DNA from: Burkholderia metallica
GTDB taxonomy: Bacteria; Pseudomonadota; Gammaproteobacteria; Burkholderiales; Burkholderiaceae
Direction of reading: 5' to 3'
DNA: 64,000 nucleotides
NCBI RefSeq assembly: GCF_902832845.1
Contig: NZ_CADFDB010000008.1
Coordinates: 124,001 to 188,000 of the forward strand
The translations under genes and the position numbers were made by a program. How positions within the stretch are numbered: the stretch's first letter is position 1; each line of letters opens with the position of its first letter. Of the stretch, positions 1-64,000 are shown piece after piece. The notes below the pieces were generated by a model, which had not been told where the DNA came from, ran no database searches, and saw only the letters and a list, made by a program, of their open reading frames with translations.

Positions 1-813
1 CGGATACACGAGATAGAACCCCACCGACAGCGGAAACGCGAAATCGAACGGCTTGCACAGCCGGCCGGCCGCGATGTCGCGCTCGACGAGCGGATCGGTG
101 GCGAGCGCGATGCCCTGGCCGGCGACGGCCGCATCGATCGCGAGCGACGTCTGGTTGAAGCGCAGCCCCTTGTGCGGATCGACGTCGACGGGCTCCGGCA
201 TTGCGGCGAGGAACTCGGGCCACAGATCGTGCGCGTCGTGCAGCAGCACGTGGCCCGCGAGCGCGTGCGGCGACGCGGGCTCGGCCAGCAGCGCGGGGCT
301 GCAGACCGCGCATACGTCGAGCGGGAACAGCGCATGCGCGACGAGGTGCTTGCCGAACGGCGGCTTGCCGTAGCGGATCGCGAGATCGACGCCGTCGTGG
401 CGGAACGTCGCGATCTGCGGGTCGGCGATCACGCGCACGTCGTAGTCGGGATGCGCATCGGTGAACTGCGCGAGCCGCGGGATCAGCCACTTCGACGCGA
501 ACGACGGCGTCGTGCTGATCGTCAGCGCGGCGCGCCGCTTCACGAGCTTGTCGGTTGCGTCGGCGATCGCGTGCAGCGCACGCTGCACGTCGGAGAAATA
601 CGCGGCGCCGTCGTGGGTCAGCGCGAGGCCGCGCGGCAGGCGCTCGAACAGCTTCAGGCCGAGCACGTCCTCGAGGTGGCGCACCTGCTGCGCGACGGCG
701 CCCTGCGTGACGCCGATCTCGTCGGCCGCGGCGCGGAAATTGAGGTGCCGCGCGGACACTTCGAACGCGCGAAGGGCATTCAGCGGCGGCAGGCGGGACG
801 GGCGGGGCGGCAT
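1..813 (-). CDS. LysR-family transcriptional regulator (GcvA-like), C-terminus beyond window
   Basis: DNA-binding regulator of the LysR family. The minus frame is open from an ATG at 813 to the window edge, giving 271 codons without a stop; the family is usually about 300 residues, so roughly the last 30 are missing. Residues 9-70 form the winged helix-turn-helix, with the GcvA-like opening LPPLNALRAFEVSARHLNF and the recognition-helix segment GVTQGAVAQQVRHLE. The remainder is the periplasmic-binding-protein-like effector domain. It is divergent from the SDR gene at 948 with only ~134 bp between starts, the usual arrangement for a LysR protein controlling its neighbour. The ligand cannot be told from the sequence. 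Confidence 0.9.
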   Translation of the reverse strand, partial: MPPRPSRLPPLNALRAFEVSARHLNFRAAADEIGVTQGAVAQQVRHLEDVLGLKLFERLPRGLALTHDGAAYFSDVQRALHAIADATDKLVKRRAALTISTTPSFASKWLIPRLAQFTDAHPDYDVRVIADPQIATFRHDGVDLAIRYGKPPFGKHLVAHALFPLDVCAVCSPALLAEPASPHALAGHVLLHDAHDLWPEFLAAMPEPVDVDPHKGLRFNQTSLAIDAAVAGQGIALATDPLVERDIAAGRLCKPFDFAFPLSVGFYLVYP

Positions 814-947
814 CTTGAGGCTGTAGAAAAACTATCGTCTGGCGGCAGAAATACTGGTTCGACAGGGTTGAGGGATGCGCCTACATTACCACCATGGCGC
901 GCCGAATGGCGGCTGCGCGGCGGCAGGATTCGAACGAGGAGCACATC

Positions 948-1652
948 GTGACTGTAGAAAAAGTAGCGTTGATCACGGCGGCGGGCAAGGGCATGGGCGC
1001 GGCGATCGCGCGCGAACTGGCGGCGACCGGCTACCGCGTCGCGCTGATGTCGCCGTCGGGCAGCGCGGTGGCGCTCGGCGACGAACTGGGCGGTTTCGGC
1101 ATCAAGGGTTCGGTGACGGAAGAAGCCGATATCGAGCGTCTGGTGCGGGAAACGGTCGCGCGCTACGGGCGCATCGATGCGGTGGTCAACAACACCGGGC
1201 ATCCGCCGAAGGGCGAGCTGCTGGCGATCACCGACGAGAACTGGCATGCGGGGCTCGACCTGATCCTGCTGAACGTGGTGCGCGTGATGCGCCGCGTGAC
1301 GCCGATCTTCCAGAAGCAGGGCGGCGGCGCGGTGGTCAACATCTCGAGCTTCGCGGCGGACGCGCCCGAGCGGCCGATGCCCGTTTCGTCGGCGCTGCGC
1401 GCGGCGCTGAGCGCGTGGACGCGTCTTTACGCGGAACGCTACGCGGCCGAGAACATCCGGATGAACGCGGTGCTGCCGGGCTTCATCGACAGCTGGCCGG
1501 AAACGCCGGAGATCGTCGCGCGCATTCCGGCCGGCCGCTTCGGCAAGACGGGCGAGATCGCGAAGACGGTCGCGTTTCTGCTGTCCGACGGCGCGGGCTA
1601 CATCACCGGGCAGAACATTCGCGTCGACGGCGCGATCGTCAACGGGCTCTGA
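948..1652 (+). CDS. short-chain dehydrogenase/reductase-fold protein lacking the YxxxK motif
   Basis: Rossmann-fold protein of the SDR family, 234 residues. The N-terminal nucleotide-binding glycine motif (ITAAGKGMGAAIA, about residues 8-20), the VVNNTG motif that follows strand 4 and the VNISS strand with the usual catalytic serine are all present, and the C-terminus has the family's GYITGQNIRVDG segment. Where YxxxK should be, the sequence reads SSALRAAL, so the catalytic Tyr is Ser and the Lys is Arg. It may have altered chemistry or serve as a binding protein. I chose GTG 948 because GAGGAG lies just upstream; an in-frame ATG at 894 would add 18 residues unlike the family. It is divergent from the LysR gene. 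Confidence 0.85.
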   Translation: MTVEKVALITAAGKGMGAAIARELAATGYRVALMSPSGSAVALGDELGGFGIKGSVTEEADIERLVRETVARYGRIDAVVNNTGHPPKGELLAITDENWHAGLDLILLNVVRVMRRVTPIFQKQGGGAVVNISSFAADAPERPMPVSSALRAALSAWTRLYAERYAAENIRMNAVLPGFIDSWPETPEIVARIPAGRFGKTGEIAKTVAFLLSDGAGYITGQNIRVDGAIVNGL

Positions 1653-1855
1653 GCGTCATACCGGCGCGCGAGCGGCGGCGGGGGCCGCCCGCGCGCGGTG
1701 CAGCAGCTACAAGCGCGTACAAATCAGACAAATCCGGGATACATCAGACCTTTCAAATGGGCGACGCCGCGTGACGAGGGCGCGCCGGATCGAAAGCCTG
1801 GGCGCGATCCCGCCCGCGGCATCTCACTTTCCACTTCACGAAAGGATGCCGAACG

Positions 1856-3133
1856 ATGTCTTCCACACCGTTTTCCCCGATGCGCCGCCACCTGCTGGCC
1901 ACTTCCGTGGCCGCCGGAGTCTCGGCGATGCTGCCCACCGCGCTGCATGCGGCGACCGGCGCGAGCGGCATACGCCCGTTCACCGCGCACATTCCCGACG
2001 AGGCCGTGATCGACCTGCGCCGCCATATTGCCGCGACGCGCTGGCCGGGCCGCGAAACCGTGGCCGATGAATCGCAGGGCGTGCGGCTCGCACGCATGCA
2101 GGCGCTGCTGCGCTACTGGGGCACCGACTACGACTGGCGCAAGGGCGAGGCGCGCCTGAACGGCTTCCCGATGTTCATTACCGAGATCGACGGGCTCGAC
2201 ATTCATTTCATTCACGTGCGCTCGCGGCACGAGAACGCGATGCCGATGATCATGACGCACGGCTGGCCCGGTTCGGTCTTCGAGCTGCTGAAGGCGATCG
2301 GCCCGCTGACGGACCCGACCGCGCACGGCGCGAGCGCGGACGATGCATTCCACGTGGTCGTGCCGTCGCTGCCGGGCTTCGGTTTCTCGGGCCGGCCGAC
2401 GAAGCCGGGCTGGGGCTCCGATCACGTCGCGCGGGCGTGGGGCGAGCTGATGGCGCGGCTCGGCTATACGCGCTTCGTGTCGCAGGGCGGCGATTGCGGC
2501 TCGGTGATCTCGCACCGGATGGCGATGCAGCGCGTGCAGGGCCTCGTCGGGATTCACGTGAACATGCCGGCGACGGTGCCGCCCGATATCGCGGCGCTGC
2601 TCCAGCTCGATGCCCCCGCACCGGCTTCGCTGTCGCCGAAGGAGAAGGCGGCGTACGAGAAGCTCGCGACGTTCTATCGCGACAACTGCGGCTACTCGGC
2701 GATGATGGTCACGCGGCCGCAGACGGTCGGCTACGCGCTTGCCGATTCGCCGTCGGGGCAGGCCGCGTGGATGTACGACAAGATCTCGCAATGGACGTAC
2801 AGCGGCGGCGTGCCCGAGCGCTCGATTCCGCGCGACGAGATTCTCGACGACATCTCGCTGTACTGGCTGACGAACACCGCGACGTCGGCCGCGCAGATCT
2901 ACTGGGAAGATCACTCGAACAACTTCAATGCGGCGGATATCTCGTTGCCGGCGGCGATCACGGTGTTTCCGGGCGAGATCTACCAGGCGCCGCGCAGTTG
3001 GGCCGAGCGTTGTTATCACAACCTGATCTATTTCAACGAAGTCGACAAGGGCGGGCACTTCGCGGCATGGGAAGAGCCGGAACTGTTCGCGCGTGAAGTG
3101 CGTGCCGGGTTCCGGCCGTTGCGGCGCGCGTAA
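1856..3133 (+). CDS. exported epoxide hydrolase-like alpha/beta hydrolase
   Basis: Predicted epoxide hydrolase of 425 residues. An N-terminal Tat-like leader (MRRHLLATSVAAG with an ALHA cleavage region near residue 35) suggests export, unusual for this enzyme class. Residues ~40-150 match the epoxide hydrolase N-terminal domain (FTAHIPDEAVIDLRRHI), followed by an alpha/beta hydrolase core with the oxyanion motif HGWPGS and the nucleophile elbow QGGDCGS, where D213 would attack the epoxide. A catalytic His lies in DKGGHFAAWEEPE near the C-terminus. The start has an AAAGGA ribosome site. The native substrate is unknown. It is the first of three hydrolases transcribed in one direction here. Confidence 0.88.
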   Translation: MSSTPFSPMRRHLLATSVAAGVSAMLPTALHAATGASGIRPFTAHIPDEAVIDLRRHIAATRWPGRETVADESQGVRLARMQALLRYWGTDYDWRKGEARLNGFPMFITEIDGLDIHFIHVRSRHENAMPMIMTHGWPGSVFELLKAIGPLTDPTAHGASADDAFHVVVPSLPGFGFSGRPTKPGWGSDHVARAWGELMARLGYTRFVSQGGDCGSVISHRMAMQRVQGLVGIHVNMPATVPPDIAALLQLDAPAPASLSPKEKAAYEKLATFYRDNCGYSAMMVTRPQTVGYALADSPSGQAAWMYDKISQWTYSGGVPERSIPRDEILDDISLYWLTNTATSAAQIYWEDHSNNFNAADISLPAAITVFPGEIYQAPRSWAERCYHNLIYFNEVDKGGHFAAWEEPELFAREVRAGFRPLRRA

Positions 3134-3524
3134 GCGAAGCGGGTTGCATGACGAATGCGGGCCGACGTGGCTGCACGGCTGCGCGGCTCGTGTTCGTTGT
3201 CGCTTCACCGTCGACCCGACGCGCAGCCGGATCCATCACCTTCATACGCGGCGAGACGGCCGGCGTTTCTCCTCTCCCGTTCTACCCCACACGCCCCGCA
3301 ACCGTCACGAAACGTCGTTTTCCCGTCGATTTTTGAATCGCTTTTTGTCGTGTTCGCACACAGATACGTTGCGATACAAAGCGTCCGGAGGGTTCGGATA
3401 TAACACCGGTGAAGCGATTCACACGACAGCGCGGTGCGATGCGCGACGGCTGCGAACGCCGATACCCGATTGCCCGCACGTGCCGCGGGCCCCTTCCTTA
3501 GCGATCGACAATGGAGAACGAATC
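3134..3524 (+). other. 391-bp intergenic region upstream of the second hydrolase
   Basis: No convincing gene. It contains the CAGATAC-N2-TGCGATACAAA site at 3361-3380 and a possible -10 hexamer TATAAC at 3399-3404, which would put the site over or just upstream of the -35 region. Both point to the promoter of the hydrolase starting at 3525. Nothing else stands out. Confidence 0.5.
3361..3380 (+). promoter_or_regulatory. operator-like site CAGATAC-N2-TGCGATACAAA (copy 1)
   Basis: The 20-bp sequence matches at 18 of 20 positions the reverse complement of 5214-5233. It lies ~145 bp before the hydrolase start at 3525 and just upstream of a possible -10 element (3399-3404). Two near-identical copies flanking the same operon suggest a transcription-factor site; the factor is not identified. 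Confidence 0.5.
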
Positions 3525-4568
3525 ATGCCTGATACCGTGAATACCCGCCGCCGCCTGATCCTGGGCTCGACGCTGGCGAGCCTGAGCCTGGCCGACCTCG
3601 GCTTCAGCGCGCTCGCGCATGCGCAGTCGGCGCCTGATGCATCCGCCGGCAAGCGAGCGGCCGGCGTCGCATCGCTCGGCACGATCCACCAGATCGACGC
3701 GGGCGTGCTCAACGTCGGGTATGCCGATCTCGGGCCGAAGAACGGCCCCGTCGTGTTCCTGCTGCACGGCTGGCCGTACGACATCCACAGCTATGCGGAA
3801 GTCGCGCCGCTGCTCGTCGCGGCCGGGTATCGCGTGATCGTGCCGTACCTGCGCGGCTACGGCTCGACGACGTTCCGCTCGGCCGACACGGTGCGCAACG
3901 GCCAGCAGGCGGTGACGGCCGTCGACATCGTCGCGCTGATGGACGCGCTGAAGATCGATCGCGCGGTGTTCGGCGGCTACGACTGGGGCGCGCGCACAGC
4001 CGACATCATCGCGGCGCTGTGGCCGCAGCGCGTGAAGGCGCTGGTATCGGTGAGCGGCTACCTGATCGGCAGCCAGGCGGCGAACGCCACGCCGCTGCCG
4101 CCGCAGGCGGAATTCCAGTGGTGGTATCAGTTCTACTTCACGACCGAACGCGGCGAACTCGGCTACACGCAGAACCGCGATGCGTTCAACAAGCTGATCT
4201 GGCAGCTCGCGTCGCCGAAGTGGCAGTTCTCCGACGAAACCTTTGCGCGCACGGCCGCGTCGTTCCGGAATCCCGACCACGTGGCCGTCGTGATTCACAA
4301 CTATCGCTGGCGCCTCGGGCTCGCGAAGGGGGAGGCGCAATACGACGACATCGAGCGGCGTCTGGCAGCCGGCCCCGCGATCACGGTGCCGACGATCACG
4401 ATGGAAGGCGACGCGAACGGCGCACCGCATCCGGCGCCGGCCGCGTACGCGAAGAAGTTCACGGGCAAGTACCAGCACCGGACGATTTCCGGCGGTATCG
4501 GCCACAACTTGCCGCAGGAGGCGCCGCAGGCGTTCGCGGATGCGATCCTGCAAGTGGAGCATCTGTGA
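3525..4568 (+). CDS. exported alpha/beta hydrolase with Asp nucleophile (epoxide hydrolase/dehalogenase type)
   Basis: Alpha/beta hydrolase of 347 residues. A twin-arginine-like leader (NTRRRLILGSTLAS, then ALAHA at ~30-34) suggests Tat export. The core shows the oxyanion motif HGWPYD, the nucleophile elbow GGYDWGARTADI with D153 as nucleophile, and the catalytic His in GIGHNLP (H327). An Asp rather than Ser nucleophile points to epoxide hydrolase or haloalkane dehalogenase chemistry rather than esterase chemistry. Start ATG 3525 has GGAGAACG just upstream; longer in-frame readings lack the leader. Its stop overlaps the start of the cytochrome P460 gene (TGATG), so the two are translationally coupled. 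Confidence 0.88.
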   Translation: MPDTVNTRRRLILGSTLASLSLADLGFSALAHAQSAPDASAGKRAAGVASLGTIHQIDAGVLNVGYADLGPKNGPVVFLLHGWPYDIHSYAEVAPLLVAAGYRVIVPYLRGYGSTTFRSADTVRNGQQAVTAVDIVALMDALKIDRAVFGGYDWGARTADIIAALWPQRVKALVSVSGYLIGSQAANATPLPPQAEFQWWYQFYFTTERGELGYTQNRDAFNKLIWQLASPKWQFSDETFARTAASFRNPDHVAVVIHNYRWRLGLAKGEAQYDDIERRLAAGPAITVPTITMEGDANGAPHPAPAAYAKKFTGKYQHRTISGGIGHNLPQEAPQAFADAILQVEHL

Positions 4569-5110
4569 TGCGGGTGCGCATCGAAGTGTGGCGGTGCGGT
4601 GCGCGCCGTGTGCTCGGCGCGGGCGTGCTGCTGGCCGGTGCGCTGGCGGCGAATGGCACGGTCGCATTCGCGGAACAGCCGAAGCCGGCCGCGGCCGCGT
4701 CACCGATCTACGGCGTGACGATTCCGCCCGGCTATCGCAAGTGGGAAATGGTCGCACCGGCCGAAGAGGCTGCGCCGCTCGACGAGCTGCGCGTGGTGCT
4801 CGGCAACCCCGTCGCGATCCGCGCGCTCGAACAGGCGACGTTGCCGTTCCCGGACGGCACGATCCTCGTGAAGCTCGCGTACAAGCGCAAGCAATCCGAC
4901 GAGTTTCCTCCGGCGACGGTGCCTGGCCAGGCGACGACCGTGCAGGTGATGGTGAAGGACTCGCGCCGTTATGCGTCGACGGGCGGCTGGGGCTTCGGGC
5001 GTTTCGTCAACGGCGTGCCGGCCGATATCGGTCAGCATCGGACGTGCTTCGCGTGCCACGAGGCGCGGGTGAAGAACCGCGACTACGTGTTCACGCGGCT
5101 CGCGCCATGA
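4568..5110 (+). CDS. cytochrome P460-family c-type heme protein
   Basis: Small exported heme protein of 180 residues. A hydrophobic signal sequence (VLGAGVLLAGALAANGTVAFA, ending ~35) is followed by the P460 domain: the PPGYRKWEM opening, the GTILVKLAYKRK strand, GWGFGRF, and a single CFACH heme-attachment site near the C-terminus followed by NRDYVFTR. In the family this CxxCH region binds heme covalently in the periplasm; known members oxidise hydroxylamine or bind NO, but many are uncharacterised. It overlaps the upstream hydrolase stop by one base and is followed by a strong terminator, so the two form a unit. Coupling a P460 protein to an Asp-type hydrolase is not a standard pathway pairing. 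Confidence 0.85.
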   Translation: MRVRIEVWRCGARRVLGAGVLLAGALAANGTVAFAEQPKPAAAASPIYGVTIPPGYRKWEMVAPAEEAAPLDELRVVLGNPVAIRALEQATLPFPDGTILVKLAYKRKQSDEFPPATVPGQATTVQVMVKDSRRYASTGGWGFGRFVNGVPADIGQHRTCFACHEARVKNRDYVFTRLAP

Positions 5111-5143
5111 GGTGATGCGACGTTGCGGTGTGAAGTGGAGCGG

Positions 5144-5173
5144 AAGGCGTGCCCGGCGAGGCACGCCTTTTTT
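5144..5173 (+). terminator. rho-independent terminator after the hydrolase-P460 operon
   Basis: Arms AAGGCGTGCC (5144-5153) and GGCACGCCTT (5160-5169) form a perfect 10-bp stem with a 6-base loop, followed by a run of T ending at 5173. Confidence 0.9.
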
Positions 5174-5213
5174 CGTGGTGCGCACGGCGCGGCGGTGCGC
5201 ATCGGCACGCGGG

Positions 5214-5233
5214 TTTGTATCGCACTGTATCTG
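5214..5233 (-). promoter_or_regulatory. operator-like site CAGATAC-N2-TGCGATACAAA (copy 2, inverted)
   Basis: Reverse-strand copy of the element at 3361-3380; only the two central bases (AG against GT) differ. A partial copy, CAGATACG-TGCG, lies at 5286-5297 in the other orientation. It sits ~160 bp upstream of the DUF4148 gene at 5396 and after the terminator, so it most likely serves the downstream transcript. Confidence 0.5.
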
Positions 5234-5395
5234 CGGCCGCTTCTGAAAAACTGGCATGCAGAAAGCACCGGTTTCGGAAACATCGCAGATACGTGCGCGG
5301 GTTCTACTGTCGACATGCAGCAAACGTTCGATGCCAGACGATCTGGATCGGATGCCGAATGATCGACTGACCTGTTTCCTTCAAGGAGAACCCTC

Positions 5396-5722
5396 ATGAA
5401 AGCCGCTCGAATCCTCGCCGTTGCCGTCCTCGCCGCCGTTCCCGCATTGTCGTTCGCCGATACCGGCCACGGCCTCACGCGTGCCGATGTGCGCGCCGAA
5501 CTCGTCCGTCTGGAACAGGCCGGCTACAACCCGGCCCGCAGCGGCCCGCACTACCCGGACGACGTCGTCGCCGCGCTGCAGGTCGCACGCTCCGACCAGA
5601 ACGGCCCGTCGAAGTCGCAGGACGACAACGTGGCCGATACGTCGACGCCTGACGGCCACCGCGATGCAGCCCGGTCGCGTTCCGCGCGCAACGCTGCCGA
5701 CGACCTGTACGCGCATTCGTGA
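5396..5722 (+). CDS. DUF4148 domain-containing periplasmic protein
   Basis: Small exported protein of 108 residues. Signal peptide MKAARILAVAVLAAVPALSFA, then the family-defining LTRADVRAELVRLEQAGYNP block and a PDDVVAAL segment. DUF4148 proteins are numerous in Burkholderia and close relatives and have no established function. The C-terminal ~45 residues are polar, with many Ser, Arg and Asp, and look disordered. An AAGGAGAA ribosome site precedes ATG 5396. The gene has its own upstream region with the inverted operator-like site and is followed within 90 bp by the third hydrolase, so the two may be co-transcribed. Confidence 0.9.
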   Translation: MKAARILAVAVLAAVPALSFADTGHGLTRADVRAELVRLEQAGYNPARSGPHYPDDVVAALQVARSDQNGPSKSQDDNVADTSTPDGHRDAARSRSARNAADDLYAHS

Positions 5723-5806
5723 TCCGGTACCGTGCCCGCTGTACGGAGGCGCGTATGTCGATACAGCACTTCATTTGAACAACATGAGATGGACAGGAGC
5801 ATGACG

Positions 5807-6598
5807 ATGGCCGGTTTGATGAAACGCGTTCTGGTATCCGCCGCGGTGATCGGCGGACTGTTTGGTACGGTCGCGGCGCAGGCCGCACCGAAGGAAGACC
5901 TGAAGGGCACCAACGTCGTGCTCGTGCACGGCGCGTTCGCCGACGGGTCGAGCTGGAACCGCGTGATTCCGCTGCTCGAGGCACGCGGGCTGCACGTGGT
6001 GGCGGTGCAGAATCCGCTCAGCTCGCTCGCCGACGATGCGGCCGCGACGAAGCGCACGATCGACGCGCAGAAGGGGCCGGTCGTGCTGGTCGGCCATTCG
6101 TGGGCCGGTGTCGTGATCAGCGAGGCGGGCAACGACGACAAGGTGAAGTCGCTCGTGTACGTCGCCGCGTTCGCGCCCGACAACGGCCAGTCGATCGCCG
6201 ACGTCACGCAGGGGCTCCCGGCGCCCGCGTGGGCCGGCGAACTGCGCAAGGACACGGGCGGTTTCACGACGCTGTCGGACAAGGCGATCGCGCAGGATTT
6301 CGCGCCGGACCTGCCGTCCGCGCAGCAGCGCATCGTCGCGGCGACGCAAGGGCCGTGGTACGGTGGCTGCATCTCGGAGAAGGTCACGCAAGCCGCGTGG
6401 CATGCGAAGCCGTCGACGTTCGTCGTCACGACGCAGGACCGGATGATCGATCCGACGCTGCAGGAAGCGATGGCGAAGCGGATCGGCGCGACGGTCGCAC
6501 GCGTGAACGGCAGCCACGTTGCGATGCTGAGCCAGCCGAAGGCCGTGGCCGATGCGATCATCGCGGCCGCCGAGCGCGCGAAGCAGGATACGCAGTGA
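5807..6598 (+). CDS. exported alpha/beta hydrolase (serine type, EstC/RutD-like)
   Basis: Predicted periplasmic alpha/beta hydrolase of 263 residues. Signal peptide KRVLVSAAVIGGLFGTVAAQA precedes a compact hydrolase core with the oxyanion segment VLVHGAFADGSSW, the nucleophile elbow VGHSWAG (Ser nucleophile) and the catalytic His in VNGSHVAMLSQP near the end. Unlike the two hydrolases upstream, the nucleophile is Ser, so ester or lactone hydrolysis is more likely than epoxide opening. ATG 5807 is favoured because AGGAG ends 7 bases before it; in-frame ATGs at 5789 and 5801 are alternatives that lengthen only the leader. A strong hairpin lies directly after the stop codon. Confidence 0.86.
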   Translation: MAGLMKRVLVSAAVIGGLFGTVAAQAAPKEDLKGTNVVLVHGAFADGSSWNRVIPLLEARGLHVVAVQNPLSSLADDAAATKRTIDAQKGPVVLVGHSWAGVVISEAGNDDKVKSLVYVAAFAPDNGQSIADVTQGLPAPAWAGELRKDTGGFTTLSDKAIAQDFAPDLPSAQQRIVAATQGPWYGGCISEKVTQAAWHAKPSTFVVTTQDRMIDPTLQEAMAKRIGATVARVNGSHVAMLSQPKAVADAIIAAAERAKQDTQ

Positions 6599-6604
6599 GC
6601 GCAT

Positions 6605-6640
6605 GCGGCGCCGTGCTTGCGTAAAGAAGCACGGCGCCGC
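6605..6640 (+). terminator. strong hairpin between hydrolase and amidase genes
   Basis: Perfect 14-bp inverted repeat, arms GCGGCGCCGTGCTT and AAGCACGGCGCCGC with an 8-base loop, seven bases after the hydrolase stop. There is no T-run, so it may be an attenuating or mRNA-stabilising hairpin rather than a true terminator. The amidase starts 35 bp later. Confidence 0.65.
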
Positions 6641-6674
6641 GCGCGATTGTGATGTCTTTCCATCAGGAGCAGTC

Positions 6675-8075
6675 ATGACGCAACTCTGGCAACTGTCGGC
6701 AACCGAGCTCGCGAAACGCGTGCGTCAGCGTGAAGTATCGGCGCGCGAAGTGGCGGATTCCGTGCTCGCTCGTCTCGATGCGGTGAATCCGGCGATCAAC
6801 GCGGTGGTCGAGCATCGTCCCGACGACGTGCGGCGGCAGGCCGACGAAGTCGATCGCGCGATCGCGCGCGGAGACGATCCGGGGCCGCTCGCGGGCGTGC
6901 CCGTTACCGTGAAGATCAACATCGACCAGGCCGGTTTCGCGACGACCAACGGCACGCGCCTGCAGGAGACCCTGATCGCGCAAGCTGACAGCCCGGTGGT
7001 CGCCAACATCCGGAAGGCCGGCGGCGTGCTGCTCGGCCGCACCAATTCGCCGACGTTTGCATTGCGTTGGTTCACGTCGAATCTCGTGCATGGCCGCACG
7101 CGCAATCCGCGCAATGCGTCGCTGACGCCGGGCGGATCGAGTGGCGGCGCGGCGGCGGCCGTGGCGGCCGGGATCGGCCCGCTTGCGGTCGGCACCGACA
7201 TCGGCGGCTCGGTGCGTTACCCGGCCTATGCGTGCGGCGTCCATGGGATCCGGCCGTCGCTCGGCCGCGTGCCTGCCTTCAACGCGTCGTCTCCCGAGCG
7301 CGCGATCGGCGCGCAGTTGATGTCGACGGCAGGCCCGATCGCGCGCACGATCGACGATCTGTCGCTCGCGCTGCGTGCGTTCGTCGCGCCTGATCCGCGC
7401 GATCCATGGAACGTGGCCGTGCCGTTCGACGGGCGCGAGGTGCCGAAGCGCGCGGCGCTGTGCGTGCGTCCGCGCGGCCTGGAGGTGGTGCCCGAGGTCG
7501 AGGCCGCGTTGCGCGACGCCGCGCGCCGGCTCGCCGATGCGGGCTGGACCGTCGACGAAATCGACGATACGCCGCCGATGCGCGAGGCCGCGCTGCTGCA
7601 GGAGCAATTGTGGCTAGGCGACGGTTTCGACGCGCTCGCGAACGCGGTCGACGCGGACGGCGATCCGGGCGCGGCCGCGGTGATCGCCGCGGTGCGCGGC
7701 AAGGTGCGCGATCTGCCGGCCGACGTGATCAGCCGCGCGCTGGTGCGACGCACGACGCTTACGCGGGAGTGGCGGTTGTTTCTCGACGAATACGCGGTGC
7801 TGCTGCTGCCGGTGTCGTCGGAACTGCCGTTTCCCGACGATCTCGACCGCCAGGGGCTGGCTGGGTTCGACCGCGTGTGGGAAGCGCAGCTCACGTTGCG
7901 CGCGCTGCCCGCGATGGGGCTGCCGGGGCTGGCCGTCACGACGTCCGTCGCGAATGGCGTGCCGGTGGGTGTGCAGGTGGTCGCCACGCATCACCGCGAG
8001 GATCTGTGCCTGCTCGCCGCGCGCGATATCGAAGCGCGTGGCGTGCAGGTCGTGGCGGTCGACCCGGTGGTGTGA
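6675..8075 (+). CDS. amidase signature family enzyme
   Basis: Amide hydrolase of 466 residues, cytoplasmic, with no signal peptide. It carries the amidase signature: Lys in VPVTVKINIDQ (K80), the Gly/Ser stretch TPGGSSGGAAAA with the cis-Ser at S155, and TDIGGSVRYPA with the nucleophile S179. The spacings of 75 and 24 residues match the Ser-cisSer-Lys triad of characterised members such as fatty acid amide hydrolase. The substrate is not predictable; GatA-like proteins share this fold but no gatB or gatC is nearby. Start ATG 6675 has CAGGAG eight bases upstream. It is the last gene of the rightward hydrolase block. Confidence 0.92.
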   Translation: MTQLWQLSATELAKRVRQREVSAREVADSVLARLDAVNPAINAVVEHRPDDVRRQADEVDRAIARGDDPGPLAGVPVTVKINIDQAGFATTNGTRLQETLIAQADSPVVANIRKAGGVLLGRTNSPTFALRWFTSNLVHGRTRNPRNASLTPGGSSGGAAAAVAAGIGPLAVGTDIGGSVRYPAYACGVHGIRPSLGRVPAFNASSPERAIGAQLMSTAGPIARTIDDLSLALRAFVAPDPRDPWNVAVPFDGREVPKRAALCVRPRGLEVVPEVEAALRDAARRLADAGWTVDEIDDTPPMREAALLQEQLWLGDGFDALANAVDADGDPGAAAVIAAVRGKVRDLPADVISRALVRRTTLTREWRLFLDEYAVLLLPVSSELPFPDDLDRQGLAGFDRVWEAQLTLRALPAMGLPGLAVTTSVANGVPVGVQVVATHHREDLCLLAARDIEARGVQVVAVDPVV

Positions 8076-8449
8076 CGTACTGAAGAACATGTGCATCGGC
8101 GACGCTCGGTGGCTTCGTCGGTGCATGGCGTGATCCGTTCCATCCCTGATTCCATGACGACGCGCCGCATGCCGCGGCGATCGTCCTCATCCTTCCTTTC
8201 AACCCCCTTCGATGTACGACATCGAACGGCCCCCGTTCTCCCTTTCCATCCCGCCGGCGACCGCGCGCCGATAGCGCGCGTCTGCCATTGCATTCCCCGC
8301 GGCGCTGATTAGGAAATGAATTTTTATTGGTTCTGCTCGCTCCGCCGCACTCGCATAGTGGCGCTGACGGCTATAGACAGCACGCAAGCTGCAACGGCCG
8401 CGTTCCCGGTGTCTTTGTTCATACGAATCTGCGAAAACGAGGAAGTGTC
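8076..8449 (+). other. 374-bp intergenic region upstream of the sulfur-storage locus
   Basis: No credible gene. The last ~120 bp is noticeably AT-richer (ATGAATTTTTATTGG around 8316-8330) and carries the TGACGGCTATAG element at 8365-8376, so the promoter of the rhodanese gene is expected here. Nothing else recognised. Confidence 0.5.
8365..8376 (+). promoter_or_regulatory. shared 12-mer TGACGGCTATAG (copy 1)
   Basis: The same 12 bases recur at 10162-10173 before the encapsulin gene. Copies lie 73 bp and 87 bp before their start codons. TATAGA/TATAGC inside could be a -10 hexamer of a promoter lacking a good -35, as in activator-dependent sulfur genes. The function is inferred. Confidence 0.4.
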
Positions 8450-8920
8450 ATGACGGTTGCATTGGAAGAACGAACCGCCGCGCAACAGGCGCTCGAAGAT
8501 GCGCGCGCGGCCGCGGCGTCGGCAGGCAAGCCCTATGCGGGCAGTGTCGCGCCGGAGACCGCGTGGGCGCTGTTCTCGTCCGGCGACGCGTTGCTGGTGG
8601 ACGTGCGCACGGCCGAGGAACGGAAATTCGTGGGCCACGTGCCGGAGTCGCTGCATGTGCCGTGGGCGACCGGCACGAGCCTGACGCGCAACCCGCGCTT
8701 CGTGCGCGAACTGGAAGCGAAGACGGGCAAGGACGCGGTCGTGCTGCTGCTGTGCCGCAGCGGCAACCGCTCGGCGCAGGCGGCCGAGGCCGCGGCGAAG
8801 GGCGGTTTCACGCAGGTGTTCAACGTGCTCGAAGGATTCGAGGGCGACCTCGACGACCGGCAGCATCGCGGCGGCAGCAACGGCTGGCGCTTTCGCGGTC
8901 TGCCGTGGGCGCAGGACTGA
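8450..8920 (+). CDS. rhodanese-domain sulfurtransferase
   Basis: Single-domain rhodanese of 156 residues, cytoplasmic. The active-site loop reads LLCRSGNRSA with the persulfide-carrying Cys at C102, preceded by the typical LLVDVRTAEER block (~49-59) and followed by FNVLEGFEGD and the C-terminal NGWRFRGLPW. Rhodaneses move sulfane sulfur between donors such as thiosulfate or cysteine desulfurase persulfides and acceptors. It opens the encapsulin locus, 32 bp before the serine acetyltransferase gene, and is a recurrent neighbour of family 2A encapsulins. I start at ATG 8450, preceded by GAGGAAG. The N-terminal 30 residues form a polar helix outside the rhodanese fold. Confidence 0.93.
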   Translation: MTVALEERTAAQQALEDARAAAASAGKPYAGSVAPETAWALFSSGDALLVDVRTAEERKFVGHVPESLHVPWATGTSLTRNPRFVRELEAKTGKDAVVLLLCRSGNRSAQAAEAAAKGGFTQVFNVLEGFEGDLDDRQHRGGSNGWRFRGLPWAQD

Positions 8921-8952
8921 TTGATTCACGGCCGTTACGGGGAGAAAGCAGC

Positions 8953-9894
8953 ATGGCCGCATTCGACATCGACGACATCGTTCAATCGCTGCAGACGGTG
9001 CGCCGCGCATGGCGCGAGAAGCAGCGGCGCTCGCTCGAACCGGGCGGGCGCGACCTGCCGGCGCGCGAGGCGCTCGCCCAGATCGTCGGCGCGCTGAAGG
9101 GCGTGCTGTTCCCGATGCGGCTCGGGCCGCCCGATCTGCGCCAGGAGAGCGAGAACCTGCACGTGGCACATGCGCTCGATGCGGCGCTGAATGCGCTGCT
9201 CGCGCAGGTGACGCTCGAGTTGCGCCATGCGGCGCGTCAGCGCCCTGCCGACGGCCCGCCGCCCGATCGCGTCGACGAAGTCGCATCGACGGCCGTGCAG
9301 GCATTCGCCGCGCGCCTGCCGGAGATACGCCGGCTGCTCGACAGCGACGTGCTGGCCGCGTTTCACGGCGATCCGGCGGCCGGCAGCGTCGACGAGGTGC
9401 TGCTGTGCTACCCGGGCATCCTCGCGATGATCCACCACCGGCTCGCGCACGAGCTGTACCGGCTCGGCCTGCCGCTGCTCGCGCGGATCATCGCCGAGCA
9501 GGCGCATGCGGAAACCGGCATCGACATTCATCCGGGCGCGCGCATCGGCGCGGGCTTCTTCATCGACCACGGCACCGGTGTGGTGATCGGCGAGACGGCG
9601 GTCATCGGCGAGCGCGTGCGCGTGTACCAGGCCGTCACGCTCGGCGCGAAGCGCTTCCCGCGCGACGCGGCCGGCCATCTGGAGAAAGGGCTCGCGCGCC
9701 ACCCGATCGTCGAGGACGACGTGGTGATCTACGCGGGCGCGACGATCCTCGGCCGCGTGACGATCGGGCGCGGCGCGGTGATCGGCGGCAACGTGTGGCT
9801 CACGCAGGACGTGCCGGCCGGCGAAAACGTCACGCAGGCCGTGCTGCGCAGCGAGGCGAACGCCACGCCACGCGCGGCGGCGCGCGTCGCGTAG
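8953..9894 (+). CDS. epsC: serine O-acetyltransferase (EpsC/SrpH type)
   Basis: Makes O-acetylserine from L-serine and acetyl-CoA, the carbon acceptor for sulfide in cysteine synthesis. The 313-residue protein has a long helical N-terminal half, then the serine acetyltransferase core: CYPGILAMIHHRLAHELY, HAETGIDIHPGARIG, FFIDHGTGVVIGETAVIG, and a left-handed beta-helix of hexapeptide repeats to GGNVWLTQDVP. Catalytic His residues fall in IDIHPG and FIDHGTG. It is the long-N-terminus form found next to family 2A encapsulins, not the housekeeping CysE. GGGGAGAAAG precedes ATG 8953. Its stop overlaps the AGGAGG ribosome site of the next gene, so the two are tightly coupled. Confidence 0.93.
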   Translation: MAAFDIDDIVQSLQTVRRAWREKQRRSLEPGGRDLPAREALAQIVGALKGVLFPMRLGPPDLRQESENLHVAHALDAALNALLAQVTLELRHAARQRPADGPPPDRVDEVASTAVQAFAARLPEIRRLLDSDVLAAFHGDPAAGSVDEVLLCYPGILAMIHHRLAHELYRLGLPLLARIIAEQAHAETGIDIHPGARIGAGFFIDHGTGVVIGETAVIGERVRVYQAVTLGAKRFPRDAAGHLEKGLARHPIVEDDVVIYAGATILGRVTIGRGAVIGGNVWLTQDVPAGENVTQAVLRSEANATPRAAARVA

Positions 9895-9902
9895 GAGGCA
9901 CG

Positions 9903-10124
9903 ATGAGCGAACTCATTCATCACTTCGGCGCCACCGTGCGCAAGCTGCGCGAAGCACGCACGTGGTCGCAGGAGCAGCTGGCCGAGCATGCGGGGCTGAA
10001 CCGTTCGTACGTCGGCGAGATCGAGCGCGGCGAGGCGATCGCGTCGATCGTCACGGCCGACAAGATCGCGCGCGCGTTCGACGTGTCGATCTCGACGCTG
10101 CTGCCGGGCGCGTACGTCACCTAG
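9903..10124 (+). CDS. small XRE-family helix-turn-helix regulator
   Basis: DNA-binding protein of 73 residues consisting of one Cro/C1-type domain: FGATVRKLREARTWSQEQLA, then the recognition region LNRSYVGEIERGE and a helix before KIARAFDVSISTLLPG. There is no ligand or oligomerisation domain. AGGAGG ends five bases before ATG 9903 and overlaps the acetyltransferase stop codon, so it is made from the same transcript. Its position directly before the encapsulin promoter region suggests it controls that promoter or the whole locus, but no operator can be assigned from one sequence. Confidence 0.88.
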   Translation: MSELIHHFGATVRKLREARTWSQEQLAEHAGLNRSYVGEIERGEAIASIVTADKIARAFDVSISTLLPGAYVT

Positions 10125-10161
10125 GCCGCCCGCCTCGATTCCCGTTCGGATGCACGCGACA

Positions 10162-10173
10162 TGACGGCTATAG
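10162..10173 (+). promoter_or_regulatory. shared 12-mer TGACGGCTATAG (copy 2)
   Basis: Identical to 8365-8376, in the 136-bp gap before the encapsulin gene. A CATAAGCAAT segment lies about 45 bp downstream. It implies the encapsulin-desulfurase pair has its own start site under the same control as the rhodanese unit. Confidence 0.4.
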
Positions 10174-10260
10174 CATGTTGAGCCGGCAGGGGCGTGCTTC
10201 CGATAATCACCCAGCGTCATAAGCAATCCCGTTTTTCATCTAAAGAACCCGGAGCCCCAC

Positions 10261-11193
10261 ATGTCGACCGTTGCAAGCGGCACGGCCGCGCTGAGCGATC
10301 ACGCCGCCCGCCAACTAGCGAACGCTACCAAGACCGTCCCCCAGCTTTCCACGATCACGCCGCGCTGGCTGACCCATCTGCTGCAATGGGTGCCGGTCGA
10401 GGCCGGTATCTATCGGCTGAACCAGGTGAAGAACCCGGAAGCCGTGCGCGCCGCGTGCACGCAGCTCGAGGACGAAAGCGTGCTGCCGCAGACCTTCGTG
10501 CCGTACGAGGAACAGCCGCGCGAGTATTTCCTGAACGCGGTGAGCACGGTGCTCGACGTGCATACGCGGATCTCCGATCTCTACAGCAGTCCTCACGACC
10601 AGATCAAGGAACAGCTGCGCCTGACGATCGAGACGATCAAGGAGCTGCAGGAAAGCCAGCTGATCAACAACCCCGACTACGGGCTGCTGGCCAACGTGAC
10701 CGACGAACAGCGGATCTTCCCGCTGACAGGCGCGCCGACGCCGGACGATCTCGACGAACTGCTGACGAAGGTATGGAAGGAGCCGGCGTTCTTCCTCACG
10801 CACCCGCTCGCGATCGCCGCGTTCGGCCGCGAATGCACGCGGCGCGGCGTGCCCCCGCCGACGGTCAGCCTGTTCGGCTCGCAGTTCCTCACGTGGCGCG
10901 GCATTCCGCTGATCCCGTCGGACAAGGTGCCGGTCGCGGACGGCAAGACCAAGATCCTGCTGCTGCGCGTCGGCGACAAGCGTCAGGGTGTCGTCGGCCT
11001 GTATCAGCCGGGCGTCGCGGGCGAGCAGGGCCCGGGCCTGTCGGTGCGCTTCATGGGGATCAACAACCAGGCGATCGCGTCGTACCTGATCTCGCTGTAT
11101 TGCTCGCTCGCGGTCCATTCGCCGGATGCGCTGGCTGTCCTCGATGACGTCGAAATCGCCAAGTTCCATGACTATCCCGACACCTACCGTTAA
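10261..11193 (+). CDS. srpI: family 2A encapsulin shell protein (SrpI type)
   Basis: Capsid-like protein of 310 residues that self-assembles into a protein nanocompartment. Family 2A encapsulins share the HK97 phage capsid fold and enclose a cysteine desulfurase; characterised members store elemental sulfur. Recognised from overall sequence: the N-terminal arm before TPRWLTHLLQWVPVEAGIYRLN, the acidic VPYEEQPREYFLNAVSTVLDVHTRISDLYSSPHDQ segment (residues ~81-115), the DYGLLANVTDEQRIFPLTGAPTPDDLDELL region and GIPLIPSDKVPVADGKTKILLLRVGD. The length matches the family; there is no extra cyclic-nucleotide-binding domain, which excludes family 2B. The next gene, the predicted cargo, overlaps its end by 26 bp, ensuring co-production. 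Confidence 0.94.
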   Translation: MSTVASGTAALSDHAARQLANATKTVPQLSTITPRWLTHLLQWVPVEAGIYRLNQVKNPEAVRAACTQLEDESVLPQTFVPYEEQPREYFLNAVSTVLDVHTRISDLYSSPHDQIKEQLRLTIETIKELQESQLINNPDYGLLANVTDEQRIFPLTGAPTPDDLDELLTKVWKEPAFFLTHPLAIAAFGRECTRRGVPPPTVSLFGSQFLTWRGIPLIPSDKVPVADGKTKILLLRVGDKRQGVVGLYQPGVAGEQGPGLSVRFMGINNQAIASYLISLYCSLAVHSPDALAVLDDVEIAKFHDYPDTYR

Positions 11194-13168
11194 TCCCGGC
11201 CTCGCCGGCGGCGACGCGCACGCGCTGCCGCACGCGCCGTTGCCGGCCGGTTTGCCCGACCCGGCGACGCTCGCGCGGCTCGCGTCCGAGTTCTTCGCGA
11301 CGCCGCCCGGGCAGGCTACCGCGCCCGGGGTGTCGGCAGGCAGCGGCGCGGCAGGCGGCGTGCCGTCGGCGTTGCCGGCCGCCGCGCCGATCCTCGCGTC
11401 GGTGAGCAACCCGGTACCGGGCGGCTCGCCGCTCGCGGGGCCGGGCGGCGCGGGCACCGGCGTGCCCGGTCTCGCGCTGCCGCAAGGGAAAGTGCCCGGC
11501 GCGAACCTCGCGCCGTCCGCGCCGACGCACGTGCTGTCGCTCGGCAACCGCGCCCCCGCGCTCGCGCCGCATGCGGCCGCGCAGAACGGGCTGCCCGACA
11601 ACGTCGTGTCGATCGCGCCGGCGCTCGAACCGCGTGTCGGCGGCGCCGCGCTCGGCGTGCCGCACGTGAATGCGCCGGCGCCGGAAAGCGCGGCGAAGGC
11701 GTCGCCGTACTACTTCACCGACGGTTCGCTGCAGGGCTGGCAGGCCACGCCGCAGGACATCGTCGTGCCGTCGAGCGGCCTTGCGTCGCCGGAAGCGTTC
11801 GGATTGCCGGGCGACGATGCGTTGCGCGAGCTGCTCGCCGTGCATCGCGACGCGCCGGTGTCGCGAGCGGGGGGCGCCGACGTGCCGCGCTACTTCATCG
11901 ACGATGCGCATGCAGCCGAGCCGCAAGGCCAGTTGCATCGTGGCGCGCACCCGCCGTTCGACGTGAACGCGATCCGCCGCGATTTCCCGATCCTGCAGGA
12001 GCGCGTGAACGGCAAGCCGCTCGTGTGGTTCGACAATGCGGCGACCACGCACAAGCCGCAGGCCGTGATCGACAGGCTCGCGTATTTCTATGCGCACGAG
12101 AACTCGAACATCCACCGTGCCGCGCATGCGTTGGCCGGCCGCGCGACGGATGCTTACGAGCACGCGCGGGAAACGGTGCAGCGCTTCATCGGCGCGTCGT
12201 CGCCCGACGAAATCGTATTCGTGCGCGGCACGACCGAGGCGATCAACCTGATCGCGAAAACGTGGGGCGTGCAGAACGTCGGCGAAGGCGACGAGATCGT
12301 CGTGTCGCATCTCGAGCATCACGCGAACATCGTGCCGTGGCAGCAGCTTGCCGCGCAGAAGGGCGCGACGCTGCGCGTGATCCCGGTCGACGATTCGGGG
12401 CAGGTGCTGCTCGACGAATACCGGAAGCTGCTCAACGACCGCACGAAGATCGTGTCCGTCACGCAGGTGTCGAACGCGCTCGGCACGGTCGTGCCGGTGA
12501 AGGAGATCGTCGAGCTTGCGCATCGTGCCGGCGCGAAGGCGCTCGTCGACGGCGCGCAGTCGATCTCGCACATGCGCGTGGACGTGCAGGCGCTCGACGC
12601 GGATTTCTTCGTGTTTTCCGGGCACAAGATCTACGGGCCGACCGGGATCGGCGTCGTGTACGGCAAGCGCGCGATCCTCGACGACATGCCGCCGTGGCAG
12701 GGTGGCGGCAACATGATCGCGGACGTGACGTTCGAGCGCACGGTGTTCCAGCCGCCGCCGAACCGGTTCGAAGCCGGCACCGGCAACATCGCGGATGCGG
12801 TGGGGCTTGGTGCGGCGCTCGACTACGTGAGCCGGGTCGGTATCGAGAACATCGCGCGCTACGAGCACGACCTGCTCGCCTATGCAACGAGCGTGCTCGC
12901 GCCGGTGCCGGGCGTGCGGCTCGTCGGCACCGCGCGCGACAAGGCGAGCGTGCTGTCGTTCGTGCTGAAGGGCTATGAAACCGAGGAGGTCGGGCAGGCG
13001 CTGAACGAAGAGGGCATCGCGGTGCGCTCGGGGCATCACTGCGCGCAGCCGATCCTGAGGCGTTTCGGGCTCGAAGCCACCGTGCGGCCGTCGCTCGCGT
13101 TCTACAACACGTGCGACGAAGTCGATGCGCTGGTGCGCGTCGTGCAGCGGCTGGCGACGCGACGTTGA
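11168..13168 (+). CDS. encapsulated cysteine desulfurase (SufS-like) with disordered cargo-targeting N-terminus
   Basis: PLP enzyme releasing sulfur from L-cysteine as a persulfide, predicted cargo of the preceding encapsulin. The SufS-type catalytic domain spans residues ~264-666: WFDNAATTHKPQ, the PLP lysine K487 in FFVFSGHKIYGP, and the persulfide cysteine C625 in RSGHHCAQP. Ahead of it are ~263 residues rich in Ala, Gly and Pro, with no globular look, broken by short islands: LPDPATLARLASEFFATPP (29-47), SPYYFTDG (179-186) and PRYFIDD (240-246). Such an extension is the known hallmark of family 2A cargo. ATG 11168 lies inside the encapsulin end; in-frame ATGs at 11126 and 11144 are possible but lie deeper in it. 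Confidence 0.95.
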   Translation: MTIPTPTVNPGLAGGDAHALPHAPLPAGLPDPATLARLASEFFATPPGQATAPGVSAGSGAAGGVPSALPAAAPILASVSNPVPGGSPLAGPGGAGTGVPGLALPQGKVPGANLAPSAPTHVLSLGNRAPALAPHAAAQNGLPDNVVSIAPALEPRVGGAALGVPHVNAPAPESAAKASPYYFTDGSLQGWQATPQDIVVPSSGLASPEAFGLPGDDALRELLAVHRDAPVSRAGGADVPRYFIDDAHAAEPQGQLHRGAHPPFDVNAIRRDFPILQERVNGKPLVWFDNAATTHKPQAVIDRLAYFYAHENSNIHRAAHALAGRATDAYEHARETVQRFIGASSPDEIVFVRGTTEAINLIAKTWGVQNVGEGDEIVVSHLEHHANIVPWQQLAAQKGATLRVIPVDDSGQVLLDEYRKLLNDRTKIVSVTQVSNALGTVVPVKEIVELAHRAGAKALVDGAQSISHMRVDVQALDADFFVFSGHKIYGPTGIGVVYGKRAILDDMPPWQGGGNMIADVTFERTVFQPPPNRFEAGTGNIADAVGLGAALDYVSRVGIENIARYEHDLLAYATSVLAPVPGVRLVGTARDKASVLSFVLKGYETEEVGQALNEEGIAVRSGHHCAQPILRRFGLEATVRPSLAFYNTCDEVDALVRVVQRLATRR

Positions 13169-13174
13169 CGGCAT

Positions 13175-13210
13175 GCGCTTGCGGCGGCCCGTGCGGGTCG
13201 CCGCAAGCGC
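13175..13210 (+). terminator. hairpin between convergent desulfurase and kinase-like genes
   Basis: Arms GCGCTTGCGGCG (13175-13186) and CGCCGCAAGCGC (13199-13210) pair perfectly over 12 bp with a 12-base loop, seven bases after the desulfurase stop. No long T-run in either direction; it probably serves both convergent transcripts. Confidence 0.75.
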
Positions 13211-13225
13211 CTTGTCACCGCACGA

Positions 13226-14119
13226 TCAGAACCGCACGACCTGCTTCTGCTCAACGCTGAACCCGTCGCGCAGCACGCTCGCCGAATCCGCGAAATAGCG
13301 CCGGGTTTCCGCGAGCAGATCGGTGTTGCCGCGACGGCAGAACACGACCCCCGATCCTTCCTCCGTGAGCAGTTCGTCGATCAGCGATTCGGGTTGCGCG
13401 CTATCGGCGAGATGGACGTTCTGTACGCCGTGCGCGAGCGCATCGAGCGCTTCCCGCACGCAAGGCGCTGCAGCGGCGGCCGGATGCTCGGCCAGCCATT
13501 GTTCGAGTTCCGTGATGCCGTAGAGCCCGGCGAGCGCGTCGAGTTCGCGCAGCAGCGCGCCGTCGACCATCATTACCAGTGTCACCGCGCCCGTACGCTG
13601 TGCGAAGAGGCTGCCCACGCGTTCGGCGCGCAGCAGGTGATCATGGCCCGCGTCGTCGGGCGCGACCGGCATCACGACGGGCACCAGTCCGTTCTCGACG
13701 AACGCGTTCAGCGCGGCGCCGTCGAAGCGGGCGACCTCGCGCGTATCGAGCCGGTCGGAATCCGTGCTTGCAACCAGCAGGCCGCCGTCGTGACCGTCGA
13801 TGCCGATCGCCTTGGCGCCGTGACTGCCGATCAAGCGCACCAGTTCATGATTGATGCCGGCCATCGCCGCGTGAACGGCGTGGATCGATTGCGTATCGGA
13901 TGCGGCCGGTACGCGCTGGACGACGATCGGGCGAACCCCGGTGAGCGCGAGCAGCGCGACGTCCTGCGCGAAGGCCGCGCGGGCGTGCGCCTCGCTCGCC
14001 GCACCGCCTTCGACGATGACGACGGTCTGCCCGTGCAGGGCCTGCATGAACGGTAGCGAGCGCGCCAGTCCGGCGGCGCGACGCGATGTAAGGGTGGAAC
14101 TTTCAGGGTCTGGGAACAT
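13226..14119 (-). CDS. degenerate amino-acid-kinase-fold protein (ArgB/ArgA-like), probably non-catalytic
   Basis: Protein of 297 residues related to N-acetylglutamate kinase and the kinase-like domain of N-acetylglutamate synthase: LPFMQALHGQTVVIVEGG (22-39), then LALTGVRPIVV, AKAIGIDGHDGGLLVA and VTLVMMVDGALL. Key features are missing: the phosphate-binding Lys of K-x-GG is V36, the GGGPQI acetylglutamate loop reads QRVPAAS, and the later K-D-GG is H-D-GG. No acetyltransferase domain follows. A regulatory or binding role is more likely than kinase activity. I use ATG 14119; an in-frame GTG at 14158 is an alternative. It follows the EIIA gene closely on the same strand. Confidence 0.75.
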   Translation of the reverse strand: MFPDPESSTLTSRRAAGLARSLPFMQALHGQTVVIVEGGAASEAHARAAFAQDVALLALTGVRPIVVQRVPAASDTQSIHAVHAAMAGINHELVRLIGSHGAKAIGIDGHDGGLLVASTDSDRLDTREVARFDGAALNAFVENGLVPVVMPVAPDDAGHDHLLRAERVGSLFAQRTGAVTLVMMVDGALLRELDALAGLYGITELEQWLAEHPAAAAAPCVREALDALAHGVQNVHLADSAQPESLIDELLTEEGSGVVFCRRGNTDLLAETRRYFADSASVLRDGFSVEQKQVVRF

Positions 14120-14167
14120 GGGCGTTCGAATGGATGAGGGGAGCGCTTGTCGCCGCACGACGCGGCG

Positions 14168-14689
14168 TTATTGCACGTGTTGCATGAGCCGGTGAATCGC
14201 GTCGGGTGTCGGCGCATCGCGCGACGCCTGCCGGAACGCGCGATCGCTGAAGCATCGCGCCGCGTCGGCGAGCAGTTCGAGGTGTGCGCGATCGTCGGCT
14301 TTCGGCAGCGCCAGCACGACGAATTCGCGCACGGGCTTGCGGTCGGGCGCATTGAACGCGAACGGGTACAGCGCGCGCACGAACAGCGCGACGGCCGAAC
14401 CGAGCCCGTCGACACGCGCATGCGGAATCGCGACGCCCTGGCCGAGTGCGGTCGAGCCGAGTTGTTCGCGCTTCGTCAGTTCGGTCCTGATCCGTTCCGC
14501 AGACACACCGCTGCCGCGCTCGATATGTCGCGCGGCGAGGTCGAACAACTGGATCGCGCTTTCGACCGGTACGTCGAGCAGGATGTGGTCCGGCGGGCAG
14601 GCGTCGGCCAGCCGGGTCGCGAACGGTGCGCCGCAACGTCGGTAGGGAAGGTCGGGTTGGCCGCCGGCGGCGGCCTGCTGCGTTTGCAT
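14168..14689 (-). CDS. PTS EIIA protein of the nitrogen type (PtsN-like)
   Basis: Phosphocarrier of the nitrogen-related phosphotransferase system, 173 residues. The EIIA-2 domain is recognisable from ILLDVPVESAIQLFDLAARH through LTKREQLGSTALGQGVAIPHARV, where H90 is the phospho-acceptor, to the C-terminal VREFVVLALPKADD. PtsN proteins take phosphate from NPr and act by protein contact, for example on potassium transport and stress responses. It is not in the usual rpoN-hpf-ptsN cluster, so it is a paralogue. ATG 14689 has GGAGAG just upstream; the longer in-frame reading to 14731 lacks this. Its partner appears to be the degenerate kinase-like protein encoded immediately downstream. Confidence 0.88.
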   Translation of the reverse strand: MQTQQAAAGGQPDLPYRRCGAPFATRLADACPPDHILLDVPVESAIQLFDLAARHIERGSGVSAERIRTELTKREQLGSTALGQGVAIPHARVDGLGSAVALFVRALYPFAFNAPDRKPVREFVVLALPKADDRAHLELLADAARCFSDRAFRQASRDAPTPDAIHRLMQHVQ

Positions 14690-14828
14690 GCGGATCTCTC
14701 CGTGTCGGGATGACACGGAAATCCTAGACAAGTGCGTGTAAAGACGGTGTCAGATACGCAGGGGGGCGGCATTAAAAATGTGTATCGATCGCGGCGCGGT
14801 TCGCGCGACGCGCCCGGTATGCAAGCCT

Positions 14829-15047
14829 TCAGGTACCCGACAGCACGAACGGCAGCGTCGTCAGCAGGAACACCGAAATGCCGACGACGGGCGCGCCGAA
14901 CGCGATCGCCGCGAACGCCACCGCGGCGCTGGTCAGCACGAGCGTTCTCGACACCCGTCGATGCCGGTCGTGTGCAGCCGCCCTGTCATCGCGGATGGCA
15001 TCGGTCCGCGCACCGATCACGTGTTTCCAGAACGTCAGGCCAAGCAT
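14829..15047 (-). CDS. small inner-membrane protein, unknown function
   Basis: Protein of 72 residues. A basic, polar N-terminal half (GARTDAIRDDRAAAHDRHRR) precedes two adjoining hydrophobic stretches (LVLTSAAVAFAAIAFGAP and VVGISVFLLTTLPFVL) separated by a proline, so it should form a membrane hairpin with the basic part in the cytoplasm. AGGAG lies ~5 bases before ATG 15047. It follows the uncharacterised gene at 15107-15478 by ~60 bp on the same strand and may share its transcript. I recognise no family. Confidence 0.6.
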   Translation of the reverse strand: MLGLTFWKHVIGARTDAIRDDRAAAHDRHRRVSRTLVLTSAAVAFAAIAFGAPVVGISVFLLTTLPFVLSGT

Positions 15048-15106
15048 GATGGCTCCTGTATGAAAGATGGCCGGAACGGGGCACGCGAGGCGCCCCGCAT
15101 GGCGTA

Positions 15107-15478
15107 TCAGCAACGCTTGAGCTTGAGCACGCGCGAGATCTGACCGGGCGTGAAGCTGCTGTTGCTCACATAAGGCGCGCAGTCGAGCGGTGCGGTGAGC
15201 GATTCGCTGACGACGTACTGGCCAACGAAGCGGTACGCGTCCGTGGCCATGCGGATGAACACCGGAATCGCATCGCGTTGCGCGGCGAGCGTCCTGCCGG
15301 CCGCTCTCGCGGACGCGCTGCCGTCGCAGAGGATCACGTCGGGCGCGTGCGGGTTGAGGTCCGTGCGCAGGCAGGCGGCCACGACCTTGCCGTTCTTCGT
15401 CGGCAAGAATGCCTGCTTGCTGCCGCCGCACGCGGTGTGGATGAATTCGCGGGTGTACTGCTTGTCGATCTCGAACAT
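15107..15478 (-). CDS. uncharacterised small protein
   Basis: Protein of 123 residues, no signal peptide or membrane segment, four Cys. Notable stretches are FIHTACGGSKQAFLP near the N-terminus, VVAACLRTDLNPHAPDVILCDG in the middle and YRFVGQYVVSESLT towards the end. The last resembles the small beta domains that read modified bases or accompany nucleases, but this is only an impression. A good ribosome site (CGGAG) precedes ATG 15478. Neighbours give no clue beyond the small membrane protein downstream. Confidence 0.65.
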   Translation of the reverse strand: MFEIDKQYTREFIHTACGGSKQAFLPTKNGKVVAACLRTDLNPHAPDVILCDGSASARAAGRTLAAQRDAIPVFIRMATDAYRFVGQYVVSESLTAPLDCAPYVSNSSFTPGQISRVLKLKRC

Positions 15479-15904
15479 GGTCGGGCTCCGGTGTCGGAAA
15501 TTTCCGTTGGTTAAATCAGGTATGCGAAGTAATGAGGCTGGATCGAAATGCGGACTGCGAGGCATGCCAATCGATCGTGGCCGGGGAGGCGGATCGATGG
15601 CGCGTCGTGCCAAGGGAATTTCCGCGCGGATACGCTTGGCCCGTGCGATGCGCGATCAACGCATCGACGTCGTGTTCAAGCGTGCACGGGAAGAACTACG
15701 GCGCGCACCGTCCGCCTGCTGGCAGGACGGTGGCTCGGGAAAAGAGAGACGCAGGCGTCCTGCCGGTCAGGCAGAAAAGCAACTCGGGGGGCGAGGACTT
15801 CGGATGCGCATGGGCGTACTCGGTGAGGGATCGATTGCGAACACATTCTAGTGAACGCGTGCGCGGGCGCAAGTAAAAAGGTCGTAAAGGTTATGCGGCC
15901 CGTG
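15479..15904. other. 426-bp gap between two leftward genes
   Basis: No supported gene. It must hold the promoter of the leftward gene starting at 15478; the ~45 bp next to that start are AT-richer (AAATTTCC, GTTAAATC). A long imperfect inverted repeat lies around 15716-15770, with perfect 8-bp arms GGCAGGAC (15721-15728) and GTCCTGCC (15757-15764). Confidence 0.4.
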
Positions 15905-17197
15905 CTACGTGCACTGCCAGAGATGCGCGCTGGTGCGGCACGGCGCGCACCAGAACGTGTAGTTTGCGCCGCCGCTGCCCCACAGCCATTCGCCGCCGTC
16001 CGTTTGCGGAAGGTCGGAGTCGAGCTGCATGACGAATGACATCCTGCGGCCGCAATCCGGACAGTCGGGATACCACGCCGACTGTACCCACGACGGCGCG
16101 CCGCCGACGCGGCTCAGGTTCTGCCGGCTGTTCGACATGCCCCATTCCTGCCGCGTCCAGCGTGCCGGTGCCGCAAAAAGTGCAACGTCTGCCTCCACGA
16201 GCGGGGCCGCCGGACAGTCCGGCTGGATCGCGATGTCGCGTTGCTGGGACGGGTGCGCACAGGCGTTGCCGGCGTCGTCGTGCCGGTGGAACATCGGACC
16301 GTCGCTCTCCCAGCCGCCGCACGACAGGCAGGTGTCGAACGACACGGGCGTCGTGCTGTCGATGCCGGCTGCAGCGGGTTGCGGCAGTGCCAGCAATCGA
16401 TGCAGCGGTTCGTGACACAGGCCGCATCGATGCGACGACACGCCGCCGAAGCGTGCACCCAATCGATGCGAATCGCCGGCGTGCCAGGTTGGGTGATGCG
16501 CAAGAATCTCGCGGTTCCATTTCGGCTGGGCGCGGAGTATCGATGCACCCAGCGTCGGGCCGAAATCGATATGCAGCGGCGCTTCGCCGTGCAAGGCGCG
16601 CAACGCGTCGTGTTCCTGAACGTAGCCGGCGGACATGAGCCAGTTGGCGCGCTTCTCGGGATCGTCCGGAAACAACCAGGCTGCCGCGTCGCGAACGGTT
16701 TCGGGGTGTCGCGAATGGAGTAGCGCGACGGCGCGTGCATGCGCTGCATCGCTGCCGGAAGGTGCGTTCGCAAGCCGGCCGCGCCATGCCTCGACCGTCG
16801 CCGGATCGAGCATCCGCCACGCGTTTTCCTCGTAGTACACGCGCGGCGACTGCTTCGTAGCGGCAATGTCGAGGAACGCGTCCCAGTGACCGGAAAACAC
16901 CTGCGGCGTCTGCATCACCACGCTCGACAACACGTTCGCGAGCCGCTCGTTCCATGCGCCGTTGCGGACGTCTTGCCACGCTTTGGCGGCGACTTTCGCG
17001 AGAGCGGTGTCGTCCATCAGGTCGAGCGCGGCGTCGAGGAACGTCGCGTGCGGCAATACGCGATCGAACGATGCGATCACGAGGTCGGCGAGCGCAGCCG
17101 GATTGTCGCGTCGCAGTGCCAGCATCTGCGACATCGGATCGTTGCCGATCCAGCGGAGGCGTTCGTAGTCGTCGAGAATGGTTTGTACGGTCGGCAT
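15905..17197 (-). CDS. uncharacterised cysteine-rich (zinc-ribbon-like) protein, DUF1963-like C-terminus
   Basis: Protein of 430 residues. The N-terminal half is helical and polar. The C-terminal half carries repeated CxxC pairs: RCGLCHEPLH, FDTCLSCGGWE, YPDCPDCGRRM and FWCAPCRTS, likely binding zinc. The ending, with VGGAPSWVQSAWYPDCPDC, MQLDSDLPQ, WLWGSGG and SAHLWQCT, resembles the C-terminus of bacterial DUF1963-type proteins, which often sit near antibacterial effector or immunity genes; none is evident here. ATG 17197 is chosen because it avoids overlapping the LysE-like gene; GTG or ATG choices up to 17275 are possible. The function is unknown. Confidence 0.7.
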   Translation of the reverse strand: MPTVQTILDDYERLRWIGNDPMSQMLALRRDNPAALADLVIASFDRVLPHATFLDAALDLMDDTALAKVAAKAWQDVRNGAWNERLANVLSSVVMQTPQVFSGHWDAFLDIAATKQSPRVYYEENAWRMLDPATVEAWRGRLANAPSGSDAAHARAVALLHSRHPETVRDAAAWLFPDDPEKRANWLMSAGYVQEHDALRALHGEAPLHIDFGPTLGASILRAQPKWNREILAHHPTWHAGDSHRLGARFGGVSSHRCGLCHEPLHRLLALPQPAAAGIDSTTPVSFDTCLSCGGWESDGPMFHRHDDAGNACAHPSQQRDIAIQPDCPAAPLVEADVALFAAPARWTRQEWGMSNSRQNLSRVGGAPSWVQSAWYPDCPDCGRRMSFVMQLDSDLPQTDGGEWLWGSGGANYTFWCAPCRTSAHLWQCT

Positions 17198-17243
17198 GGC
17201 GGGGAGCGGTGTAGGTTCGACGAGTGAGCGGAAGCCGGCTGGA

Positions 17244-17774
17244 TCAGCGTCCGGCGAGCATTCGCCCGCCGACACCCATCAGCAGCAGGCCGGCCGTCGT
17301 ATCGAGCACGGCCTTGCGTCGAACCAGCAGTCCGCGCACCGACGGGTGCGAGGCGCGCAGTGCCATCGTGCAATACCACGCGGCCGAGATCGCGACCGAT
17401 TTCGGATTCGTCATGCTGACGACGTAGCCCTTCTTCGCGGCGTGCCGGTCGGACGCGGCAGCCGGCGCGGCAACGGGAAGCGGCGTGCGCGCGGTCACGA
17501 TCATTTTCAGGCCGAGCCAGATCAGGTAGGCCGCGCCCGCCAGCCGCAGCGCCGTGTGGACCCACGCGACATGCGTGACGAGTAGGCTGAGCCCGGCGAT
17601 CGCGATTGCCGCCCAGGTGCCGGACGCGGCGGCCAGGCCCAGGCCGGTCATCACGCCGGCGCGGCGCGATGCGACCGCGGTCGACGTGACGATCACGAAG
17701 TTCGGGCCGGGGCTGGCGACGCTCAGTAAAAGGACGCCGGCAAGCGGCAGCAAGGTGGTAAGGTTGGGCGACAT
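17244..17774 (-). CDS. LysE/RhtB-family exporter with internal in-frame deletion
   Basis: Amino-acid exporter family, 176 residues against the usual ~205-210. The N-terminal hallmark is intact (LLLSVASPGPNFVIVTSTA), as are the AYLIWLGLKM helix and the TNPKS motif. After NPKSVA the sequence jumps straight to AAWYCTMALRASHPSVRGLL, which normally lies ~30 residues later, so about one transmembrane helix is absent without a frameshift. Transport may be lost or topology changed. ATG 17774 gives the family's canonical start SPNLTTLLPLAG; an ATG at 17798 is an alternative. It lies upstream of and close to the cysteine-rich gene on the same strand. Confidence 0.8.
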   Translation of the reverse strand: MSPNLTTLLPLAGVLLLSVASPGPNFVIVTSTAVASRRAGVMTGLGLAAASGTWAAIAIAGLSLLVTHVAWVHTALRLAGAAYLIWLGLKMIVTARTPLPVAAPAAASDRHAAKKGYVVSMTNPKSVAISAAWYCTMALRASHPSVRGLLVRRKAVLDTTAGLLLMGVGGRMLAGR

Positions 17775-17904
17775 GGCGTGGAAGGGCGGCACGGGCATTC
17801 ATCTTACCGCGAGGGCGCCGCCGTCGATTCTGGTGCGGGAAAACGCATTCGAAAGATATCCACACAGCTAGAGTCGAGTGGGTAGGCTGGATCGGACGCG
17901 TTCG

Positions 17905-18720
17905 CTAAATACCGAGGATTTCGTCGATGGACTGCTGTGCTTTTTGCCTCAGGCCCGTCGTATCGTGACCGAGGATGGACGCTGTTCTGATTTGCAGTTG
18001 GACGTATCGATCACCGTCGACCCTTGTCTCTTTCGGCTGGTTTGGCCATTTGACGGACAGATAGCAGCCGAATTCGTCATCTTCCGGGCGCACGAAACGG
18101 ACAATCGATCCGTCAAGCAAGTTAACGAGTTCGTCGTCGAATCCTTCTCGATGAAACTGTGGAAGTTCAGCGAGAAGGGGGATCAGTATCCTGGAGGATC
18201 TGCGCAATGGTGTGTATCGAGTCGCATTGTGTTCCGCTTCGATTTCGGCGGCCCCGGAACGTCGAACCAGTCGAGTCGGCAATAGGAGCAGCCAAAGCAA
18301 CGCCCCGAGAATCAGCGTGATGATTTTCCAGAGATTCCTCGGAACAGACCATTTTTCTCGATACGTAAAGTTCCGCCCGATGGCATCCGAGATGATGTTT
18401 GTTCCCCAGGATGCGGTGACGAACGGAATGATCCAGAGGAAAAAATTGGCTGAACTGGTGAAAGCCTTTACCTGCTCGGGAGACATTCGATACCGGGCCG
18501 CGATGTTGGAGGCGGTCGTCGCTTCGGCGATTGGTAACCAGTGAACCTGAATCTGGTATGCGGTCACGCCGGCCTCGGCAATCAGAAAGGATCCGCACAG
18601 GATCGCACCAGTCTTGCTGATGTCGTCCGTCGTGAGGAAGAGCATCAGCACGATGAAGGCCGCCATTGCAAGTGCGATCAGATTCGTGGACACGGCGGCG
18701 TTCAGGAAGTTGAGCATCAT
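17905..18720 (-). CDS. uncharacterised membrane protein, less GC-rich than its neighbours
   Basis: Protein of 271 residues with about four hydrophobic segments: LIALAMAAFIVLMLFL (~14-29), AILCGSFLIAEAGVTAY (~39-55), FFLWIIPFVTASWG (~93-106) and IITLILGALLWLLLLP (~133-148). A soluble C-terminal half of ~120 residues follows, with FVRPEDDEFGCYLSVKWP. I recognise no family. Codon use is visibly less GC-biased than in surrounding genes (more A/T third positions), as expected for recently acquired DNA. It stands alone on the minus strand. Confidence 0.6.
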   Translation of the reverse strand: MMLNFLNAAVSTNLIALAMAAFIVLMLFLTTDDISKTGAILCGSFLIAEAGVTAYQIQVHWLPIAEATTASNIAARYRMSPEQVKAFTSSANFFLWIIPFVTASWGTNIISDAIGRNFTYREKWSVPRNLWKIITLILGALLWLLLLPTRLVRRSGAAEIEAEHNATRYTPLRRSSRILIPLLAELPQFHREGFDDELVNLLDGSIVRFVRPEDDEFGCYLSVKWPNQPKETRVDGDRYVQLQIRTASILGHDTTGLRQKAQQSIDEILGI

Positions 18721-18908
18721 ATTTGTGCCCTAAAAGCTAATCTTTCGGCACGGATGCTTGAATCTTTAGGGTGAACGCCTTCGCGGCTGTCTGGGGATCG
18801 TACCGGGTGAAATGGCAATTCGGTCGGGCGGCGTAATTCAAGTGGGTTCGCGGTAGCGACGCGATACCGGAAATTCCAATCAGATATCGCTGCGCTGGCT
18901 AGAAGAAT

Positions 18909-18940
18909 GCAGCGTGTGATGAAAAATCATCACGCGCTGC
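18909..18940 (-). terminator. terminator downstream of groEL
   Basis: On the minus strand, GCAGCGCGTGATGA, a TTTT loop and TCATCACACGCTGC form a 14-bp stem with one G-T pair, followed by ATTCTTCT. It lies ~53 bp after the groEL stop. Confidence 0.8.
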
Positions 18941-18992
18941 AACTATGCAAGAGCCGTTCGCCTCGTGGACGATCCGTCGTCTTTCGATACCA

Positions 18993-20645
<1,653 letters not shown>

Positions 20646-20936
20646 TTAATGATTGACGACCGCGACGATGTCTTCCTCGCGCAGTACGAGAAACTCGTTG
20701 CCGTCCACCTTGACGGCTTGCCCCGCGTACTTGCCGAACAGCACGCGTTCGCCGACCTGAAGGTCGGGCACGATGCGCTGGCCGTCCGCGTCCTTGCGGC
20801 CGGGGCCGACGGCGATCACTTCGCCCTGGTCGGGCTTTTCGGCGGCGCTGTCGGGAATCACGATCCCCGACGCGGTGGTGGTTTCCTGGTCGAGTCGCTT
20901 CACGATCACGCGGTCGTGCAAGGGTCGTAGGCTCAT
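20646..20936 (-). CDS. groS: co-chaperonin GroES (additional copy)
   Basis: 10-kDa lid of the chaperonin, 96 residues. [15 protein letters not shown], the mobile loop [29 protein letters not shown] and the terminal [10 protein letters not shown] are typical and full length. The start at 20936 is preceded by ACAGGA; the longer in-frame reading to 20975 would run into the CIRCE operator. First gene of the two-gene operon, 12 bp before groEL. Confidence 0.97.
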
Positions 20937-20968
20937 GGATTCGTCCTGTGCTGATCTGTCGAAATGGG

Positions 20969-20995
20969 CTGGCACTCTTTAGCAGAGAGTGCTGA
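20969..20995 (-). promoter_or_regulatory. CIRCE operator (HrcA site)
   Basis: On the minus strand TCAGCACTC, nine bases, then GAGTGCCAG, matching the consensus TTAGCACTC-N9-GAGTGCTAA with two changes in each arm's outer bases. It lies between the -10 element and the groES start, where bound HrcA would block transcription until heat stress. Confidence 0.9.
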
Positions 20996-20997
20996 CG

Positions 20998-21027
20998 AGT
21001 ATAAAAATGCGCGGCGGCGCGATCCAA
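20998..21027 (-). promoter_or_regulatory. sigma-70-type promoter of groES-groEL
   Basis: Minus strand: -35 TTGGAT (21022-21027), 18-base spacer, -10 TATACT (20998-21003), immediately upstream of the CIRCE operator. No clear sigma-32 consensus was seen in addition. Confidence 0.75.
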
Positions 21028-21079
21028 TAACGGATTCCGAAATGCATTCGCGCCGTCGTGCAAAAGCGCGTCGCCTCCG

Positions 21080-22363
21080 CTATTGCGACACGGCTTGCTG
21101 GGCGGCGGGCGTGCAGACCGGGCGGATCGTCTCACCGGCAAGCACACGCTTCACGAACGGAATCGAATCGGCGAGCGACGCGTTCACGGTGCCGTTGTGT
21201 TCTCGGCCCGCATACAGGTGCGCGTCGACCGTCGTGCCGGCCGCGCACGCATCCTTCGCGAGCGCGAGTTCAAGCGGCGCGAGCCCGTCGTCCGCGCCTG
21301 CGCCGATGAAGACGGGCGTCGCGATCTTCAGCGTCGGGTATTTCAGGTACTCGTCCCACCAAGCCTTCAGCCGTGCATCGCCGCCGGGCTTCACGGTGTT
21401 CGCGTGCGTGAGGTGCGCGAGCGCCGCGTCGTCCTCGAGCGATGCGAGACAACTGATGCGCGACTGTTCGAGGATCGGCAATGCCTGCTCGGTCAGCACT
21501 TCGTCCGCGCGCAGCGACGGGTCGATCTGCTGCGCGGAGAGCACCGAGTAGAACTGGTACGCGAGCGTCGGATCGACCCGATCGGGATCGCGCCGGTACG
21601 CGCTTTCGAACTTCGGCAGCGACGCGAGCGTGGCGGGCGACGCGTTGTAGATCGTCCCGGTGGCGACGGTCGCACGGATCGCGAGTTCGGGCGCATAGGC
21701 GGGCGCGTAGCCGGCCGCCGCGAACACGGCCGAGCCGCCTTGCGACTGGCCGACGAGCACGACCTCGTTCGCGAGGCCCGGCACGCCGCCGAGCACCGCG
21801 CGCACGCTGTCGAGGAGCGTGTAGCTGTTCGAGCGGTTGTTGAGCTGCGGATTCGGGCCGGGCGTGCCGAGCCCCTGATAGTCGGTCGCGACGACCGCGA
21901 ACCCTTGCTGAAGCCACGCGTTCAGGTAGCGCACGTCGCGATACGAGCGGCCGAACCACGACGGCGCGCAGATGTCGGCCATCCCGAACGTGCCGTGCGC
22001 CCACGCGACGATCGGCCAGCCGCCCGCCGGCGGCGTGCCGCGCGGCACGAACAGCGCACCCGACACGGCGATCGGCGTGCGGCCGCCGACGCCGTCGGTC
22101 GATGCATAGAGGATGCGCAGCTGGCGCCCGGCGCTCGCGAGCCCGAGCGTCGCCGGAAGCGGCTCGGTGCGCAGCAGCACGCCGGGCGTCGCCGGAATGT
22201 CGCGGTCCCACGTGTAGAACGCGGACACGCGACCGTCTCCCTGTAACGGATCGGGTGCGGGCACGCGGCCCGGCGACGCCGCATGCGAGAGGAAAGACGA
22301 GACGGCGAGCGCCGAAGCCAGCAGCGTGCGCGCGGCATGGCCGCGCAAGGGGAGAAGCGTCAT
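21080..22363 (-). CDS. exported secretory-lipase-like alpha/beta hydrolase
   Basis: Predicted secreted or periplasmic lipase/esterase of 427 residues. A signal peptide (LLASALAVSSFLSHAA, ~13-28) precedes a long alpha/beta hydrolase of the secretory lipase type: WPIVAWAHGTFG, ADICAPSWF, the GYPAL-like VATDYQGLGTPGP, the nucleophile elbow LVGQSQGGSAVF, IGAGADDGLAPLE and a His in GREHNGTVN. The usual substrates are triglycerides or esters. The gene has a very good sigma-54 promoter 68 bp upstream, facing away from the class II aldolase promoter, so it appears to belong to the SfnR-type regulon. ATG 22363 gives the signal peptide; its ribosome site is weak. Confidence 0.85.
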   Translation of the reverse strand: MTLLPLRGHAARTLLASALAVSSFLSHAASPGRVPAPDPLQGDGRVSAFYTWDRDIPATPGVLLRTEPLPATLGLASAGRQLRILYASTDGVGGRTPIAVSGALFVPRGTPPAGGWPIVAWAHGTFGMADICAPSWFGRSYRDVRYLNAWLQQGFAVVATDYQGLGTPGPNPQLNNRSNSYTLLDSVRAVLGGVPGLANEVVLVGQSQGGSAVFAAAGYAPAYAPELAIRATVATGTIYNASPATLASLPKFESAYRRDPDRVDPTLAYQFYSVLSAQQIDPSLRADEVLTEQALPILEQSRISCLASLEDDAALAHLTHANTVKPGGDARLKAWWDEYLKYPTLKIATPVFIGAGADDGLAPLELALAKDACAAGTTVDAHLYAGREHNGTVNASLADSIPFVKRVLAGETIRPVCTPAAQQAVSQ

Positions 22364-22430
22364 GGTCGGAGGGATGTCGGTGAAGTCGGATCGGACGTGC
22401 CGGACAGTGCGTGGCGCGGGCCGACCACGA

Positions 22431-22446
22431 TGCAAGTTTCGAACCA
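22431..22446 (-). promoter_or_regulatory. sigma-54 promoter, lipase gene
   Basis: TGGTTCGAAACTTGCA on the minus strand. It has GG at -24, GC at -12 and the full TTGCA, with the required spacing, 68 bp before the lipase start. Confidence 0.75.
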
Positions 22447-22554
22447 GCGCGTGCGTTGCAACGGCGGCGTGCGGTGTGACGGGCTGTCGCGTGGTGCGTC
22501 GGACCGTGCGCGCATGGACCGGCTGCGTGTCACGCAGCAATCCGGGCCGGCGGG

Positions 22555-22572
22555 CTGTTGCTCCCGCAACAG
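22555..22572. promoter_or_regulatory. enhancer-site palindrome CTGTTGC-N4-GCAACAG
   Basis: A perfect 7+7 palindrome with a 4-bp spacer (TCCC). The same palindrome with a different spacer (GCCA) is at 28666-28683. Inferred binding site of the SfnR-like activator encoded at 23553. Confidence 0.7.
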
Positions 22573-22656
22573 AAGCGCACGCGTGGATCGTACGGCGCGC
22601 ATCGTGCGTGGTGCACGCGCACCGTGGCGCGGGCCTTCGACGCATGCCTGCCCGGC

Positions 22657-22672
22657 TGGCACGATTGCTGCT
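22657..22672 (+). promoter_or_regulatory. sigma-54 promoter, class II aldolase gene
   Basis: TGGCACGATTGCTGCT: perfect -24 TGGCACG and GC at -12 with correct spacing, 80 bp before the ATG at 22752. Confidence 0.75.
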
Positions 22673-22751
22673 GATCCGGTGGCCGTGCGTCGCGGTGTGA
22701 CGACATCGCGATGCGAGCCCATCCGTTCATTCGATCAAGGAAACCGTCCTC

Positions 22752-23432
22752 ATGTCCGTCACCTCAACCATCGACAGCGGCGAACTCGTGGCATTCGTCG
22801 AGCGCGCCACGCGCGAATTCACGCAGGCCGAACGCGTACTGAAGGACACGCGCACGCTGTCCGCGACCAATACGTTCCAGGCGTTCCAGCGTGTGCCGGG
22901 CACGGAACTCGTCGTCGCGCTGTCGGCGCCGAGCCCGTGGGCCGCGTCGCAGGAGATCCAGCCCGTCGTCGTGACGTTCGACGGCGACGTGCTGCACGGC
23001 GACGCGCGCGCGGGCGGCAACGGGCCGCGCTATGCGGACGTGTTCCGCGAAGCGCCGGAAGTCGGCGTCGTGATCCACGTGCATGGCCCGTACCTCGGTG
23101 CCTGGGCGAGCGCGCATCGCCCGCTGCCGATCCGCTATGCGCCGGCCGCGCGCTACACGCGCGCACGCGAGATTCCGGTGTATGTCGATCGCCGTCCCGG
23201 CGAGCCGCGCTTCATCGTCGACACGATCCGGCGCGACCCCGAGGTACCGGCGATCATCGAGGCGAACGGCGGCGCGACCTTCTGGGGAAAATCAATCCTC
23301 GACGTTTCGAAGTACATCCTGATCCTCGAGGAAGCCGCGTATTTCCAGGCGCTCGCCGAACCGCTCGGCGGCTCGCTCGAATTCGGTCCGGGCGCGCTCG
23401 AGCAGCAATGGAAGATGACCGGCCTCGCGTGA
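22752..23432 (+). CDS. class II aldolase/adducin-family protein
   Basis: Metal-dependent aldolase-fold protein of 226 residues, cytoplasmic. Recognised by the zinc-site motif VVIHVHGPYLGAW (H109, H111) and the preceding substrate-loop region, with the family's ILILEEAAYFQALAEPLG helix at the C-terminus. Related proteins act on sugar phosphates as fuculose or ribulose epimerase/aldolases, or as decarboxylases, so the substrate is open. AAGGAAAC precedes ATG 22752. It is controlled by the sigma-54 promoter at 22657 and sits directly upstream of the SfnR-like gene. In an organosulfur locus it may process the carbon skeleton left after desulfurisation. Confidence 0.85.
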   Translation: MSVTSTIDSGELVAFVERATREFTQAERVLKDTRTLSATNTFQAFQRVPGTELVVALSAPSPWAASQEIQPVVVTFDGDVLHGDARAGGNGPRYADVFREAPEVGVVIHVHGPYLGAWASAHRPLPIRYAPAARYTRAREIPVYVDRRPGEPRFIVDTIRRDPEVPAIIEANGGATFWGKSILDVSKYILILEEAAYFQALAEPLGGSLEFGPGALEQQWKMTGLA

Positions 23433-23552
23433 CGCCGCGCGGCGGCCCGCGCAATCCGGCCGCCGTCATACCGATAGCTCGATGAATTGGTTCGTGGCCG
23501 GCGCGCGCCTTGCTATCGTCGAACCTTCCCCGTTCAACACGCCGGTCGTGCC

Positions 23553-24658
<1,106 letters not shown>

Positions 24659-24668
<10 letters not shown>

Positions 24669-25447
24669 TCGCGCCAGCGCAGCGCGCGCTGCGCGATCCG
24701 CTCGCATAGCGCACTCATGCCGACGGCGAGCGCCGTCACGCCCAGCACGCAGACCAGCAACACGTCGGCGCGTGCGCCTGCCTGCGCGTTCTGCATCAGG
24801 CTGCCGACCCCCGCGCCCGCGTTGAACAGCAGCTCGCTGCTGGTTGCCGTGATCCAGGCGAACGGCACGGCCTGCAGCACACCCGCGAACAGGTCGGGCA
24901 GCGCGCCCGGAATCAGCACGTCGCGCCACAGGCCGATGCGCGTCAGGCGATACGACTGCGCGAGTTCGACATAGCGCGGATCGACGCGGCGCAGCCCGTC
25001 GAAGCTGGCGGTGGTCATCGGGTAGAACGCGGCGAGCGCGATGATGAACACCTTCGCGAATTCGCCGGTGCCGGCCCACAGGCTCAGCAGCGGAATCAGC
25101 CCGAGCAGCGGCACGTAGCGCAGCGCCTGGAACGCCGGCTCGCCGAGCTTGCGCGCGAGCGTCGAGCGCGCCATCGTCGCGCCGAACACGAGCCCGAACG
25201 CGACACCGGCCGCCAGGCCGAGCGTCGTGCGGCGCAGGCTCGCGCCGAGATCGGTTGCGAGTTCGCCGCTGCGGGCGAGTTCGACGAGCGCGGCGCCCAC
25301 CTGCTGCAACGGTACGAATGCGTATTGATGGGCCGCGTCGCCGGACGACGCGTACTGCCATGCGGCGACCAGCAGCGCCGGCACGACGAGGCCGCGCGCA
25401 CGACGGCGCAGCGCGGCGAACGGGAAGGGGGGCTTGGCGGGGGGCAT
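24659..25447 (-). CDS. ABC transporter permease (SsuC/TauC-like)
   Basis: Inner-membrane subunit of 262 residues with five to six hydrophobic segments and the binding-protein-dependent transport signature around ELAQSYRLTRIGLWRDVLIPGALPDLFAGVLQ (~160-191), where the EAA-like loop docks the ATPase. SsuC/TauC-type permeases import sulfonates, taurine or nitrate. It is the last gene of the leftward operon, 16 bp after the first permease. The two permeases differ in sequence, so the channel is probably a heterodimer. There is no ATPase gene in the operon. Confidence 0.9.
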
Positions 25448-25463
25448 TCGGAAACCTGTTCGT

Positions 25464-26279
25464 TCAGCGCGCGGGCGTCTGCCAGCGCAATGCGTAGCGT
25501 TGCACGAGCGCGATCGACCGGTCGATCGCGAAGCCGATCAGCCCGATCACCGCGACGTCGATGAGCACGACGTCGAGGCGCAGCATCTGCCGCGCCAGTT
25601 CCATCATCTGGCCGATCCCGCTGTCGGCGCTGAGCAGTTCGACCGCGACGAGCGCGAGCCAGGCACGGGCGAGCGCGATCCGCACGCCGGTCAGCAGGGG
25701 CGGCAACGCGGCGGGCAGCAGCACGTCGCGCAACAGCGCGAAGCGGCCGAGCCCATAGTGGCGCGCCATCTCGACGAGATCGCGCGGCGCGTCGTGCACG
25801 CCCGTGTACGCGGCCAGCGCGACCGGAAAAAACACGGCCTTGCCGACGACGACCAGCTTCAGCGGTTCGTCGACGCCGATCAGCAGGATCAGCAGCGGAA
25901 TCAGCGTGAGCGTCGGCACCTGCCGCAGCAGGTCGAACGTCGGCCGCAGGTAATCGGCGAACAGCCGGCTGCGCGCAAGCAGGATGCCGAATGCCGCGCC
26001 GCCGGTCGCGCCGATCACGAAGCCGAGCGCGAGACGATGTAGCGTGATCAGCAGGTTGTCGCGCAGTTCGCCCGTGTCGAGCAGCGTGCGCAGCGTGGCC
26101 GCGAGCCGCTCGGGCGGCACGACGAGCTGCGGCGGGAACCAGCGCTGCGCGCTCGCGAGCCACCACAGCGCGACGAACGCGACGGGCGTGGCCCACCACA
26201 GCGCGATGCCGCCGAGCCGTGCAATGCCGGGCAGGCGGAGCGCGCGTGCGCCGTTCGACGCGAGGGCATGCATCGGCAT
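25464..26279 (-). CDS. ABC transporter permease (SsuC/TauC-like)
   Basis: Inner-membrane subunit of 271 residues. Hydrophobic segments start at ~28-45 (ALWWATPVAFVALWWLAS), with further ones through LALGFVIGATGGAAFGILLA and VLIDVAVIGLIGFAIDRS; the ATPase-docking loop is EMARHYGLGRFALLRDVLLPAALPPLLTG. Its ATG overlaps the stop of the substrate-binding protein (TGATG on the minus strand), showing translational coupling. It pairs with the permease gene downstream. Longer in-frame readings to 26486 lie inside the binding-protein gene and are rejected. Confidence 0.9.
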   Translation of the reverse strand: MPMHALASNGARALRLPGIARLGGIALWWATPVAFVALWWLASAQRWFPPQLVVPPERLAATLRTLLDTGELRDNLLITLHRLALGFVIGATGGAAFGILLARSRLFADYLRPTFDLLRQVPTLTLIPLLILLIGVDEPLKLVVVGKAVFFPVALAAYTGVHDAPRDLVEMARHYGLGRFALLRDVLLPAALPPLLTGVRIALARAWLALVAVELLSADSGIGQMMELARQMLRLDVVLIDVAVIGLIGFAIDRSIALVQRYALRWQTPAR

Positions 26280-27385
26280 CAGCGGCTCGCGACGCGCGCC
26301 GCGTCGGTGCGCCAGTAGCCGTCGAGCCCGAGCTGCTTGAGCGCGGTCGACACGAACGTCGGCGCGAGCAGCGCGTTCACGTCGACCGGCGTGGACGTCA
26401 GGCCGGCCTGGCGGCTGTACGCGACGACGTCGCGGTAGTGGCCGGTCAGCGCGGGTGTAAAGAGCGGCGTCCATTGCTCCTTCCACGGTGTCGCCTCATC
26501 CGCGTATTCGCGGCGCACGATGCTTTCCGGCTGGCCGGACGCGCTCAGGATCTTCACGTACGCGTCGCGGTTCTGCGGCTGCGAGATCCAGTGCGCGGCA
26601 CGCACGTAGGCCGTCGCGACGAGCTGCGTGATGGCGGGGTAGCGCCGCACGAAATCGTCAGACGCCCACAGTTCCGCGCGCATCTTCCAGTCGTCGGGCG
26701 CGGTCTTGGTCGACCAGATGATCTTGCCGACATGCTTGTCGACGAGCGAATACGCGTCGGACAGCGTGAAGAAGCCGTCGACGCGGCCGGCCGCGACGGC
26801 CGCCGCGCCGGCCTGCGGGTCGAGGTTGTAGATCTTGAAGTCGGACAGCTTCAGCCCGTTCTCGGCGAGCAGCTTGCCGAACGTGACTTCCCACGGCCGG
26901 CCGCGATTGAGCGCGATGCGCTTGCCCTTGAGATCGACGATCGATTTTGCGGCCGAGCCGGCCGGCACGACGAGATACGTATTGCTGCCGACACCGCCCG
27001 GCACGATCAGGCGCGTATGGGTGCCCGACGCGTTGACGACGACCGACGGCAGGTCGCCATAGCCGGCGAAATCGATGCTGCCGTTCGTGAACGCCTCGTT
27101 CACGAGCGTGCCGACCGCCGCGGTCGACACGGGCACCCACTGCAGCTTCACGTGCCGCGCGGCGAGCGCCTTCTCGAGCGACTTGTCAGCGTCGATCAGT
27201 GCGGACGCGCCCGCGTATTGCGTCTTGCCGCCGCTCGAATAGGCGACGACGGCGATCCGCACGACCTTGGGCGCGTCGTCCGCATGCGCGGCCGGTGTGG
27301 CGAGCGATGCCGCGGCGAACGGCAGCGCGGCGAACAGCGCGCGCAGCGGGCGGCGTAGTGTGGCGAGGGAGAGCGTGTGTTTCAT
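26279..27385 (-). CDS. periplasmic substrate-binding protein, NitT/TauT/SsuA family
   Basis: Solute receptor of 368 residues. The signal peptide ends at PAAHA|DD (~36). The mature part opens VVRIAVVAYSSGGKTQYAG and has IDFAGYGDLPSVV, LKGKRIALNRGRPWEVTFGKLL and AAAVAAGRVDGFFTLSDAYSLV, the pattern of aliphatic-sulfonate and taurine receptors. Second gene of the leftward sigma-54 operon (DszB-like, this protein, two permeases), 30 bp after the DszB-like stop. The ligand is probably an organosulfur compound by context. Confidence 0.9.
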   Translation of the reverse strand: MKHTLSLATLRRPLRALFAALPFAAASLATPAAHADDAPKVVRIAVVAYSSGGKTQYAGASALIDADKSLEKALAARHVKLQWVPVSTAAVGTLVNEAFTNGSIDFAGYGDLPSVVVNASGTHTRLIVPGGVGSNTYLVVPAGSAAKSIVDLKGKRIALNRGRPWEVTFGKLLAENGLKLSDFKIYNLDPQAGAAAVAAGRVDGFFTLSDAYSLVDKHVGKIIWSTKTAPDDWKMRAELWASDDFVRRYPAITQLVATAYVRAAHWISQPQNRDAYVKILSASGQPESIVRREYADEATPWKEQWTPLFTPALTGHYRDVVAYSRQAGLTSTPVDVNALLAPTFVSTALKQLGLDGYWRTDAARVASR

Positions 27386-27415
27386 GATGGTCCGGAACAG
27401 GGGGCGGAAAAAAGG

Positions 27416-28492
27416 TCACGCGCGCTTCCGCAGCGACGGCCGCAGCACGTCGGCGAGCGGGCGCGGGTCGATCCAGTCGGCGACGTCGAAGTCGGCTTCC
27501 AGAAAACCGTGGACGTGCAGGAAGGTCTTGAAGTCGTCGAGCGCGGCGACCGATTCGTCGTCGAGGTTGACGCCGAGATGCCGGTGCAGCTGGTTGCCGT
27601 ACGCGGCGCGGACCCAGTCGATCGACGACGCGGTTTCGCCGGCCACGTAATGCGCGGTTTCGTCGGGGTGCGTGCCGGCCCAGTCGCCGGCCGCGACCAC
27701 GAGTTTCAGGAAGCCGGCGACGATGTCCGGATGATTCGCGAGCACGTCCGCGTTGACGGTCAGCGGGCGCGGCGTGCCGTTGTTGTTGCGGATCGCGCGC
27801 TCCGGATGAAAGCCGATGTCGATCACCACGTGCGCGCCGATCAGCTGCCCGATCTCGAGGCCGGTCGAGCCCTTCACGTAGATCGCGTCGACTTCGCCGC
27901 GCAGCAGCGCGCCGGCTTCGGCCGCATACAGCGCGCGGCTCGAAAAACCGTGCGGCGACGCGAACAGGTCCGCCGCACGCGCCGGTCCGACGGCTTGCAG
28001 CGTGCGTGCGCGCACGTCGACGAGCTCGACGTCGCGGGTGGTCAGCCCGTCGAGGCTCAACGCGTTGACGAAACCGCGCAGCGCCGACGCGCGAAAGATG
28101 TCGATGCGGTCGTCGGGGCGGCTCGGGATCGCGATGCGGCGCCCGCGCAATGCCTTCACGGAGCGGATGCCCGACTCGGGTCGCGCGAGGATCAACTGCG
28201 ATTCGTCGACCCACGACAGCCCGATCACGCGCGTATTCGCGCCGTTCGAGCGCGCCCACATCGCAGGGATGCTGCCGCCCTGGCGGAACGACTGCGCGAG
28301 CGTGTGATCGCTGATCGACGACACGTCGTGCCGCGTGTCGCCGCGCGGCGAGCGGATCGCGACGCCGTCGGCCGACGTTTCGCCGTTGAGCCAGCCGAGA
28401 TGCACGGCGATGCCGAGCGGGGTCGGCACGGGCGATCGGGCGTACCAGAACGTCTGCTGCTTGTCCGATGACGAATCGGGCCTGTCTGTCAT
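27416..28492 (-). CDS. DszB-like protein with degenerate active site
   Basis: Protein of 358 residues in the 2'-hydroxybiphenyl-2-sulfinate desulfinase (DszB) family, built on the periplasmic-binding-protein fold but without any signal peptide, so cytoplasmic. DszB catalyses C-S cleavage with Cys27, His60 and Arg70. Here the Cys motif reads YARSPVPTPLG with S20 in place of Cys, and the His position is I60; R70 in SFRQGGSIP is kept. Two sister proteins at 30171 and 33275 retain all three. This one therefore probably binds rather than cleaves its ligand. First gene of a leftward operon with an ABC importer. ATG 28492 has GAGGGA upstream. Confidence 0.85.
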   Translation of the reverse strand: MTDRPDSSSDKQQTFWYARSPVPTPLGIAVHLGWLNGETSADGVAIRSPRGDTRHDVSSISDHTLAQSFRQGGSIPAMWARSNGANTRVIGLSWVDESQLILARPESGIRSVKALRGRRIAIPSRPDDRIDIFRASALRGFVNALSLDGLTTRDVELVDVRARTLQAVGPARAADLFASPHGFSSRALYAAEAGALLRGEVDAIYVKGSTGLEIGQLIGAHVVIDIGFHPERAIRNNNGTPRPLTVNADVLANHPDIVAGFLKLVVAAGDWAGTHPDETAHYVAGETASSIDWVRAAYGNQLHRHLGVNLDDESVAALDDFKTFLHVHGFLEADFDVADWIDPRPLADVLRPSLRKRA

Positions 28493-28575
28493 GGGTGAGA
28501 TTCCCTCTCTGCGTAAGCATGGTTGAAGCCCGGTCGCGCACGGTGTCGGTGTCGCACGCGCGGGCCGGTCAACGT

Positions 28576-28591
28576 TGCAAGTTCCGGGCCA
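28576..28591 (-). promoter_or_regulatory. sigma-54 promoter, DszB-like/ABC importer operon
   Basis: TGGCCCGGAACTTGCA on the minus strand, one mismatch from TGGCACG-N4-TTGCA, 84 bp before the ATG at 28492. Confidence 0.8.
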
Positions 28592-28665
28592 GTGAACGGA
28601 AACCGCGCGGCCGTACGCGGCGCGGGCGTCGCGCGGGAGGGGCGGTGCTCGCGCCGATGCATGGC

Positions 28666-28713
28666 CTGTTGCGCCAGCAACAGTCGCGCCGGCCGCTGTT
28701 GCGCGCGCAGCAG
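28666..28713. promoter_or_regulatory. tandem enhancer palindromes
   Basis: CTGTTGC-GCCA-GCAACAG (28666-28683) is perfect; CTGTTGC-GCGC-GCAGCAG (28696-28713) has one mismatch. Centres are 30 bp apart, close to three helical turns, as expected for cooperative binding on one DNA face. Confidence 0.75.
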
Positions 28714-28861
28714 CGGTGCGGTCGGTGCAGCACTGCGGTACGGGCGTGTTTCGCCATGGCCGGCAACTGCCGGTACGCGCTGCACGAATCCCGCCGATGC
28801 CCGGCCGACAAGGCGTCGTGTGCATTCATCGACGGGCCGGCACGCGCCGTGGCGAGCGCGT

Positions 28862-28877
28862 TGGCACACCGCGTGCT
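28862..28877 (+). promoter_or_regulatory. sigma-54 promoter, SsuD-like operon
   Basis: TGGCACACCGCGTGCT: perfect TGGCAC at -24 and TGCT with GC at -12, 70 bp before the ATG at 28948. Confidence 0.75.
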
Positions 28878-28947
28878 TTACAGCGCAGCACACGCGCGGC
28901 ACGCCGATGCCGCACGCAATCCGAATGGCCCGACCAGGAGAACTCCG

Positions 28948-30120
28948 ATGGCTGTTGAATTTCTGTGGCGCTTGCCGATGCATGGCGACGGCCGGCGCGC
29001 ACACGACCTGCATACGCGTGGCGAATGGAACCGCCAGCGCGCATCGCGCGTCGCGCCGAAAGTCGACGACGACGATTTCGGCTACATCGACTATCTGTCG
29101 CAGGTCGCGCGCGCGGCCGATATCGCCGGCTTCCACGGCGCGCTGATTCCGATCTTTCGTTTTACCGAGGAACCGTGGGTCGTGGCGGCCGCGCTGGCGC
29201 GCGAGACGCGCCGGCTGCGGCTGCTGATCGCGCTGCAGCCGCATTTCGTGCATCCGGTCTATGCGGCGCAGATGGCCGCAAGCCTGCAGCGGATCAGCCG
29301 CGGGCGCGTCGAGTGGAACGTCGTCACGGGCGGCGGCGGCCCCGACCAGCGTGCATACGGCGACTTCATCGATCACGACAGCCGCTATGCGCGCACCGAC
29401 GAATTCCTCGATGTCGTGAAGGGCGTTGCGGCCGGCGACCCGTTTACGTTCGACGGCCGCTTCTACCGGGTCGAAGCCGGTGGCCTGCTGCCGCCGCTGA
29501 GCGGCCAGAAGCCGCCGCGCATCTACCTGGCCGGCGCGAGCGACGCCGCGCTCGCGGTCGCCGCGAAGCATGGCGACGTGCACCTGAGCTGGGGCGAGCC
29601 GCTCGCGAAACAGAAGGAGGTGGTCGATGCGGCGCGCCGCGCGCTCGATCGCCAGCGTGCCGAGCGCGACCTGCGCTTCGGCATGCGCATCGACATCCTG
29701 GCGCGCGAGACCGAAGAGCAGGCATGGGCCGAGTTGCGGCAGATGTTCGCGACGGTGGGCGACGTGACGCGCAACGGCTTCGGCGGGCGCGGCGAATCGT
29801 CGGAGTCGGTCGGCGCGAAACGCCAGTTCGCGCTGCACCAGGGCAATACGCAGCACTTCGACGACCTGATCGTCGGCCCGAACCTGTGGGCGGGGATGTC
29901 GCAGATTCGCGGCGGCCCCGGTTGCGTGATCGTCGGCAGCCACGAGCAGGTGGCCGAGCGGCTCGCGGAATACGTCGACATCGGCGTCTCGACATTCATT
30001 CTCGCCAGCAACCCGCATCTCGAGGAGGCGTACCGCGTGGGCGAGGAAGTGCTGCCGCTCGTCGACGGCGCGCTGAACGCGCGCGGCACGCAGGCGGCGC
30101 TGCGCGTGGCCGGCGCATGA
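28948..30120 (+). CDS. FMNH2-dependent monooxygenase, SsuD/LLM family
   Basis: Flavin-dependent monooxygenase of 390 residues in the bacterial luciferase-like family, closest in pattern to alkanesulfonate monooxygenase SsuD. It uses reduced FMN supplied by a separate reductase. Visible: MAVEFLWRLPMHGDG, ADIAGFHGALIP, LRLLIALQPHFVHPVYAAQMAASLQRIS, the GRVEWNVVTGGGG flavin-phosphate region, KPPRIYLAGASDAAL, and GMSQIRGGPGCVIVGSHEQVAERL near the end. First gene after the sigma-54 promoter at 28862, with CAGGAGAACTCCG before the ATG. A DszB-like desulfinase follows 50 bp later, so a sulfone or sulfonate to sulfinate to sulfite route is plausible. No flavin reductase gene is in the window. Confidence 0.92.
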   Translation: MAVEFLWRLPMHGDGRRAHDLHTRGEWNRQRASRVAPKVDDDDFGYIDYLSQVARAADIAGFHGALIPIFRFTEEPWVVAAALARETRRLRLLIALQPHFVHPVYAAQMAASLQRISRGRVEWNVVTGGGGPDQRAYGDFIDHDSRYARTDEFLDVVKGVAAGDPFTFDGRFYRVEAGGLLPPLSGQKPPRIYLAGASDAALAVAAKHGDVHLSWGEPLAKQKEVVDAARRALDRQRAERDLRFGMRIDILARETEEQAWAELRQMFATVGDVTRNGFGGRGESSESVGAKRQFALHQGNTQHFDDLIVGPNLWAGMSQIRGGPGCVIVGSHEQVAERLAEYVDIGVSTFILASNPHLEEAYRVGEEVLPLVDGALNARGTQAALRVAGA

Positions 30121-30170
30121 GCGCGACGGCATTCCCGCGCCATCCAACGACATCGACAAGGACCTTCACC

Positions 30171-31217
30171 ATGACGACACTCGCTGCGCAGGCCACGGCC
30201 TGCGACGCACTCTGGTACACGCGCTGCCCGGTGCCCACCGCACTCGGCATCGCCGTGCATCGCGGCTGGTTCGACGAGGAGTTCGGGCCGGACGGCATCA
30301 CGCTGAATTCGCTGCAGGAGACGGCCGACGCCGGCAAGCGCGAATCGCATTTCGATCACAGTCTGCCGCACTCGTTCCGGCAGGGCGGAAACATTCCCGC
30401 GCTGTGGGCGCGGGCACGCGGCGCCGACACACGCGTGATCGGCCTGTCGTGGACCAACGAGTTCCAGGCGATCGTCACGCTGCCCGATCGCGGCATCCGC
30501 TCGGTGCGCGATCTGCGCGGCCGGCGGCTCGGGTTGCCGCGCCACCCGATCAGCATCGACTTCTGGCGGGCGGCCGCGCTGAAAGGCTTCCTGAGCGCAC
30601 TCGAACTGGAAGGGCTCGGGCACGGCGACGCCGAATGGGTCGACCTGCCCGACGAACGCGAACGCCGCACCGGGCCCGCTTCGTTTGCGCGTGGCCCGCA
30701 CGAGTACGGGCTCGAGATCGCGGCGCTCGTGCGCGGCGAGGTCGACGCGGTGTTCGTGAAAGGCGTCGAAGGGCTCGAGACCGTGCATCTGATCGACGCG
30801 CAGGTCGTCATCGATCTCGGCGCGCACCCCGATCCGCTCGTGCGGATCGGCAACGGCACGCCGCGCACGCTGACCGTCGACCGTGCGCTGATCGACGCGC
30901 GTCCCGATCTCGTGAGCCGCTTCCTGTCGGTGGTGGTGGGGGCGGGCGACTGGGCCGCACGCCATCCCGCGGAGACGGTCGCCTATATCGGTCGTGAGAC
31001 GCGCGCATCCGACGAGTGGGTGCGTTATGCGTACGGCGCGGACGTGCACCGCCATCTGGAGACGGGGCTCGCGCAGACGTCGATCGACGGGCTGGTCGCG
31101 TTCAAGGACTTCCTCGTCGAGTGGGGCTTTCTCGAACAGGATTTCGATGCGCGCGCGTGGATCGACCCGGCGCCGTTCACGCGTATCGACCGGCAACGCC
31201 ATGCGTGGGTCGCGTAG
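30171..31217 (+). CDS. DszB-like desulfinase with intact Cys-His-Arg triad
   Basis: Predicted sulfinate desulfinase of 348 residues, cytoplasmic, no leader. The DszB catalytic pattern is complete: C19 in WYTRCPVPTALG, H60 in RESHFDHSL and R70 in HSFRQGGNIP. In DszB the Cys attacks the sulfinate sulfur, releasing sulfite. The rest follows the binding-protein fold (RGIRSVRDLRGRRLGLPR, ALVRGEVDAVFVKGVEGLE, VVIDLGAHPDP). It directly follows the SsuD-like monooxygenase and precedes tonB in the same transcript. The substrate need not be a biphenyl; homologues may act on alkyl or aryl sulfinates. Misannotation as an ABC substrate-binding protein is likely. Confidence 0.85.
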   Translation: MTTLAAQATACDALWYTRCPVPTALGIAVHRGWFDEEFGPDGITLNSLQETADAGKRESHFDHSLPHSFRQGGNIPALWARARGADTRVIGLSWTNEFQAIVTLPDRGIRSVRDLRGRRLGLPRHPISIDFWRAAALKGFLSALELEGLGHGDAEWVDLPDERERRTGPASFARGPHEYGLEIAALVRGEVDAVFVKGVEGLETVHLIDAQVVIDLGAHPDPLVRIGNGTPRTLTVDRALIDARPDLVSRFLSVVVGAGDWAARHPAETVAYIGRETRASDEWVRYAYGADVHRHLETGLAQTSIDGLVAFKDFLVEWGFLEQDFDARAWIDPAPFTRIDRQRHAWVA

Positions 31218-31250
31218 CGCGCCGCGGCGCGTCATTGCAAGGAGTCGAGC

Positions 31251-32072
31251 ATGACAGGTCTGACGATCGAATACGGCGTGCCGCCGGCACGCCGGCACGC
31301 GGCGCGTGCTGCGCCGCGTGCGGGTGCGAACGGCGTGGCGGGCCGGGCGGCGGCGGCGACGCGTCCGCCGTGTGCTTCACCTTCGGCACGGCCGGATGCG
31401 ACGAAGGCGAAGCCGGGCGCGTGGCGCGTCACGGCGGCGATTGCGCTCGCGGTCACGGCGCTGCATGCGGGTGTCGCGCTGCTGGCCGCGCGCGTACCTG
31501 CCGCGCCGCCCGTGCAGCCGCCGCGACCGCTGCCGATGACGGTCGAACTGACGCGGCCGCCCGAACCGTTGCCGCAGACGGCGCACCCGCCGCCACCGGC
31601 GGTGCCGCCGAAGCCGCCGAAGCAGGCGCCGACCCCGCCGAAGCCGCGTGCTGCCGTCGCGCATCCGGCGCCGGTGCCGGCCGCCGCGCCGCAGGTCACC
31701 CGCGAGGCGGCCCCCGCGACGGCGGCGCCCGCCGTCGCCACGCAAGCCGCACCTGCTCTCGCGCCGGCTGCGCCTGCCGCGCCCGTGCGCGAAACCGCAC
31801 CGGTCGGCGACGCGGCCTACCTGCGCAACCCGGCGCCCGACTATCCGGCGTTCGCGCAGGACCAGGGCTGGGAAGGGCGCGTCGTGCTGCGCGTGCACGT
31901 GCTCGCGAGCGGTTCGCCCGATTCCGTAGAGGTCCGCACGAGCAGCGGCCGCCGCATGCTCGACACCGCGGCGGTGGCCGCCGTGAAGCGCTGGACGTTC
32001 GTGCCCGCGAAGCGCGGCGACGAAGCGGTCGACGGCTGGGTCAACGTGCCGATCGATTTCAAGCTGGGCTGA
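31251..32072 (+). CDS. tonB: TonB energy-transducing protein
   Basis: TonB-family protein of 273 residues, linking the inner-membrane proton force to outer-membrane receptors. Features in order: a basic N-terminus longer than usual (~57 residues), a membrane anchor VTAAIALAVTALHAGVALLAA (~60-80), a Pro-rich periplasm-spanning part (PPRPLPMTVELTRPPEP onward), and the C-terminal TonB domain (YLRNPAPDYPAFAQDQGWEG, then LDTAAVAAVKRWTFVPAKRG). AAGGAGTCGAGC precedes ATG 31251. Its place between DszB-like and exbB genes shows a transducer dedicated to the organosulfur receptor at 35779. Confidence 0.93.
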   Translation: MTGLTIEYGVPPARRHAARAAPRAGANGVAGRAAAATRPPCASPSARPDATKAKPGAWRVTAAIALAVTALHAGVALLAARVPAAPPVQPPRPLPMTVELTRPPEPLPQTAHPPPPAVPPKPPKQAPTPPKPRAAVAHPAPVPAAAPQVTREAAPATAAPAVATQAAPALAPAAPAAPVRETAPVGDAAYLRNPAPDYPAFAQDQGWEGRVVLRVHVLASGSPDSVEVRTSSGRRMLDTAAVAAVKRWTFVPAKRGDEAVDGWVNVPIDFKLG

Positions 32073-32113
32073 CCCGCCGGGCAGCCCGCCACATTTTCAA
32101 AGGAACTCACATC

Positions 32114-32830
32114 ATGAACGGTATCCCGACCACCTTCATCGTCCAGGGCGCGCTCTGGCTGCTCGTCGTCTTCTCCGTCGTCACGTGGACGCTGATCGTC
32201 GTGAAGGCGATCCAGAGCCTGCGGGCGAGTGCGCGCAACCGACGTTACGTCGGCGCGTTCTGGGCCGCGAACAGCTTCCACGAGGCCGCCGCGCTCGACG
32301 GCGCGAACAGCCCGGTGGGCGAACTTGCCGCGACGGGCTTCGACGCGCTGCGACGCGCCGACGAGAGCAGCGCACACGATCTCGAACACAGCTGGAGCCG
32401 TCACGACCTGCTCGAACGGCATCTGCGGCAGCAGATCCACAACGCGCGCCGGCGCGAGGAGGCGGGGCTGGCGGTGCTCGCGTCGATTGGCAGCACCGCG
32501 CCGTTCGTCGGCCTGTTCGGCACCGTGTTCGGCATCATCCATGCGCTGACCGCGATCACGCACAGCGCGTCGGCGAGCATCGACGTCGTAGCCGGACCGA
32601 TCGGCGAGGCGCTCGTCGCGACCGGGATCGGCATCGCGGTCGCCGTGCCGGCCGTGCTCGCGTACAACTTCTTCGTTCGTCGCGTGAAGGCCGCGTCGGC
32701 CGATCTCGATGCGTTCGCCACCGATTTCGTCACGCTCGCGCAGAAAGCCGGCTTCCGCGTGCCGCCCGCTGCCGCCGCACCCGCGCCGGCACGCCGTGCC
32801 GACGACACCCGCCGGGAGGTGTTCGCATAA
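32114..32830 (+). CDS. exbB: ExbB/TolQ proton-channel subunit
   Basis: Inner-membrane proton-channel subunit of 238 residues that powers TonB. Three membrane segments: ALWLLVVFSVVTWTLIVVKA (~13-32), LASIGSTAPFVGLFGTVFGIIHAL (~121-144) and IGEALVATGIGIAVAVPAVLAYNFF (~162-186), the last two carrying the MotA/TolQ/ExbB signature. AAGGAACTCACATC precedes ATG 32114. It overlaps exbD by one base (TAATG). Confidence 0.94.
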   Translation: MNGIPTTFIVQGALWLLVVFSVVTWTLIVVKAIQSLRASARNRRYVGAFWAANSFHEAAALDGANSPVGELAATGFDALRRADESSAHDLEHSWSRHDLLERHLRQQIHNARRREEAGLAVLASIGSTAPFVGLFGTVFGIIHALTAITHSASASIDVVAGPIGEALVATGIGIAVAVPAVLAYNFFVRRVKAASADLDAFATDFVTLAQKAGFRVPPAAAAPAPARRADDTRREVFA

Positions 32831-33240
32831 TGGCCTTCTCCTCTTCCTCCGACAACGACGACGTGCTCAGCGAAATCAACATCACGCCGCTCGTCGACGT
32901 GATGCTCGTGCTGCTCGTCGCCTTCATCGTCACGGCGCCGCTGCTCAACAACGCGGTGCACGTGAATCTGCCGAACACCGTCGCCACGGCGCCGGCCGAT
33001 CGCAAGCCGAACGTCACCGTGAGCGTCGACGACAAGGGCGTCGTGTATCTCGACAAGCGGTCGGTCGCGCTGGCCGCGGTGCCGGCCGAGCTGGCCGCGC
33101 TGAAGGCCGGCCGGCCCGACGTCGCGCTCGACCTGCAGGCCGACGAGCACGTGCCGTACGGCACCGTCGCGAAGCTGATGGCCGCGATCGAGCATGCGGG
33201 CATCACGCGGCTGTCGGTGCTGACCGCGCCGCGCGGCTGA
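32830..33240 (+). CDS. exbD: ExbD/TolR proton-channel subunit
   Basis: Partner of ExbB, 136 residues. A single membrane helix contains the essential proton-carrying Asp in INITPLVDVMLVLLVAFIV (~17-35), followed by a periplasmic domain (NAVHVNLPN, VTVSVDDKGVVYLDK, GTVAKLMAAIEHAGI). Starts inside the exbB stop codon. Completes the dedicated TonB-ExbB-ExbD complex. Confidence 0.94.
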   Translation: MAFSSSSDNDDVLSEINITPLVDVMLVLLVAFIVTAPLLNNAVHVNLPNTVATAPADRKPNVTVSVDDKGVVYLDKRSVALAAVPAELAALKAGRPDVALDLQADEHVPYGTVAKLMAAIEHAGITRLSVLTAPRG

Positions 33241-33274
33241 CGCGCGGTTCACGACTCTCTTGGCGAACGCATCC

Positions 33275-34351
33275 ATGAGCATCACGGCTTCCTCCAACGT
33301 CCAGTCGATCTGGTACACGCGCTGTCCGGTGCCGACGCCGCTCGGCATCGCCGCGCATCTCGGCTGGCTCGACAGCGAATTCGCCGGCGACGGCATCACC
33401 GTGCGCGCGCTGCAGGAAAGCCGGCACGCGGCGCTGCATCATGCGCACGTCGATCATTCGCTCGACAACGCATTCCGGCAGGGCGGCAGCATTCCCGCGC
33501 TGTGGGCACGCGCGGCCGGCGCCGAGACGCGCGTGGTCGCTCTGACCTGGGTCGACGAGGCGCAGGCGATCGTCGCGCTGCCGGAAAGCGGCCTGAAGCG
33601 GCCGAAAGACCTGCGCGGGCGCCGCATCGGCCTGCCGCGCCGCGACGGCGAGCGCATCGACATATTTCGTGCGGCGGCGCTGCGCGGCTTCGTCAGCGCG
33701 CTGTCGCTCGACGGGCTCGGCCCCGCCGACGTCGAATGGATCGACGTGCCGGCGTCGAACCTGCGTGCGCCGGTGTCGACACCGGCGACGCGCGACGCGG
33801 CATTCAGTCATCCCGCGAGCCTGTCGAGCCGCCGGCTCTATGCGGCCGAAGCGGCCGCGCTCGTGCGCGGCGAAGTCGACGCGATCTACGTGAAGGGGTC
33901 GCTCGGACTCGAAACCGCGCACCTGATCGGCGCGCAGCCGGTCGTCGACATCGGCTTTCATCCCGATCCGCAGATCCGCATCAACAACGGGTCGCCGCGG
34001 CCGCTGACCGTCAATGCGTCGACGCTCGAACGCCATCCCGACATCGTCAGCCGCTTCCTCGCGCGCGTGACCGACGTCGAAGGCTGGGCGCGCGAGCACG
34101 AGCAGGAAGTGCTCGGCTATCTCGGCCGCGAGACGGGATCGGGCCATGACTGGCTGAGGCTCGCGTACGGCGCGGACGTGCACCGGCGGCTGCGCACGGA
34201 TCTCGACGAAGCGTCGATCGCCGCGCTCGACGATTTCAAGCGATTCCTCGTCGAATGGCGATTCCTGCCAGCGGACTTCGACGTGCGTGCGTGGATCGAC
34301 CGGCGCGCGCTCGACGGCATCGCGACGCTGTCTCGCGACTCCGCGCGGTGA
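33275..34351 (+). CDS. DszB-like desulfinase with intact Cys-His-Arg triad (third paralogue)
   Basis: Sulfinate desulfinase-like protein of 358 residues without a leader. C17 in WYTRCPVPTPLG, H58 in HHAHVDHSL and R68 in NAFRQGGSIP align with Cys27, His60 and Arg70 of DszB. Later segments (LKRPKDLRGRRIGLPRRDG, RLYAAEAAALVRGEVDAIYVKG) are closest to the degenerate paralogue at 27416, with which it shares DIFRASALRGFV-like and NNGTPRPLTVNA-like stretches, so those two probably arose by duplication. Different substrate range from the copy at 30171 is plausible. ATG 33275 is preferred over TTG 33260. Its stop overlaps the start of the MFS gene. Confidence 0.85.
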   Translation: MSITASSNVQSIWYTRCPVPTPLGIAAHLGWLDSEFAGDGITVRALQESRHAALHHAHVDHSLDNAFRQGGSIPALWARAAGAETRVVALTWVDEAQAIVALPESGLKRPKDLRGRRIGLPRRDGERIDIFRAAALRGFVSALSLDGLGPADVEWIDVPASNLRAPVSTPATRDAAFSHPASLSSRRLYAAEAAALVRGEVDAIYVKGSLGLETAHLIGAQPVVDIGFHPDPQIRINNGSPRPLTVNASTLERHPDIVSRFLARVTDVEGWAREHEQEVLGYLGRETGSGHDWLRLAYGADVHRRLRTDLDEASIAALDDFKRFLVEWRFLPADFDVRAWIDRRALDGIATLSRDSAR

Positions 34352-35565
34352 GCGCGCCGGCACGCGTCGCCGACGCATGGCGGCGCGAGCGTTTCACCGG
34401 CGGTTTCATGCTGCTGGCGCTCGCGAGCGGCACGACGATCAGCATGGCGCAGCTCGCGACGACACTGTACGCGCTCGCGCTCGGCGTCGACAGCGCGCGG
34501 CTCGGCATCATCGCGGCGATGGAGCCGCTCGGTATCGCGTTGATGACGCTGCCGGCCGGGCTGCTCGTCGCGCGCTACGGCGCGCGGCGCGTGTACTTCG
34601 TCGCAAGCATGGGGCCGATGCTGCTCAATCTCGTCGTGCCGTTGACCGGCGCGTGGCCGCTGATCGCGCTCACGCAAGTGTTGATCGGGCTGTGCATCCC
34701 GTTCCGGATCGTGTCGATCAACGGCGTGTTCCTCGCGCGTCTCGCGCAGATCGGCTTCGCGCGCGCCGGCTGGTACCGTGCGGCGATGTCGGTCGGTACC
34801 GGCATGGTCGGACCGTGGCTCGCGAGCTGGCTGATCGGCACGCATGGCGCGGTCGCGACGTTCTGTGCGGCATCGGCGAGCTTCGCGGGCATGGCGCTGT
34901 TCAGCCGGACGCTGCTCGGCGACGCGGAGCCAGCGGCACGCGGTGCGCAACCGGAACCCGGCGGCCTGCGCGCATTGCTGGCGCTCGCATGGCGTCGCGA
35001 CGTGCGCGAGCAGCTCGTGCTGGAAGCCGTGAACAGCGCGACACGTTCGCTCGTCGGCGCGTATACGGTGGTGCTGGCGATCCAGTCGCTCGGGCTGTCG
35101 CAAACGAAAGCCGTCGCGCTGCTGACGCTGCAGGGCGTCGTCGCGGTGATCGCGCTGTTCGGGCTCGGGCATGTCGCGCAGCGGATGACGGCGCGCCGTT
35201 GCCAGGCGCTCAGTCTTGCCGGTGGCGTGGCCGGGTTGCTCGCGCCGGGTCTTGCGCATGACGTATGGATCGTCGGTGCGGGTCTCGCCGCGCTGTGCGC
35301 CGGGTCGTCGCTGCTGCATCTCGTCAACATGCAACGCCTCGGCCGTCTCCCGGCCGACAAGGCTCAGGTATCGAGCCTCTACAACCTCGCGTCGATGACG
35401 GGCGCGTTCTGCGGCCCGCTGGCCGGCAGTGCGCTCGTGCCGGTCGTCGGGTTGCCGGGCATGTTTCTGTGCTGGCTGCCTGTCGTCGCGCTGGTTGCAT
35501 TCGCGTTACGCGTTTCGACGGGGCGGCGCGACGCATCGCCGTCCGTGACTGCAAAGCTGTCCTGA
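34348..35565 (+). CDS. MFS transporter in the organosulfur operon
   Basis: Major-facilitator protein of 405 residues with about twelve hydrophobic segments; helices 1-2 read FMLLALASGTTISMAQLATTLYALALG and the loop 2-3 motif is GLLVARYGARRVYF. The GTG start at 34348 overlaps the stop of the DszB-like gene (GTGA), so it is coupled to it. It may export the desulfurised organic product or sulfite, or import substrate across the inner membrane; the sequence does not decide. Last gene before the independently promoted TonB-dependent receptor. Confidence 0.85.
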   Translation: MSAPARVADAWRRERFTGGFMLLALASGTTISMAQLATTLYALALGVDSARLGIIAAMEPLGIALMTLPAGLLVARYGARRVYFVASMGPMLLNLVVPLTGAWPLIALTQVLIGLCIPFRIVSINGVFLARLAQIGFARAGWYRAAMSVGTGMVGPWLASWLIGTHGAVATFCAASASFAGMALFSRTLLGDAEPAARGAQPEPGGLRALLALAWRRDVREQLVLEAVNSATRSLVGAYTVVLAIQSLGLSQTKAVALLTLQGVVAVIALFGLGHVAQRMTARRCQALSLAGGVAGLLAPGLAHDVWIVGAGLAALCAGSSLLHLVNMQRLGRLPADKAQVSSLYNLASMTGAFCGPLAGSALVPVVGLPGMFLCWLPVVALVAFALRVSTGRRDASPSVTAKLS

Positions 35566-35700
35566 CGACCATCGGCTCGGGTGTTGCGGAATCCGCGCGG
35601 TGTTGCGTGACAAGCAGTTTGCTTCCCGCCACAGATGCGCATGCAGCAACACCTGCCCCCCAAGCATGCCGGAAGCCCCGTGCGACGGGCTTCTCGATGC

Positions 35701-35716
35701 TGGCATCCGAATTGCA
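35701..35716 (+). promoter_or_regulatory. sigma-54 promoter, TonB-dependent receptor
   Basis: TGGCATCCGAATTGCA: TGGCA at -24 and TTGCA at -12 with exact spacing, 63 bp before the ATG at 35779. Upstream, TGTTGC occurs at 35582 and 35601 and GCAACA at 35646, half-sites of the palindrome seen at the other promoters. Confidence 0.8.
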
Positions 35717-35778
35717 ACAGGTCACCCGTGCGTCGCGCACGCACGTGCGTTCAACCGATCAAACAGGATGACTCATCG

Positions 35779-38091
35779 ATGTTCAGGAAAAAACTAATCG
35801 TCACCGCGCTGGGGGGACTGCTGACGGGTGCAGCCGTATCGTTGCCCGCGTGGGCGGAGGATGGCGCGGTGACGGCAGCGCCGGACGCGAAGCCGGCGCA
35901 ACCGGGCGCGGACGATGCAGCCCCGGCCGCGGCGAAGGCAGCCCGTGCGACCCGCGGCACGGTAGCACGCGAAACGAATCTCGGCACGGTGACGGTGACC
36001 GCACGCCGGCGCAAGGAGAGCATCCAGGACGTGCCGGTCGCGGTGAGCGCGCTGAGCGGCGACACGATCAGGAACAACGAGTTGCGCGTGGTGAACGACG
36101 TCACGAAGTACGTGCCGAACTTTACCGGCCAGTCGACCGAAGGCCGCGAGCGGCCGCGCTGGTTCCTGCGCGGCGTCGGCAGCAATGATCCGTCGGACCT
36201 GTCGCTGAGCCCCATCGGCGTGTATTTCGACGATGTCTACATCAACAGCGTGTTCGGGCAAGGCTTCCCGCTGTTCGACCTCGATCGCATCGAAGTGCTG
36301 CGCGGCCCGCAGGGCACGTTGTGGGGCAAGAATACCGTCGGCGGCGCGCTCAGCATCACGTCGCAGAAGCCCACTTTCGACGTGAGCGGCTACGGCAAGA
36401 TCGGGCTCGGCCAGTACAACAGCCGGCTCGCGGAAGCCGCAATCGGCGGGCCGATCGGCAAGAACGACGTGCTGGCCGCGCGCGTGTCGGTGTATCACGA
36501 GAACGCCGACAGCTTCTACACGAATACCGTGCAGCAAGGTCGCTTCGGCGGCTTCCACGACAATGCGGTGCGCTTCCAGGTGCTGGCCGTGCCGACCTCG
36601 GACACCGACTTCCTGTTCAACATTCACGGCCGCAACTACACGGGCGGCGGCAATGCGTGGCACGCGCAGGGCGCGGGGCCGGGCGGCGCGAACCAGTTCG
36701 GCTTCGTCGGGTCGAGCGATCCGTACACGGTGTCGCTCAATGCGCCGTCGAGCGATCACATCTCGACCTGGGGCACGTCGCTCACCGCGCACTGGCGCAT
36801 CAACCCGGCGGTGACGCTGACGTCGATCACCGCGTTCGAAGGGCTGCACCGCTGGTACCAGGACGACGAGGACTATTCCGCGTTCGACGCCGCGCGTTCG
36901 CATGATCGCCTGTCGAGCCGCCAGTTCTCGCAGGAATTGCGCCTCGAGTCGCCGCAGAACGACCGGTTCAGCTGGCTCGTCGGCACCCACCTGTTCACCG
37001 AGCAACTGGCCGAGCAGGGCGCCGGCGGCGGCCTGCCGGGCTCGCCGTCGCCCGCGTTCTACCACCTGACCGACCTCACGCAGCACACGCAGAGCGCGGC
37101 GATTTTCGGCAGCGTGAAGTACCGGTTTACCGACCGCTTCAACGTGACCGGCGGGCTGCGTTACACGATCGAGCGCAAGAACATCAACCTGACCGGGCTG
37201 CAGGACACCGGCAACGTGACGTTCAGCAATCCGGGCAGCTGGTGGGATCCGTCGTCGGTGTCGTCGCCGCTGGCGGTCAGCGCTCGGCAGAACCAGACGA
37301 ACACGTGGCGCGCGCCGACCTGGGACCTCACGCCCGAATATGCGCTCAGCAGCAACGTACGCGCGTATTTCCGCTATGCGCGCGGCTTCCGGTCGGGCGG
37401 CTACAACGGCAACGCGTATACGCAGAGCACGGTGTCGACCGTGTCGCCGGAGTACCTGACCGACTACGAAGTCGGCATCAAGAGCGAGTGGTTCGACAAG
37501 CGGCTGATCGTCAACGCGAGCGTGTTCCACTACGACTATCGCGACATCCAGGTGTTCGCGCTGGCACCGAACCCGTTCGGCGGCCCGCCGGTGTCGACGC
37601 TGTCGAATGCGGGGCAGGGGCGCGCGGACGGCTTCGAGCTGGAACTGAAGGCGCAGCCGGTCAACAGCCTCTACCTGTTCGCGAACCTCGGGATGCTGAA
37701 CACGCGCTACACGGAGTTCCGCTATGTGCCGACCGCCGTCGGCAATTCGTTCGCGCGTTCGCCGCATACGACGATCAACGCGGGCTTCGACTATCGCGTG
37801 CCGGTGTCGTTCGGCACGCTGACGGCCGGCGGCGACGTGAACTACCGCAGCCGCGAGTACTTCAGCGCGACGCGGCAGACGATGCCGCAGCTCTGGCAGG
37901 GCGGCTACACGGTGCTGAACGCGCACGTGTCCTACACGACGCCGAACCAGAAGTACATCGTGACGGGCTACGTGACGAACCTGACCAACAAGGTCTACAA
38001 GAAGCTCGAGCTGCTGCCGTCGTATGGCGCGTATCCGGTGCTGTATGGCGATCCGCGCACGGTCGGGATCACGCTGACGGCGAAGATCTGA
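35779..38091 (+). CDS. TonB-dependent outer-membrane receptor
   Basis: Ligand-gated outer-membrane channel of 770 residues. Signal peptide to AWA|ED (~27), a low-complexity Ala/Pro linker, then a TonB-box region before VTVTARRRKESIQDVPVAVS, the plug domain (LRVVNDVTKYVPNFTGQST, VEVLRGPQG-like IEVLRGPQGTLWGKNTVGGAL) and a 22-strand barrel ending in TVGITLTAKI. Iron-siderophore receptors share this design, but the sigma-54 promoter and the adjacent tonB-exbBD and desulfurisation genes indicate an organosulfur ligand, as for other sulfur-starvation receptors. It has its own promoter at 35701 rather than relying on the upstream operon. Confidence 0.93.
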   Translation: MFRKKLIVTALGGLLTGAAVSLPAWAEDGAVTAAPDAKPAQPGADDAAPAAAKAARATRGTVARETNLGTVTVTARRRKESIQDVPVAVSALSGDTIRNNELRVVNDVTKYVPNFTGQSTEGRERPRWFLRGVGSNDPSDLSLSPIGVYFDDVYINSVFGQGFPLFDLDRIEVLRGPQGTLWGKNTVGGALSITSQKPTFDVSGYGKIGLGQYNSRLAEAAIGGPIGKNDVLAARVSVYHENADSFYTNTVQQGRFGGFHDNAVRFQVLAVPTSDTDFLFNIHGRNYTGGGNAWHAQGAGPGGANQFGFVGSSDPYTVSLNAPSSDHISTWGTSLTAHWRINPAVTLTSITAFEGLHRWYQDDEDYSAFDAARSHDRLSSRQFSQELRLESPQNDRFSWLVGTHLFTEQLAEQGAGGGLPGSPSPAFYHLTDLTQHTQSAAIFGSVKYRFTDRFNVTGGLRYTIERKNINLTGLQDTGNVTFSNPGSWWDPSSVSSPLAVSARQNQTNTWRAPTWDLTPEYALSSNVRAYFRYARGFRSGGYNGNAYTQSTVSTVSPEYLTDYEVGIKSEWFDKRLIVNASVFHYDYRDIQVFALAPNPFGGPPVSTLSNAGQGRADGFELELKAQPVNSLYLFANLGMLNTRYTEFRYVPTAVGNSFARSPHTTINAGFDYRVPVSFGTLTAGGDVNYRSREYFSATRQTMPQLWQGGYTVLNAHVSYTTPNQKYIVTGYVTNLTNKVYKKLELLPSYGAYPVLYGDPRTVGITLTAKI

Positions 38092-38148
38092 CGGGCAGCA
38101 CGAGCATGAAGCGCAGGCGGCGCGGCGGCGAGCCGCGTCTGCCGCGCG

Positions 38149-39108
38149 TCAGATCAGCAGCGACAGCGTCCCGAACAACGCGAGATCCGCCTTGCGCGCC
38201 GAGCGCGCATGCCCGCGGATCACGTGCAGCAGGCAGTCGATGAAGCAGCGCGCCGCGTCGCTGAGCGTGCTGCTGCGCCGCGTGACGATCCCGAGCTCGT
38301 CCGGCTCGAAGGTCTCTTTCAACGGCAGCACGCGCATCCGTTCGCCGAACTGCGGCACGGACGCGAGGATCGTCGGACACCAGGTGCACATGTCGGCCTG
38401 TTCGAGCATCGTCTGCAGCATGGACAGCGACTGCGCGCGCACGATGCGCCGCTCGTCGATCTGCGCGCCGTTGCGCGTGAACAGGGTGTCGACGAGCGCG
38501 GCCTGGCCGTCGGCCGTGGAATTCAGCACCCAGTCGTCGTCGAGCAGGTCGTGGATCGACCGCGCGCGCTCGCGCGGATGCCCGGCGCGCACCATGACCG
38601 ACATGTCGTAGCGCAGCAGCGGCTCGAACGAGAATTCCTGCGCGCTGCCCGGCTGCATGTGCCTGAGCGCGAAATCCATGCTGCCGTCGCGCAGCAGCGG
38701 CTGGGCGACGGCCGCCAGCGCCTCGTAGAGTTCGAGCCGCACGTCGGGCATCCGTTCGCGAAAGCGCAGCACCGTTTCCGCGAGGAACGTCAGCGTCAGC
38801 CACGGCGTGACGCCGATGCTCAGCCGGCCCTCGACGCGGCCGCGCATGCGTTCGAGATCGCTCTGCGCGTGTTCGAGCTGCTTCAGCACGAGCTTCGCGT
38901 GCGTGAGCAGCGTTTTCCCGTATTCGGTGAAGCCGATTCCCTCCGGCGCGCGCACGAGCAGCGGCAGGCGTTCGCTGGCCTCCAGTTCGCGCAGCGCGCG
39001 CGTGACGGCCGCCTGCGACAGCCCGAGCGAGCGCGCCGCGCCGCGAATGCTCCCGGCCTCCGCGCTCGCGACGAGCGCCTGCAACTGATGAAGCTTGATC
39101 GTGCTCAT
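38149..39108 (-). CDS. LysR-family transcriptional regulator
   Basis: LysR regulator of 319 residues. N-terminal helix-turn-helix IKLHQLQALVASAEAGSIRGAARSLGLSQAAVTRALRELE, then a co-inducer domain with GRLSIGVTPWLTLTFL and MDFALRHMQPG. Patterned like CbL/TdcA-type activators. It is divergent from the M20 amidohydrolase gene 137 bp away, which it probably controls, and converges with the TonB receptor gene. The ligand is unknown. Confidence 0.92.
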   Translation of the reverse strand: MSTIKLHQLQALVASAEAGSIRGAARSLGLSQAAVTRALRELEASERLPLLVRAPEGIGFTEYGKTLLTHAKLVLKQLEHAQSDLERMRGRVEGRLSIGVTPWLTLTFLAETVLRFRERMPDVRLELYEALAAVAQPLLRDGSMDFALRHMQPGSAQEFSFEPLLRYDMSVMVRAGHPRERARSIHDLLDDDWVLNSTADGQAALVDTLFTRNGAQIDERRIVRAQSLSMLQTMLEQADMCTWCPTILASVPQFGERMRVLPLKETFEPDELGIVTRRSSTLSDAARCFIDCLLHVIRGHARSARKADLALFGTLSLLI

Positions 39109-39245
39109 GGTGCGATACCCGACAACGAAAGGTTGTCATCATAACGAAACCGCGGCTGTTCGCCGGGATTTTCGCTGCCTACGATGCGGCCACGATCGGT
39201 CATCCGGGCGATCGGAAACCATAGAAGCATCGAGGAGAATCGGGG

Positions 39246-40415
39246 TTGGACCATCCATCTATCCAGCCGGAACTGGCTGCCATCGAGGCCGAGATGATCG
39301 CGCTGCGCCGTCGGCTGCATGCGCATCCGGAGCTGGGTTTCGACGAACATGCGACGAGCGGTCTGGTGGCCGACTGTCTGACAACGTGGGGTTATCGGGT
39401 GACGCGCGGGATCGGCGGCACGGGCGTGGTCGGCACGCTGGCGCGCGGCGCCGGCAAACGGCTCGGATTGCGCGCGGACATGGATGCGCTGCCGATCCAC
39501 GAGACGACCGGGCTGCCGCACGCGAGCCGGCACGACGGCGTGATGCACGCGTGCGGTCACGACGGACATACGGCGATGCTGCTCGCGGCGGCGCGCTGCG
39601 TGGCCGAGCGCGCGCGCTTCACGGGCACGCTGAACGTGATTTTCCAGCCGGCCGAGGAAGGGCTCGGCGGCGCGAAGCGGATGCTCGACGACGGGCTGTT
39701 CGCGCGGTTTCCGTGCGACGCGGTGTTCGCGATGCACAACGTGCCGGGCCTGCCGGTCGGCGTGCTCGGCTTCTGCGACGGCCCCGCGATGGCGTCGGCG
39801 GACGAGGTGCGCGTGCGCGTGACGGGGCGCGGCGGCCATGGCGCGGCGCCGCACCTGACGGTCGATCCGGTGGTCGTGTGCGCGTCGATCGTGATGGCGC
39901 TGCAGAGCGTCGTGTCGCGCAACGTGAATCCGCAGGACCTGGCGATCGTCACGGCCGGCTCGATCCATGCGGGCACGGCGTCGAACGTGATCCCGGCGCA
40001 TGCGGAACTCGCCCTCAGCGTGCGGGCGTTGTCGCCCGACGTGCGCGCGCTGCTCGAAACGCGCATCCGCGAGATCGTGCACGGGCAGGCCGCGAGCTAC
40101 GGCGCGATGGCCGAGATCGACTATCGCCACGACTATCCGGTACTGGTCAACCACGCGGTGGAAACCGCGTTCGCGCGCGACGTCGCCCGCGAATGGGGCG
40201 GCGATGCCGCGCTGATCCCGCATCTGAAGCCGATCGCGGCGAGCGAGGATTTCGCGTTCATGCTCGAAGCGTGCCCCGGCAGCTATCTGTCGATCGGCAA
40301 CGGCGACGGCGCGGCCGGCTGCGGGCTGCACAACCCGGGCTACGACTTCAACGACACCTGCCTCGCCACCGGCGCGAGCTACTGGATCGCACTGGCCGAG
40401 CGCTTTCTCGCGTAA
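39246..40415 (+). CDS. M20 family amidohydrolase (hippurate hydrolase type)
   Basis: Zinc-dependent amidohydrolase of 389 residues that removes N-acyl groups from amino acids. Motifs: LRRRLHAHPELGFDEHAT, LRADMDALPIHE, the metal-binding MHACGHDGHTAMLLAAA, FQPAEEGLGGAKRM with the catalytic Glu pair, GRGGHGAAPH in the dimerisation domain, and the final metal His in CGLHNPGYDFND. The start is TTG 39246, preceded by a strong GAGGAG; an ATG start would remove conserved residues. It leads a rightward unit with a binding protein and a porin and is divergent from a LysR gene. Confidence 0.92.
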   Translation: MDHPSIQPELAAIEAEMIALRRRLHAHPELGFDEHATSGLVADCLTTWGYRVTRGIGGTGVVGTLARGAGKRLGLRADMDALPIHETTGLPHASRHDGVMHACGHDGHTAMLLAAARCVAERARFTGTLNVIFQPAEEGLGGAKRMLDDGLFARFPCDAVFAMHNVPGLPVGVLGFCDGPAMASADEVRVRVTGRGGHGAAPHLTVDPVVVCASIVMALQSVVSRNVNPQDLAIVTAGSIHAGTASNVIPAHAELALSVRALSPDVRALLETRIREIVHGQAASYGAMAEIDYRHDYPVLVNHAVETAFARDVAREWGGDAALIPHLKPIAASEDFAFMLEACPGSYLSIGNGDGAAGCGLHNPGYDFNDTCLATGASYWIALAERFLA

Positions 40416-40465
40416 CGAGCCCGCACGATCCCGATCGACGATTCACACAACGAAGGAGACTGGCA

Positions 40466-41254
40466 ATGAAGCAGTGGAAACGGATGGCGGCGCTCGCGAT
40501 GGCGCTGGCGGCAGGGGCGGCGCATGCGGGCGACTGGGCGGGCAAGGAGATTCGCCTCGCGGTCGATCCGACTTATCCGCCGCTCGAATACAAGCTGCCC
40601 GACGGGACGCTGACGGGCTTCGGGATCGACATCACGAACGCGTTGTGCGCGGAGCTGCATGCGCGCTGCGTGTGGGTCGAATCGAGTTTCGACGGGATGA
40701 TCCCGGGGCTGCTCGCGCGCAAGTTCGACGTGATTGCGTCGTCGATGACGATCACGCCGAAGCGGCAACAGCAGATCGCGTTCACGAACCGGATCTCGAA
40801 TGCGCCGGCGCGCCTCGTCGCGCGCAAGGGGTCGCCGCTGCTGCCGACGGCCGACGCGCTGAAGGGCAAGCGCGTGGGCGTCGAGCAGGGTTCCGCGCAG
40901 GCCGACTACGCGGTCGCGAACTGGCAGCCGGCCGGCGTGCAGATCGTGTCGTACCAGAACCAGGACCAGGTCTATGCCGATCTCGTGACGGGCCGGCTCG
41001 ACGCGGCGTTCCAGGCATCGATCGCGGCGAGCGACGGCTTCCTGAAGAAGCCGCAGGGCAAGGATTTCGCGTTCGTCGGCCCGGCGATCGACGACGTGAA
41101 GTATTTCGGGCAGGGCGACGGGCTCGGGCTGCGCAAGCAGGACAGCGACTTGCGCGAGGCCTTCAATCGCGCGCTCGCGACGATTCTCGCGAACGGCACG
41201 TACCAGCGCATCAACCGGAAGTATTTCGACTTCGACATCTACGGCGCGAAGTAA
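40466..41254 (+). CDS. amino-acid-type periplasmic substrate-binding protein
   Basis: Solute receptor of 262 residues in the polar amino acid (ArtJ/HisJ) family. Signal peptide to AAHA|GD (~22), then IRLAVDPTYPPLEYKLPDGTLTGFGIDI, FDGMIPGLLARKFDVIASSMTITPKR and VGVEQGSAQADYA. No permease or ATPase gene is adjacent, so it is an orphan receptor that must share another transporter. GAAGGAGACTGGCA precedes ATG 40466. Co-transcription with the amidohydrolase suggests it captures the amino acid released, or the acylated substrate. Confidence 0.92.
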   Translation: MKQWKRMAALAMALAAGAAHAGDWAGKEIRLAVDPTYPPLEYKLPDGTLTGFGIDITNALCAELHARCVWVESSFDGMIPGLLARKFDVIASSMTITPKRQQQIAFTNRISNAPARLVARKGSPLLPTADALKGKRVGVEQGSAQADYAVANWQPAGVQIVSYQNQDQVYADLVTGRLDAAFQASIAASDGFLKKPQGKDFAFVGPAIDDVKYFGQGDGLGLRKQDSDLREAFNRALATILANGTYQRINRKYFDFDIYGAK

Positions 41255-41388
41255 CGCGTTCGTCAGGCACGAGAAAGGGGGGCGCGGCGTGCCGCGCGCC
41301 TGTAAAGGCAGCACCACGCATGCGCGAGCGGCGGACGATGACATTTCCGCCCCGCATGCGCAATCCTATCGATAAGGATCACAAAACA

Positions 41389-42573
41389 ATGAACTGGAGA
41401 TTGGCTTTCGTCGCGATTCCGGCGCTGTGCGCCGCGCCCGCTTTCGCGCAAGGCAGCGTCACGCTGTACGGCCTCGTCGACGCGGGCATCGACTATACGA
41501 ACAACGTCGGCGGCCACAGCGCGTGGCAGATGGCGAGCGGCTTCGCACAGGGCAGCCGCTGGGGGCTGAAGGGCACCGAGGATCTGGGCGGCGGCTACAG
41601 CGCGCTGTTCCAGATCGAGAACGGCTTCAACGTGAACAGCGGCACGCTCGCGCAGGGCGGCCGCATGTTCGGGCGGCAGGCGTACGTCGGGCTCGGCAGC
41701 CAGCGTTTCGGCACGCTGACGCTCGGTCGGCAATACGATGCGGTGGTCGACTATCTCGCGCCGACGACCGCGAACGGCAGCTGGGGTGTCTATCCGTTCT
41801 CGCATCCGCTCGACAACGACAACACCGGCAACACGTTTCGCGTGAACAACACGGTGAAGTACGCGAGCCCGGATTTCTCCGGCTTCTCGTTCGGCGGCAC
41901 GTACAGCTTCAGCAACGACACGGGCTTTGCGAACAACCGGCAGTGGAGCGTCGGCGCGCAGTACGAGCAGGGCGGGTTGCTCGTCGGCGCGGCATTCCTG
42001 AATGCGGACAACCCGGGCGCGACGTCGGGCGGCGCGATCGCGGGGTCCGGATCGGTCGGCGCCGATGCCAACTTCGCGTCGGCGAGGCTGCGGATCTTCG
42101 GCGCGGGCATCAACTACACGGCCGGCCCCGCGACGGTCGGCTTCGCGTACACGAACAGCAACGTCACGCGGCCGACCGCGAACGTCGGCTACCTGTTCGG
42201 CGACGAAACGATCGAGCCGGTGACGGGCCCGCTCGCGGGCGGCGCGGTCACGGCGATCAAGTACCAGAACTTCGAGGTGAACGGAAAATACCAGTTCACG
42301 CCGGCATTGTTCGTCGGCGCGCAGTACGTGTACACGACGGCGCGCTACGACGCGACGACGGGCACCGCGAAACCGAAGATCCATTCGATCGGGCTGATGG
42401 CCGACTACAACCTGTCGAAGCGCACGGACGTGTACCTGATGGGCGCGTACCAGCGGATCGCGGGTGACGCGACGGGCTCGTCGCTGGATCAGGCGTACGT
42501 CCCCGGTGCGGCGGATCTGTCGTCGACGTCGAAGCAGTTGATGGTTCACGCGGGGATCCGTCACAAGTTCTGA
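41389..42573 (+). CDS. outer-membrane porin, Gram-negative type
   Basis: General porin of 394 residues of the 16-strand betaproteobacterial (OpcP/Omp32-like) type. Signal peptide to AFA|QG (~19), mature start SSVTLYGLVDAGI-like, SRWGLKGTEDLGGGYSALFQIENGF, LGRQYDAVVDYLAP, and the terminal strand MVHAGIRHKF ending in Phe, the outer-membrane assembly signal. Follows the orphan binding protein by 134 bp and may form one uptake unit with it. Ligand selectivity is not visible. Confidence 0.95.
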   Translation: MNWRLAFVAIPALCAAPAFAQGSVTLYGLVDAGIDYTNNVGGHSAWQMASGFAQGSRWGLKGTEDLGGGYSALFQIENGFNVNSGTLAQGGRMFGRQAYVGLGSQRFGTLTLGRQYDAVVDYLAPTTANGSWGVYPFSHPLDNDNTGNTFRVNNTVKYASPDFSGFSFGGTYSFSNDTGFANNRQWSVGAQYEQGGLLVGAAFLNADNPGATSGGAIAGSGSVGADANFASARLRIFGAGINYTAGPATVGFAYTNSNVTRPTANVGYLFGDETIEPVTGPLAGGAVTAIKYQNFEVNGKYQFTPALFVGAQYVYTTARYDATTGTAKPKIHSIGLMADYNLSKRTDVYLMGAYQRIAGDATGSSLDQAYVPGAADLSSTSKQLMVHAGIRHKF

Positions 42574-42886
42574 GCGTACGACCATCGCGCGGCCGGCCGC
42601 CTGCGGCTCGACGACCCGCAGGCGATCGCCGACGCGGCCGCCGCCGATGCGGGCCGCGCATCGCCCGGCCTGGCGCTCGCGGCCGCGGGCCTGTTTCCCG
42701 CGATGCGTGACCGATGCGAGCGAACGCGCGACGCCGTCGGTCGCGCGCATCTCACATATCGAGACGACGCCCCGGTCGTTGACGCGAAATTCACGCGGCT
42801 CCTAGACTGGCCCGGATGACGCTGCCGCGTCGCGCGGCGGCCGTCCCGTCGCGCACGACGGGCGACACAAACCGGGAGACACGCCG
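42574..42886. other. 313-bp gap between porin and MFS genes
   Basis: No full gene. A rightward open stretch at ~42590-42790 reads LDDPQAIADAAAADAGRASP and GLALAAAGLFPAMRDR, which could be the decayed end of an older gene, but no family was recognised. The MFS ribosome site (CGGGAG) is at the right end. Confidence 0.35.
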
Positions 42887-44194
42887 ATGACCGCCGACGC
42901 CCCGCAGTTGCACGCCGCGACGATGCGGCGCCTGAACCTGCGCCTGATTCCGTTCCTGATGCTGCTGTATCTCGTCGCGTACATCGACCGCTCGAACATC
43001 TCGGTCGCGGCGCTGCAGATGAACGCCGATCTCGGGCTGAGCGCCGAAATGTACGGGCTGGGCGCGGGGTTGTTCTACGTAACCTACATCCTGTTCGAGG
43101 TGCCGAGCAACCTGTTCCTCGCGCGCGTCGGCGCACGCCGCTGGATCGCGCGGATCATGATCACGTGGGGCGTCGTCGCGGCCGCGATGAGCGCCGTCCA
43201 TACGCCAGGGCAACTCTATGCGATGCGCCTGCTGCTCGGCGCGGCGGAAGCGGGGTTCACGCCGGGCATCATCTACTACCTGTCCGCGTGGTATCCGCGG
43301 AGCGATCGGGCCCGCGCGATGTCGTTCTTCTATATCGGCGCGACGCTCGCGTCGGTGATCGGGCTGCCGCTGTCCGGCGCGTTGCTGAACCTGAACGGCG
43401 TGCTCGGCCTCGAGGGCTGGCGCTGGCTGTTCCTGCTCGAAGGCGTGCCCGCGCTGCTGCTCGGGTTCGTCGTGCTGCGCCGCCTGCCCGACACGCCCGC
43501 GCATGCGCGCTGGCTGCCGGCCGACGAGCGCGCGTGGCTCGAAGCGACGCTGCGCGACAGCGCACCGCGCGAGCACCTGTCGCACGGCGTCGCGCTGCGG
43601 CGGGCGTTCGGCGACGGCAAGGTGTGGGCGCTCGCCGCGTTCTGGCTGCTGCAGGCGTTCGGCACGATCGGCCTCACGCTGTTCCTGCCGCTGCTCGTGA
43701 AGAGCCTGTCGGGGCAATCGAGTTTCGCGGTCGGCAGCCTGTCCGCGCTGCCGTTCCTGTTCGCGTGCGTCGCGATGTACGTGAACGGCCGGCATTCGGA
43801 TCTCGGCGGCGAACGCGCGCTGCATCTCGGCGTGCCGATGCTGCTGGCCGGCGCGCTGCTGATCGCGGCGATCTATACGCCGATGCTGCCCGTCGCGTAT
43901 GCGCTGCTCGTGCTCGCGGTCGGCTTCAACTGGGCGGCGACGCCCGTCTTCTGGGCCGTGACGACCGAATACGTGTCGGGCCTCACGGCCGCCGCGTCGA
44001 TCGCGCTGATCAACGCGGTCGCGAACATCGCCGGGCTCGCGCTGCCGCCGGTGATGGGGCGAATCAAGGACGTCACGCATTCATACGACCTCGCGCTGCT
44101 GCTCGTCGCGGCCGCACTGCTGGCCGGCGGCGTGCTGGCGTTGCGGATCGCGTCGCGGCGCGCGATGCCGGTGGCGGCGGGGCGGGCCGGCTGA
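42887..44194 (+). CDS. MFS transporter, anion:cation symporter type
   Basis: Transporter of 435 residues with twelve helices. The N-terminal MRRLNLRLIPFLMLLYLVAYIDRSNISVAALQMNADL is diagnostic of the ACS branch (phthalate, tartrate, glucarate and similar organic-anion permeases), as are FYVTYILFEVPSNLFLARVGAR, GAAEAGFTPGIIYYLSAWYP and NWAATPVFWAVTTEYVSG. It imports a carboxylate with a cation. It is followed 250 bp later by an SDR on the same strand, a possible catabolic partner. GGGAG lies ~9 bases before ATG 42887. Confidence 0.93.
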   Translation: MTADAPQLHAATMRRLNLRLIPFLMLLYLVAYIDRSNISVAALQMNADLGLSAEMYGLGAGLFYVTYILFEVPSNLFLARVGARRWIARIMITWGVVAAAMSAVHTPGQLYAMRLLLGAAEAGFTPGIIYYLSAWYPRSDRARAMSFFYIGATLASVIGLPLSGALLNLNGVLGLEGWRWLFLLEGVPALLLGFVVLRRLPDTPAHARWLPADERAWLEATLRDSAPREHLSHGVALRRAFGDGKVWALAAFWLLQAFGTIGLTLFLPLLVKSLSGQSSFAVGSLSALPFLFACVAMYVNGRHSDLGGERALHLGVPMLLAGALLIAAIYTPMLPVAYALLVLAVGFNWAATPVFWAVTTEYVSGLTAAASIALINAVANIAGLALPPVMGRIKDVTHSYDLALLLVAAALLAGGVLALRIASRRAMPVAAGRAG

Positions 44195-44444
44195 ACGCCG
44201 CGCGCCGATCGCCGCGTGCGGCGCCGGCTTCGTGCGGCCAACGCACGGAGAATGTCGCCCGAGTCGGCGCTCGGCCGCAGTGTCGCGAACGGCCGATACT
44301 CGCCCGCGGCCGCGTGCGCGGCTTCACGACGTAATATCCGTTACGCACGTAGAATGGTCCGACGAAAGTGCGGATGCCGGAGGCGGTTGCACCGGAAGCG
44401 GTTCTGCACGCCCTCCTTCACGTGAACGCACTCCGGGAGCACGC

Positions 44445-45164
44445 ATGTCATCTCGCACCTATCTCGTCACCGGCGCATCGCGCGGCATCGGCCTCGCGGT
44501 CAGCGCCTTGCTCGCACGGCGCGGCCATCGCGTCATCGGCCTCGCCCGTCACGCGCAGGACATCGGCTTCCCCGGCGAATTGCTCGCGTGCGATCTCGCC
44601 GACGTCGAACGCACGGCGGACACCCTTGCACGCATCGGCGAGCGGCACGACGTCGACGGCATCGTGAACAACGCCGGCATCGCGTTGCCGCAACCGCTCG
44701 GGCAGATCGACTTCCGGTCGCTGCAGGCCGTGTTCGATCTCAACGTGCGGGCCGCGATCCAGGTCACGCAGCACTTCGCGGAAGCGATGAAGGCGCGCGG
44801 CCACGGTCGCATCGTCAATATCTGCAGCCGCGCGATTTTCGGCAGTCTCGATCGCACCGCGTATTCCGCCGCGAAGAGCGCGCTCGTCGGCTGCACGCGC
44901 ACGTGGGCGCTCGAACTCGCCGAGCATGGCGTGACCGTCAACGCGGTCGCGCCGGGGCCGGTCGAGACGGAACTGTTCCGGCAGACGCGGCCCGTCGGCA
45001 GCGAAGCCGAACGCAAGGTGCTCGCGACGATCCCGGCGCGCCGGCTCGGCACGACCGACGACGTGGCCGCCGCGATCGCGTTCTTCCTGTCGGACGAAGC
45101 CGGCTTCGTCACCGGGCAGGTGCTGGCCGTGGACGGCGGCGGCAGCCTCGGCGGGCGCGGCTGA
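44445..45164 (+). CDS. short-chain dehydrogenase/reductase (FabG-like)
   Basis: NAD(P)-dependent oxidoreductase of 239 residues. The cofactor motif TGASRGIG is at 9-16, NNAG at ~73-76, and the catalytic residues are complete (Ser in VNICSRAIFG, then YSAAKSA), unlike the SDR at 948. The C-terminal GFVTGQVLAVDGGGSLGG is typical of the 3-oxoacyl reductase-like classical SDRs. CGGGAG precedes ATG 44445. The substrate is unknown; the MFS gene upstream suggests a sugar acid or hydroxy acid. Confidence 0.93.
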   Translation: MSSRTYLVTGASRGIGLAVSALLARRGHRVIGLARHAQDIGFPGELLACDLADVERTADTLARIGERHDVDGIVNNAGIALPQPLGQIDFRSLQAVFDLNVRAAIQVTQHFAEAMKARGHGRIVNICSRAIFGSLDRTAYSAAKSALVGCTRTWALELAEHGVTVNAVAPGPVETELFRQTRPVGSEAERKVLATIPARRLGTTDDVAAAIAFFLSDEAGFVTGQVLAVDGGGSLGGRG

Positions 45165-45345
45165 CCCGAAACCCCGCGGCGGCCGGTATCGGCGTGCACC
45201 GCAGGCGCGCATACGCGTGCGCTGATGGCGGCCATGCGGTTCGCGTGCATATTCCGCCACCCCGTTAGCATGTGACGAATCGGACTTTGGATGCCGCGCG
45301 CGCGACGCTAAGATCGCCGATCCCGTAGATCGAGCGTTCAGCATA

Positions 45346-47304
45346 ATGAAAAAGTCCGCCGCGCCGTTGCATGCTTTTCGTTTCCGTGTCGTCTGCGCCG
45401 CGCTTGCCGGTGCGGTGTCGCTCGCATCGTGCGGCGGCGTCGACGGCGATCCGCCGTCGCCGCCCGCGAACGCCACGCCGCCGCTGGCCGCGAAACGGCC
45501 GAACATCCTGTACATCATGGCCGACGATCTCGGCTATTCCGACATCCACGCGTTCGGCGGCGAGATCAACACGCCGAACCTCGACGCGCTCGTTGCGTCG
45601 GGCCGCATCCTGTCGAACCATCACACGGGCACCGTATGCGCGATCACGCGCGCGATGCTGGTCTCCGGCACCGATCACCATCTCGTCGGCGAAGGCACGA
45701 TGGGCGTGCCGACCGACGAACGGCGCGGGCTGCCCGGCTACGAGGGTTACCTGAACGATCGCGCACTGTCGTTCGCACAACTATTGAAGGACGCCGGCTA
45801 CCACACGTATATCGCGGGCAAGTGGCACATCGGCTCGGGGATCGTCGGCAGCGCGACGGGCAGCGGGCAGACGCCGGACCAGTGGGGCTTCGAGCGCAGC
45901 TACGTGCTGCTCGGCGGCGCGGCGACCAACCACTTCGCGCACGAGCCGGCCGGCTCGTCGAACTACACCGAAGACGGCCGCTACGTGCAGCCTGGCCAGC
46001 CCGGGCAGCCGGGCGGCACGGGCGGCAGCCCGGCCGTGTTCTATTCGACCGATTTCTATACGCAGAAGCTGATTTCGTACATCGATGCGAACAAGCGCGA
46101 CGGCAAGCCGTTCTTCGCGTACGCGGCCTACACGTCGCCGCACTGGCCGCTGCAGGTGCCCGATCCGTGGCTGCACAAGTATGCGGGCGTGTACGACGCC
46201 GGCTACGACGCGATCCGCAACGCGCGGATCGCACGCCAGAAGGCGCTTGGCCTGATTCCCGCCGATTTCAGGCCGTTCGACGGGTTGCCGGAAACGACGG
46301 CCGCGTCGCCCGCGACCGCGAACAACGGCACCGCCAGCGCGAAATACATCAGCGCGGTGCACGCGGCCGCGGACGGCTACGTCGACTACGGCCCCGGCAA
46401 GGTCGACAAGCTGTGGTCGAGCCTGTCGCCGGCCGAGCGCCGTGCGCAGGCGCGCTACATGGAGATCTACGCGGGGATGGTCGAGAACCTCGACTACAAC
46501 ATCGGCCTGCTGATCCAGCACCTGAAGGACATCGGCGAATACGACAACACGTTCATCATGTTCCAGTCGGACAACGGCGCGGAAGGCTGGCCGATCGATT
46601 CCGGCGCGGACCCGACGGCGACCGACACCGCGAACGCGCAGGAGCCGACCTATTCGGCGCTCGGCACCGACAACGGCAAGCAGAACGCGCAGCGGCTGCA
46701 GTACGGGCTGCGCTGGGCCGAAGTGAGCGCGTCGCCGTTCCGGCTCACGAAGGGCTATTCGGCCGAAGGCGGCGTGTCGACGCCGACGATCGTGCACCTG
46801 CCGGGCCAGACGCAGTCGTTGCCGACGCTGCGCGCGTTCACGCACGTGACCGACAACACGGCGACGTTCCTCGCGGTCGCGGGCGTCACGCCGCCGTCGC
46901 AGCCCGCGCCGCCGCTCGTCAATACGCTGACGGGCGTCGACCAGAACAAGGGCAAGGTGATCTACAACAATCGCTACGTGTATCCGGTCACGGGCCAGTC
47001 GCTGCTGCCGGTGCTCACGGGATCGGCGACGGGCGAAGTGCATACGACGCCGTTCGGCGACGAAGCATACGGCCGCGCGTACCTGCGCAGCGCCGACGGC
47101 CGCTGGAAGGCGCTGTGGACCGAGCCGCCGCTCGGGCCGCTCGACGGTCACTGGCAGCTTTACGACCTCGCGTCGGATCGCGGCGAGACGACCGACGTGT
47201 CGGCGCAGAACCCGTCGGTGATCGGTACGCTCGTCGACCAGTGGAAGACTTACATGAGCAACGTCGGCGGTGTCGAACCGCTGCGTCCGCGCGGCTACTA
47301 CTGA
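45346..47304 (+). CDS. lipoprotein arylsulfatase with atypical formylglycine motif
   Basis: Sulfate-ester hydrolase of 652 residues. The leader ends in a lipobox (LASC, C29), so the enzyme should be anchored to a membrane outside the cytoplasm. Sulfatase domain: metal-binding IMADDLGYSD (D60, D61), AGKWHIG, TSPHWPLQVP, FQSDNGAEG and LTKGYSAEGG are intact. The residue converted to formylglycine should lie in C-x-P-x-R; here the motif is CAITR (C98-R102), with Ile in place of the nearly invariant Pro. The gene for a formylglycine-generating enzyme follows 15 bp later, supporting function. Provides sulfate, in keeping with the sulfur theme of the window. Confidence 0.93.
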   Translation: MKKSAAPLHAFRFRVVCAALAGAVSLASCGGVDGDPPSPPANATPPLAAKRPNILYIMADDLGYSDIHAFGGEINTPNLDALVASGRILSNHHTGTVCAITRAMLVSGTDHHLVGEGTMGVPTDERRGLPGYEGYLNDRALSFAQLLKDAGYHTYIAGKWHIGSGIVGSATGSGQTPDQWGFERSYVLLGGAATNHFAHEPAGSSNYTEDGRYVQPGQPGQPGGTGGSPAVFYSTDFYTQKLISYIDANKRDGKPFFAYAAYTSPHWPLQVPDPWLHKYAGVYDAGYDAIRNARIARQKALGLIPADFRPFDGLPETTAASPATANNGTASAKYISAVHAAADGYVDYGPGKVDKLWSSLSPAERRAQARYMEIYAGMVENLDYNIGLLIQHLKDIGEYDNTFIMFQSDNGAEGWPIDSGADPTATDTANAQEPTYSALGTDNGKQNAQRLQYGLRWAEVSASPFRLTKGYSAEGGVSTPTIVHLPGQTQSLPTLRAFTHVTDNTATFLAVAGVTPPSQPAPPLVNTLTGVDQNKGKVIYNNRYVYPVTGQSLLPVLTGSATGEVHTTPFGDEAYGRAYLRSADGRWKALWTEPPLGPLDGHWQLYDLASDRGETTDVSAQNPSVIGTLVDQWKTYMSNVGGVEPLRPRGYY

Positions 47305-47319
47305 CCCGGGAGCGACACG

Positions 47320-48369
47320 ATGCGGTTCCGGTTCCGGACGATCAGCGCGGCGCTGGCCGCCATGCTGTTCGCCGCCGCGTTCGCGGCCGGCTATGCGAAT
47401 CCCGTCGCCCCGGCGGGCGACGCCTTCGACGGCGCGAATCGCGGCCGCGCGCTCGCGCCGCTCGGCTCGGAGCGGCAGTGCGAACGCTACTCGGGGCTGC
47501 CGGCCGGCTGGCGCGACGACCCGCGGGCCGGGATGGTGCACCTGCGCGGCGGCGCGTTCGTGTTCGGCAGCACGCGCGGCTACGCGGACGAGCGCCCGGT
47601 GGGCGACGGCCGCACGCGGGTCGGCGGGTTCTGGATCGACCAGACCGACGTGACGATCGCGCAGTTCGCCGCGTTCGTGCAGGCGACGGGCTACGTGACC
47701 GAAGCCGAGCAGCAGGGCGGCGCGGCGGTGTTCCACGTGCCGACGCGCGACGAGATGAATGCACGCGATCTCGCGTGGTGGTCGTGGGTGAAAGGCGCAT
47801 CGTGGCGTCATCCGCGCGGGCCGGGCAGCGGCATCGACGGGCTCGGCAACCTGCCCGTCACGCTCGTCACGCAGCGCGATGCGTTCGCGTATGCGCGCTG
47901 GCTCGGCCGCGACCTGCCGACCGAGGCCGAATGGGAGTACGCGGGCAAGGGCGGCCGCGACGACGCGTCGCTCGACGCGGCGCCGCGCGACGCGCAGGGC
48001 AAGCCGGCCGCGAACTACTGGCAGGGCGTGTTCCCGGTGCTCGACACGGTCGAGGACGGCCATGCGGGGCTCGCGCCCGTCGGCTGTTACGCGGCGAACG
48101 GGTTCCGGCTCTACGACATGATCGGCAACGCGTGGGAATGGACGAAGGACGCTTACACCGGCCCGCACCAGTCGCACACGAACGGCGACACGGCGGCCGT
48201 CGCGCCGCCGACGCGCCGGCACGATACGCCGATGGTCATCAAGGGCGGCTCGTTCCTGTGCTCGCGCGATTACTGCGTGCGTTATCGCGCGTCGTCGCGC
48301 GAACAGCAGGAAGCCGATCTCGGCGCGTCGCATATCGGGTTCCGCACGATTCTGAGGGACGCGTCATGA
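47320..48369 (+). CDS. formylglycine-generating enzyme (SUMF1 family) with signal peptide
   Basis: Sulfatase-maturing oxidase of 349 residues that turns the sulfatase Cys into formylglycine using O2 and copper. The leader TISAALAAMLFAAAFAAGYA (~8-27) predicts export. The SUMF1 domain begins MVHLRGGAFVFGS (~71) and holds LPTEAEWEYAGKGG, GFRLYDMIGNAWEWTKDAYTG and the active-site pair C314 and C319 in GGSFLCSRDYCVRYR, as in human FGE (Cys336/Cys341). Bacterial FGEs usually act in the cytoplasm before export, so a periplasmic version matched to a lipoprotein sulfatase is notable. Its stop overlaps the next gene (ATGA). Confidence 0.92.
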   Translation: MRFRFRTISAALAAMLFAAAFAAGYANPVAPAGDAFDGANRGRALAPLGSERQCERYSGLPAGWRDDPRAGMVHLRGGAFVFGSTRGYADERPVGDGRTRVGGFWIDQTDVTIAQFAAFVQATGYVTEAEQQGGAAVFHVPTRDEMNARDLAWWSWVKGASWRHPRGPGSGIDGLGNLPVTLVTQRDAFAYARWLGRDLPTEAEWEYAGKGGRDDASLDAAPRDAQGKPAANYWQGVFPVLDTVEDGHAGLAPVGCYAANGFRLYDMIGNAWEWTKDAYTGPHQSHTNGDTAAVAPPTRRHDTPMVIKGGSFLCSRDYCVRYRASSREQQEADLGASHIGFRTILRDAS

Positions 48370-49175
48370 AGCGCATCGTGCATGAAGCGGGCGCCTGGTT
48401 GCTGGCGGCGTGCGCGTGGGTTCATTCCGGTTCGACCGTTGCCGCGGAAGCCGCGTTGCCGGCCGTACGCGTCGGCGTGACCCGCGGCGTGCATGCGCAG
48501 ATCCTGGACGAAGTGAAGCGGGTCGCCGCATCGCGAGGGCTGGGCATCGACGTCGTCGAATTCGACGATCCGTCGCGCATCGATGCGGCGCTGGCAGACG
48601 GCCGGATCGACGCGGCGAGCTTCGAGGATGCGCAACAGCTGGCCGCGACGCGCGAGCGCAAACGCTACGCGCTGACCGAAGTCGCGCCGACCGTCACGCT
48701 GCCGATGGCGTTCTATTCGCGCAAGCTGAAGCGCTTGAATGAATTGCAGCCGGGGGCGACGGTCGCGATTCCCGCCGATCCGCGCGGGATGGCTCGCGCG
48801 CTCGTGCTGCTGCAGAACGACACGCTGGTGACGCTGCGCGAGCGCGCCGGGCTGCGCGCGACGCTGCGCGACGTGACCGGCAACCGGCTGGGGTTGAAGC
48901 TCGTCGCAGTGCGCCGCGATCGCCTTTACGCGGCGCTCGACACGGCCGCGTTCGTCGCGATCGACAGCGACGATGCCGCGCGCGCCGGGCTGCAACCCGC
49001 GCGCGACAGCATCGGCATCGAGGACGCGCGCTCGTCGTACGCGAACGTGCTGACGGTGCGCGATGCCGATCGCGCGAAGCCGTGGGTGACGCAGCTCGTC
49101 GCCGCGTATCACTCGGACGACGTCGCGCGCTTCATCCTCACGCGCTACCAGGATTCGGTGCGGCGGCCGTGGTAG
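48366..49175 (+). CDS. NlpA/MetQ-like substrate-binding protein
   Basis: Binding protein of 269 residues. After a leader, VRVGVTRGVHAQILDEVKRVAASRGLGIDVVEFDDPSRIDAAL resembles MetQ/NlpA methionine receptors; later parts (LPMAFYSRKLKRLNELQPGATVAIPADP) fit the same fold. The leader contains LLAAC (C16), a possible lipobox, or cleavage after AEA by signal peptidase I. No permease or ATPase is nearby. The gene starts within the stop codon of the formylglycine-generating enzyme gene. It could bind the product of sulfatase action or a sulfur amino acid. Confidence 0.82.
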   Translation: MKRIVHEAGAWLLAACAWVHSGSTVAAEAALPAVRVGVTRGVHAQILDEVKRVAASRGLGIDVVEFDDPSRIDAALADGRIDAASFEDAQQLAATRERKRYALTEVAPTVTLPMAFYSRKLKRLNELQPGATVAIPADPRGMARALVLLQNDTLVTLRERAGLRATLRDVTGNRLGLKLVAVRRDRLYAALDTAAFVAIDSDDAARAGLQPARDSIGIEDARSSYANVLTVRDADRAKPWVTQLVAAYHSDDVARFILTRYQDSVRRPW

Positions 49176-50158
49176 ACGGCTACGGGCTCGCGTGCAACGC
49201 ATGCGGACGCTGCTGCAACAGCGCGCCGACGCTGTCGTTGCGCGAACTGTTCCGGCATCGGGATCGCTTCGTCGGCGCGCTGACGATCGGTCGCGTGCCG
49301 AAGCAGCGGATCGGCGAGCGCTGGCGTGCGGGCCACCCCGCACATGCGCTCGATGCGGACGACGTCGCGGCGTGCGACGCACTGGCGCAGCGGCTGTTTC
49401 ATCGCACCGGCGGCGCGGAGGGCGAATGGATCGCGCTGACGCTGCAGGGCTACGACTATCCGTCGCTCGGCCGTTGCGCGGCGCTGGCCGACGACGGCCG
49501 CTGCAGCGTGCATGCGGACAAACCGTCGATCTGCGGTGCGGTGCCGCTCGATCCGATGTTGCCGGACCGGCTGCAGTCGCGTGTGCTGGCCGCGCGGCGC
49601 GACGACGCGGCGTGGCTCGGTGCGGACTGCATCGTCGAAACGGCGGGCGCGCGATCGTCCGTCGACGCTTCATTCCCGATTCCGCTGGTGACGGCCGGAC
49701 AGGTCGCGGACCGTGCGGCGCTCGACGCGTGCCGCGATGCGCTCGCATTCGAGCGTGCGGTGTGGCGCGATGCGGTGTTCGCGTCGCTGGTCGGCGGCGG
49801 GCAGGACGTGCGCCACGCGTTGGCGCGGCTTGCTCCCGGTGGCTACCTGACCGTGTCGATCGTGCCGGTGCTGTTCGCCGTCGCGTCGGTATCCGTGCAT
49901 TGCCGCGCGCTGTGCATGGCGTTCATCGACGCGCAGCGCGCGTTGATCGAGAGGAGCGTCGAAGCGGCGCTTGCGCGCCGGCATGCCGACGATCGGCCCG
50001 CGACGCGCGAGTTACGCGGCTTCGCGCAGGCGCTTGAACGCGCGCGGCACGCACTGGCCGCGATGCCGGCTCCCGCAGCCGAACAGATGCGTGACGACGC
50101 ACAGCGCATCGAAGCGTGGCTCGACGGCCGGCGCGACGTCGATACGCTCGCCGCGTGA
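49169..50158 (+). CDS. YkgJ-family cysteine-cluster protein
   Basis: Protein of 329 residues with an N-terminal cysteine cluster CNACGRCC (starting C9 or so) and further CAALADDGRCSVHADKPSICGAVPLDP, the YkgJ/UPF0153 pattern that probably binds iron-sulfur or zinc. The C-terminal ~150 residues are helical and Ala/Arg-rich without a known motif. I use GTG 49169, overlapping the preceding stop, because the family begins just before the Cys cluster; an upstream GTG at 49082 is less likely. Fourth gene of the arylsulfatase operon. Role unknown; related proteins are often called Fe-S oxidoreductases on slender evidence. Confidence 0.8.
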   Translation: MVDGYGLACNACGRCCNSAPTLSLRELFRHRDRFVGALTIGRVPKQRIGERWRAGHPAHALDADDVAACDALAQRLFHRTGGAEGEWIALTLQGYDYPSLGRCAALADDGRCSVHADKPSICGAVPLDPMLPDRLQSRVLAARRDDAAWLGADCIVETAGARSSVDASFPIPLVTAGQVADRAALDACRDALAFERAVWRDAVFASLVGGGQDVRHALARLAPGGYLTVSIVPVLFAVASVSVHCRALCMAFIDAQRALIERSVEAALARRHADDRPATRELRGFAQALERARHALAAMPAPAAEQMRDDAQRIEAWLDGRRDVDTLAA

Positions 50159-50223
50159 CGATCGCGGCACGCGCGGCTTGCCTTACAATCGGCGCTCTTT
50201 CAAGCGCATTCGATGGAGCGGGC

Positions 50224-50550
50224 ATGTACGCGTCGACCTTCATTTTCCGTGCCGGGCAATACGACGACGAATTTCACCGGCTCGACCGGCAGATCGCCGA
50301 GATGGCGCGCGCGGCGCCCGGCTATCTCGGCGAGGAAACGTGGGAGAACGCCGAATCGGGGCTGATCCAGAACGTCTACTACTGGGAGTCGGAAGCGGCG
50401 CTGCGGCAGTTGATCGAGCATCCCGCGCATCTCGAGGCGAAGTCGAAGCAGGCGCGCTGGCTGGACGGTTATCGCATCGTGATTTCCAAGGTGCTGCGCG
50501 AGTATGGCGACGGCAAGCTCGCGCCGCCGCATACGGGCCAAACTGCGTGA
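50224..50550 (+). CDS. antibiotic-biosynthesis-monooxygenase-fold protein
   Basis: Small protein of 108 residues with the dimeric alpha/beta ferredoxin-like ABM fold: MYASTFIFRAGQYDDEFHRLD, AAPGYLGEETWEN, IQNVYYWESEAALRQLIEHPAHLEAKSK and the terminal YRIVISKVLREYG. Family members are cofactor-free monooxygenases, heme-degrading enzymes or stress proteins, so the function is open. It starts 66 bp after the YkgJ-like gene, downstream of the sulfatase operon. Weak GAGCGGGC ribosome site. Confidence 0.85.
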   Translation: MYASTFIFRAGQYDDEFHRLDRQIAEMARAAPGYLGEETWENAESGLIQNVYYWESEAALRQLIEHPAHLEAKSKQARWLDGYRIVISKVLREYGDGKLAPPHTGQTA

Positions 50551-50642
50551 AGGGCTGTCTGGTTCATTTCTTTCGTATTGCATAAAAATAGCGGTGCGCC
50601 GGCCGTTCGATTCCCCGGCGCATCGCCCCTCCCCGCCCCGCG

Positions 50643-51575
50643 TCAAAGCGCTTCGACCAGCAACCGTTTGCTCTTCTCGCAATACTCGTGACACGCGGCC
50701 CGCGCCGCGATCGCTGCGCCGTGCACGAAGCGGGGCGCGTCGGCCCGCCGCGACATCGACACGACGATCGACGGCGGCGACGGCTGCAGCGGCAGCTCGA
50801 CCACTTCGCCGCTTTCGATCAACGCGTCGACGAACAGCACCGGGATCGCCGCCACGCCGAATCCGTCGCGCACGAGCTGCACGATCACCGAGATCGACGG
50901 CGAGCCGGTGATGCGCGTGTCCGACAGCGGCACGCCGTGCGCGTGCGCCAGCGTGCGGACGATGTCTTCCAGTGCGCGATGGGGCGCGGTGCCGCGTCCG
51001 TAGGTGAGGATCGGCTGGCGCAGCACCTGCCGCGCGAGGCCCGTGCGCAGGTTCGGCAGCAGCCCCGCGCGCGCGATCCAGCGCACCGGATAGTTCGCGA
51101 GCGCATCGCACACGACCGACGCCTCGTCGCTGCCTTCCACGCGGATGATCAGGTCGAGTTCACCCGCCATCAGCCGGCGCTGCAGCACGACGCTGACGTC
51201 GACGGTCAGGTCGATCTCGAGCTGCGGATAGTCGGCCGCGAGGCGCCGCATATAGTGCGGCAGCCAGCTGTGCACGACGGTCTCGATCACGCCGAGCCGC
51301 AGCTTGCCGCGCAGCGCGCTCTCGCCGGCCGCGGCAGCCTGCAGTTCCTGGGTCGCCTCGACCACGGCTTTCGCATAGCCGAGCAGGTACTCGCCGTTCG
51401 GCGTGAGCCGGAATTCGCGGCTGTCGCGGTCGACGAGTACCGTCTGCAGCTCGTCCTCGAGCGCCTTCAGGCGCTGCGAGATCGCGGCCGGCGTCGCGTG
51501 CAGCGCGGCGGCAGTCGTGCGGAAGTTGCGCAGCTTCGCGAGCGTGACGAAGGTTTCGAGAAAACGCGTGTTCAT
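50643..51575 (-). CDS. LysR-family transcriptional regulator
   Basis: LysR regulator of 310 residues: RFLETFVTLAKLRNFRTTAAALHATPAAISQRLKALEDEL (helix-turn-helix, 4-43), followed by the co-inducer domain (GKLRLGVIETVVHSWLPHYM, GELDLIIRVEGSDEA). Divergent from the DUF1445 gene across an AT-rich 205-bp region (TTTTTTTCTTTTC around 51700), the expected control site. Its likely target is the hydro-lyase/MFS/oxoprolinase operon; the inducer may be D-glutamate or 5-oxoproline, by inference. Confidence 0.93.
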   Translation of the reverse strand: MNTRFLETFVTLAKLRNFRTTAAALHATPAAISQRLKALEDELQTVLVDRDSREFRLTPNGEYLLGYAKAVVEATQELQAAAAGESALRGKLRLGVIETVVHSWLPHYMRRLAADYPQLEIDLTVDVSVVLQRRLMAGELDLIIRVEGSDEASVVCDALANYPVRWIARAGLLPNLRTGLARQVLRQPILTYGRGTAPHRALEDIVRTLAHAHGVPLSDTRITGSPSISVIVQLVRDGFGVAAIPVLFVDALIESGEVVELPLQPSPPSIVVSMSRRADAPRFVHGAAIAARAACHEYCEKSKRLLVEAL

Positions 51576-51780
51576 GGCGATCGGACGGACGGTGGATGCG
51601 CACTTTGCCGGTGAGGAAAAGTGAACGGGACCGGGGAAAACCCGAATCTTCGTTAAGAAATTCTATACACGAAGCGCAAAAAAACTCGTTGGCGGCAAAT
51701 TTTTTTCTTTTCTATTCTTCGCCGTATCCGATGACACGCCACCGTCATCTCCACGACACCCTGATCTGCGACACAACCTC

Positions 51781-52554
51781 ATGACCCCTTCCGAATTCCG
51801 CCAGTCCGTGCGCCAACGCGCGTTCCGCGGCCCGACCGCCGGCCAGTGCGGCCCGTACGCGCAAGCGAACCTCGCGATCCTGCCCGAAGCGTTCGCGCAC
51901 GATTTCCTGCGCTTCTGTCAGGCGAATCCGAAAGCCTGCCCGCTCCTGGGCGTCGGCGAACCGGGGGCGTTCCGGATCGACGCGCTCGGCGAGGATCTCG
52001 ACATCCGCACCGACGTGCCGAGCTACAACGTGTACCGCGACGGCCGCCTGACCGAACGCGTCGAGTCGCTGGAAGCGCTGTGGCGCGACGATTTCGTCGT
52101 GTTCGCGATCGGCTGCTCGTTCTCGTTCGAGGACATGCTGGCCCGCGAGGGGATCGGCCTGCGCCACGTCGAGGAAGGGCGCAACGTGCCGATGTACCGC
52201 ACGTCGATTCCGAACCGCCGCGCGGGCATCTTCGGCGGTCAGCTCGTCGTGTCGATGCGGCCGATGCGCGGCGCCGACGCGATTCGCGCTGTGCAGATCA
52301 CCAGCCGGTTTCCGGGCGTGCACGGCGCGCCGATCCATCTCGGCGATCCGCGCGAACTCGGTATCGCCGATCTGAACGCGCCCGAATTCGGCGATGCGGT
52401 GACGATCCGCGACGGCGAGCTGCCGGTGTTCTGGGCGTGCGGCGTGACGCCGCAAACCGCGCTGATGGACGCGAAGCTGCCGATCGCGATCGCGCACACG
52501 CCCGGCCACATGCTGATGACCGACATCACGAACGCGTCGCTCGCCGTATTCTGA
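51781..52554 (+). CDS. DUF1445 family protein (D-glutamate cyclase / putative hydro-lyase)
   Basis: Protein of 257 residues, cytoplasmic. Conserved stretches: [74 protein letters not shown], and [32 protein letters not shown]. The mammalian homologue DGLUCY cyclises D-glutamate to 5-oxo-D-proline, and the family is also listed as putative hydro-lyase. The oxoprolinase two genes downstream would open the same ring, which supports a D-glutamate/5-oxoproline role. First gene of the operon divergent from LysR. Confidence 0.9.
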
Positions 52555-52638
52555 GCGGCGACGAACCGCACAACGAGCCGCACGACCACCCGCACGCACG
52601 ATCGCCATTCGACGGCGCACAACGACAGGAGCACCACC

Positions 52639-53937
52639 ATGGAAAGCAAGACCCTCGCGGCGAACGCCGCGGAGCCCGCGAGCCCCGAGCGCAACGGCCT
52701 GTTCTCGTGGTACGGGCACGCGCAGCCGCGCGAGCGCCGCGCGTTCTGGAGCTGCAAGGTCGGCTACATGCTCGACGGGATGGACACGCAGATGCTGTCG
52801 TTCGTGATCCCGACGCTCGTCGCGACCTGGGGCATCTCGCTCGCGGATGCGGGCTTCATCGGCACGATCACGCTGCTCGCGTCGGCGCTCGGCGGCTGGA
52901 TCGCCGGCATCCTGTCCGACCGGATCGGCCGCGTGCGCACGCTGCAGCTCACCGTGTTGTGGTTCGCGGTGTTCACCGCGCTGTGCGGACTCGCGCAGAA
53001 CTATCACCAGCTGCTCGCGGCGCGCGCGCTGATGGGCTTCGGTTTCGGCGGCGAATGGACGGCCGGCGCGGTGCTGATCGGCGAAGTGATCCGCGCGCGC
53101 GACCGCGGCAAGGCGGTGGGCCTCGTGCAGTCGGGCTGGGCGATCGGCTGGGGGCTGTGCGCGCTGCTGTATGCGCTGCTGTTCTCGGTGCTGCCGGCCG
53201 AGCAGGCATGGCGCGCGCTGTTCCTCGTCGGCCTCGCGCCCGCGCTGCTGGTCGTCGCGATCCGCCGTTACGTGAAGGAGCCGGACGTCTACGAGAAGGA
53301 GAAGGCCGCGCAGGCGAAGGTGGCCGATGCGCCGCGCCTCACCGAGATCTTCGCGCCGAAGCTGATCACGACCACGCTGCGCGCGGCGCTGCTGACGACG
53401 GGCGCGCAGGGCGGCTACTACGCGATCACGACGTGGCTGCCGACCTTCCTTAAAACGGAGCGTCACCTCACGGTGATGGGCACCGGCGGCTATCTCGCGA
53501 TGATCATCTTCGGCTCGTGGGTCGGCTACCTGACGAGCGCGTACCTGACCGACCGGCTCGGCCGCAAGCCGAACTTCATCCTGTTCGCGGTCGGCTCGAT
53601 GGCGATCGCGTTCGCGTACACGTCGCTGAACCTGACCAATGCGTCGATGCTGTGGCTCGGCTTCCCGCTCGGCTTTTTCGCATCGGGCATCTTCTCGGGG
53701 ATGGGCGCATTCCTCACCGAGCTGTTCCCGACCCGCGTGCGCGGTTCCGGCCAGGGTTTCTGCTACAACGTGGGCCGCGCGATCGGTGCGCTGTTCCCGT
53801 TCCTGATCGGCGCGCTGTCCAAGCAATACGGGCTCGGCACGAGCATCGGGATCTTCGCGGTCGCCGCATACGGCGTGGTGATCGTCGCCGCGCTGACGCT
53901 GCCCGAGACCCGCGGCCGCGAACTCGACGCCGCCTGA
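52639..53937 (+). CDS. MFS transporter (AAHS/sialate-type)
   Basis: Twelve-helix transporter of 432 residues. KVGYMLDGMDTQMLSFVIPTLVATWGIS opens helix 1, GWIAGILSDRIGRVRTLQ is the loop 2-3 motif, and AARALMGFGFGGEWTAGAVLIGEVI and FLTELFPTRVRGSGQGFCYNVGRAIGALFPF are typical of the aromatic-acid:H+ symporter and sialate permease group. It probably brings the substrate of the flanking DUF1445 and oxoprolinase enzymes into the cell. ACAGGAGCACCACC precedes ATG 52639. Confidence 0.92.
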   Translation: MESKTLAANAAEPASPERNGLFSWYGHAQPRERRAFWSCKVGYMLDGMDTQMLSFVIPTLVATWGISLADAGFIGTITLLASALGGWIAGILSDRIGRVRTLQLTVLWFAVFTALCGLAQNYHQLLAARALMGFGFGGEWTAGAVLIGEVIRARDRGKAVGLVQSGWAIGWGLCALLYALLFSVLPAEQAWRALFLVGLAPALLVVAIRRYVKEPDVYEKEKAAQAKVADAPRLTEIFAPKLITTTLRAALLTTGAQGGYYAITTWLPTFLKTERHLTVMGTGGYLAMIIFGSWVGYLTSAYLTDRLGRKPNFILFAVGSMAIAFAYTSLNLTNASMLWLGFPLGFFASGIFSGMGAFLTELFPTRVRGSGQGFCYNVGRAIGALFPFLIGALSKQYGLGTSIGIFAVAAYGVVIVAALTLPETRGRELDAA

Positions 53938-54066
53938 CGAACCCCGGCGACAGGGCCGCCGGCCCGTCGTCTTTCTTCCCCCTCGATCGACCCCGTGACA
54001 CGGCGCGCGACGCGCGCCGTGCGGCGGCGCTCGCCCTTCGACTCAACGACGCATCGACCCGACATC

Positions 54067-57000
54067 ATGACCGACCGACACCTTGACCCCGTTCCCTCCG
54101 ACACAGCACGCTGGCAATTCTGGATCGACCGCGGCGGCACGTTCACCGACATCGTCGCGCGCCGGCCCGACGGCACGCTCGTCACGCACAAGCTGCTGTC
54201 CGAGAACCCCGAGCAATACCGCGACGCGGCCGTGGCCGGCATCCGCCACCTGCTCGGCCTCGCGGACGGCGAGCCGATCACGCCCGAGCGCGTCGACATG
54301 GTGAAGATGGGCACGACGGTCGCGACCAACGCGCTGCTCGAACGCAAGGGCGAACGCACCGCGCTCGCGACGACGCGCGGCTTTCGCGACGTGCTGCGCA
54401 TCGCGTACCAGAACCGGCCGCGCCTGTTCGATCTGAACATCGTGCTGCCCGACGCGCTGTACGAGACCGTCGTCGAGATCGACGAGCGCATCGGCGCGCA
54501 CGGCGACGTCGTCGTGCCGCTCGATGCGCAGGGCGCCGAGGCATCGCTGCGCCGCGTGTTCGACAGCGGCGTGCGTGCGCTCGCGATCGTGCTGATCCAC
54601 GGCTACCGCTACACCGCGCACGAACGCGCGCTGGCGGACCTGGCGCGCCGGATCGGCTTCACGCAGGTGTCGGTGTCGCACGAGGTGTCGCCGCTGCTGA
54701 AGATGGTGTCGCGCGGCGATACGACCGTGGTCGACGCGTACCTGTCGCCGATCCTGCGCCGCTACGTCGAGCAGGTCGCGCACGAGATGCCGGGCGTGAA
54801 CCTGCAGTTCATGCAGAGCAGCGGCGGGCTGACGCGCGCCGACGCGTTCCAGGGCAAGGACGCGATCCTGTCGGGGCCGGCCGGCGGCATCGTCGGGATG
54901 GTGCGCGCCGCGCAGGCGGCCGGCTTCGAGCGCGTGATCGGCTTCGACATGGGCGGCACGTCGACCGACGTGTCGCACTATCACGGCGAATTCGAGCGCG
55001 TGTTCGAGACGCAGGTGGCCGGCGTGCGGATGCGCGCGCCGATGATGAGCATCCATACGGTTGCCGCGGGCGGCGGCTCGGTGCTCGGCTTCGACGGCGC
55101 GCGGCTGCGCGTCGGGCCCGAATCGGCCGGCGCGAACCCGGGGCCGGCCGCCTACCGGCGCGGCGGCCCGCTGACGGTGACCGACTGCAACGTGATGCTC
55201 GGCAAGATCCAGCCCGATCACTTCCCGCGCGTGTTCGGCCCGCATGCGAACGAGCCGCTCGACCGCGACGGCGTGGTCGCGAAGTTCGCCGCGCTCGCCG
55301 ACGAGATTCACGCGGCGACCGGGCGGCGCGAGACGCCCGAGGCGCTGGCCGAAGGTTTCCTCGAAATCGCGATCGGCAGCATGGCGAATGCGATCAAGAA
55401 GATTTCCGTGCAGCGCGGCCACGACGTGTCGCGCTACGTACTGACGACGTTCGGCGGCGCGGGCGGCCAGCATGCGTGCGGCGTGGCCGACGCGCTCGGG
55501 ATGACGCGGGTGTTCGCGCATCCGCTCGCGGGCGTGCTGTCCGCGTACGGAATGGGCCTCGCCGACCAGACGGCGATGCGCGAGCGCGCGGTCGAGGCCG
55601 TGCTGTCCGACGCGTCGCTGCCGGCGCTGAACGCGGCGCTCGACCGGCTGGCCGACGAGGCGGTCGGCGCGTTGCTCGAACAAGGCGTGCCGCCGGAGCG
55701 GATCTCGACCGAGCGCCGCGTGCACCTGCGCTACCAGGGCACCGATTCGGCGCTCGACGTGCCGGCCGGCAGCGTCGACGCGATGCAGCAGGCGTTCGAG
55801 GCCGCGTACCGGCAGCGCTACGCGTTCCTGATGCCCGGCACGCCGCTCATCGCCGAACTCGCGTCGGTCGAGGCGATCGGCCGCTCCGACGCGCCGGTGG
55901 AGATCGCGCCGCTCGCGCCGCGCAACGAAGGCGGCGATGCCGCGCTGCGCGCCCATTCCGCGGTGCGCTTCTATTCCGGCGGCCAATGGCACGACGCGTC
56001 GCTCTACGTGCGCGACACGCTGCTGGCCGGCGACGCGATCGACGGCCCGGCGATCGTCGCGGAGAAGAACGGCACGACGGTGGTCGAGCCCGGCTGGCGC
56101 GCCGAGATGACCGCGCAGGGCAACCTCGTGCTGACGCGCACGACGCCGCTGCCGACGCGCCGCTCGCTCGGCACCGACGCCGATCCGGTGCGGCTCGAGA
56201 TCTTCAACAACCTGTTCATGTCGATCGCCGAGCAGATGGGGCTGCGGCTGCAGAACACCGCGTACTCGGTGAACATCAAGGAGCGCCTCGACTTCTCGTG
56301 CGCGATCTTCGACGGCGACGGCAACCTGATCGCGAACGCGCCGCACATGCCGGTGCACCTCGGCTCGATGGGCGAGAGCATCCGCACGGTGATCGAGCGC
56401 AATCGCGGCCGCATGCGCGACGGCGACGTGTTCATGCTGAACGACCCGTATCACGGCGGCACGCACCTGCCGGACGTGACCGTCATCACGCCGGTGTTCG
56501 CGGACGGCTCGGACGCGCCGCTGTTCTACGTCGGCTCGCGCGGCCACCATGCGGACATCGGCGGCACGACGCCGGGCTCGATGCCGCCCGATTCGACCCA
56601 TATCGACGAAGAAGGCGTGCTGATCGACAACTGGCAGCTCGTGTCGGCCGGCGTGCTGCGCGACGCCGACACCCGCGCGCTGCTCGCGTCGGGCCGCTAC
56701 CCGGCGCGCAACGTCGAGCAGAACATGGCCGACCTGCGCGCGCAGGTGGCCGCGAACCAGAAGGGCGTCGACGAGCTGCGCCGGATGGTCGCGCAGTTCG
56801 GCCGCGACGTCGTGCTCGCGTTCATGGGGCACGTGCAGGACAACGCGGAAGAAGCGGTGCGGCGCGTGATCGGCGCGCTGCAGGACGGCGCGTACCGCTA
56901 CCCGCTCGACAACGGCGCGGAGATTCGCGTCGCGATCCGCGTCGACCGCGCGGCGCGGCGCGCGGAAATCGACTTCACCGGCACGTCCGCGCAGCTCGAC

Positions 57001-57711
57001 AACAACTTCAACGCGCCGAAGGCCGTCTGCATGGCCGCCGTGCTGTACGTGTTCCGCACGCTCGTCGGCGACGACATTCCGCTGAACGCCGGCTGCCTGA
57101 AACCGCTGACGGTGATCGTGCCGGCCCGCTCGATGCTGAACCCCGAGTATCCGGCGGCCGTCGTGTCGGGCAACGTCGAGACGTCGTCGGCGATCACCAA
57201 CGCGCTGTACGGGGCGCTCGGCTGCGTCGCGTCGAGCCAGGGGACGATGAACAACTTCACATTCGGCAACGATCGATACCAGTACTACGAGACGATTGCG
57301 GGCGGCAGCGGTGCCGGCGACGGCTTCGCGGGCGTCGGCGCGGTGCAGACGCACATGACGAATTCGCGGCTCACCGATCCGGAGGTGCTCGAATGGCGCT
57401 ATCCGGTGCGGCTCGACTCGCACCGGATCCGCGCCGGGTCGGGCGGCGGCGGGCGCTGGCGCGGCGGCGACGGGGCGGTGCGGCGCATTCGCTTCCTCGA
57501 GCCGATGACCGCATCGATCCTGTCGAACAACCGGATCCACGCGCCGTTCGGCGCGGCGGGCGGCGAGGCGGGCGCGCTCGGCCGCAACTCGATCGAGCGG
57601 GCGGACGGCACGGTCGAGGCGCTCGACCACATCGGCCGCGCGCAGATGGCGCCGGGCGACGTGTTCGTCGTCGAAACGCCGGGCGGCGGCGGATACGGCG
57701 CGGCGGGCTGA
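54067..57711 (+). CDS. fused hydantoinase A/B, 5-oxoprolinase family
   Basis: ATP-dependent amide-ring hydrolase of 1214 residues with both halves in one chain, as in eukaryotic-type 5-oxoprolinase. N-terminal half (~1-700): [69 protein letters not shown] and [16 protein letters not shown], the hydantoinase A features. C-terminal half (~710-1214): [50 protein letters not shown], and [21 protein letters not shown], the hydantoinase B part, ending in [15 protein letters not shown]. Bacterial enzymes are often split, so the fusion is informative. It hydrolyses 5-oxoproline or a hydantoin; adjacent DUF1445 favours 5-oxoproline. A strong hairpin ends the transcript. Confidence 0.95.
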
Positions 57712-57720
57712 GTCGTGCAG

Positions 57721-57743
57721 CCGGCGCGGGCCTCCCGCGCCGG
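57721..57743 (+). terminator. hairpin after the oxoprolinase gene
   Basis: Perfect 10-bp stem CCGGCGCGGG / CCCGCGCCGG with a 3-base loop, nine bases after the stop. No T-run, so termination strength is uncertain. Confidence 0.7.
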
Positions 57744-58272
57744 CGCGTGAGCGGTATTGCAACGAACTGTGGATTAAAGCCGCGCATTCGCGCACAAACG
57801 GAATCAAAAATAGCGCAAATCCGGATTGCCGGACAGCGATCCGACCCTATCGAGGCGGCCCGTCGCCGCACCGTCCCCGCCGCCCGGAATCCTCCCGACA
57901 CGCCCGCCCGGCGGGGCGCTCGACCCGTTTCGCGCGCCCCGTGGCGCCGCGCCGCATCCCGATCGCGCGGGCTGCAAATCATGAAAAATCCGACTTGCCA
58001 ATCGAGTCCCGATTCCTTGACACTCTGCTCTAAATGTGAGTGCCAATTCTGATCGTCATTTGATAAGATGGGTTTCATCATTCGTTAGGCAGCACCTGCG
58101 CGCATCACGCGCGAACGCCGGGTCGCATTGGCTGGAAACAAGTACGGGACGAGGCCCACATCACGGCAATCACGGCTGTCCTTCCGGATGCGCGCGGCGC
58201 GCGGCACGGAAGGAGGGCCGGCCGGCTCGCCTCCGTCTACACTGTGCGTTTTTTCTGGATCGGGGCGTCTTC
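57744..58272 (+). other. 529-bp gap containing the rpfR promoter region
   Basis: No supported gene. The section 57990-58085 is AT-richer and contains TTGACA near 58017 and the -10-like TAAGAT near 58063, so the rpfR start site probably lies here, ~200 bp before the start codon. That leaves a long 5' leader in which I see no defined riboswitch. Confidence 0.4.
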
Positions 58273-60276
58273 ATGGATGACGAAAACGATAGCGCGGTGC
58301 TCGAAGCGCACGTCGGTACGCGCAGCCCCTGCTGGCGTCTCGGCAGCGACAGCAATGCACTCGAACTGGCCGCCGTTCGCGGCCTGACCAACGTCGCCGT
58401 CGCGCTGACGGCCGAGCAGGCCGCGCGCATCCGCGCGCTGACCGGCGTCACGTCGCACCTCGTGCTCGACATCACGCTGTTCGGCGAGCCGGTGAGCCTT
58501 CATCTCGTCGGCAGGAAAGTCGACCCGACCGACTGGGCCGGCACGGCCTCCGCGTATTCCGACACCGAATCCGTCGCGAGCGATCTCGCGCACGGGCTCG
58601 CGTTCGCCGAGCAGGTCGTGTCCGAGGTGAATTCGCTCGTCGTGATCCTCGACCGCAACGGGATGGTGCAGCGCTTCAACCGCCTGTGCGAGGAAGTGAC
58701 GGGCAAGCGGGAAGTCGACGTGATCGGCCGCAGCGCGTTCGAGCTGTTCATGAGCCCCGAGGAGGGCGCGCAGTCGCGCAGCAACATCACGGGCTTTTTC
58801 GCGAGCAACCACTCGTTCGCGGTCGAGCGCTACATCAACACGGTCAACGGGCCGCGCCTGTTCCAGTTCCGCAACAAGTTCGTGCAGAGCGGCAGCGGCG
58901 TCGACGAGCAGTTCCTGATCTGCTCGGGCATCGACATCACCGAGGAGCGCAGCGCGCAACAGCGGCTCAGCGAGCTGGCCAACACCGACGTGCTCACCGG
59001 GCTGCCGAACCGTCATGCGATCAGCGAGCGCATCCACGCGGCGATCGCCGCCGAAACCGCCGTATCGCGCGGGCAGGTCGGCATCCTGTTCCTCGACCTC
59101 GACAACTTCAAGCGCGTCAACGATCACTACGGGCACATCACCGGCGACCGGCTGCTGCAGGACGTGTCGGCGATCATCAGCGGCTGCCTGCCGTCCGGCG
59201 CGACGCTCGCGCGGCTCGGCGGCGACGAATTCCTCGTGCTGTTCGAGCACGGCACGCGGCCGTTGCTCGAAGCGACCGCGCAGATCATTCTCGAACGGCT
59301 GCGCACGCCGATCCATCTCGGGCTGATGGAGGTCTACACGAGCTGCTCGATCGGCATCGCGATGCATCCGCAGCACGGCGATTCGCTCGAGACGCTGATC
59401 CGCAGCGCGGATACCGCGATGTATGTCGCGAAGGAAGAGGGCAAGCATACGTACCGCGTGTTCTCGCTGGAGATGAACCAGAAGGTCGCGAAGTACATGT
59501 GGCTCGACACGAATCTGCGCAAGGCGCTCGAAGAGGAGCAGTTCGTGCTGCACTACCAGCCGGTCGTCGACATCGCGACCGGCGACGTGCACGGCGTCGA
59601 GGCGCTGATCCGCTGGCAGTCGCCCGACCGCGGGCTTGTCGCGCCGGTCGAGTTCATCCGCTTCGCGGAGGAGTCGGGCCTGATCGCGCCGCTCGGGCGC
59701 TGGGTGATGCGCACCGCGGCCGCGCAGGCCGCCGCATGGAAGGCGCAGGGGCTCGGCATCCGGATCGCGGTGAACGTGTCCGCGCGGCAGTTGCAGGACA
59801 TGAACATCGTGCACCAGATGGCGTCGATACTCGACGCCGCGGGGCTGAAGCCCGGCCTGCTCGACATCGAGCTGACCGAGAGCTGCTTCATCGACGACGA
59901 GGATGCGGCCAACGGGCTGATGCGGCAGTTCCGCCAGCTCGGCGCGGAGATTCATCTCGACGATTTCGGCACCGGCTATTCGTCGCTGTCGCAACTGTCG
60001 CGCCTGCCGCTCGACGCGATCAAGCTCGACCGCACCTTCATCACGGGCATCGACCGCAATCCGCGCTCGCAGGCGCTGGTGCGCTCGGTCGTGTCGCTCG
60101 CGAAGGCGCTGAATTTCGCGGTGGTCGCCGAAGGCGTCGAAACGCATGCGGAAGCCGAATTCCTCAAGCAGCTCGACGTCGATCACGCGCAGGGCTACTA
60201 CTACGCGCGGCCGATGCCGGCGCAGGCGTTCGAGGCGTGGCTCGCGGAGACGCGAAAGCTCAGGCTGATCGCCTGA
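58273..60276 (+). CDS. rpfR: BDSF receptor and c-di-GMP enzyme RpfR (FI-PAS-GGDEF-EAL)
   Basis: Quorum-sensing receptor of 667 residues. In order: an N-terminal ~95-residue RpfF-interaction domain without common motif (SPCWRLGSDSNALELAAVRG), a PAS domain (~105-220, VVILDRNGMVQRFNRLCEEVTGK) that binds the fatty-acid signal cis-2-dodecenoic acid, a GGDEF domain with intact GGDEF at 316-320 and ANTDVLTGLPNRHAI, and an EAL domain with EAL at 443-445 and DDFGTGYSSLSQLSRLP. In the characterised B. cenocepacia protein, BDSF binding stimulates the EAL phosphodiesterase, lowering c-di-GMP. Convergent neighbour of rpfF, as in known Burkholderia. The start at 58273 gives the full family length. Confidence 0.95.
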   Translation: MDDENDSAVLEAHVGTRSPCWRLGSDSNALELAAVRGLTNVAVALTAEQAARIRALTGVTSHLVLDITLFGEPVSLHLVGRKVDPTDWAGTASAYSDTESVASDLAHGLAFAEQVVSEVNSLVVILDRNGMVQRFNRLCEEVTGKREVDVIGRSAFELFMSPEEGAQSRSNITGFFASNHSFAVERYINTVNGPRLFQFRNKFVQSGSGVDEQFLICSGIDITEERSAQQRLSELANTDVLTGLPNRHAISERIHAAIAAETAVSRGQVGILFLDLDNFKRVNDHYGHITGDRLLQDVSAIISGCLPSGATLARLGGDEFLVLFEHGTRPLLEATAQIILERLRTPIHLGLMEVYTSCSIGIAMHPQHGDSLETLIRSADTAMYVAKEEGKHTYRVFSLEMNQKVAKYMWLDTNLRKALEEEQFVLHYQPVVDIATGDVHGVEALIRWQSPDRGLVAPVEFIRFAEESGLIAPLGRWVMRTAAAQAAAWKAQGLGIRIAVNVSARQLQDMNIVHQMASILDAAGLKPGLLDIELTESCFIDDEDAANGLMRQFRQLGAEIHLDDFGTGYSSLSQLSRLPLDAIKLDRTFITGIDRNPRSQALVRSVVSLAKALNFAVVAEGVETHAEAEFLKQLDVDHAQGYYYARPMPAQAFEAWLAETRKLRLIA

Positions 60277-60290
60277 GCGTCGTTGATGAG

Positions 60291-60319
60291 CGGGCGCCGC
60301 CGGCCCACGGCGGCGCCCG
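60291..60319. terminator. bidirectional terminator between rpfR and rpfF
   Basis: GGGCGCCGCCG (60292-60302) and CGGCGGCGCCC (60308-60318) pair perfectly with a 5-base loop; one further C-G pair extends the stem to 60291-60319. It lies between the two convergent stops. Confidence 0.85.
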
Positions 60320-60324
60320 TCGTA

Positions 60325-61188
60325 TTACACCGTGCGCAGTTTCGACACGCGGCGGTTCTGCAGCATCACGAGGCGTTCCATGTATGCGAGATCCTTCGGC
60401 TCGATCGTGAACGCCGCATGCACCCACGCTTCCGTGATGTCCATCAGCTCGGAGCGCGTCAGCTGGAACACCCGCTCGCGTGCGCGCAGCATCGCGCGCA
60501 CGCCGTTCAGCTTCGGCTTCGTCACGTCGATGAAGGTGCGCGTCGCGAGATAGGCGTCGCCCGCGTCGAACGTCTGGTCGACCAGGCCGCGATCCTCGTA
60601 CCACTCGGCGGCGTGCGCCTCGCCGGTCGCGATCAGTTGCTCCGCGAGGCCCCGATCGGCCTTGCGCGCGACGAGCGAATAGCCGCCCATGCCCGGGAAC
60701 AGGTTGAACGCGATCTCGGGGAACCCGAGCTTCACGCCCTTCTGCGCGAGCACGTAGTGATGTGCGAGCGCGGCCTCGAAGCCGCCGCCGAGCGCGCTGC
60801 CCTCGACCATCGCGATCGAGATCGCGCCGGTGCCGAAGCCCGTGTAGATCTCGTACACGCCGTCGATGCACGAGCGCGCGTAGGCCATCAGCAGGTCGCG
60901 CTTGCCGCTGCGGATCGCGTCGACGAAAAAGCTCAGGTCGCCGCCGACGTTGAACAGCTCGGGCACGAGCGAGCCCGTCACCCAGAAGTCGAACGGCAGG
61001 CCCGAATCGCGTGCGACGCGCGCGAGATGGATGATGTCGGTAACGAGTTGCTGGTTGAAGCAGGGCCGCGGCTCCGATCGCAGCATCATCCACATGACAT
61101 TACGTCCCTCCTCATAAAAGGCAGTCAGTTGCGTGAGTTCGCCGGCTTCGTAAAACGGGCGGCACGCGGGATGGGATTGGAGTTGCAT
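60325..61188 (-). CDS. rpfF: BDSF synthase RpfF (enoyl-CoA hydratase family)
   Basis: Makes the diffusible signal cis-2-dodecenoic acid, acting as both dehydratase and thioesterase on acyl-carrier-protein substrates. The 287-residue crotonase-fold protein has ACRPFYEAGELTQLTAFYEEGRNVMW at the N-terminus and the two catalytic glutamates in GSALGGGFEAAL and KLGFPEIAFNLFPGMGGYS, as in Xanthomonas RpfF (Glu141, Glu161). Length and order match the Burkholderia enzyme. GAGGACATACC precedes the ATG at 61188; the longer in-frame reading to 61650 is an artefact of GC-rich DNA. Signal is sensed by RpfR encoded convergently. Confidence 0.95.
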   Translation of the reverse strand: MQLQSHPACRPFYEAGELTQLTAFYEEGRNVMWMMLRSEPRPCFNQQLVTDIIHLARVARDSGLPFDFWVTGSLVPELFNVGGDLSFFVDAIRSGKRDLLMAYARSCIDGVYEIYTGFGTGAISIAMVEGSALGGGFEAALAHHYVLAQKGVKLGFPEIAFNLFPGMGGYSLVARKADRGLAEQLIATGEAHAAEWYEDRGLVDQTFDAGDAYLATRTFIDVTKPKLNGVRAMLRARERVFQLTRSELMDITEAWVHAAFTIEPKDLAYMERLVMLQNRRVSKLRTV

Positions 61189-61781
61189 GGTATGTCCTCG
61201 TGAGATGTGGTTTTTGAAGACCGTCACGCCCGGAGCCGGGCGGGAGACGGGTGTCCCGCCGGGCGCCGGGCGCGAGGCACCGCCATTGTTGCGCGCGCAC
61301 AAAAGTCGAATTGCGGGGAACAACGCACGACCGGAACGCGGATGCCGATTGCGTCGGTGCGGGTGGGGAAGGCGGTCGCGGGCAGGGCGGGCCGGCGTCG
61401 GACGGCGGTGGACGGGGCTGCAGGAGCGGGACGGTGGGTGGGGCCGGTTCGCCGTGTTGCGCGAATGCGCGTCAGCGGCCGATCCGGCGCGTGGCCGGCG
61501 GTGGCGTCCGCTGGAACGCCGGGACGGAGCGGAACACACAGGGGCGCGATGCGGGCGTGGCGCATCGGCGTGGCGCACCGGGCGAGCCTGCCGACTCGCG
61601 CGCACGCGTGCCGCCGCGCGGCTTGACGCTCGCCGGCACGTCACCCACACTGGGTCGCACGACGGGCACGCGGCGCGCGAGCCGTCATCTGCGCGTCATG
61701 TGAATCGAGTCATGCGAATCGAGTCATCGGTGCCGGCGCGCGCCCGTCGCGCCCGGCAACGAACGCGCGGAGAGCTTCGAC
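61189..61781. other. 593-bp divergent intergenic region (rpfF / DUF3857 gene)
   Basis: No credible gene in either direction despite open GC-rich frames. It must hold the leftward rpfF promoter and the rightward promoter of the gene at 61782. The only clear structure is a 14-bp tandem repeat at 61697-61728. No sigma-54 motif or strong sigma-70 match seen. Confidence 0.45.
61697..61728 (+). repeat. tandem direct repeat TCATGYGAATCGAG x2 plus TCAT
   Basis: Two adjoining 14-bp units differing at one base, followed by the first four bases of a third, ~55 bp before the GTG start at 61782. Possibly a transcription-factor site; no factor assigned. Confidence 0.6.
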
Positions 61782-63704
61782 GTGGTGCTTTTCCCTTTCC
61801 GATGGGCCGGCGGCCTGCTCGCCTGCGCGATCGCGCTCGGCGCCGACGCGGCCGTGGCCGCGGCCGATGCGCGCGGCAGTGGCGAAGTCGGCGGCGCCGG
61901 CGGCACCGGCGGCAATGCACCCGTCACGATCGTCAGCGACGTCCACGAATTCGTGATCCAGCACGACGGTTCGCTCGACGAGCACGACGATTCGACGCTG
62001 CGCGCGAACGACGCGAACGGCATCGATGCGATCGCGCAGCGCTACGTGTGGTTCGACAAGCATCTCGAGAAGGTGGACCTGCTCGCGGCCGAGACGATCG
62101 ACCGCGACGGTGTCGCGCATCCGGTCGGCGCGGACGGCATCCGCGACGTGCAGGAACCGCGCTCGGCGGGCGCGCCGACGTTTCAGGACGGGCTGTTGCG
62201 CACGGTCGTGTTTCCCGGCGTCGAAGCCGGGTCGAGCACGCGCGTGGCGTTCCGCAAGACCCGCACGAAGCCGGTCAACCGCGGCTACTTCGGCTACACC
62301 GTCGAGCCGTCGCGCGAGCCCGTCGACAGCCAGCGGCTGATCTTCGACGTGCCGGCCGACATGCCGCTGTACGCGGATGCACGCGGCTACGTCGCGCTGG
62401 CGCCGGTCACCGCGAACGGCCGCACGCGCTACGAATTCGACTACCGGCACGGCCCGTACGACCGCATCGAGAGCGGTGCGGTGGGCTACGCGACCTACGG
62501 CGACCGGCTCGTCGTGTCGACGCTGCCCGACTATGCGGCGTTCGCCGCGCGCTACCGCGACGCGGCCGTCGATCCGGGCGCGGACGATCCGGCCGTCGCG
62601 CAACTGGCGCGTACGCTCACCGCGGGCGCCGCCGATCCGCGCGACAAGGCGCGCATCCTGTACGACTGGGTGCAGGCGAACATCCGCTACGTCGGACTGT
62701 TTCTCGGCGAAACGGCCGCCGCGCCGCATCGCGTCACGGACATCCTGCGCAACCGCTACGGCGACTGCAAGGATCATGTCGCGCTGTTCGGCGCGCTGCT
62801 CGCGGCGGTCGGCATCCGCAGCGAACCGGTGCTGCTCAATCTCGGGGCCGTCTATACGCTGCCGGCGGTGCCCGGTTACGGCGGCGGCGCGATCAATCAT
62901 GCGATCACGTGGCTACCCGATCTCGGCCGCTATGCGGATACGACGACGGCCGGCATCGCGTTCGGCTACCTGCCGCCGATCGTGATGGACCGTCCCGCGC
63001 TGCTCGTCGATACGGGCGTGCTGTCGCGCACGCCGGCCACGCAGCCGCGCGCGCGCATCGCGCGGGTCGAGATCGATGCGGCCGGCCCGGGCGCCGCGCG
63101 GTTTCATGCGTACGTCGAGGACGACGGCTGGACGGCCGAACTCGAACGCAACCTGTTTCGCCGTGCGACGCCCGACGCCGTCGCGCAACTCGCGAACGAC
63201 CGTCTGCGGCGAAGCGGGCTGCGCGGGCGCGCGCAATTGTCGACCAGCGACCGGCGCGTGACCGACGGGCCGTTCGACGTGACGATGTCGGGCACGCTCG
63301 ATCATGTCGTGTGGCCCGACGGCACGACCGCGGTGCCCGCGCTGTCGAGCCTGACGGGCGGGATCGCGACGCAGGTCGAAGGCTGGCTGGCCGAACCCGT
63401 GCGCACGCAGCCGTGGGGCTGCATCGGCGGCACGTTCGACGAGACCGGCCAGATCGCGCTGCCGGCCAGCGTCGCGGTGACCGACCTGCCGGCCGATACC
63501 GCCGTGCACGACCGCTTCGTCGACTTCACGTCGCACTACGTATTCGACGCGGCCGCGCGCGTCGTGCAGGTCACGCGGCGCATGACGGCGGATTTCGGCC
63601 GTCAGGTGTGTACGCCGGACGAATTCACGGCGCTGCGCGCGTCGCTCGAACGCATCGAACGCGACACGCAGGCGCAGATCGTCGTGCGGGCGAAAGGGCG
63701 TTGA
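61782..63704 (+). CDS. exported DUF3857/transglutaminase-like protein
   Basis: Periplasmic or surface protein of 640 residues. Signal peptide (AGGLLACAIALGADAAVAAA) is followed by a Gly-rich linker, the DUF3857 beta-rich domain (~55-250, with YVWFDKHLEKVDLL, VVFPGVEAGSSTRV, YFGYTVEP) and a transglutaminase-like core: DWVQANIRYVGLFLGE, NRYGDCKDHVALFGALLAAVGI with the catalytic Cys, INHAITWLPD (His) and ADTTTAG (Asp), so the Cys-His-Asp triad is intact. Family members act as cysteine proteases or cross-linkers in the envelope; function untested. Start GTG 61782 has GGAGAG upstream. A 55-residue gene follows. Confidence 0.88.
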   Translation: MVLFPFRWAGGLLACAIALGADAAVAAADARGSGEVGGAGGTGGNAPVTIVSDVHEFVIQHDGSLDEHDDSTLRANDANGIDAIAQRYVWFDKHLEKVDLLAAETIDRDGVAHPVGADGIRDVQEPRSAGAPTFQDGLLRTVVFPGVEAGSSTRVAFRKTRTKPVNRGYFGYTVEPSREPVDSQRLIFDVPADMPLYADARGYVALAPVTANGRTRYEFDYRHGPYDRIESGAVGYATYGDRLVVSTLPDYAAFAARYRDAAVDPGADDPAVAQLARTLTAGAADPRDKARILYDWVQANIRYVGLFLGETAAAPHRVTDILRNRYGDCKDHVALFGALLAAVGIRSEPVLLNLGAVYTLPAVPGYGGGAINHAITWLPDLGRYADTTTAGIAFGYLPPIVMDRPALLVDTGVLSRTPATQPRARIARVEIDAAGPGAARFHAYVEDDGWTAELERNLFRRATPDAVAQLANDRLRRSGLRGRAQLSTSDRRVTDGPFDVTMSGTLDHVVWPDGTTAVPALSSLTGGIATQVEGWLAEPVRTQPWGCIGGTFDETGQIALPASVAVTDLPADTAVHDRFVDFTSHYVFDAAARVVQVTRRMTADFGRQVCTPDEFTALRASLERIERDTQAQIVVRAKGR

Positions 63705-63758
63705 ACGGGCAGCGCAAGCGTGCGTGTCGCGTGTGGGCCGCCGGACAGGAGGGACATC

Positions 63759-63926
63759 ATGACGGAACGGGATCACGAGATCGCCGATCTCTCGAAGGAA
63801 TTGCTGGGCCGGATCGTGCAAGGCGCCGTCGCGAGCGGTGCGGTCGTCGATGTGGAGCAGTGCGTGGCGCTCGCCGTGCAGTGCGCGACGGCGTTGATCG
63901 ACAGGTTGGACGCGCGCACCGACTGA
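63759..63926 (+). CDS. small uncharacterised protein
   Basis: Protein of 55 residues, soluble and probably all-helical (DLSKELLGRIVQGAV, CVALAVQCATALIDRLDA). A strong AGGAGGG ribosome site eight bases before ATG 63759 argues that it is real. It follows the DUF3857 gene by 54 bp on the same strand. No family recognised. Confidence 0.65.
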   Translation: MTERDHEIADLSKELLGRIVQGAVASGAVVDVEQCVALAVQCATALIDRLDARTD

Positions 63927-64000
63927 GTACTGCATTGCCGCGCGGCGGTGGGCCGGGAGAGGCCGGACCACGGACGCGACGCGACCGCGGCCGGCATCAC

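Follow-up and report, generated by a model that had tools for sequence, protein, structure and literature searches.

A family 2A encapsulin operon with desulfurase cargo in Burkholderia metallica and a conserved promoter site that accompanies its XRE gene

The 64,000-nucleotide stretch of Burkholderia metallica DNA analysed here (the window) carries five consecutive genes which, with strong support from sequence comparison, constitute a family 2A encapsulin with a desulfurase cargo in a Burkholderia. By computation, the identities of the genes, two conserved sites and their positions, and a tie between the site and a small XRE gene across genomes were established. Here it is proposed, as a slightly favoured reading, that this is a two-unit operon for cysteine-derived sulfur, both promoters being under one small XRE controller. 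A first-pass annotation of the same DNA had recognised the encapsulin and its cargo, an interpretation that stands, and had missed the regulatory anatomy, namely the two promoter regions, the common site and the controller-like XRE protein. To our knowledge, little has been established about what makes bacteria produce encapsulins; a regulator, two sites and the positions of those sites are now predicted for it, and the site would set apart a subtype of family 2A operon that is under such control.

The five genes claimed in the first-pass annotation were all recovered from open reading frames and family models, on the + strand between 8450 and 13168. These include a rhodanese with a CRSGNR loop (8450-8920, +, 156 aa; PF00581 55.3 bits, cut-off 22.2), an EpsC-type serine O-acetyltransferase (8953-9894, +, 313 aa; NCBIfam EpsC 159.9, cut-off 150; cysE model 170.8, under its cut-off of 210.65), an XRE helix-turn-helix protein (9903-10124, +, 73 aa; HTH_3 60.4, cut-off 23), the family 2A encapsulin shell (10261-11193, +, 310 aa; NF041162 encap_f2a 524.7, cut-off 380) and a cysteine desulfurase cargo with a long N-terminal extension (11168-13168, +, 666 aa; NF041166 962.3, cut-off 800). 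Their description as one directional block is right for orientation and fails for a single unit, since promoter-like regions at 8322-8382 and 10162-10207 indicate that there are probably two transcription units. A genome search found a single shell gene; the desulfurase has further matches at four places (29-34% identity), and the acetyltransferase has others with identities of 60, 48 and 31%. The 60% match, encoded elsewhere in the genome (G000:C6:431466-432320, L157), is another acetyltransferase of this type.

The shell was present in 52 of the 65 genomes of the genus, the window genome included. Relatives were compared in the best 80 of at least 587 confirmed loci, those nearest to the window shell (hereafter the best 80), and 69 of these 80 have all five genes in the same order. 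Among the other 11, a cargo match is missing in L014, L044, L068 and L071, where the stretches end at contig ends; the acetyltransferase is missing in L046, the XRE gene in L082, L085 and L086, and L056, L061 and L062 have nothing of the upstream genes. In Paraburkholderia xenovorans LB400 there are two complete operons, L041 on chromosome 3 and L048 on chromosome 2, and each has the XRE gene and the P2 site described below. The gene set itself is an already known type of operon, as passages of Andreas & Giessen 2021 (PMC8346489) describe 1281 operons of family 2A, in which desulfurases, acetyltransferases and rhodaneses are the accessory genes with the highest enrichment, and report desulfurase encapsulin systems in B. 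cepacia. The desulfurase, acetyltransferase and rhodanese are thus shared with the proteobacterial operons of that paper, which names B. cepacia; no XRE gene or common site was found in the passages considered.

The claim of an SrpI-type shell agrees with the score against NF041162 given above and with the SrpI-like family PF19307 (335.2, cut-off 22.8), and the 310-aa protein is an SrpI-like shell without a cNMP domain, by which family 2A is recognised. The 2B model NF041163 is also passed (411.8, cut-off 400), over model positions 217-449 of 450, a match of the C-terminal half that leaves the N-terminal part of the model uncovered; judged from these matches, family 2A fits the shell clearly better than 2B. 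Its solved relatives include 8t6r (562 bits, shell residues 8-310) and SrpI (6x8m, 487 bits). An HK97 fold is predicted from the homology to 8t6r at 562 bits; the AlphaFold model of the shell itself, made with a 16-row alignment, has a pLDDT of 38.

The cargo has the linked desulfurase domain together with an N-terminal loading domain and its motifs, as expected of family 2A. The longest frame starts at 11126, and the start common to relatives is 11168; with the latter, the 26-bp overlap of the shell and cargo genes reported in the first-pass annotation is reproduced, as the shell stop and the cargo ATG delimit 11168-11193. An in-frame ATG with an equal 26-nt overlap occurs in all 53 cargo-matching loci of L008-L062 and in 0 of the 23 cargo-matching loci of L063-L087, both within the best 80. 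The catalytic domain is related to 8kg1 (667 bits) and to chains of SufS, and the Lys and Cys singled out earlier correspond to Lys487 (FSGHK) and Cys625 (SGHHC), which align with the same residues in solved SufS-type desulfurases and which we take to be the active-site residues. In the extension, LARLASEFFA (11270-11299, +, residues 35-44) and ASPYYFTDG (11699-11725, +, residues 178-186) resemble the conserved cargo motifs LARLANEFFS and AASPYYFLDG, and the N-terminal domain is reported as essential for loading (passages of Nichols et al. 2021, PMC8049743). Because the search of relatives used strict patterns (motif 1 found in 46 of 76 loci and motif 2 in 15 of 76, from the best 80), motif presence is claimed for the window protein only. 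The Synechococcus elongatus SrpI/CyD system (6x8m; PMC8049743) is alike in shell family (487 bits), in its desulfurase cargo with an N-terminal domain and in the two motifs, and differs from the proteobacterial operon described here, which adds a rhodanese, an acetyltransferase and an XRE gene; in PMC8049743 the words rhodanese, regulator and operon barely appear.

Two promoter-like regions precede the rhodanese (P1) and the shell (P2). At P1, an operator-like site, TGACGGCTATAG, forms an imperfect dyad (8365-8382, +) centred at about +8 from the inferred start, and a -10-like hexamer, CATAGT (8354-8359, +), was read by eye and is kept, unchanged or in a variant form, in many relatives; this -10 was not reported by the promoter scan of 8076-13300. 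The same scan gave TTGAGC-N18-GATAAT (10178-10207, +) as promoter P2, the sole sigma-70-like promoter found (one, 0.3 expected). Its operator-like site, TGACGGCTATAGCATGTTGA (10162-10181, +), is joined to the -35. A -10-like hexamer follows the P2 site in 72 of the 74 XRE-bearing loci of the best 80, compared with 417 of 3700 cases with shuffled tails, and the spacer is 17 bp in 51 of these loci and 18 bp in 21 (L072 and L073 misfit), which places the centre of the P2 site at -43/-42 or a base beyond. Transcripts are predicted to begin near 8366 at P1 and near 10214 at P2.

The word TGACGGCTATAG stops 74 nt short of the rhodanese gene and, in its second copy, 88 nt short of the shell gene, counted to the first base of each, and these two are the only exact copies of the 12-mer in the 7.55-Mb genome; one-mismatch matches occur in four further places, three of them within long open frames. 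Within the window, matches with up to two mismatches are not rarer than chance (three found, 2.0 expected), and in 5000 shuffles of the two upstream stretches a shared word of at least 12 arose 23 times. When P1 and P2 were compared locus by locus with the word not supplied, the same word or a variant was recovered in many relatives and unrelated words in others. In distant genera the rhodanese-side site is a clear dyad, for example TGATGGTTATCGCCATCAA (L079, L087); the palindromy of the P2 site is weak (3-7 of 10 positions). Tight covariation of the P1 and P2 sites within genomes was looked for and is not claimed, because P1 is near constant and P2 variable.

Further upstream of P1 lies the block TTTTATTGGTT (8322-8332, +), and a similar TTTTTATTSGTT block stands before the rhodanese in many of the best 80, being counted in 61 of 74 with a lenient pattern written post hoc; TTTTTATTSGTT-like forms reach distant genera. 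The word TTTTATTSGTT has two exact copies in the window genome, at 8322-8332 and in L118. As a candidate box of a sulfur regulator it gained no support from L118, where no sulfur gene was recognised on inspection of the listed open reading frames. The block is perhaps a candidate site for a further activator or the input of a sulfur regulator. The shell leader ATAAGCAATCCCGTTTTTC (10219-10237) is strongly conserved in Burkholderia-type loci and similar in L061 and L062, both of which are without the operator; as a site common to other genes, the leader ATAAGCAWTCCCGTTTTTC was rejected, since its sole genome match with up to three mismatches is the leader itself.

The association of the site with the XRE gene was followed with a matrix of 16 positions, built from 36 distinct words of L008-L062 and scanned on both strands of the best 80. 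The P2 site ranked first in 71 of the 74 XRE-bearing loci, a result that is partly circular for L008-L062 because the training words were chosen by their TATAG core; in the remaining three it ranked 2, 2 and 3, with the P1 site first. In the held-out set of 25 loci (L063-L087, also within the best 80), the P2 site ranked first in all 22 that bear the XRE gene. The P1 site is weaker than P2, its best matrix score being at least 10 in 64 of the 74 XRE-bearing loci and below 10 in the other 10, and the background is such that a score of 12 was reached by 6 of 1529 random 300-bp stretches on one strand. Six of the best 80 are without an XRE match, and the P2 site is absent from five of them and present in L056.

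A search of 399 genomes from the order gave 12 matches to the extended P2 site TGNYGKCKATAGCNKGTTGA, in 12 genomes, and one to the reversed pattern; all 12 sit 95-131 bp upstream of a family 2A shell match on the same strand. The shell family was matched in 40 of these genomes, 39 of them above the cut-off; the loci compared also number 39, as 41 rows minus the window's own and G671 (below the cut-off), with G467 represented twice. The site occurs in 13 of 14 shell loci with an XRE gene just upstream vs none of 25 without (Fisher p 1.7e-9, kinship uncorrected). When L208 and L209 are left out, being the same as L031 and L034 of the matrix training set, the figures are 11 of 12 vs 0 of 25 (p 1.4e-8, kinship uncorrected). 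Among the loci with the gene, L196 is the sole exception, carrying a degenerate CATAGCCGGTTGA at the equivalent position, and the families f2, f187, f190, f202 and f231 hold both states, the site tracking the gene in each; with 206 bp of upstream sequence in L174 and 900 bp in L179, these two loci offer little space to reveal an XRE gene. In a wider class sample, five full-length shell loci without an XRE match (L120-L124, of which L123 also belongs to the order sample) have no site near the shell, nor do L125/L126, which belong to a single genome whose match falls short of the cut-off.

Some genomes have the parts of the operon separated. In Caballeronia glebae, L056 has shell and cargo with no upstream genes in 6 kb and retains the P2 site, and L148, on another contig, has the rhodanese, the acetyltransferase, the XRE gene (70% identical) and the P1 site, with no shell match in 6.5 kb. 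The shell copies of L061 and L062 have neither XRE gene nor site, and the second operons of those genomes (L150 and L149) have both. A case against the tie is L086, which keeps a P1-like dyad in a genome where no XRE ortholog was found (best match 43%).

The nearest solved relatives of the XRE protein by sequence are the restriction-modification controller proteins C.BclI (E 4.3e-12) and C.AhdI (4.9e-10), and a fold search with its model (pLDDT 92) returned C.BclI and C.AhdI chains as the top five matches; it is a small protein consisting of a helix-turn-helix only, with controller fold and sequence. Like these proteins in size, fold and closest sequence, it is also associated with a quasi-palindrome with central TATA. 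Controller boxes are usually paired and of the GACTtatAGTC type, and controllers usually both activate and repress (passages of PMC3115060), whereas in the window each promoter has one TGAYGKCTATAG box, which retains the central TATA with different arms, and the XRE gene is adjoined by the acetyltransferase and the shell in an operon without restriction or methylase genes. Because there is one box per promoter and the arms differ, the protein is not called a controller protein, and by analogy it would work like one. The position of the P1 site can be compared with that of C.Kpn2I, which blocks elongation from a downstream site (passages of PMC6237814). In L031, the rhodanese upstream region has a second copy, CTGTCTATAGC, slightly past the P1 site, reminiscent of the paired boxes of controllers.

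For XRE binding, the sign of regulation and the timing, we infer the following scheme. P1 would transcribe the rhodanese, the serine O-acetyltransferase and the XRE controller, and P2 the shell and desulfurase, the XRE protein, probably a dimer, binding the one quasi-palindrome (TGAYGKC-TA-TAG...) that is present in each promoter region. At P1, where the site is at the inferred transcription start, it would repress; at P2 the site, centred near -43 and touching the -35, would place it as an activator, and activators usually sit at about this position. Shell and cargo would lag the P1 enzymes, with the delay set by controller build-up. A broader reading, possible but held at somewhat less than even confidence, is that a restriction-modification-type controller was recruited in Burkholderiales to time organelle building, turning its own early unit (rhodanese, acetyltransferase and controller) off and shell and cargo on from a second promoter in a delayed, possibly all-or-none, fashion. 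Searches of open PubMed Central papers pointed to no published account of such control by an XRE protein and two sites, nor to any paper on an encapsulin together with a controller protein.

XRE proteins are often repressors, and the site at P2 reaches the -35 as well, both of which would suit a plain autorepressor acting on both promoters and holding the system off unless overridden by a signal or a sulfur regulator. This is considered unlikely, as the centre near -43 and the 17-18 bp spacer in 72 of the 74 XRE-bearing loci of the best 80 suit an activator, and controller proteins are capable of both signs (passages of PMC3115060). That another regulator, for example a LysR-type sulfur regulator, binds the site, with the XRE gene merely adjoining, is very unlikely: the further conserved block before P1 speaks for it, but the site tracks the presence of the XRE gene across loci, C. 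glebae keeps it though the XRE gene is on a different contig, and the genome has no other exact copy of the site and therefore no wider regulon.

In the favoured reading, the enzyme steps follow from the protein families and published work. The desulfurase would be pulled into the shell through its N-terminal extension and would remove sulfur from cysteine there, the acetyltransferase would supply the precursor of new cysteine and the rhodanese would deal with sulfur outside the shell, the last two roles following the published proposal in passages of PMC8346489. The compartment as a whole would thereby store sulfur. Channelling in place of storage, with the encapsulated desulfurase passing sulfur at the shell to the rhodanese of the operon, destined for particular targets, was put forward in passages of Andreas & Giessen 2021 (PMC8346489). 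The rhodanese lies within the operon in 77 of the best 80 loci, which is in keeping with channelling. Against it, sulfur storage by a homologue has reportedly been published, in a paper on Acinetobacter, and channelling is here placed on the unlikely side.

Elsewhere in the window, a sulfatase (PF00884) and then a formylglycine-generating-enzyme-like protein (PF03781) are encoded at 45346-48366, with an NlpA-lipoprotein domain right after the pair (about 48465-49160), forming a sulfur-scavenging neighbourhood. Also within the window, genes for a luciferase-like monooxygenase, TonB, ExbD, an MFS transporter and a TonB-dependent receptor stand in series at 28468-38088, and this row is adjoined by a LysR regulator (38152-39108, -).
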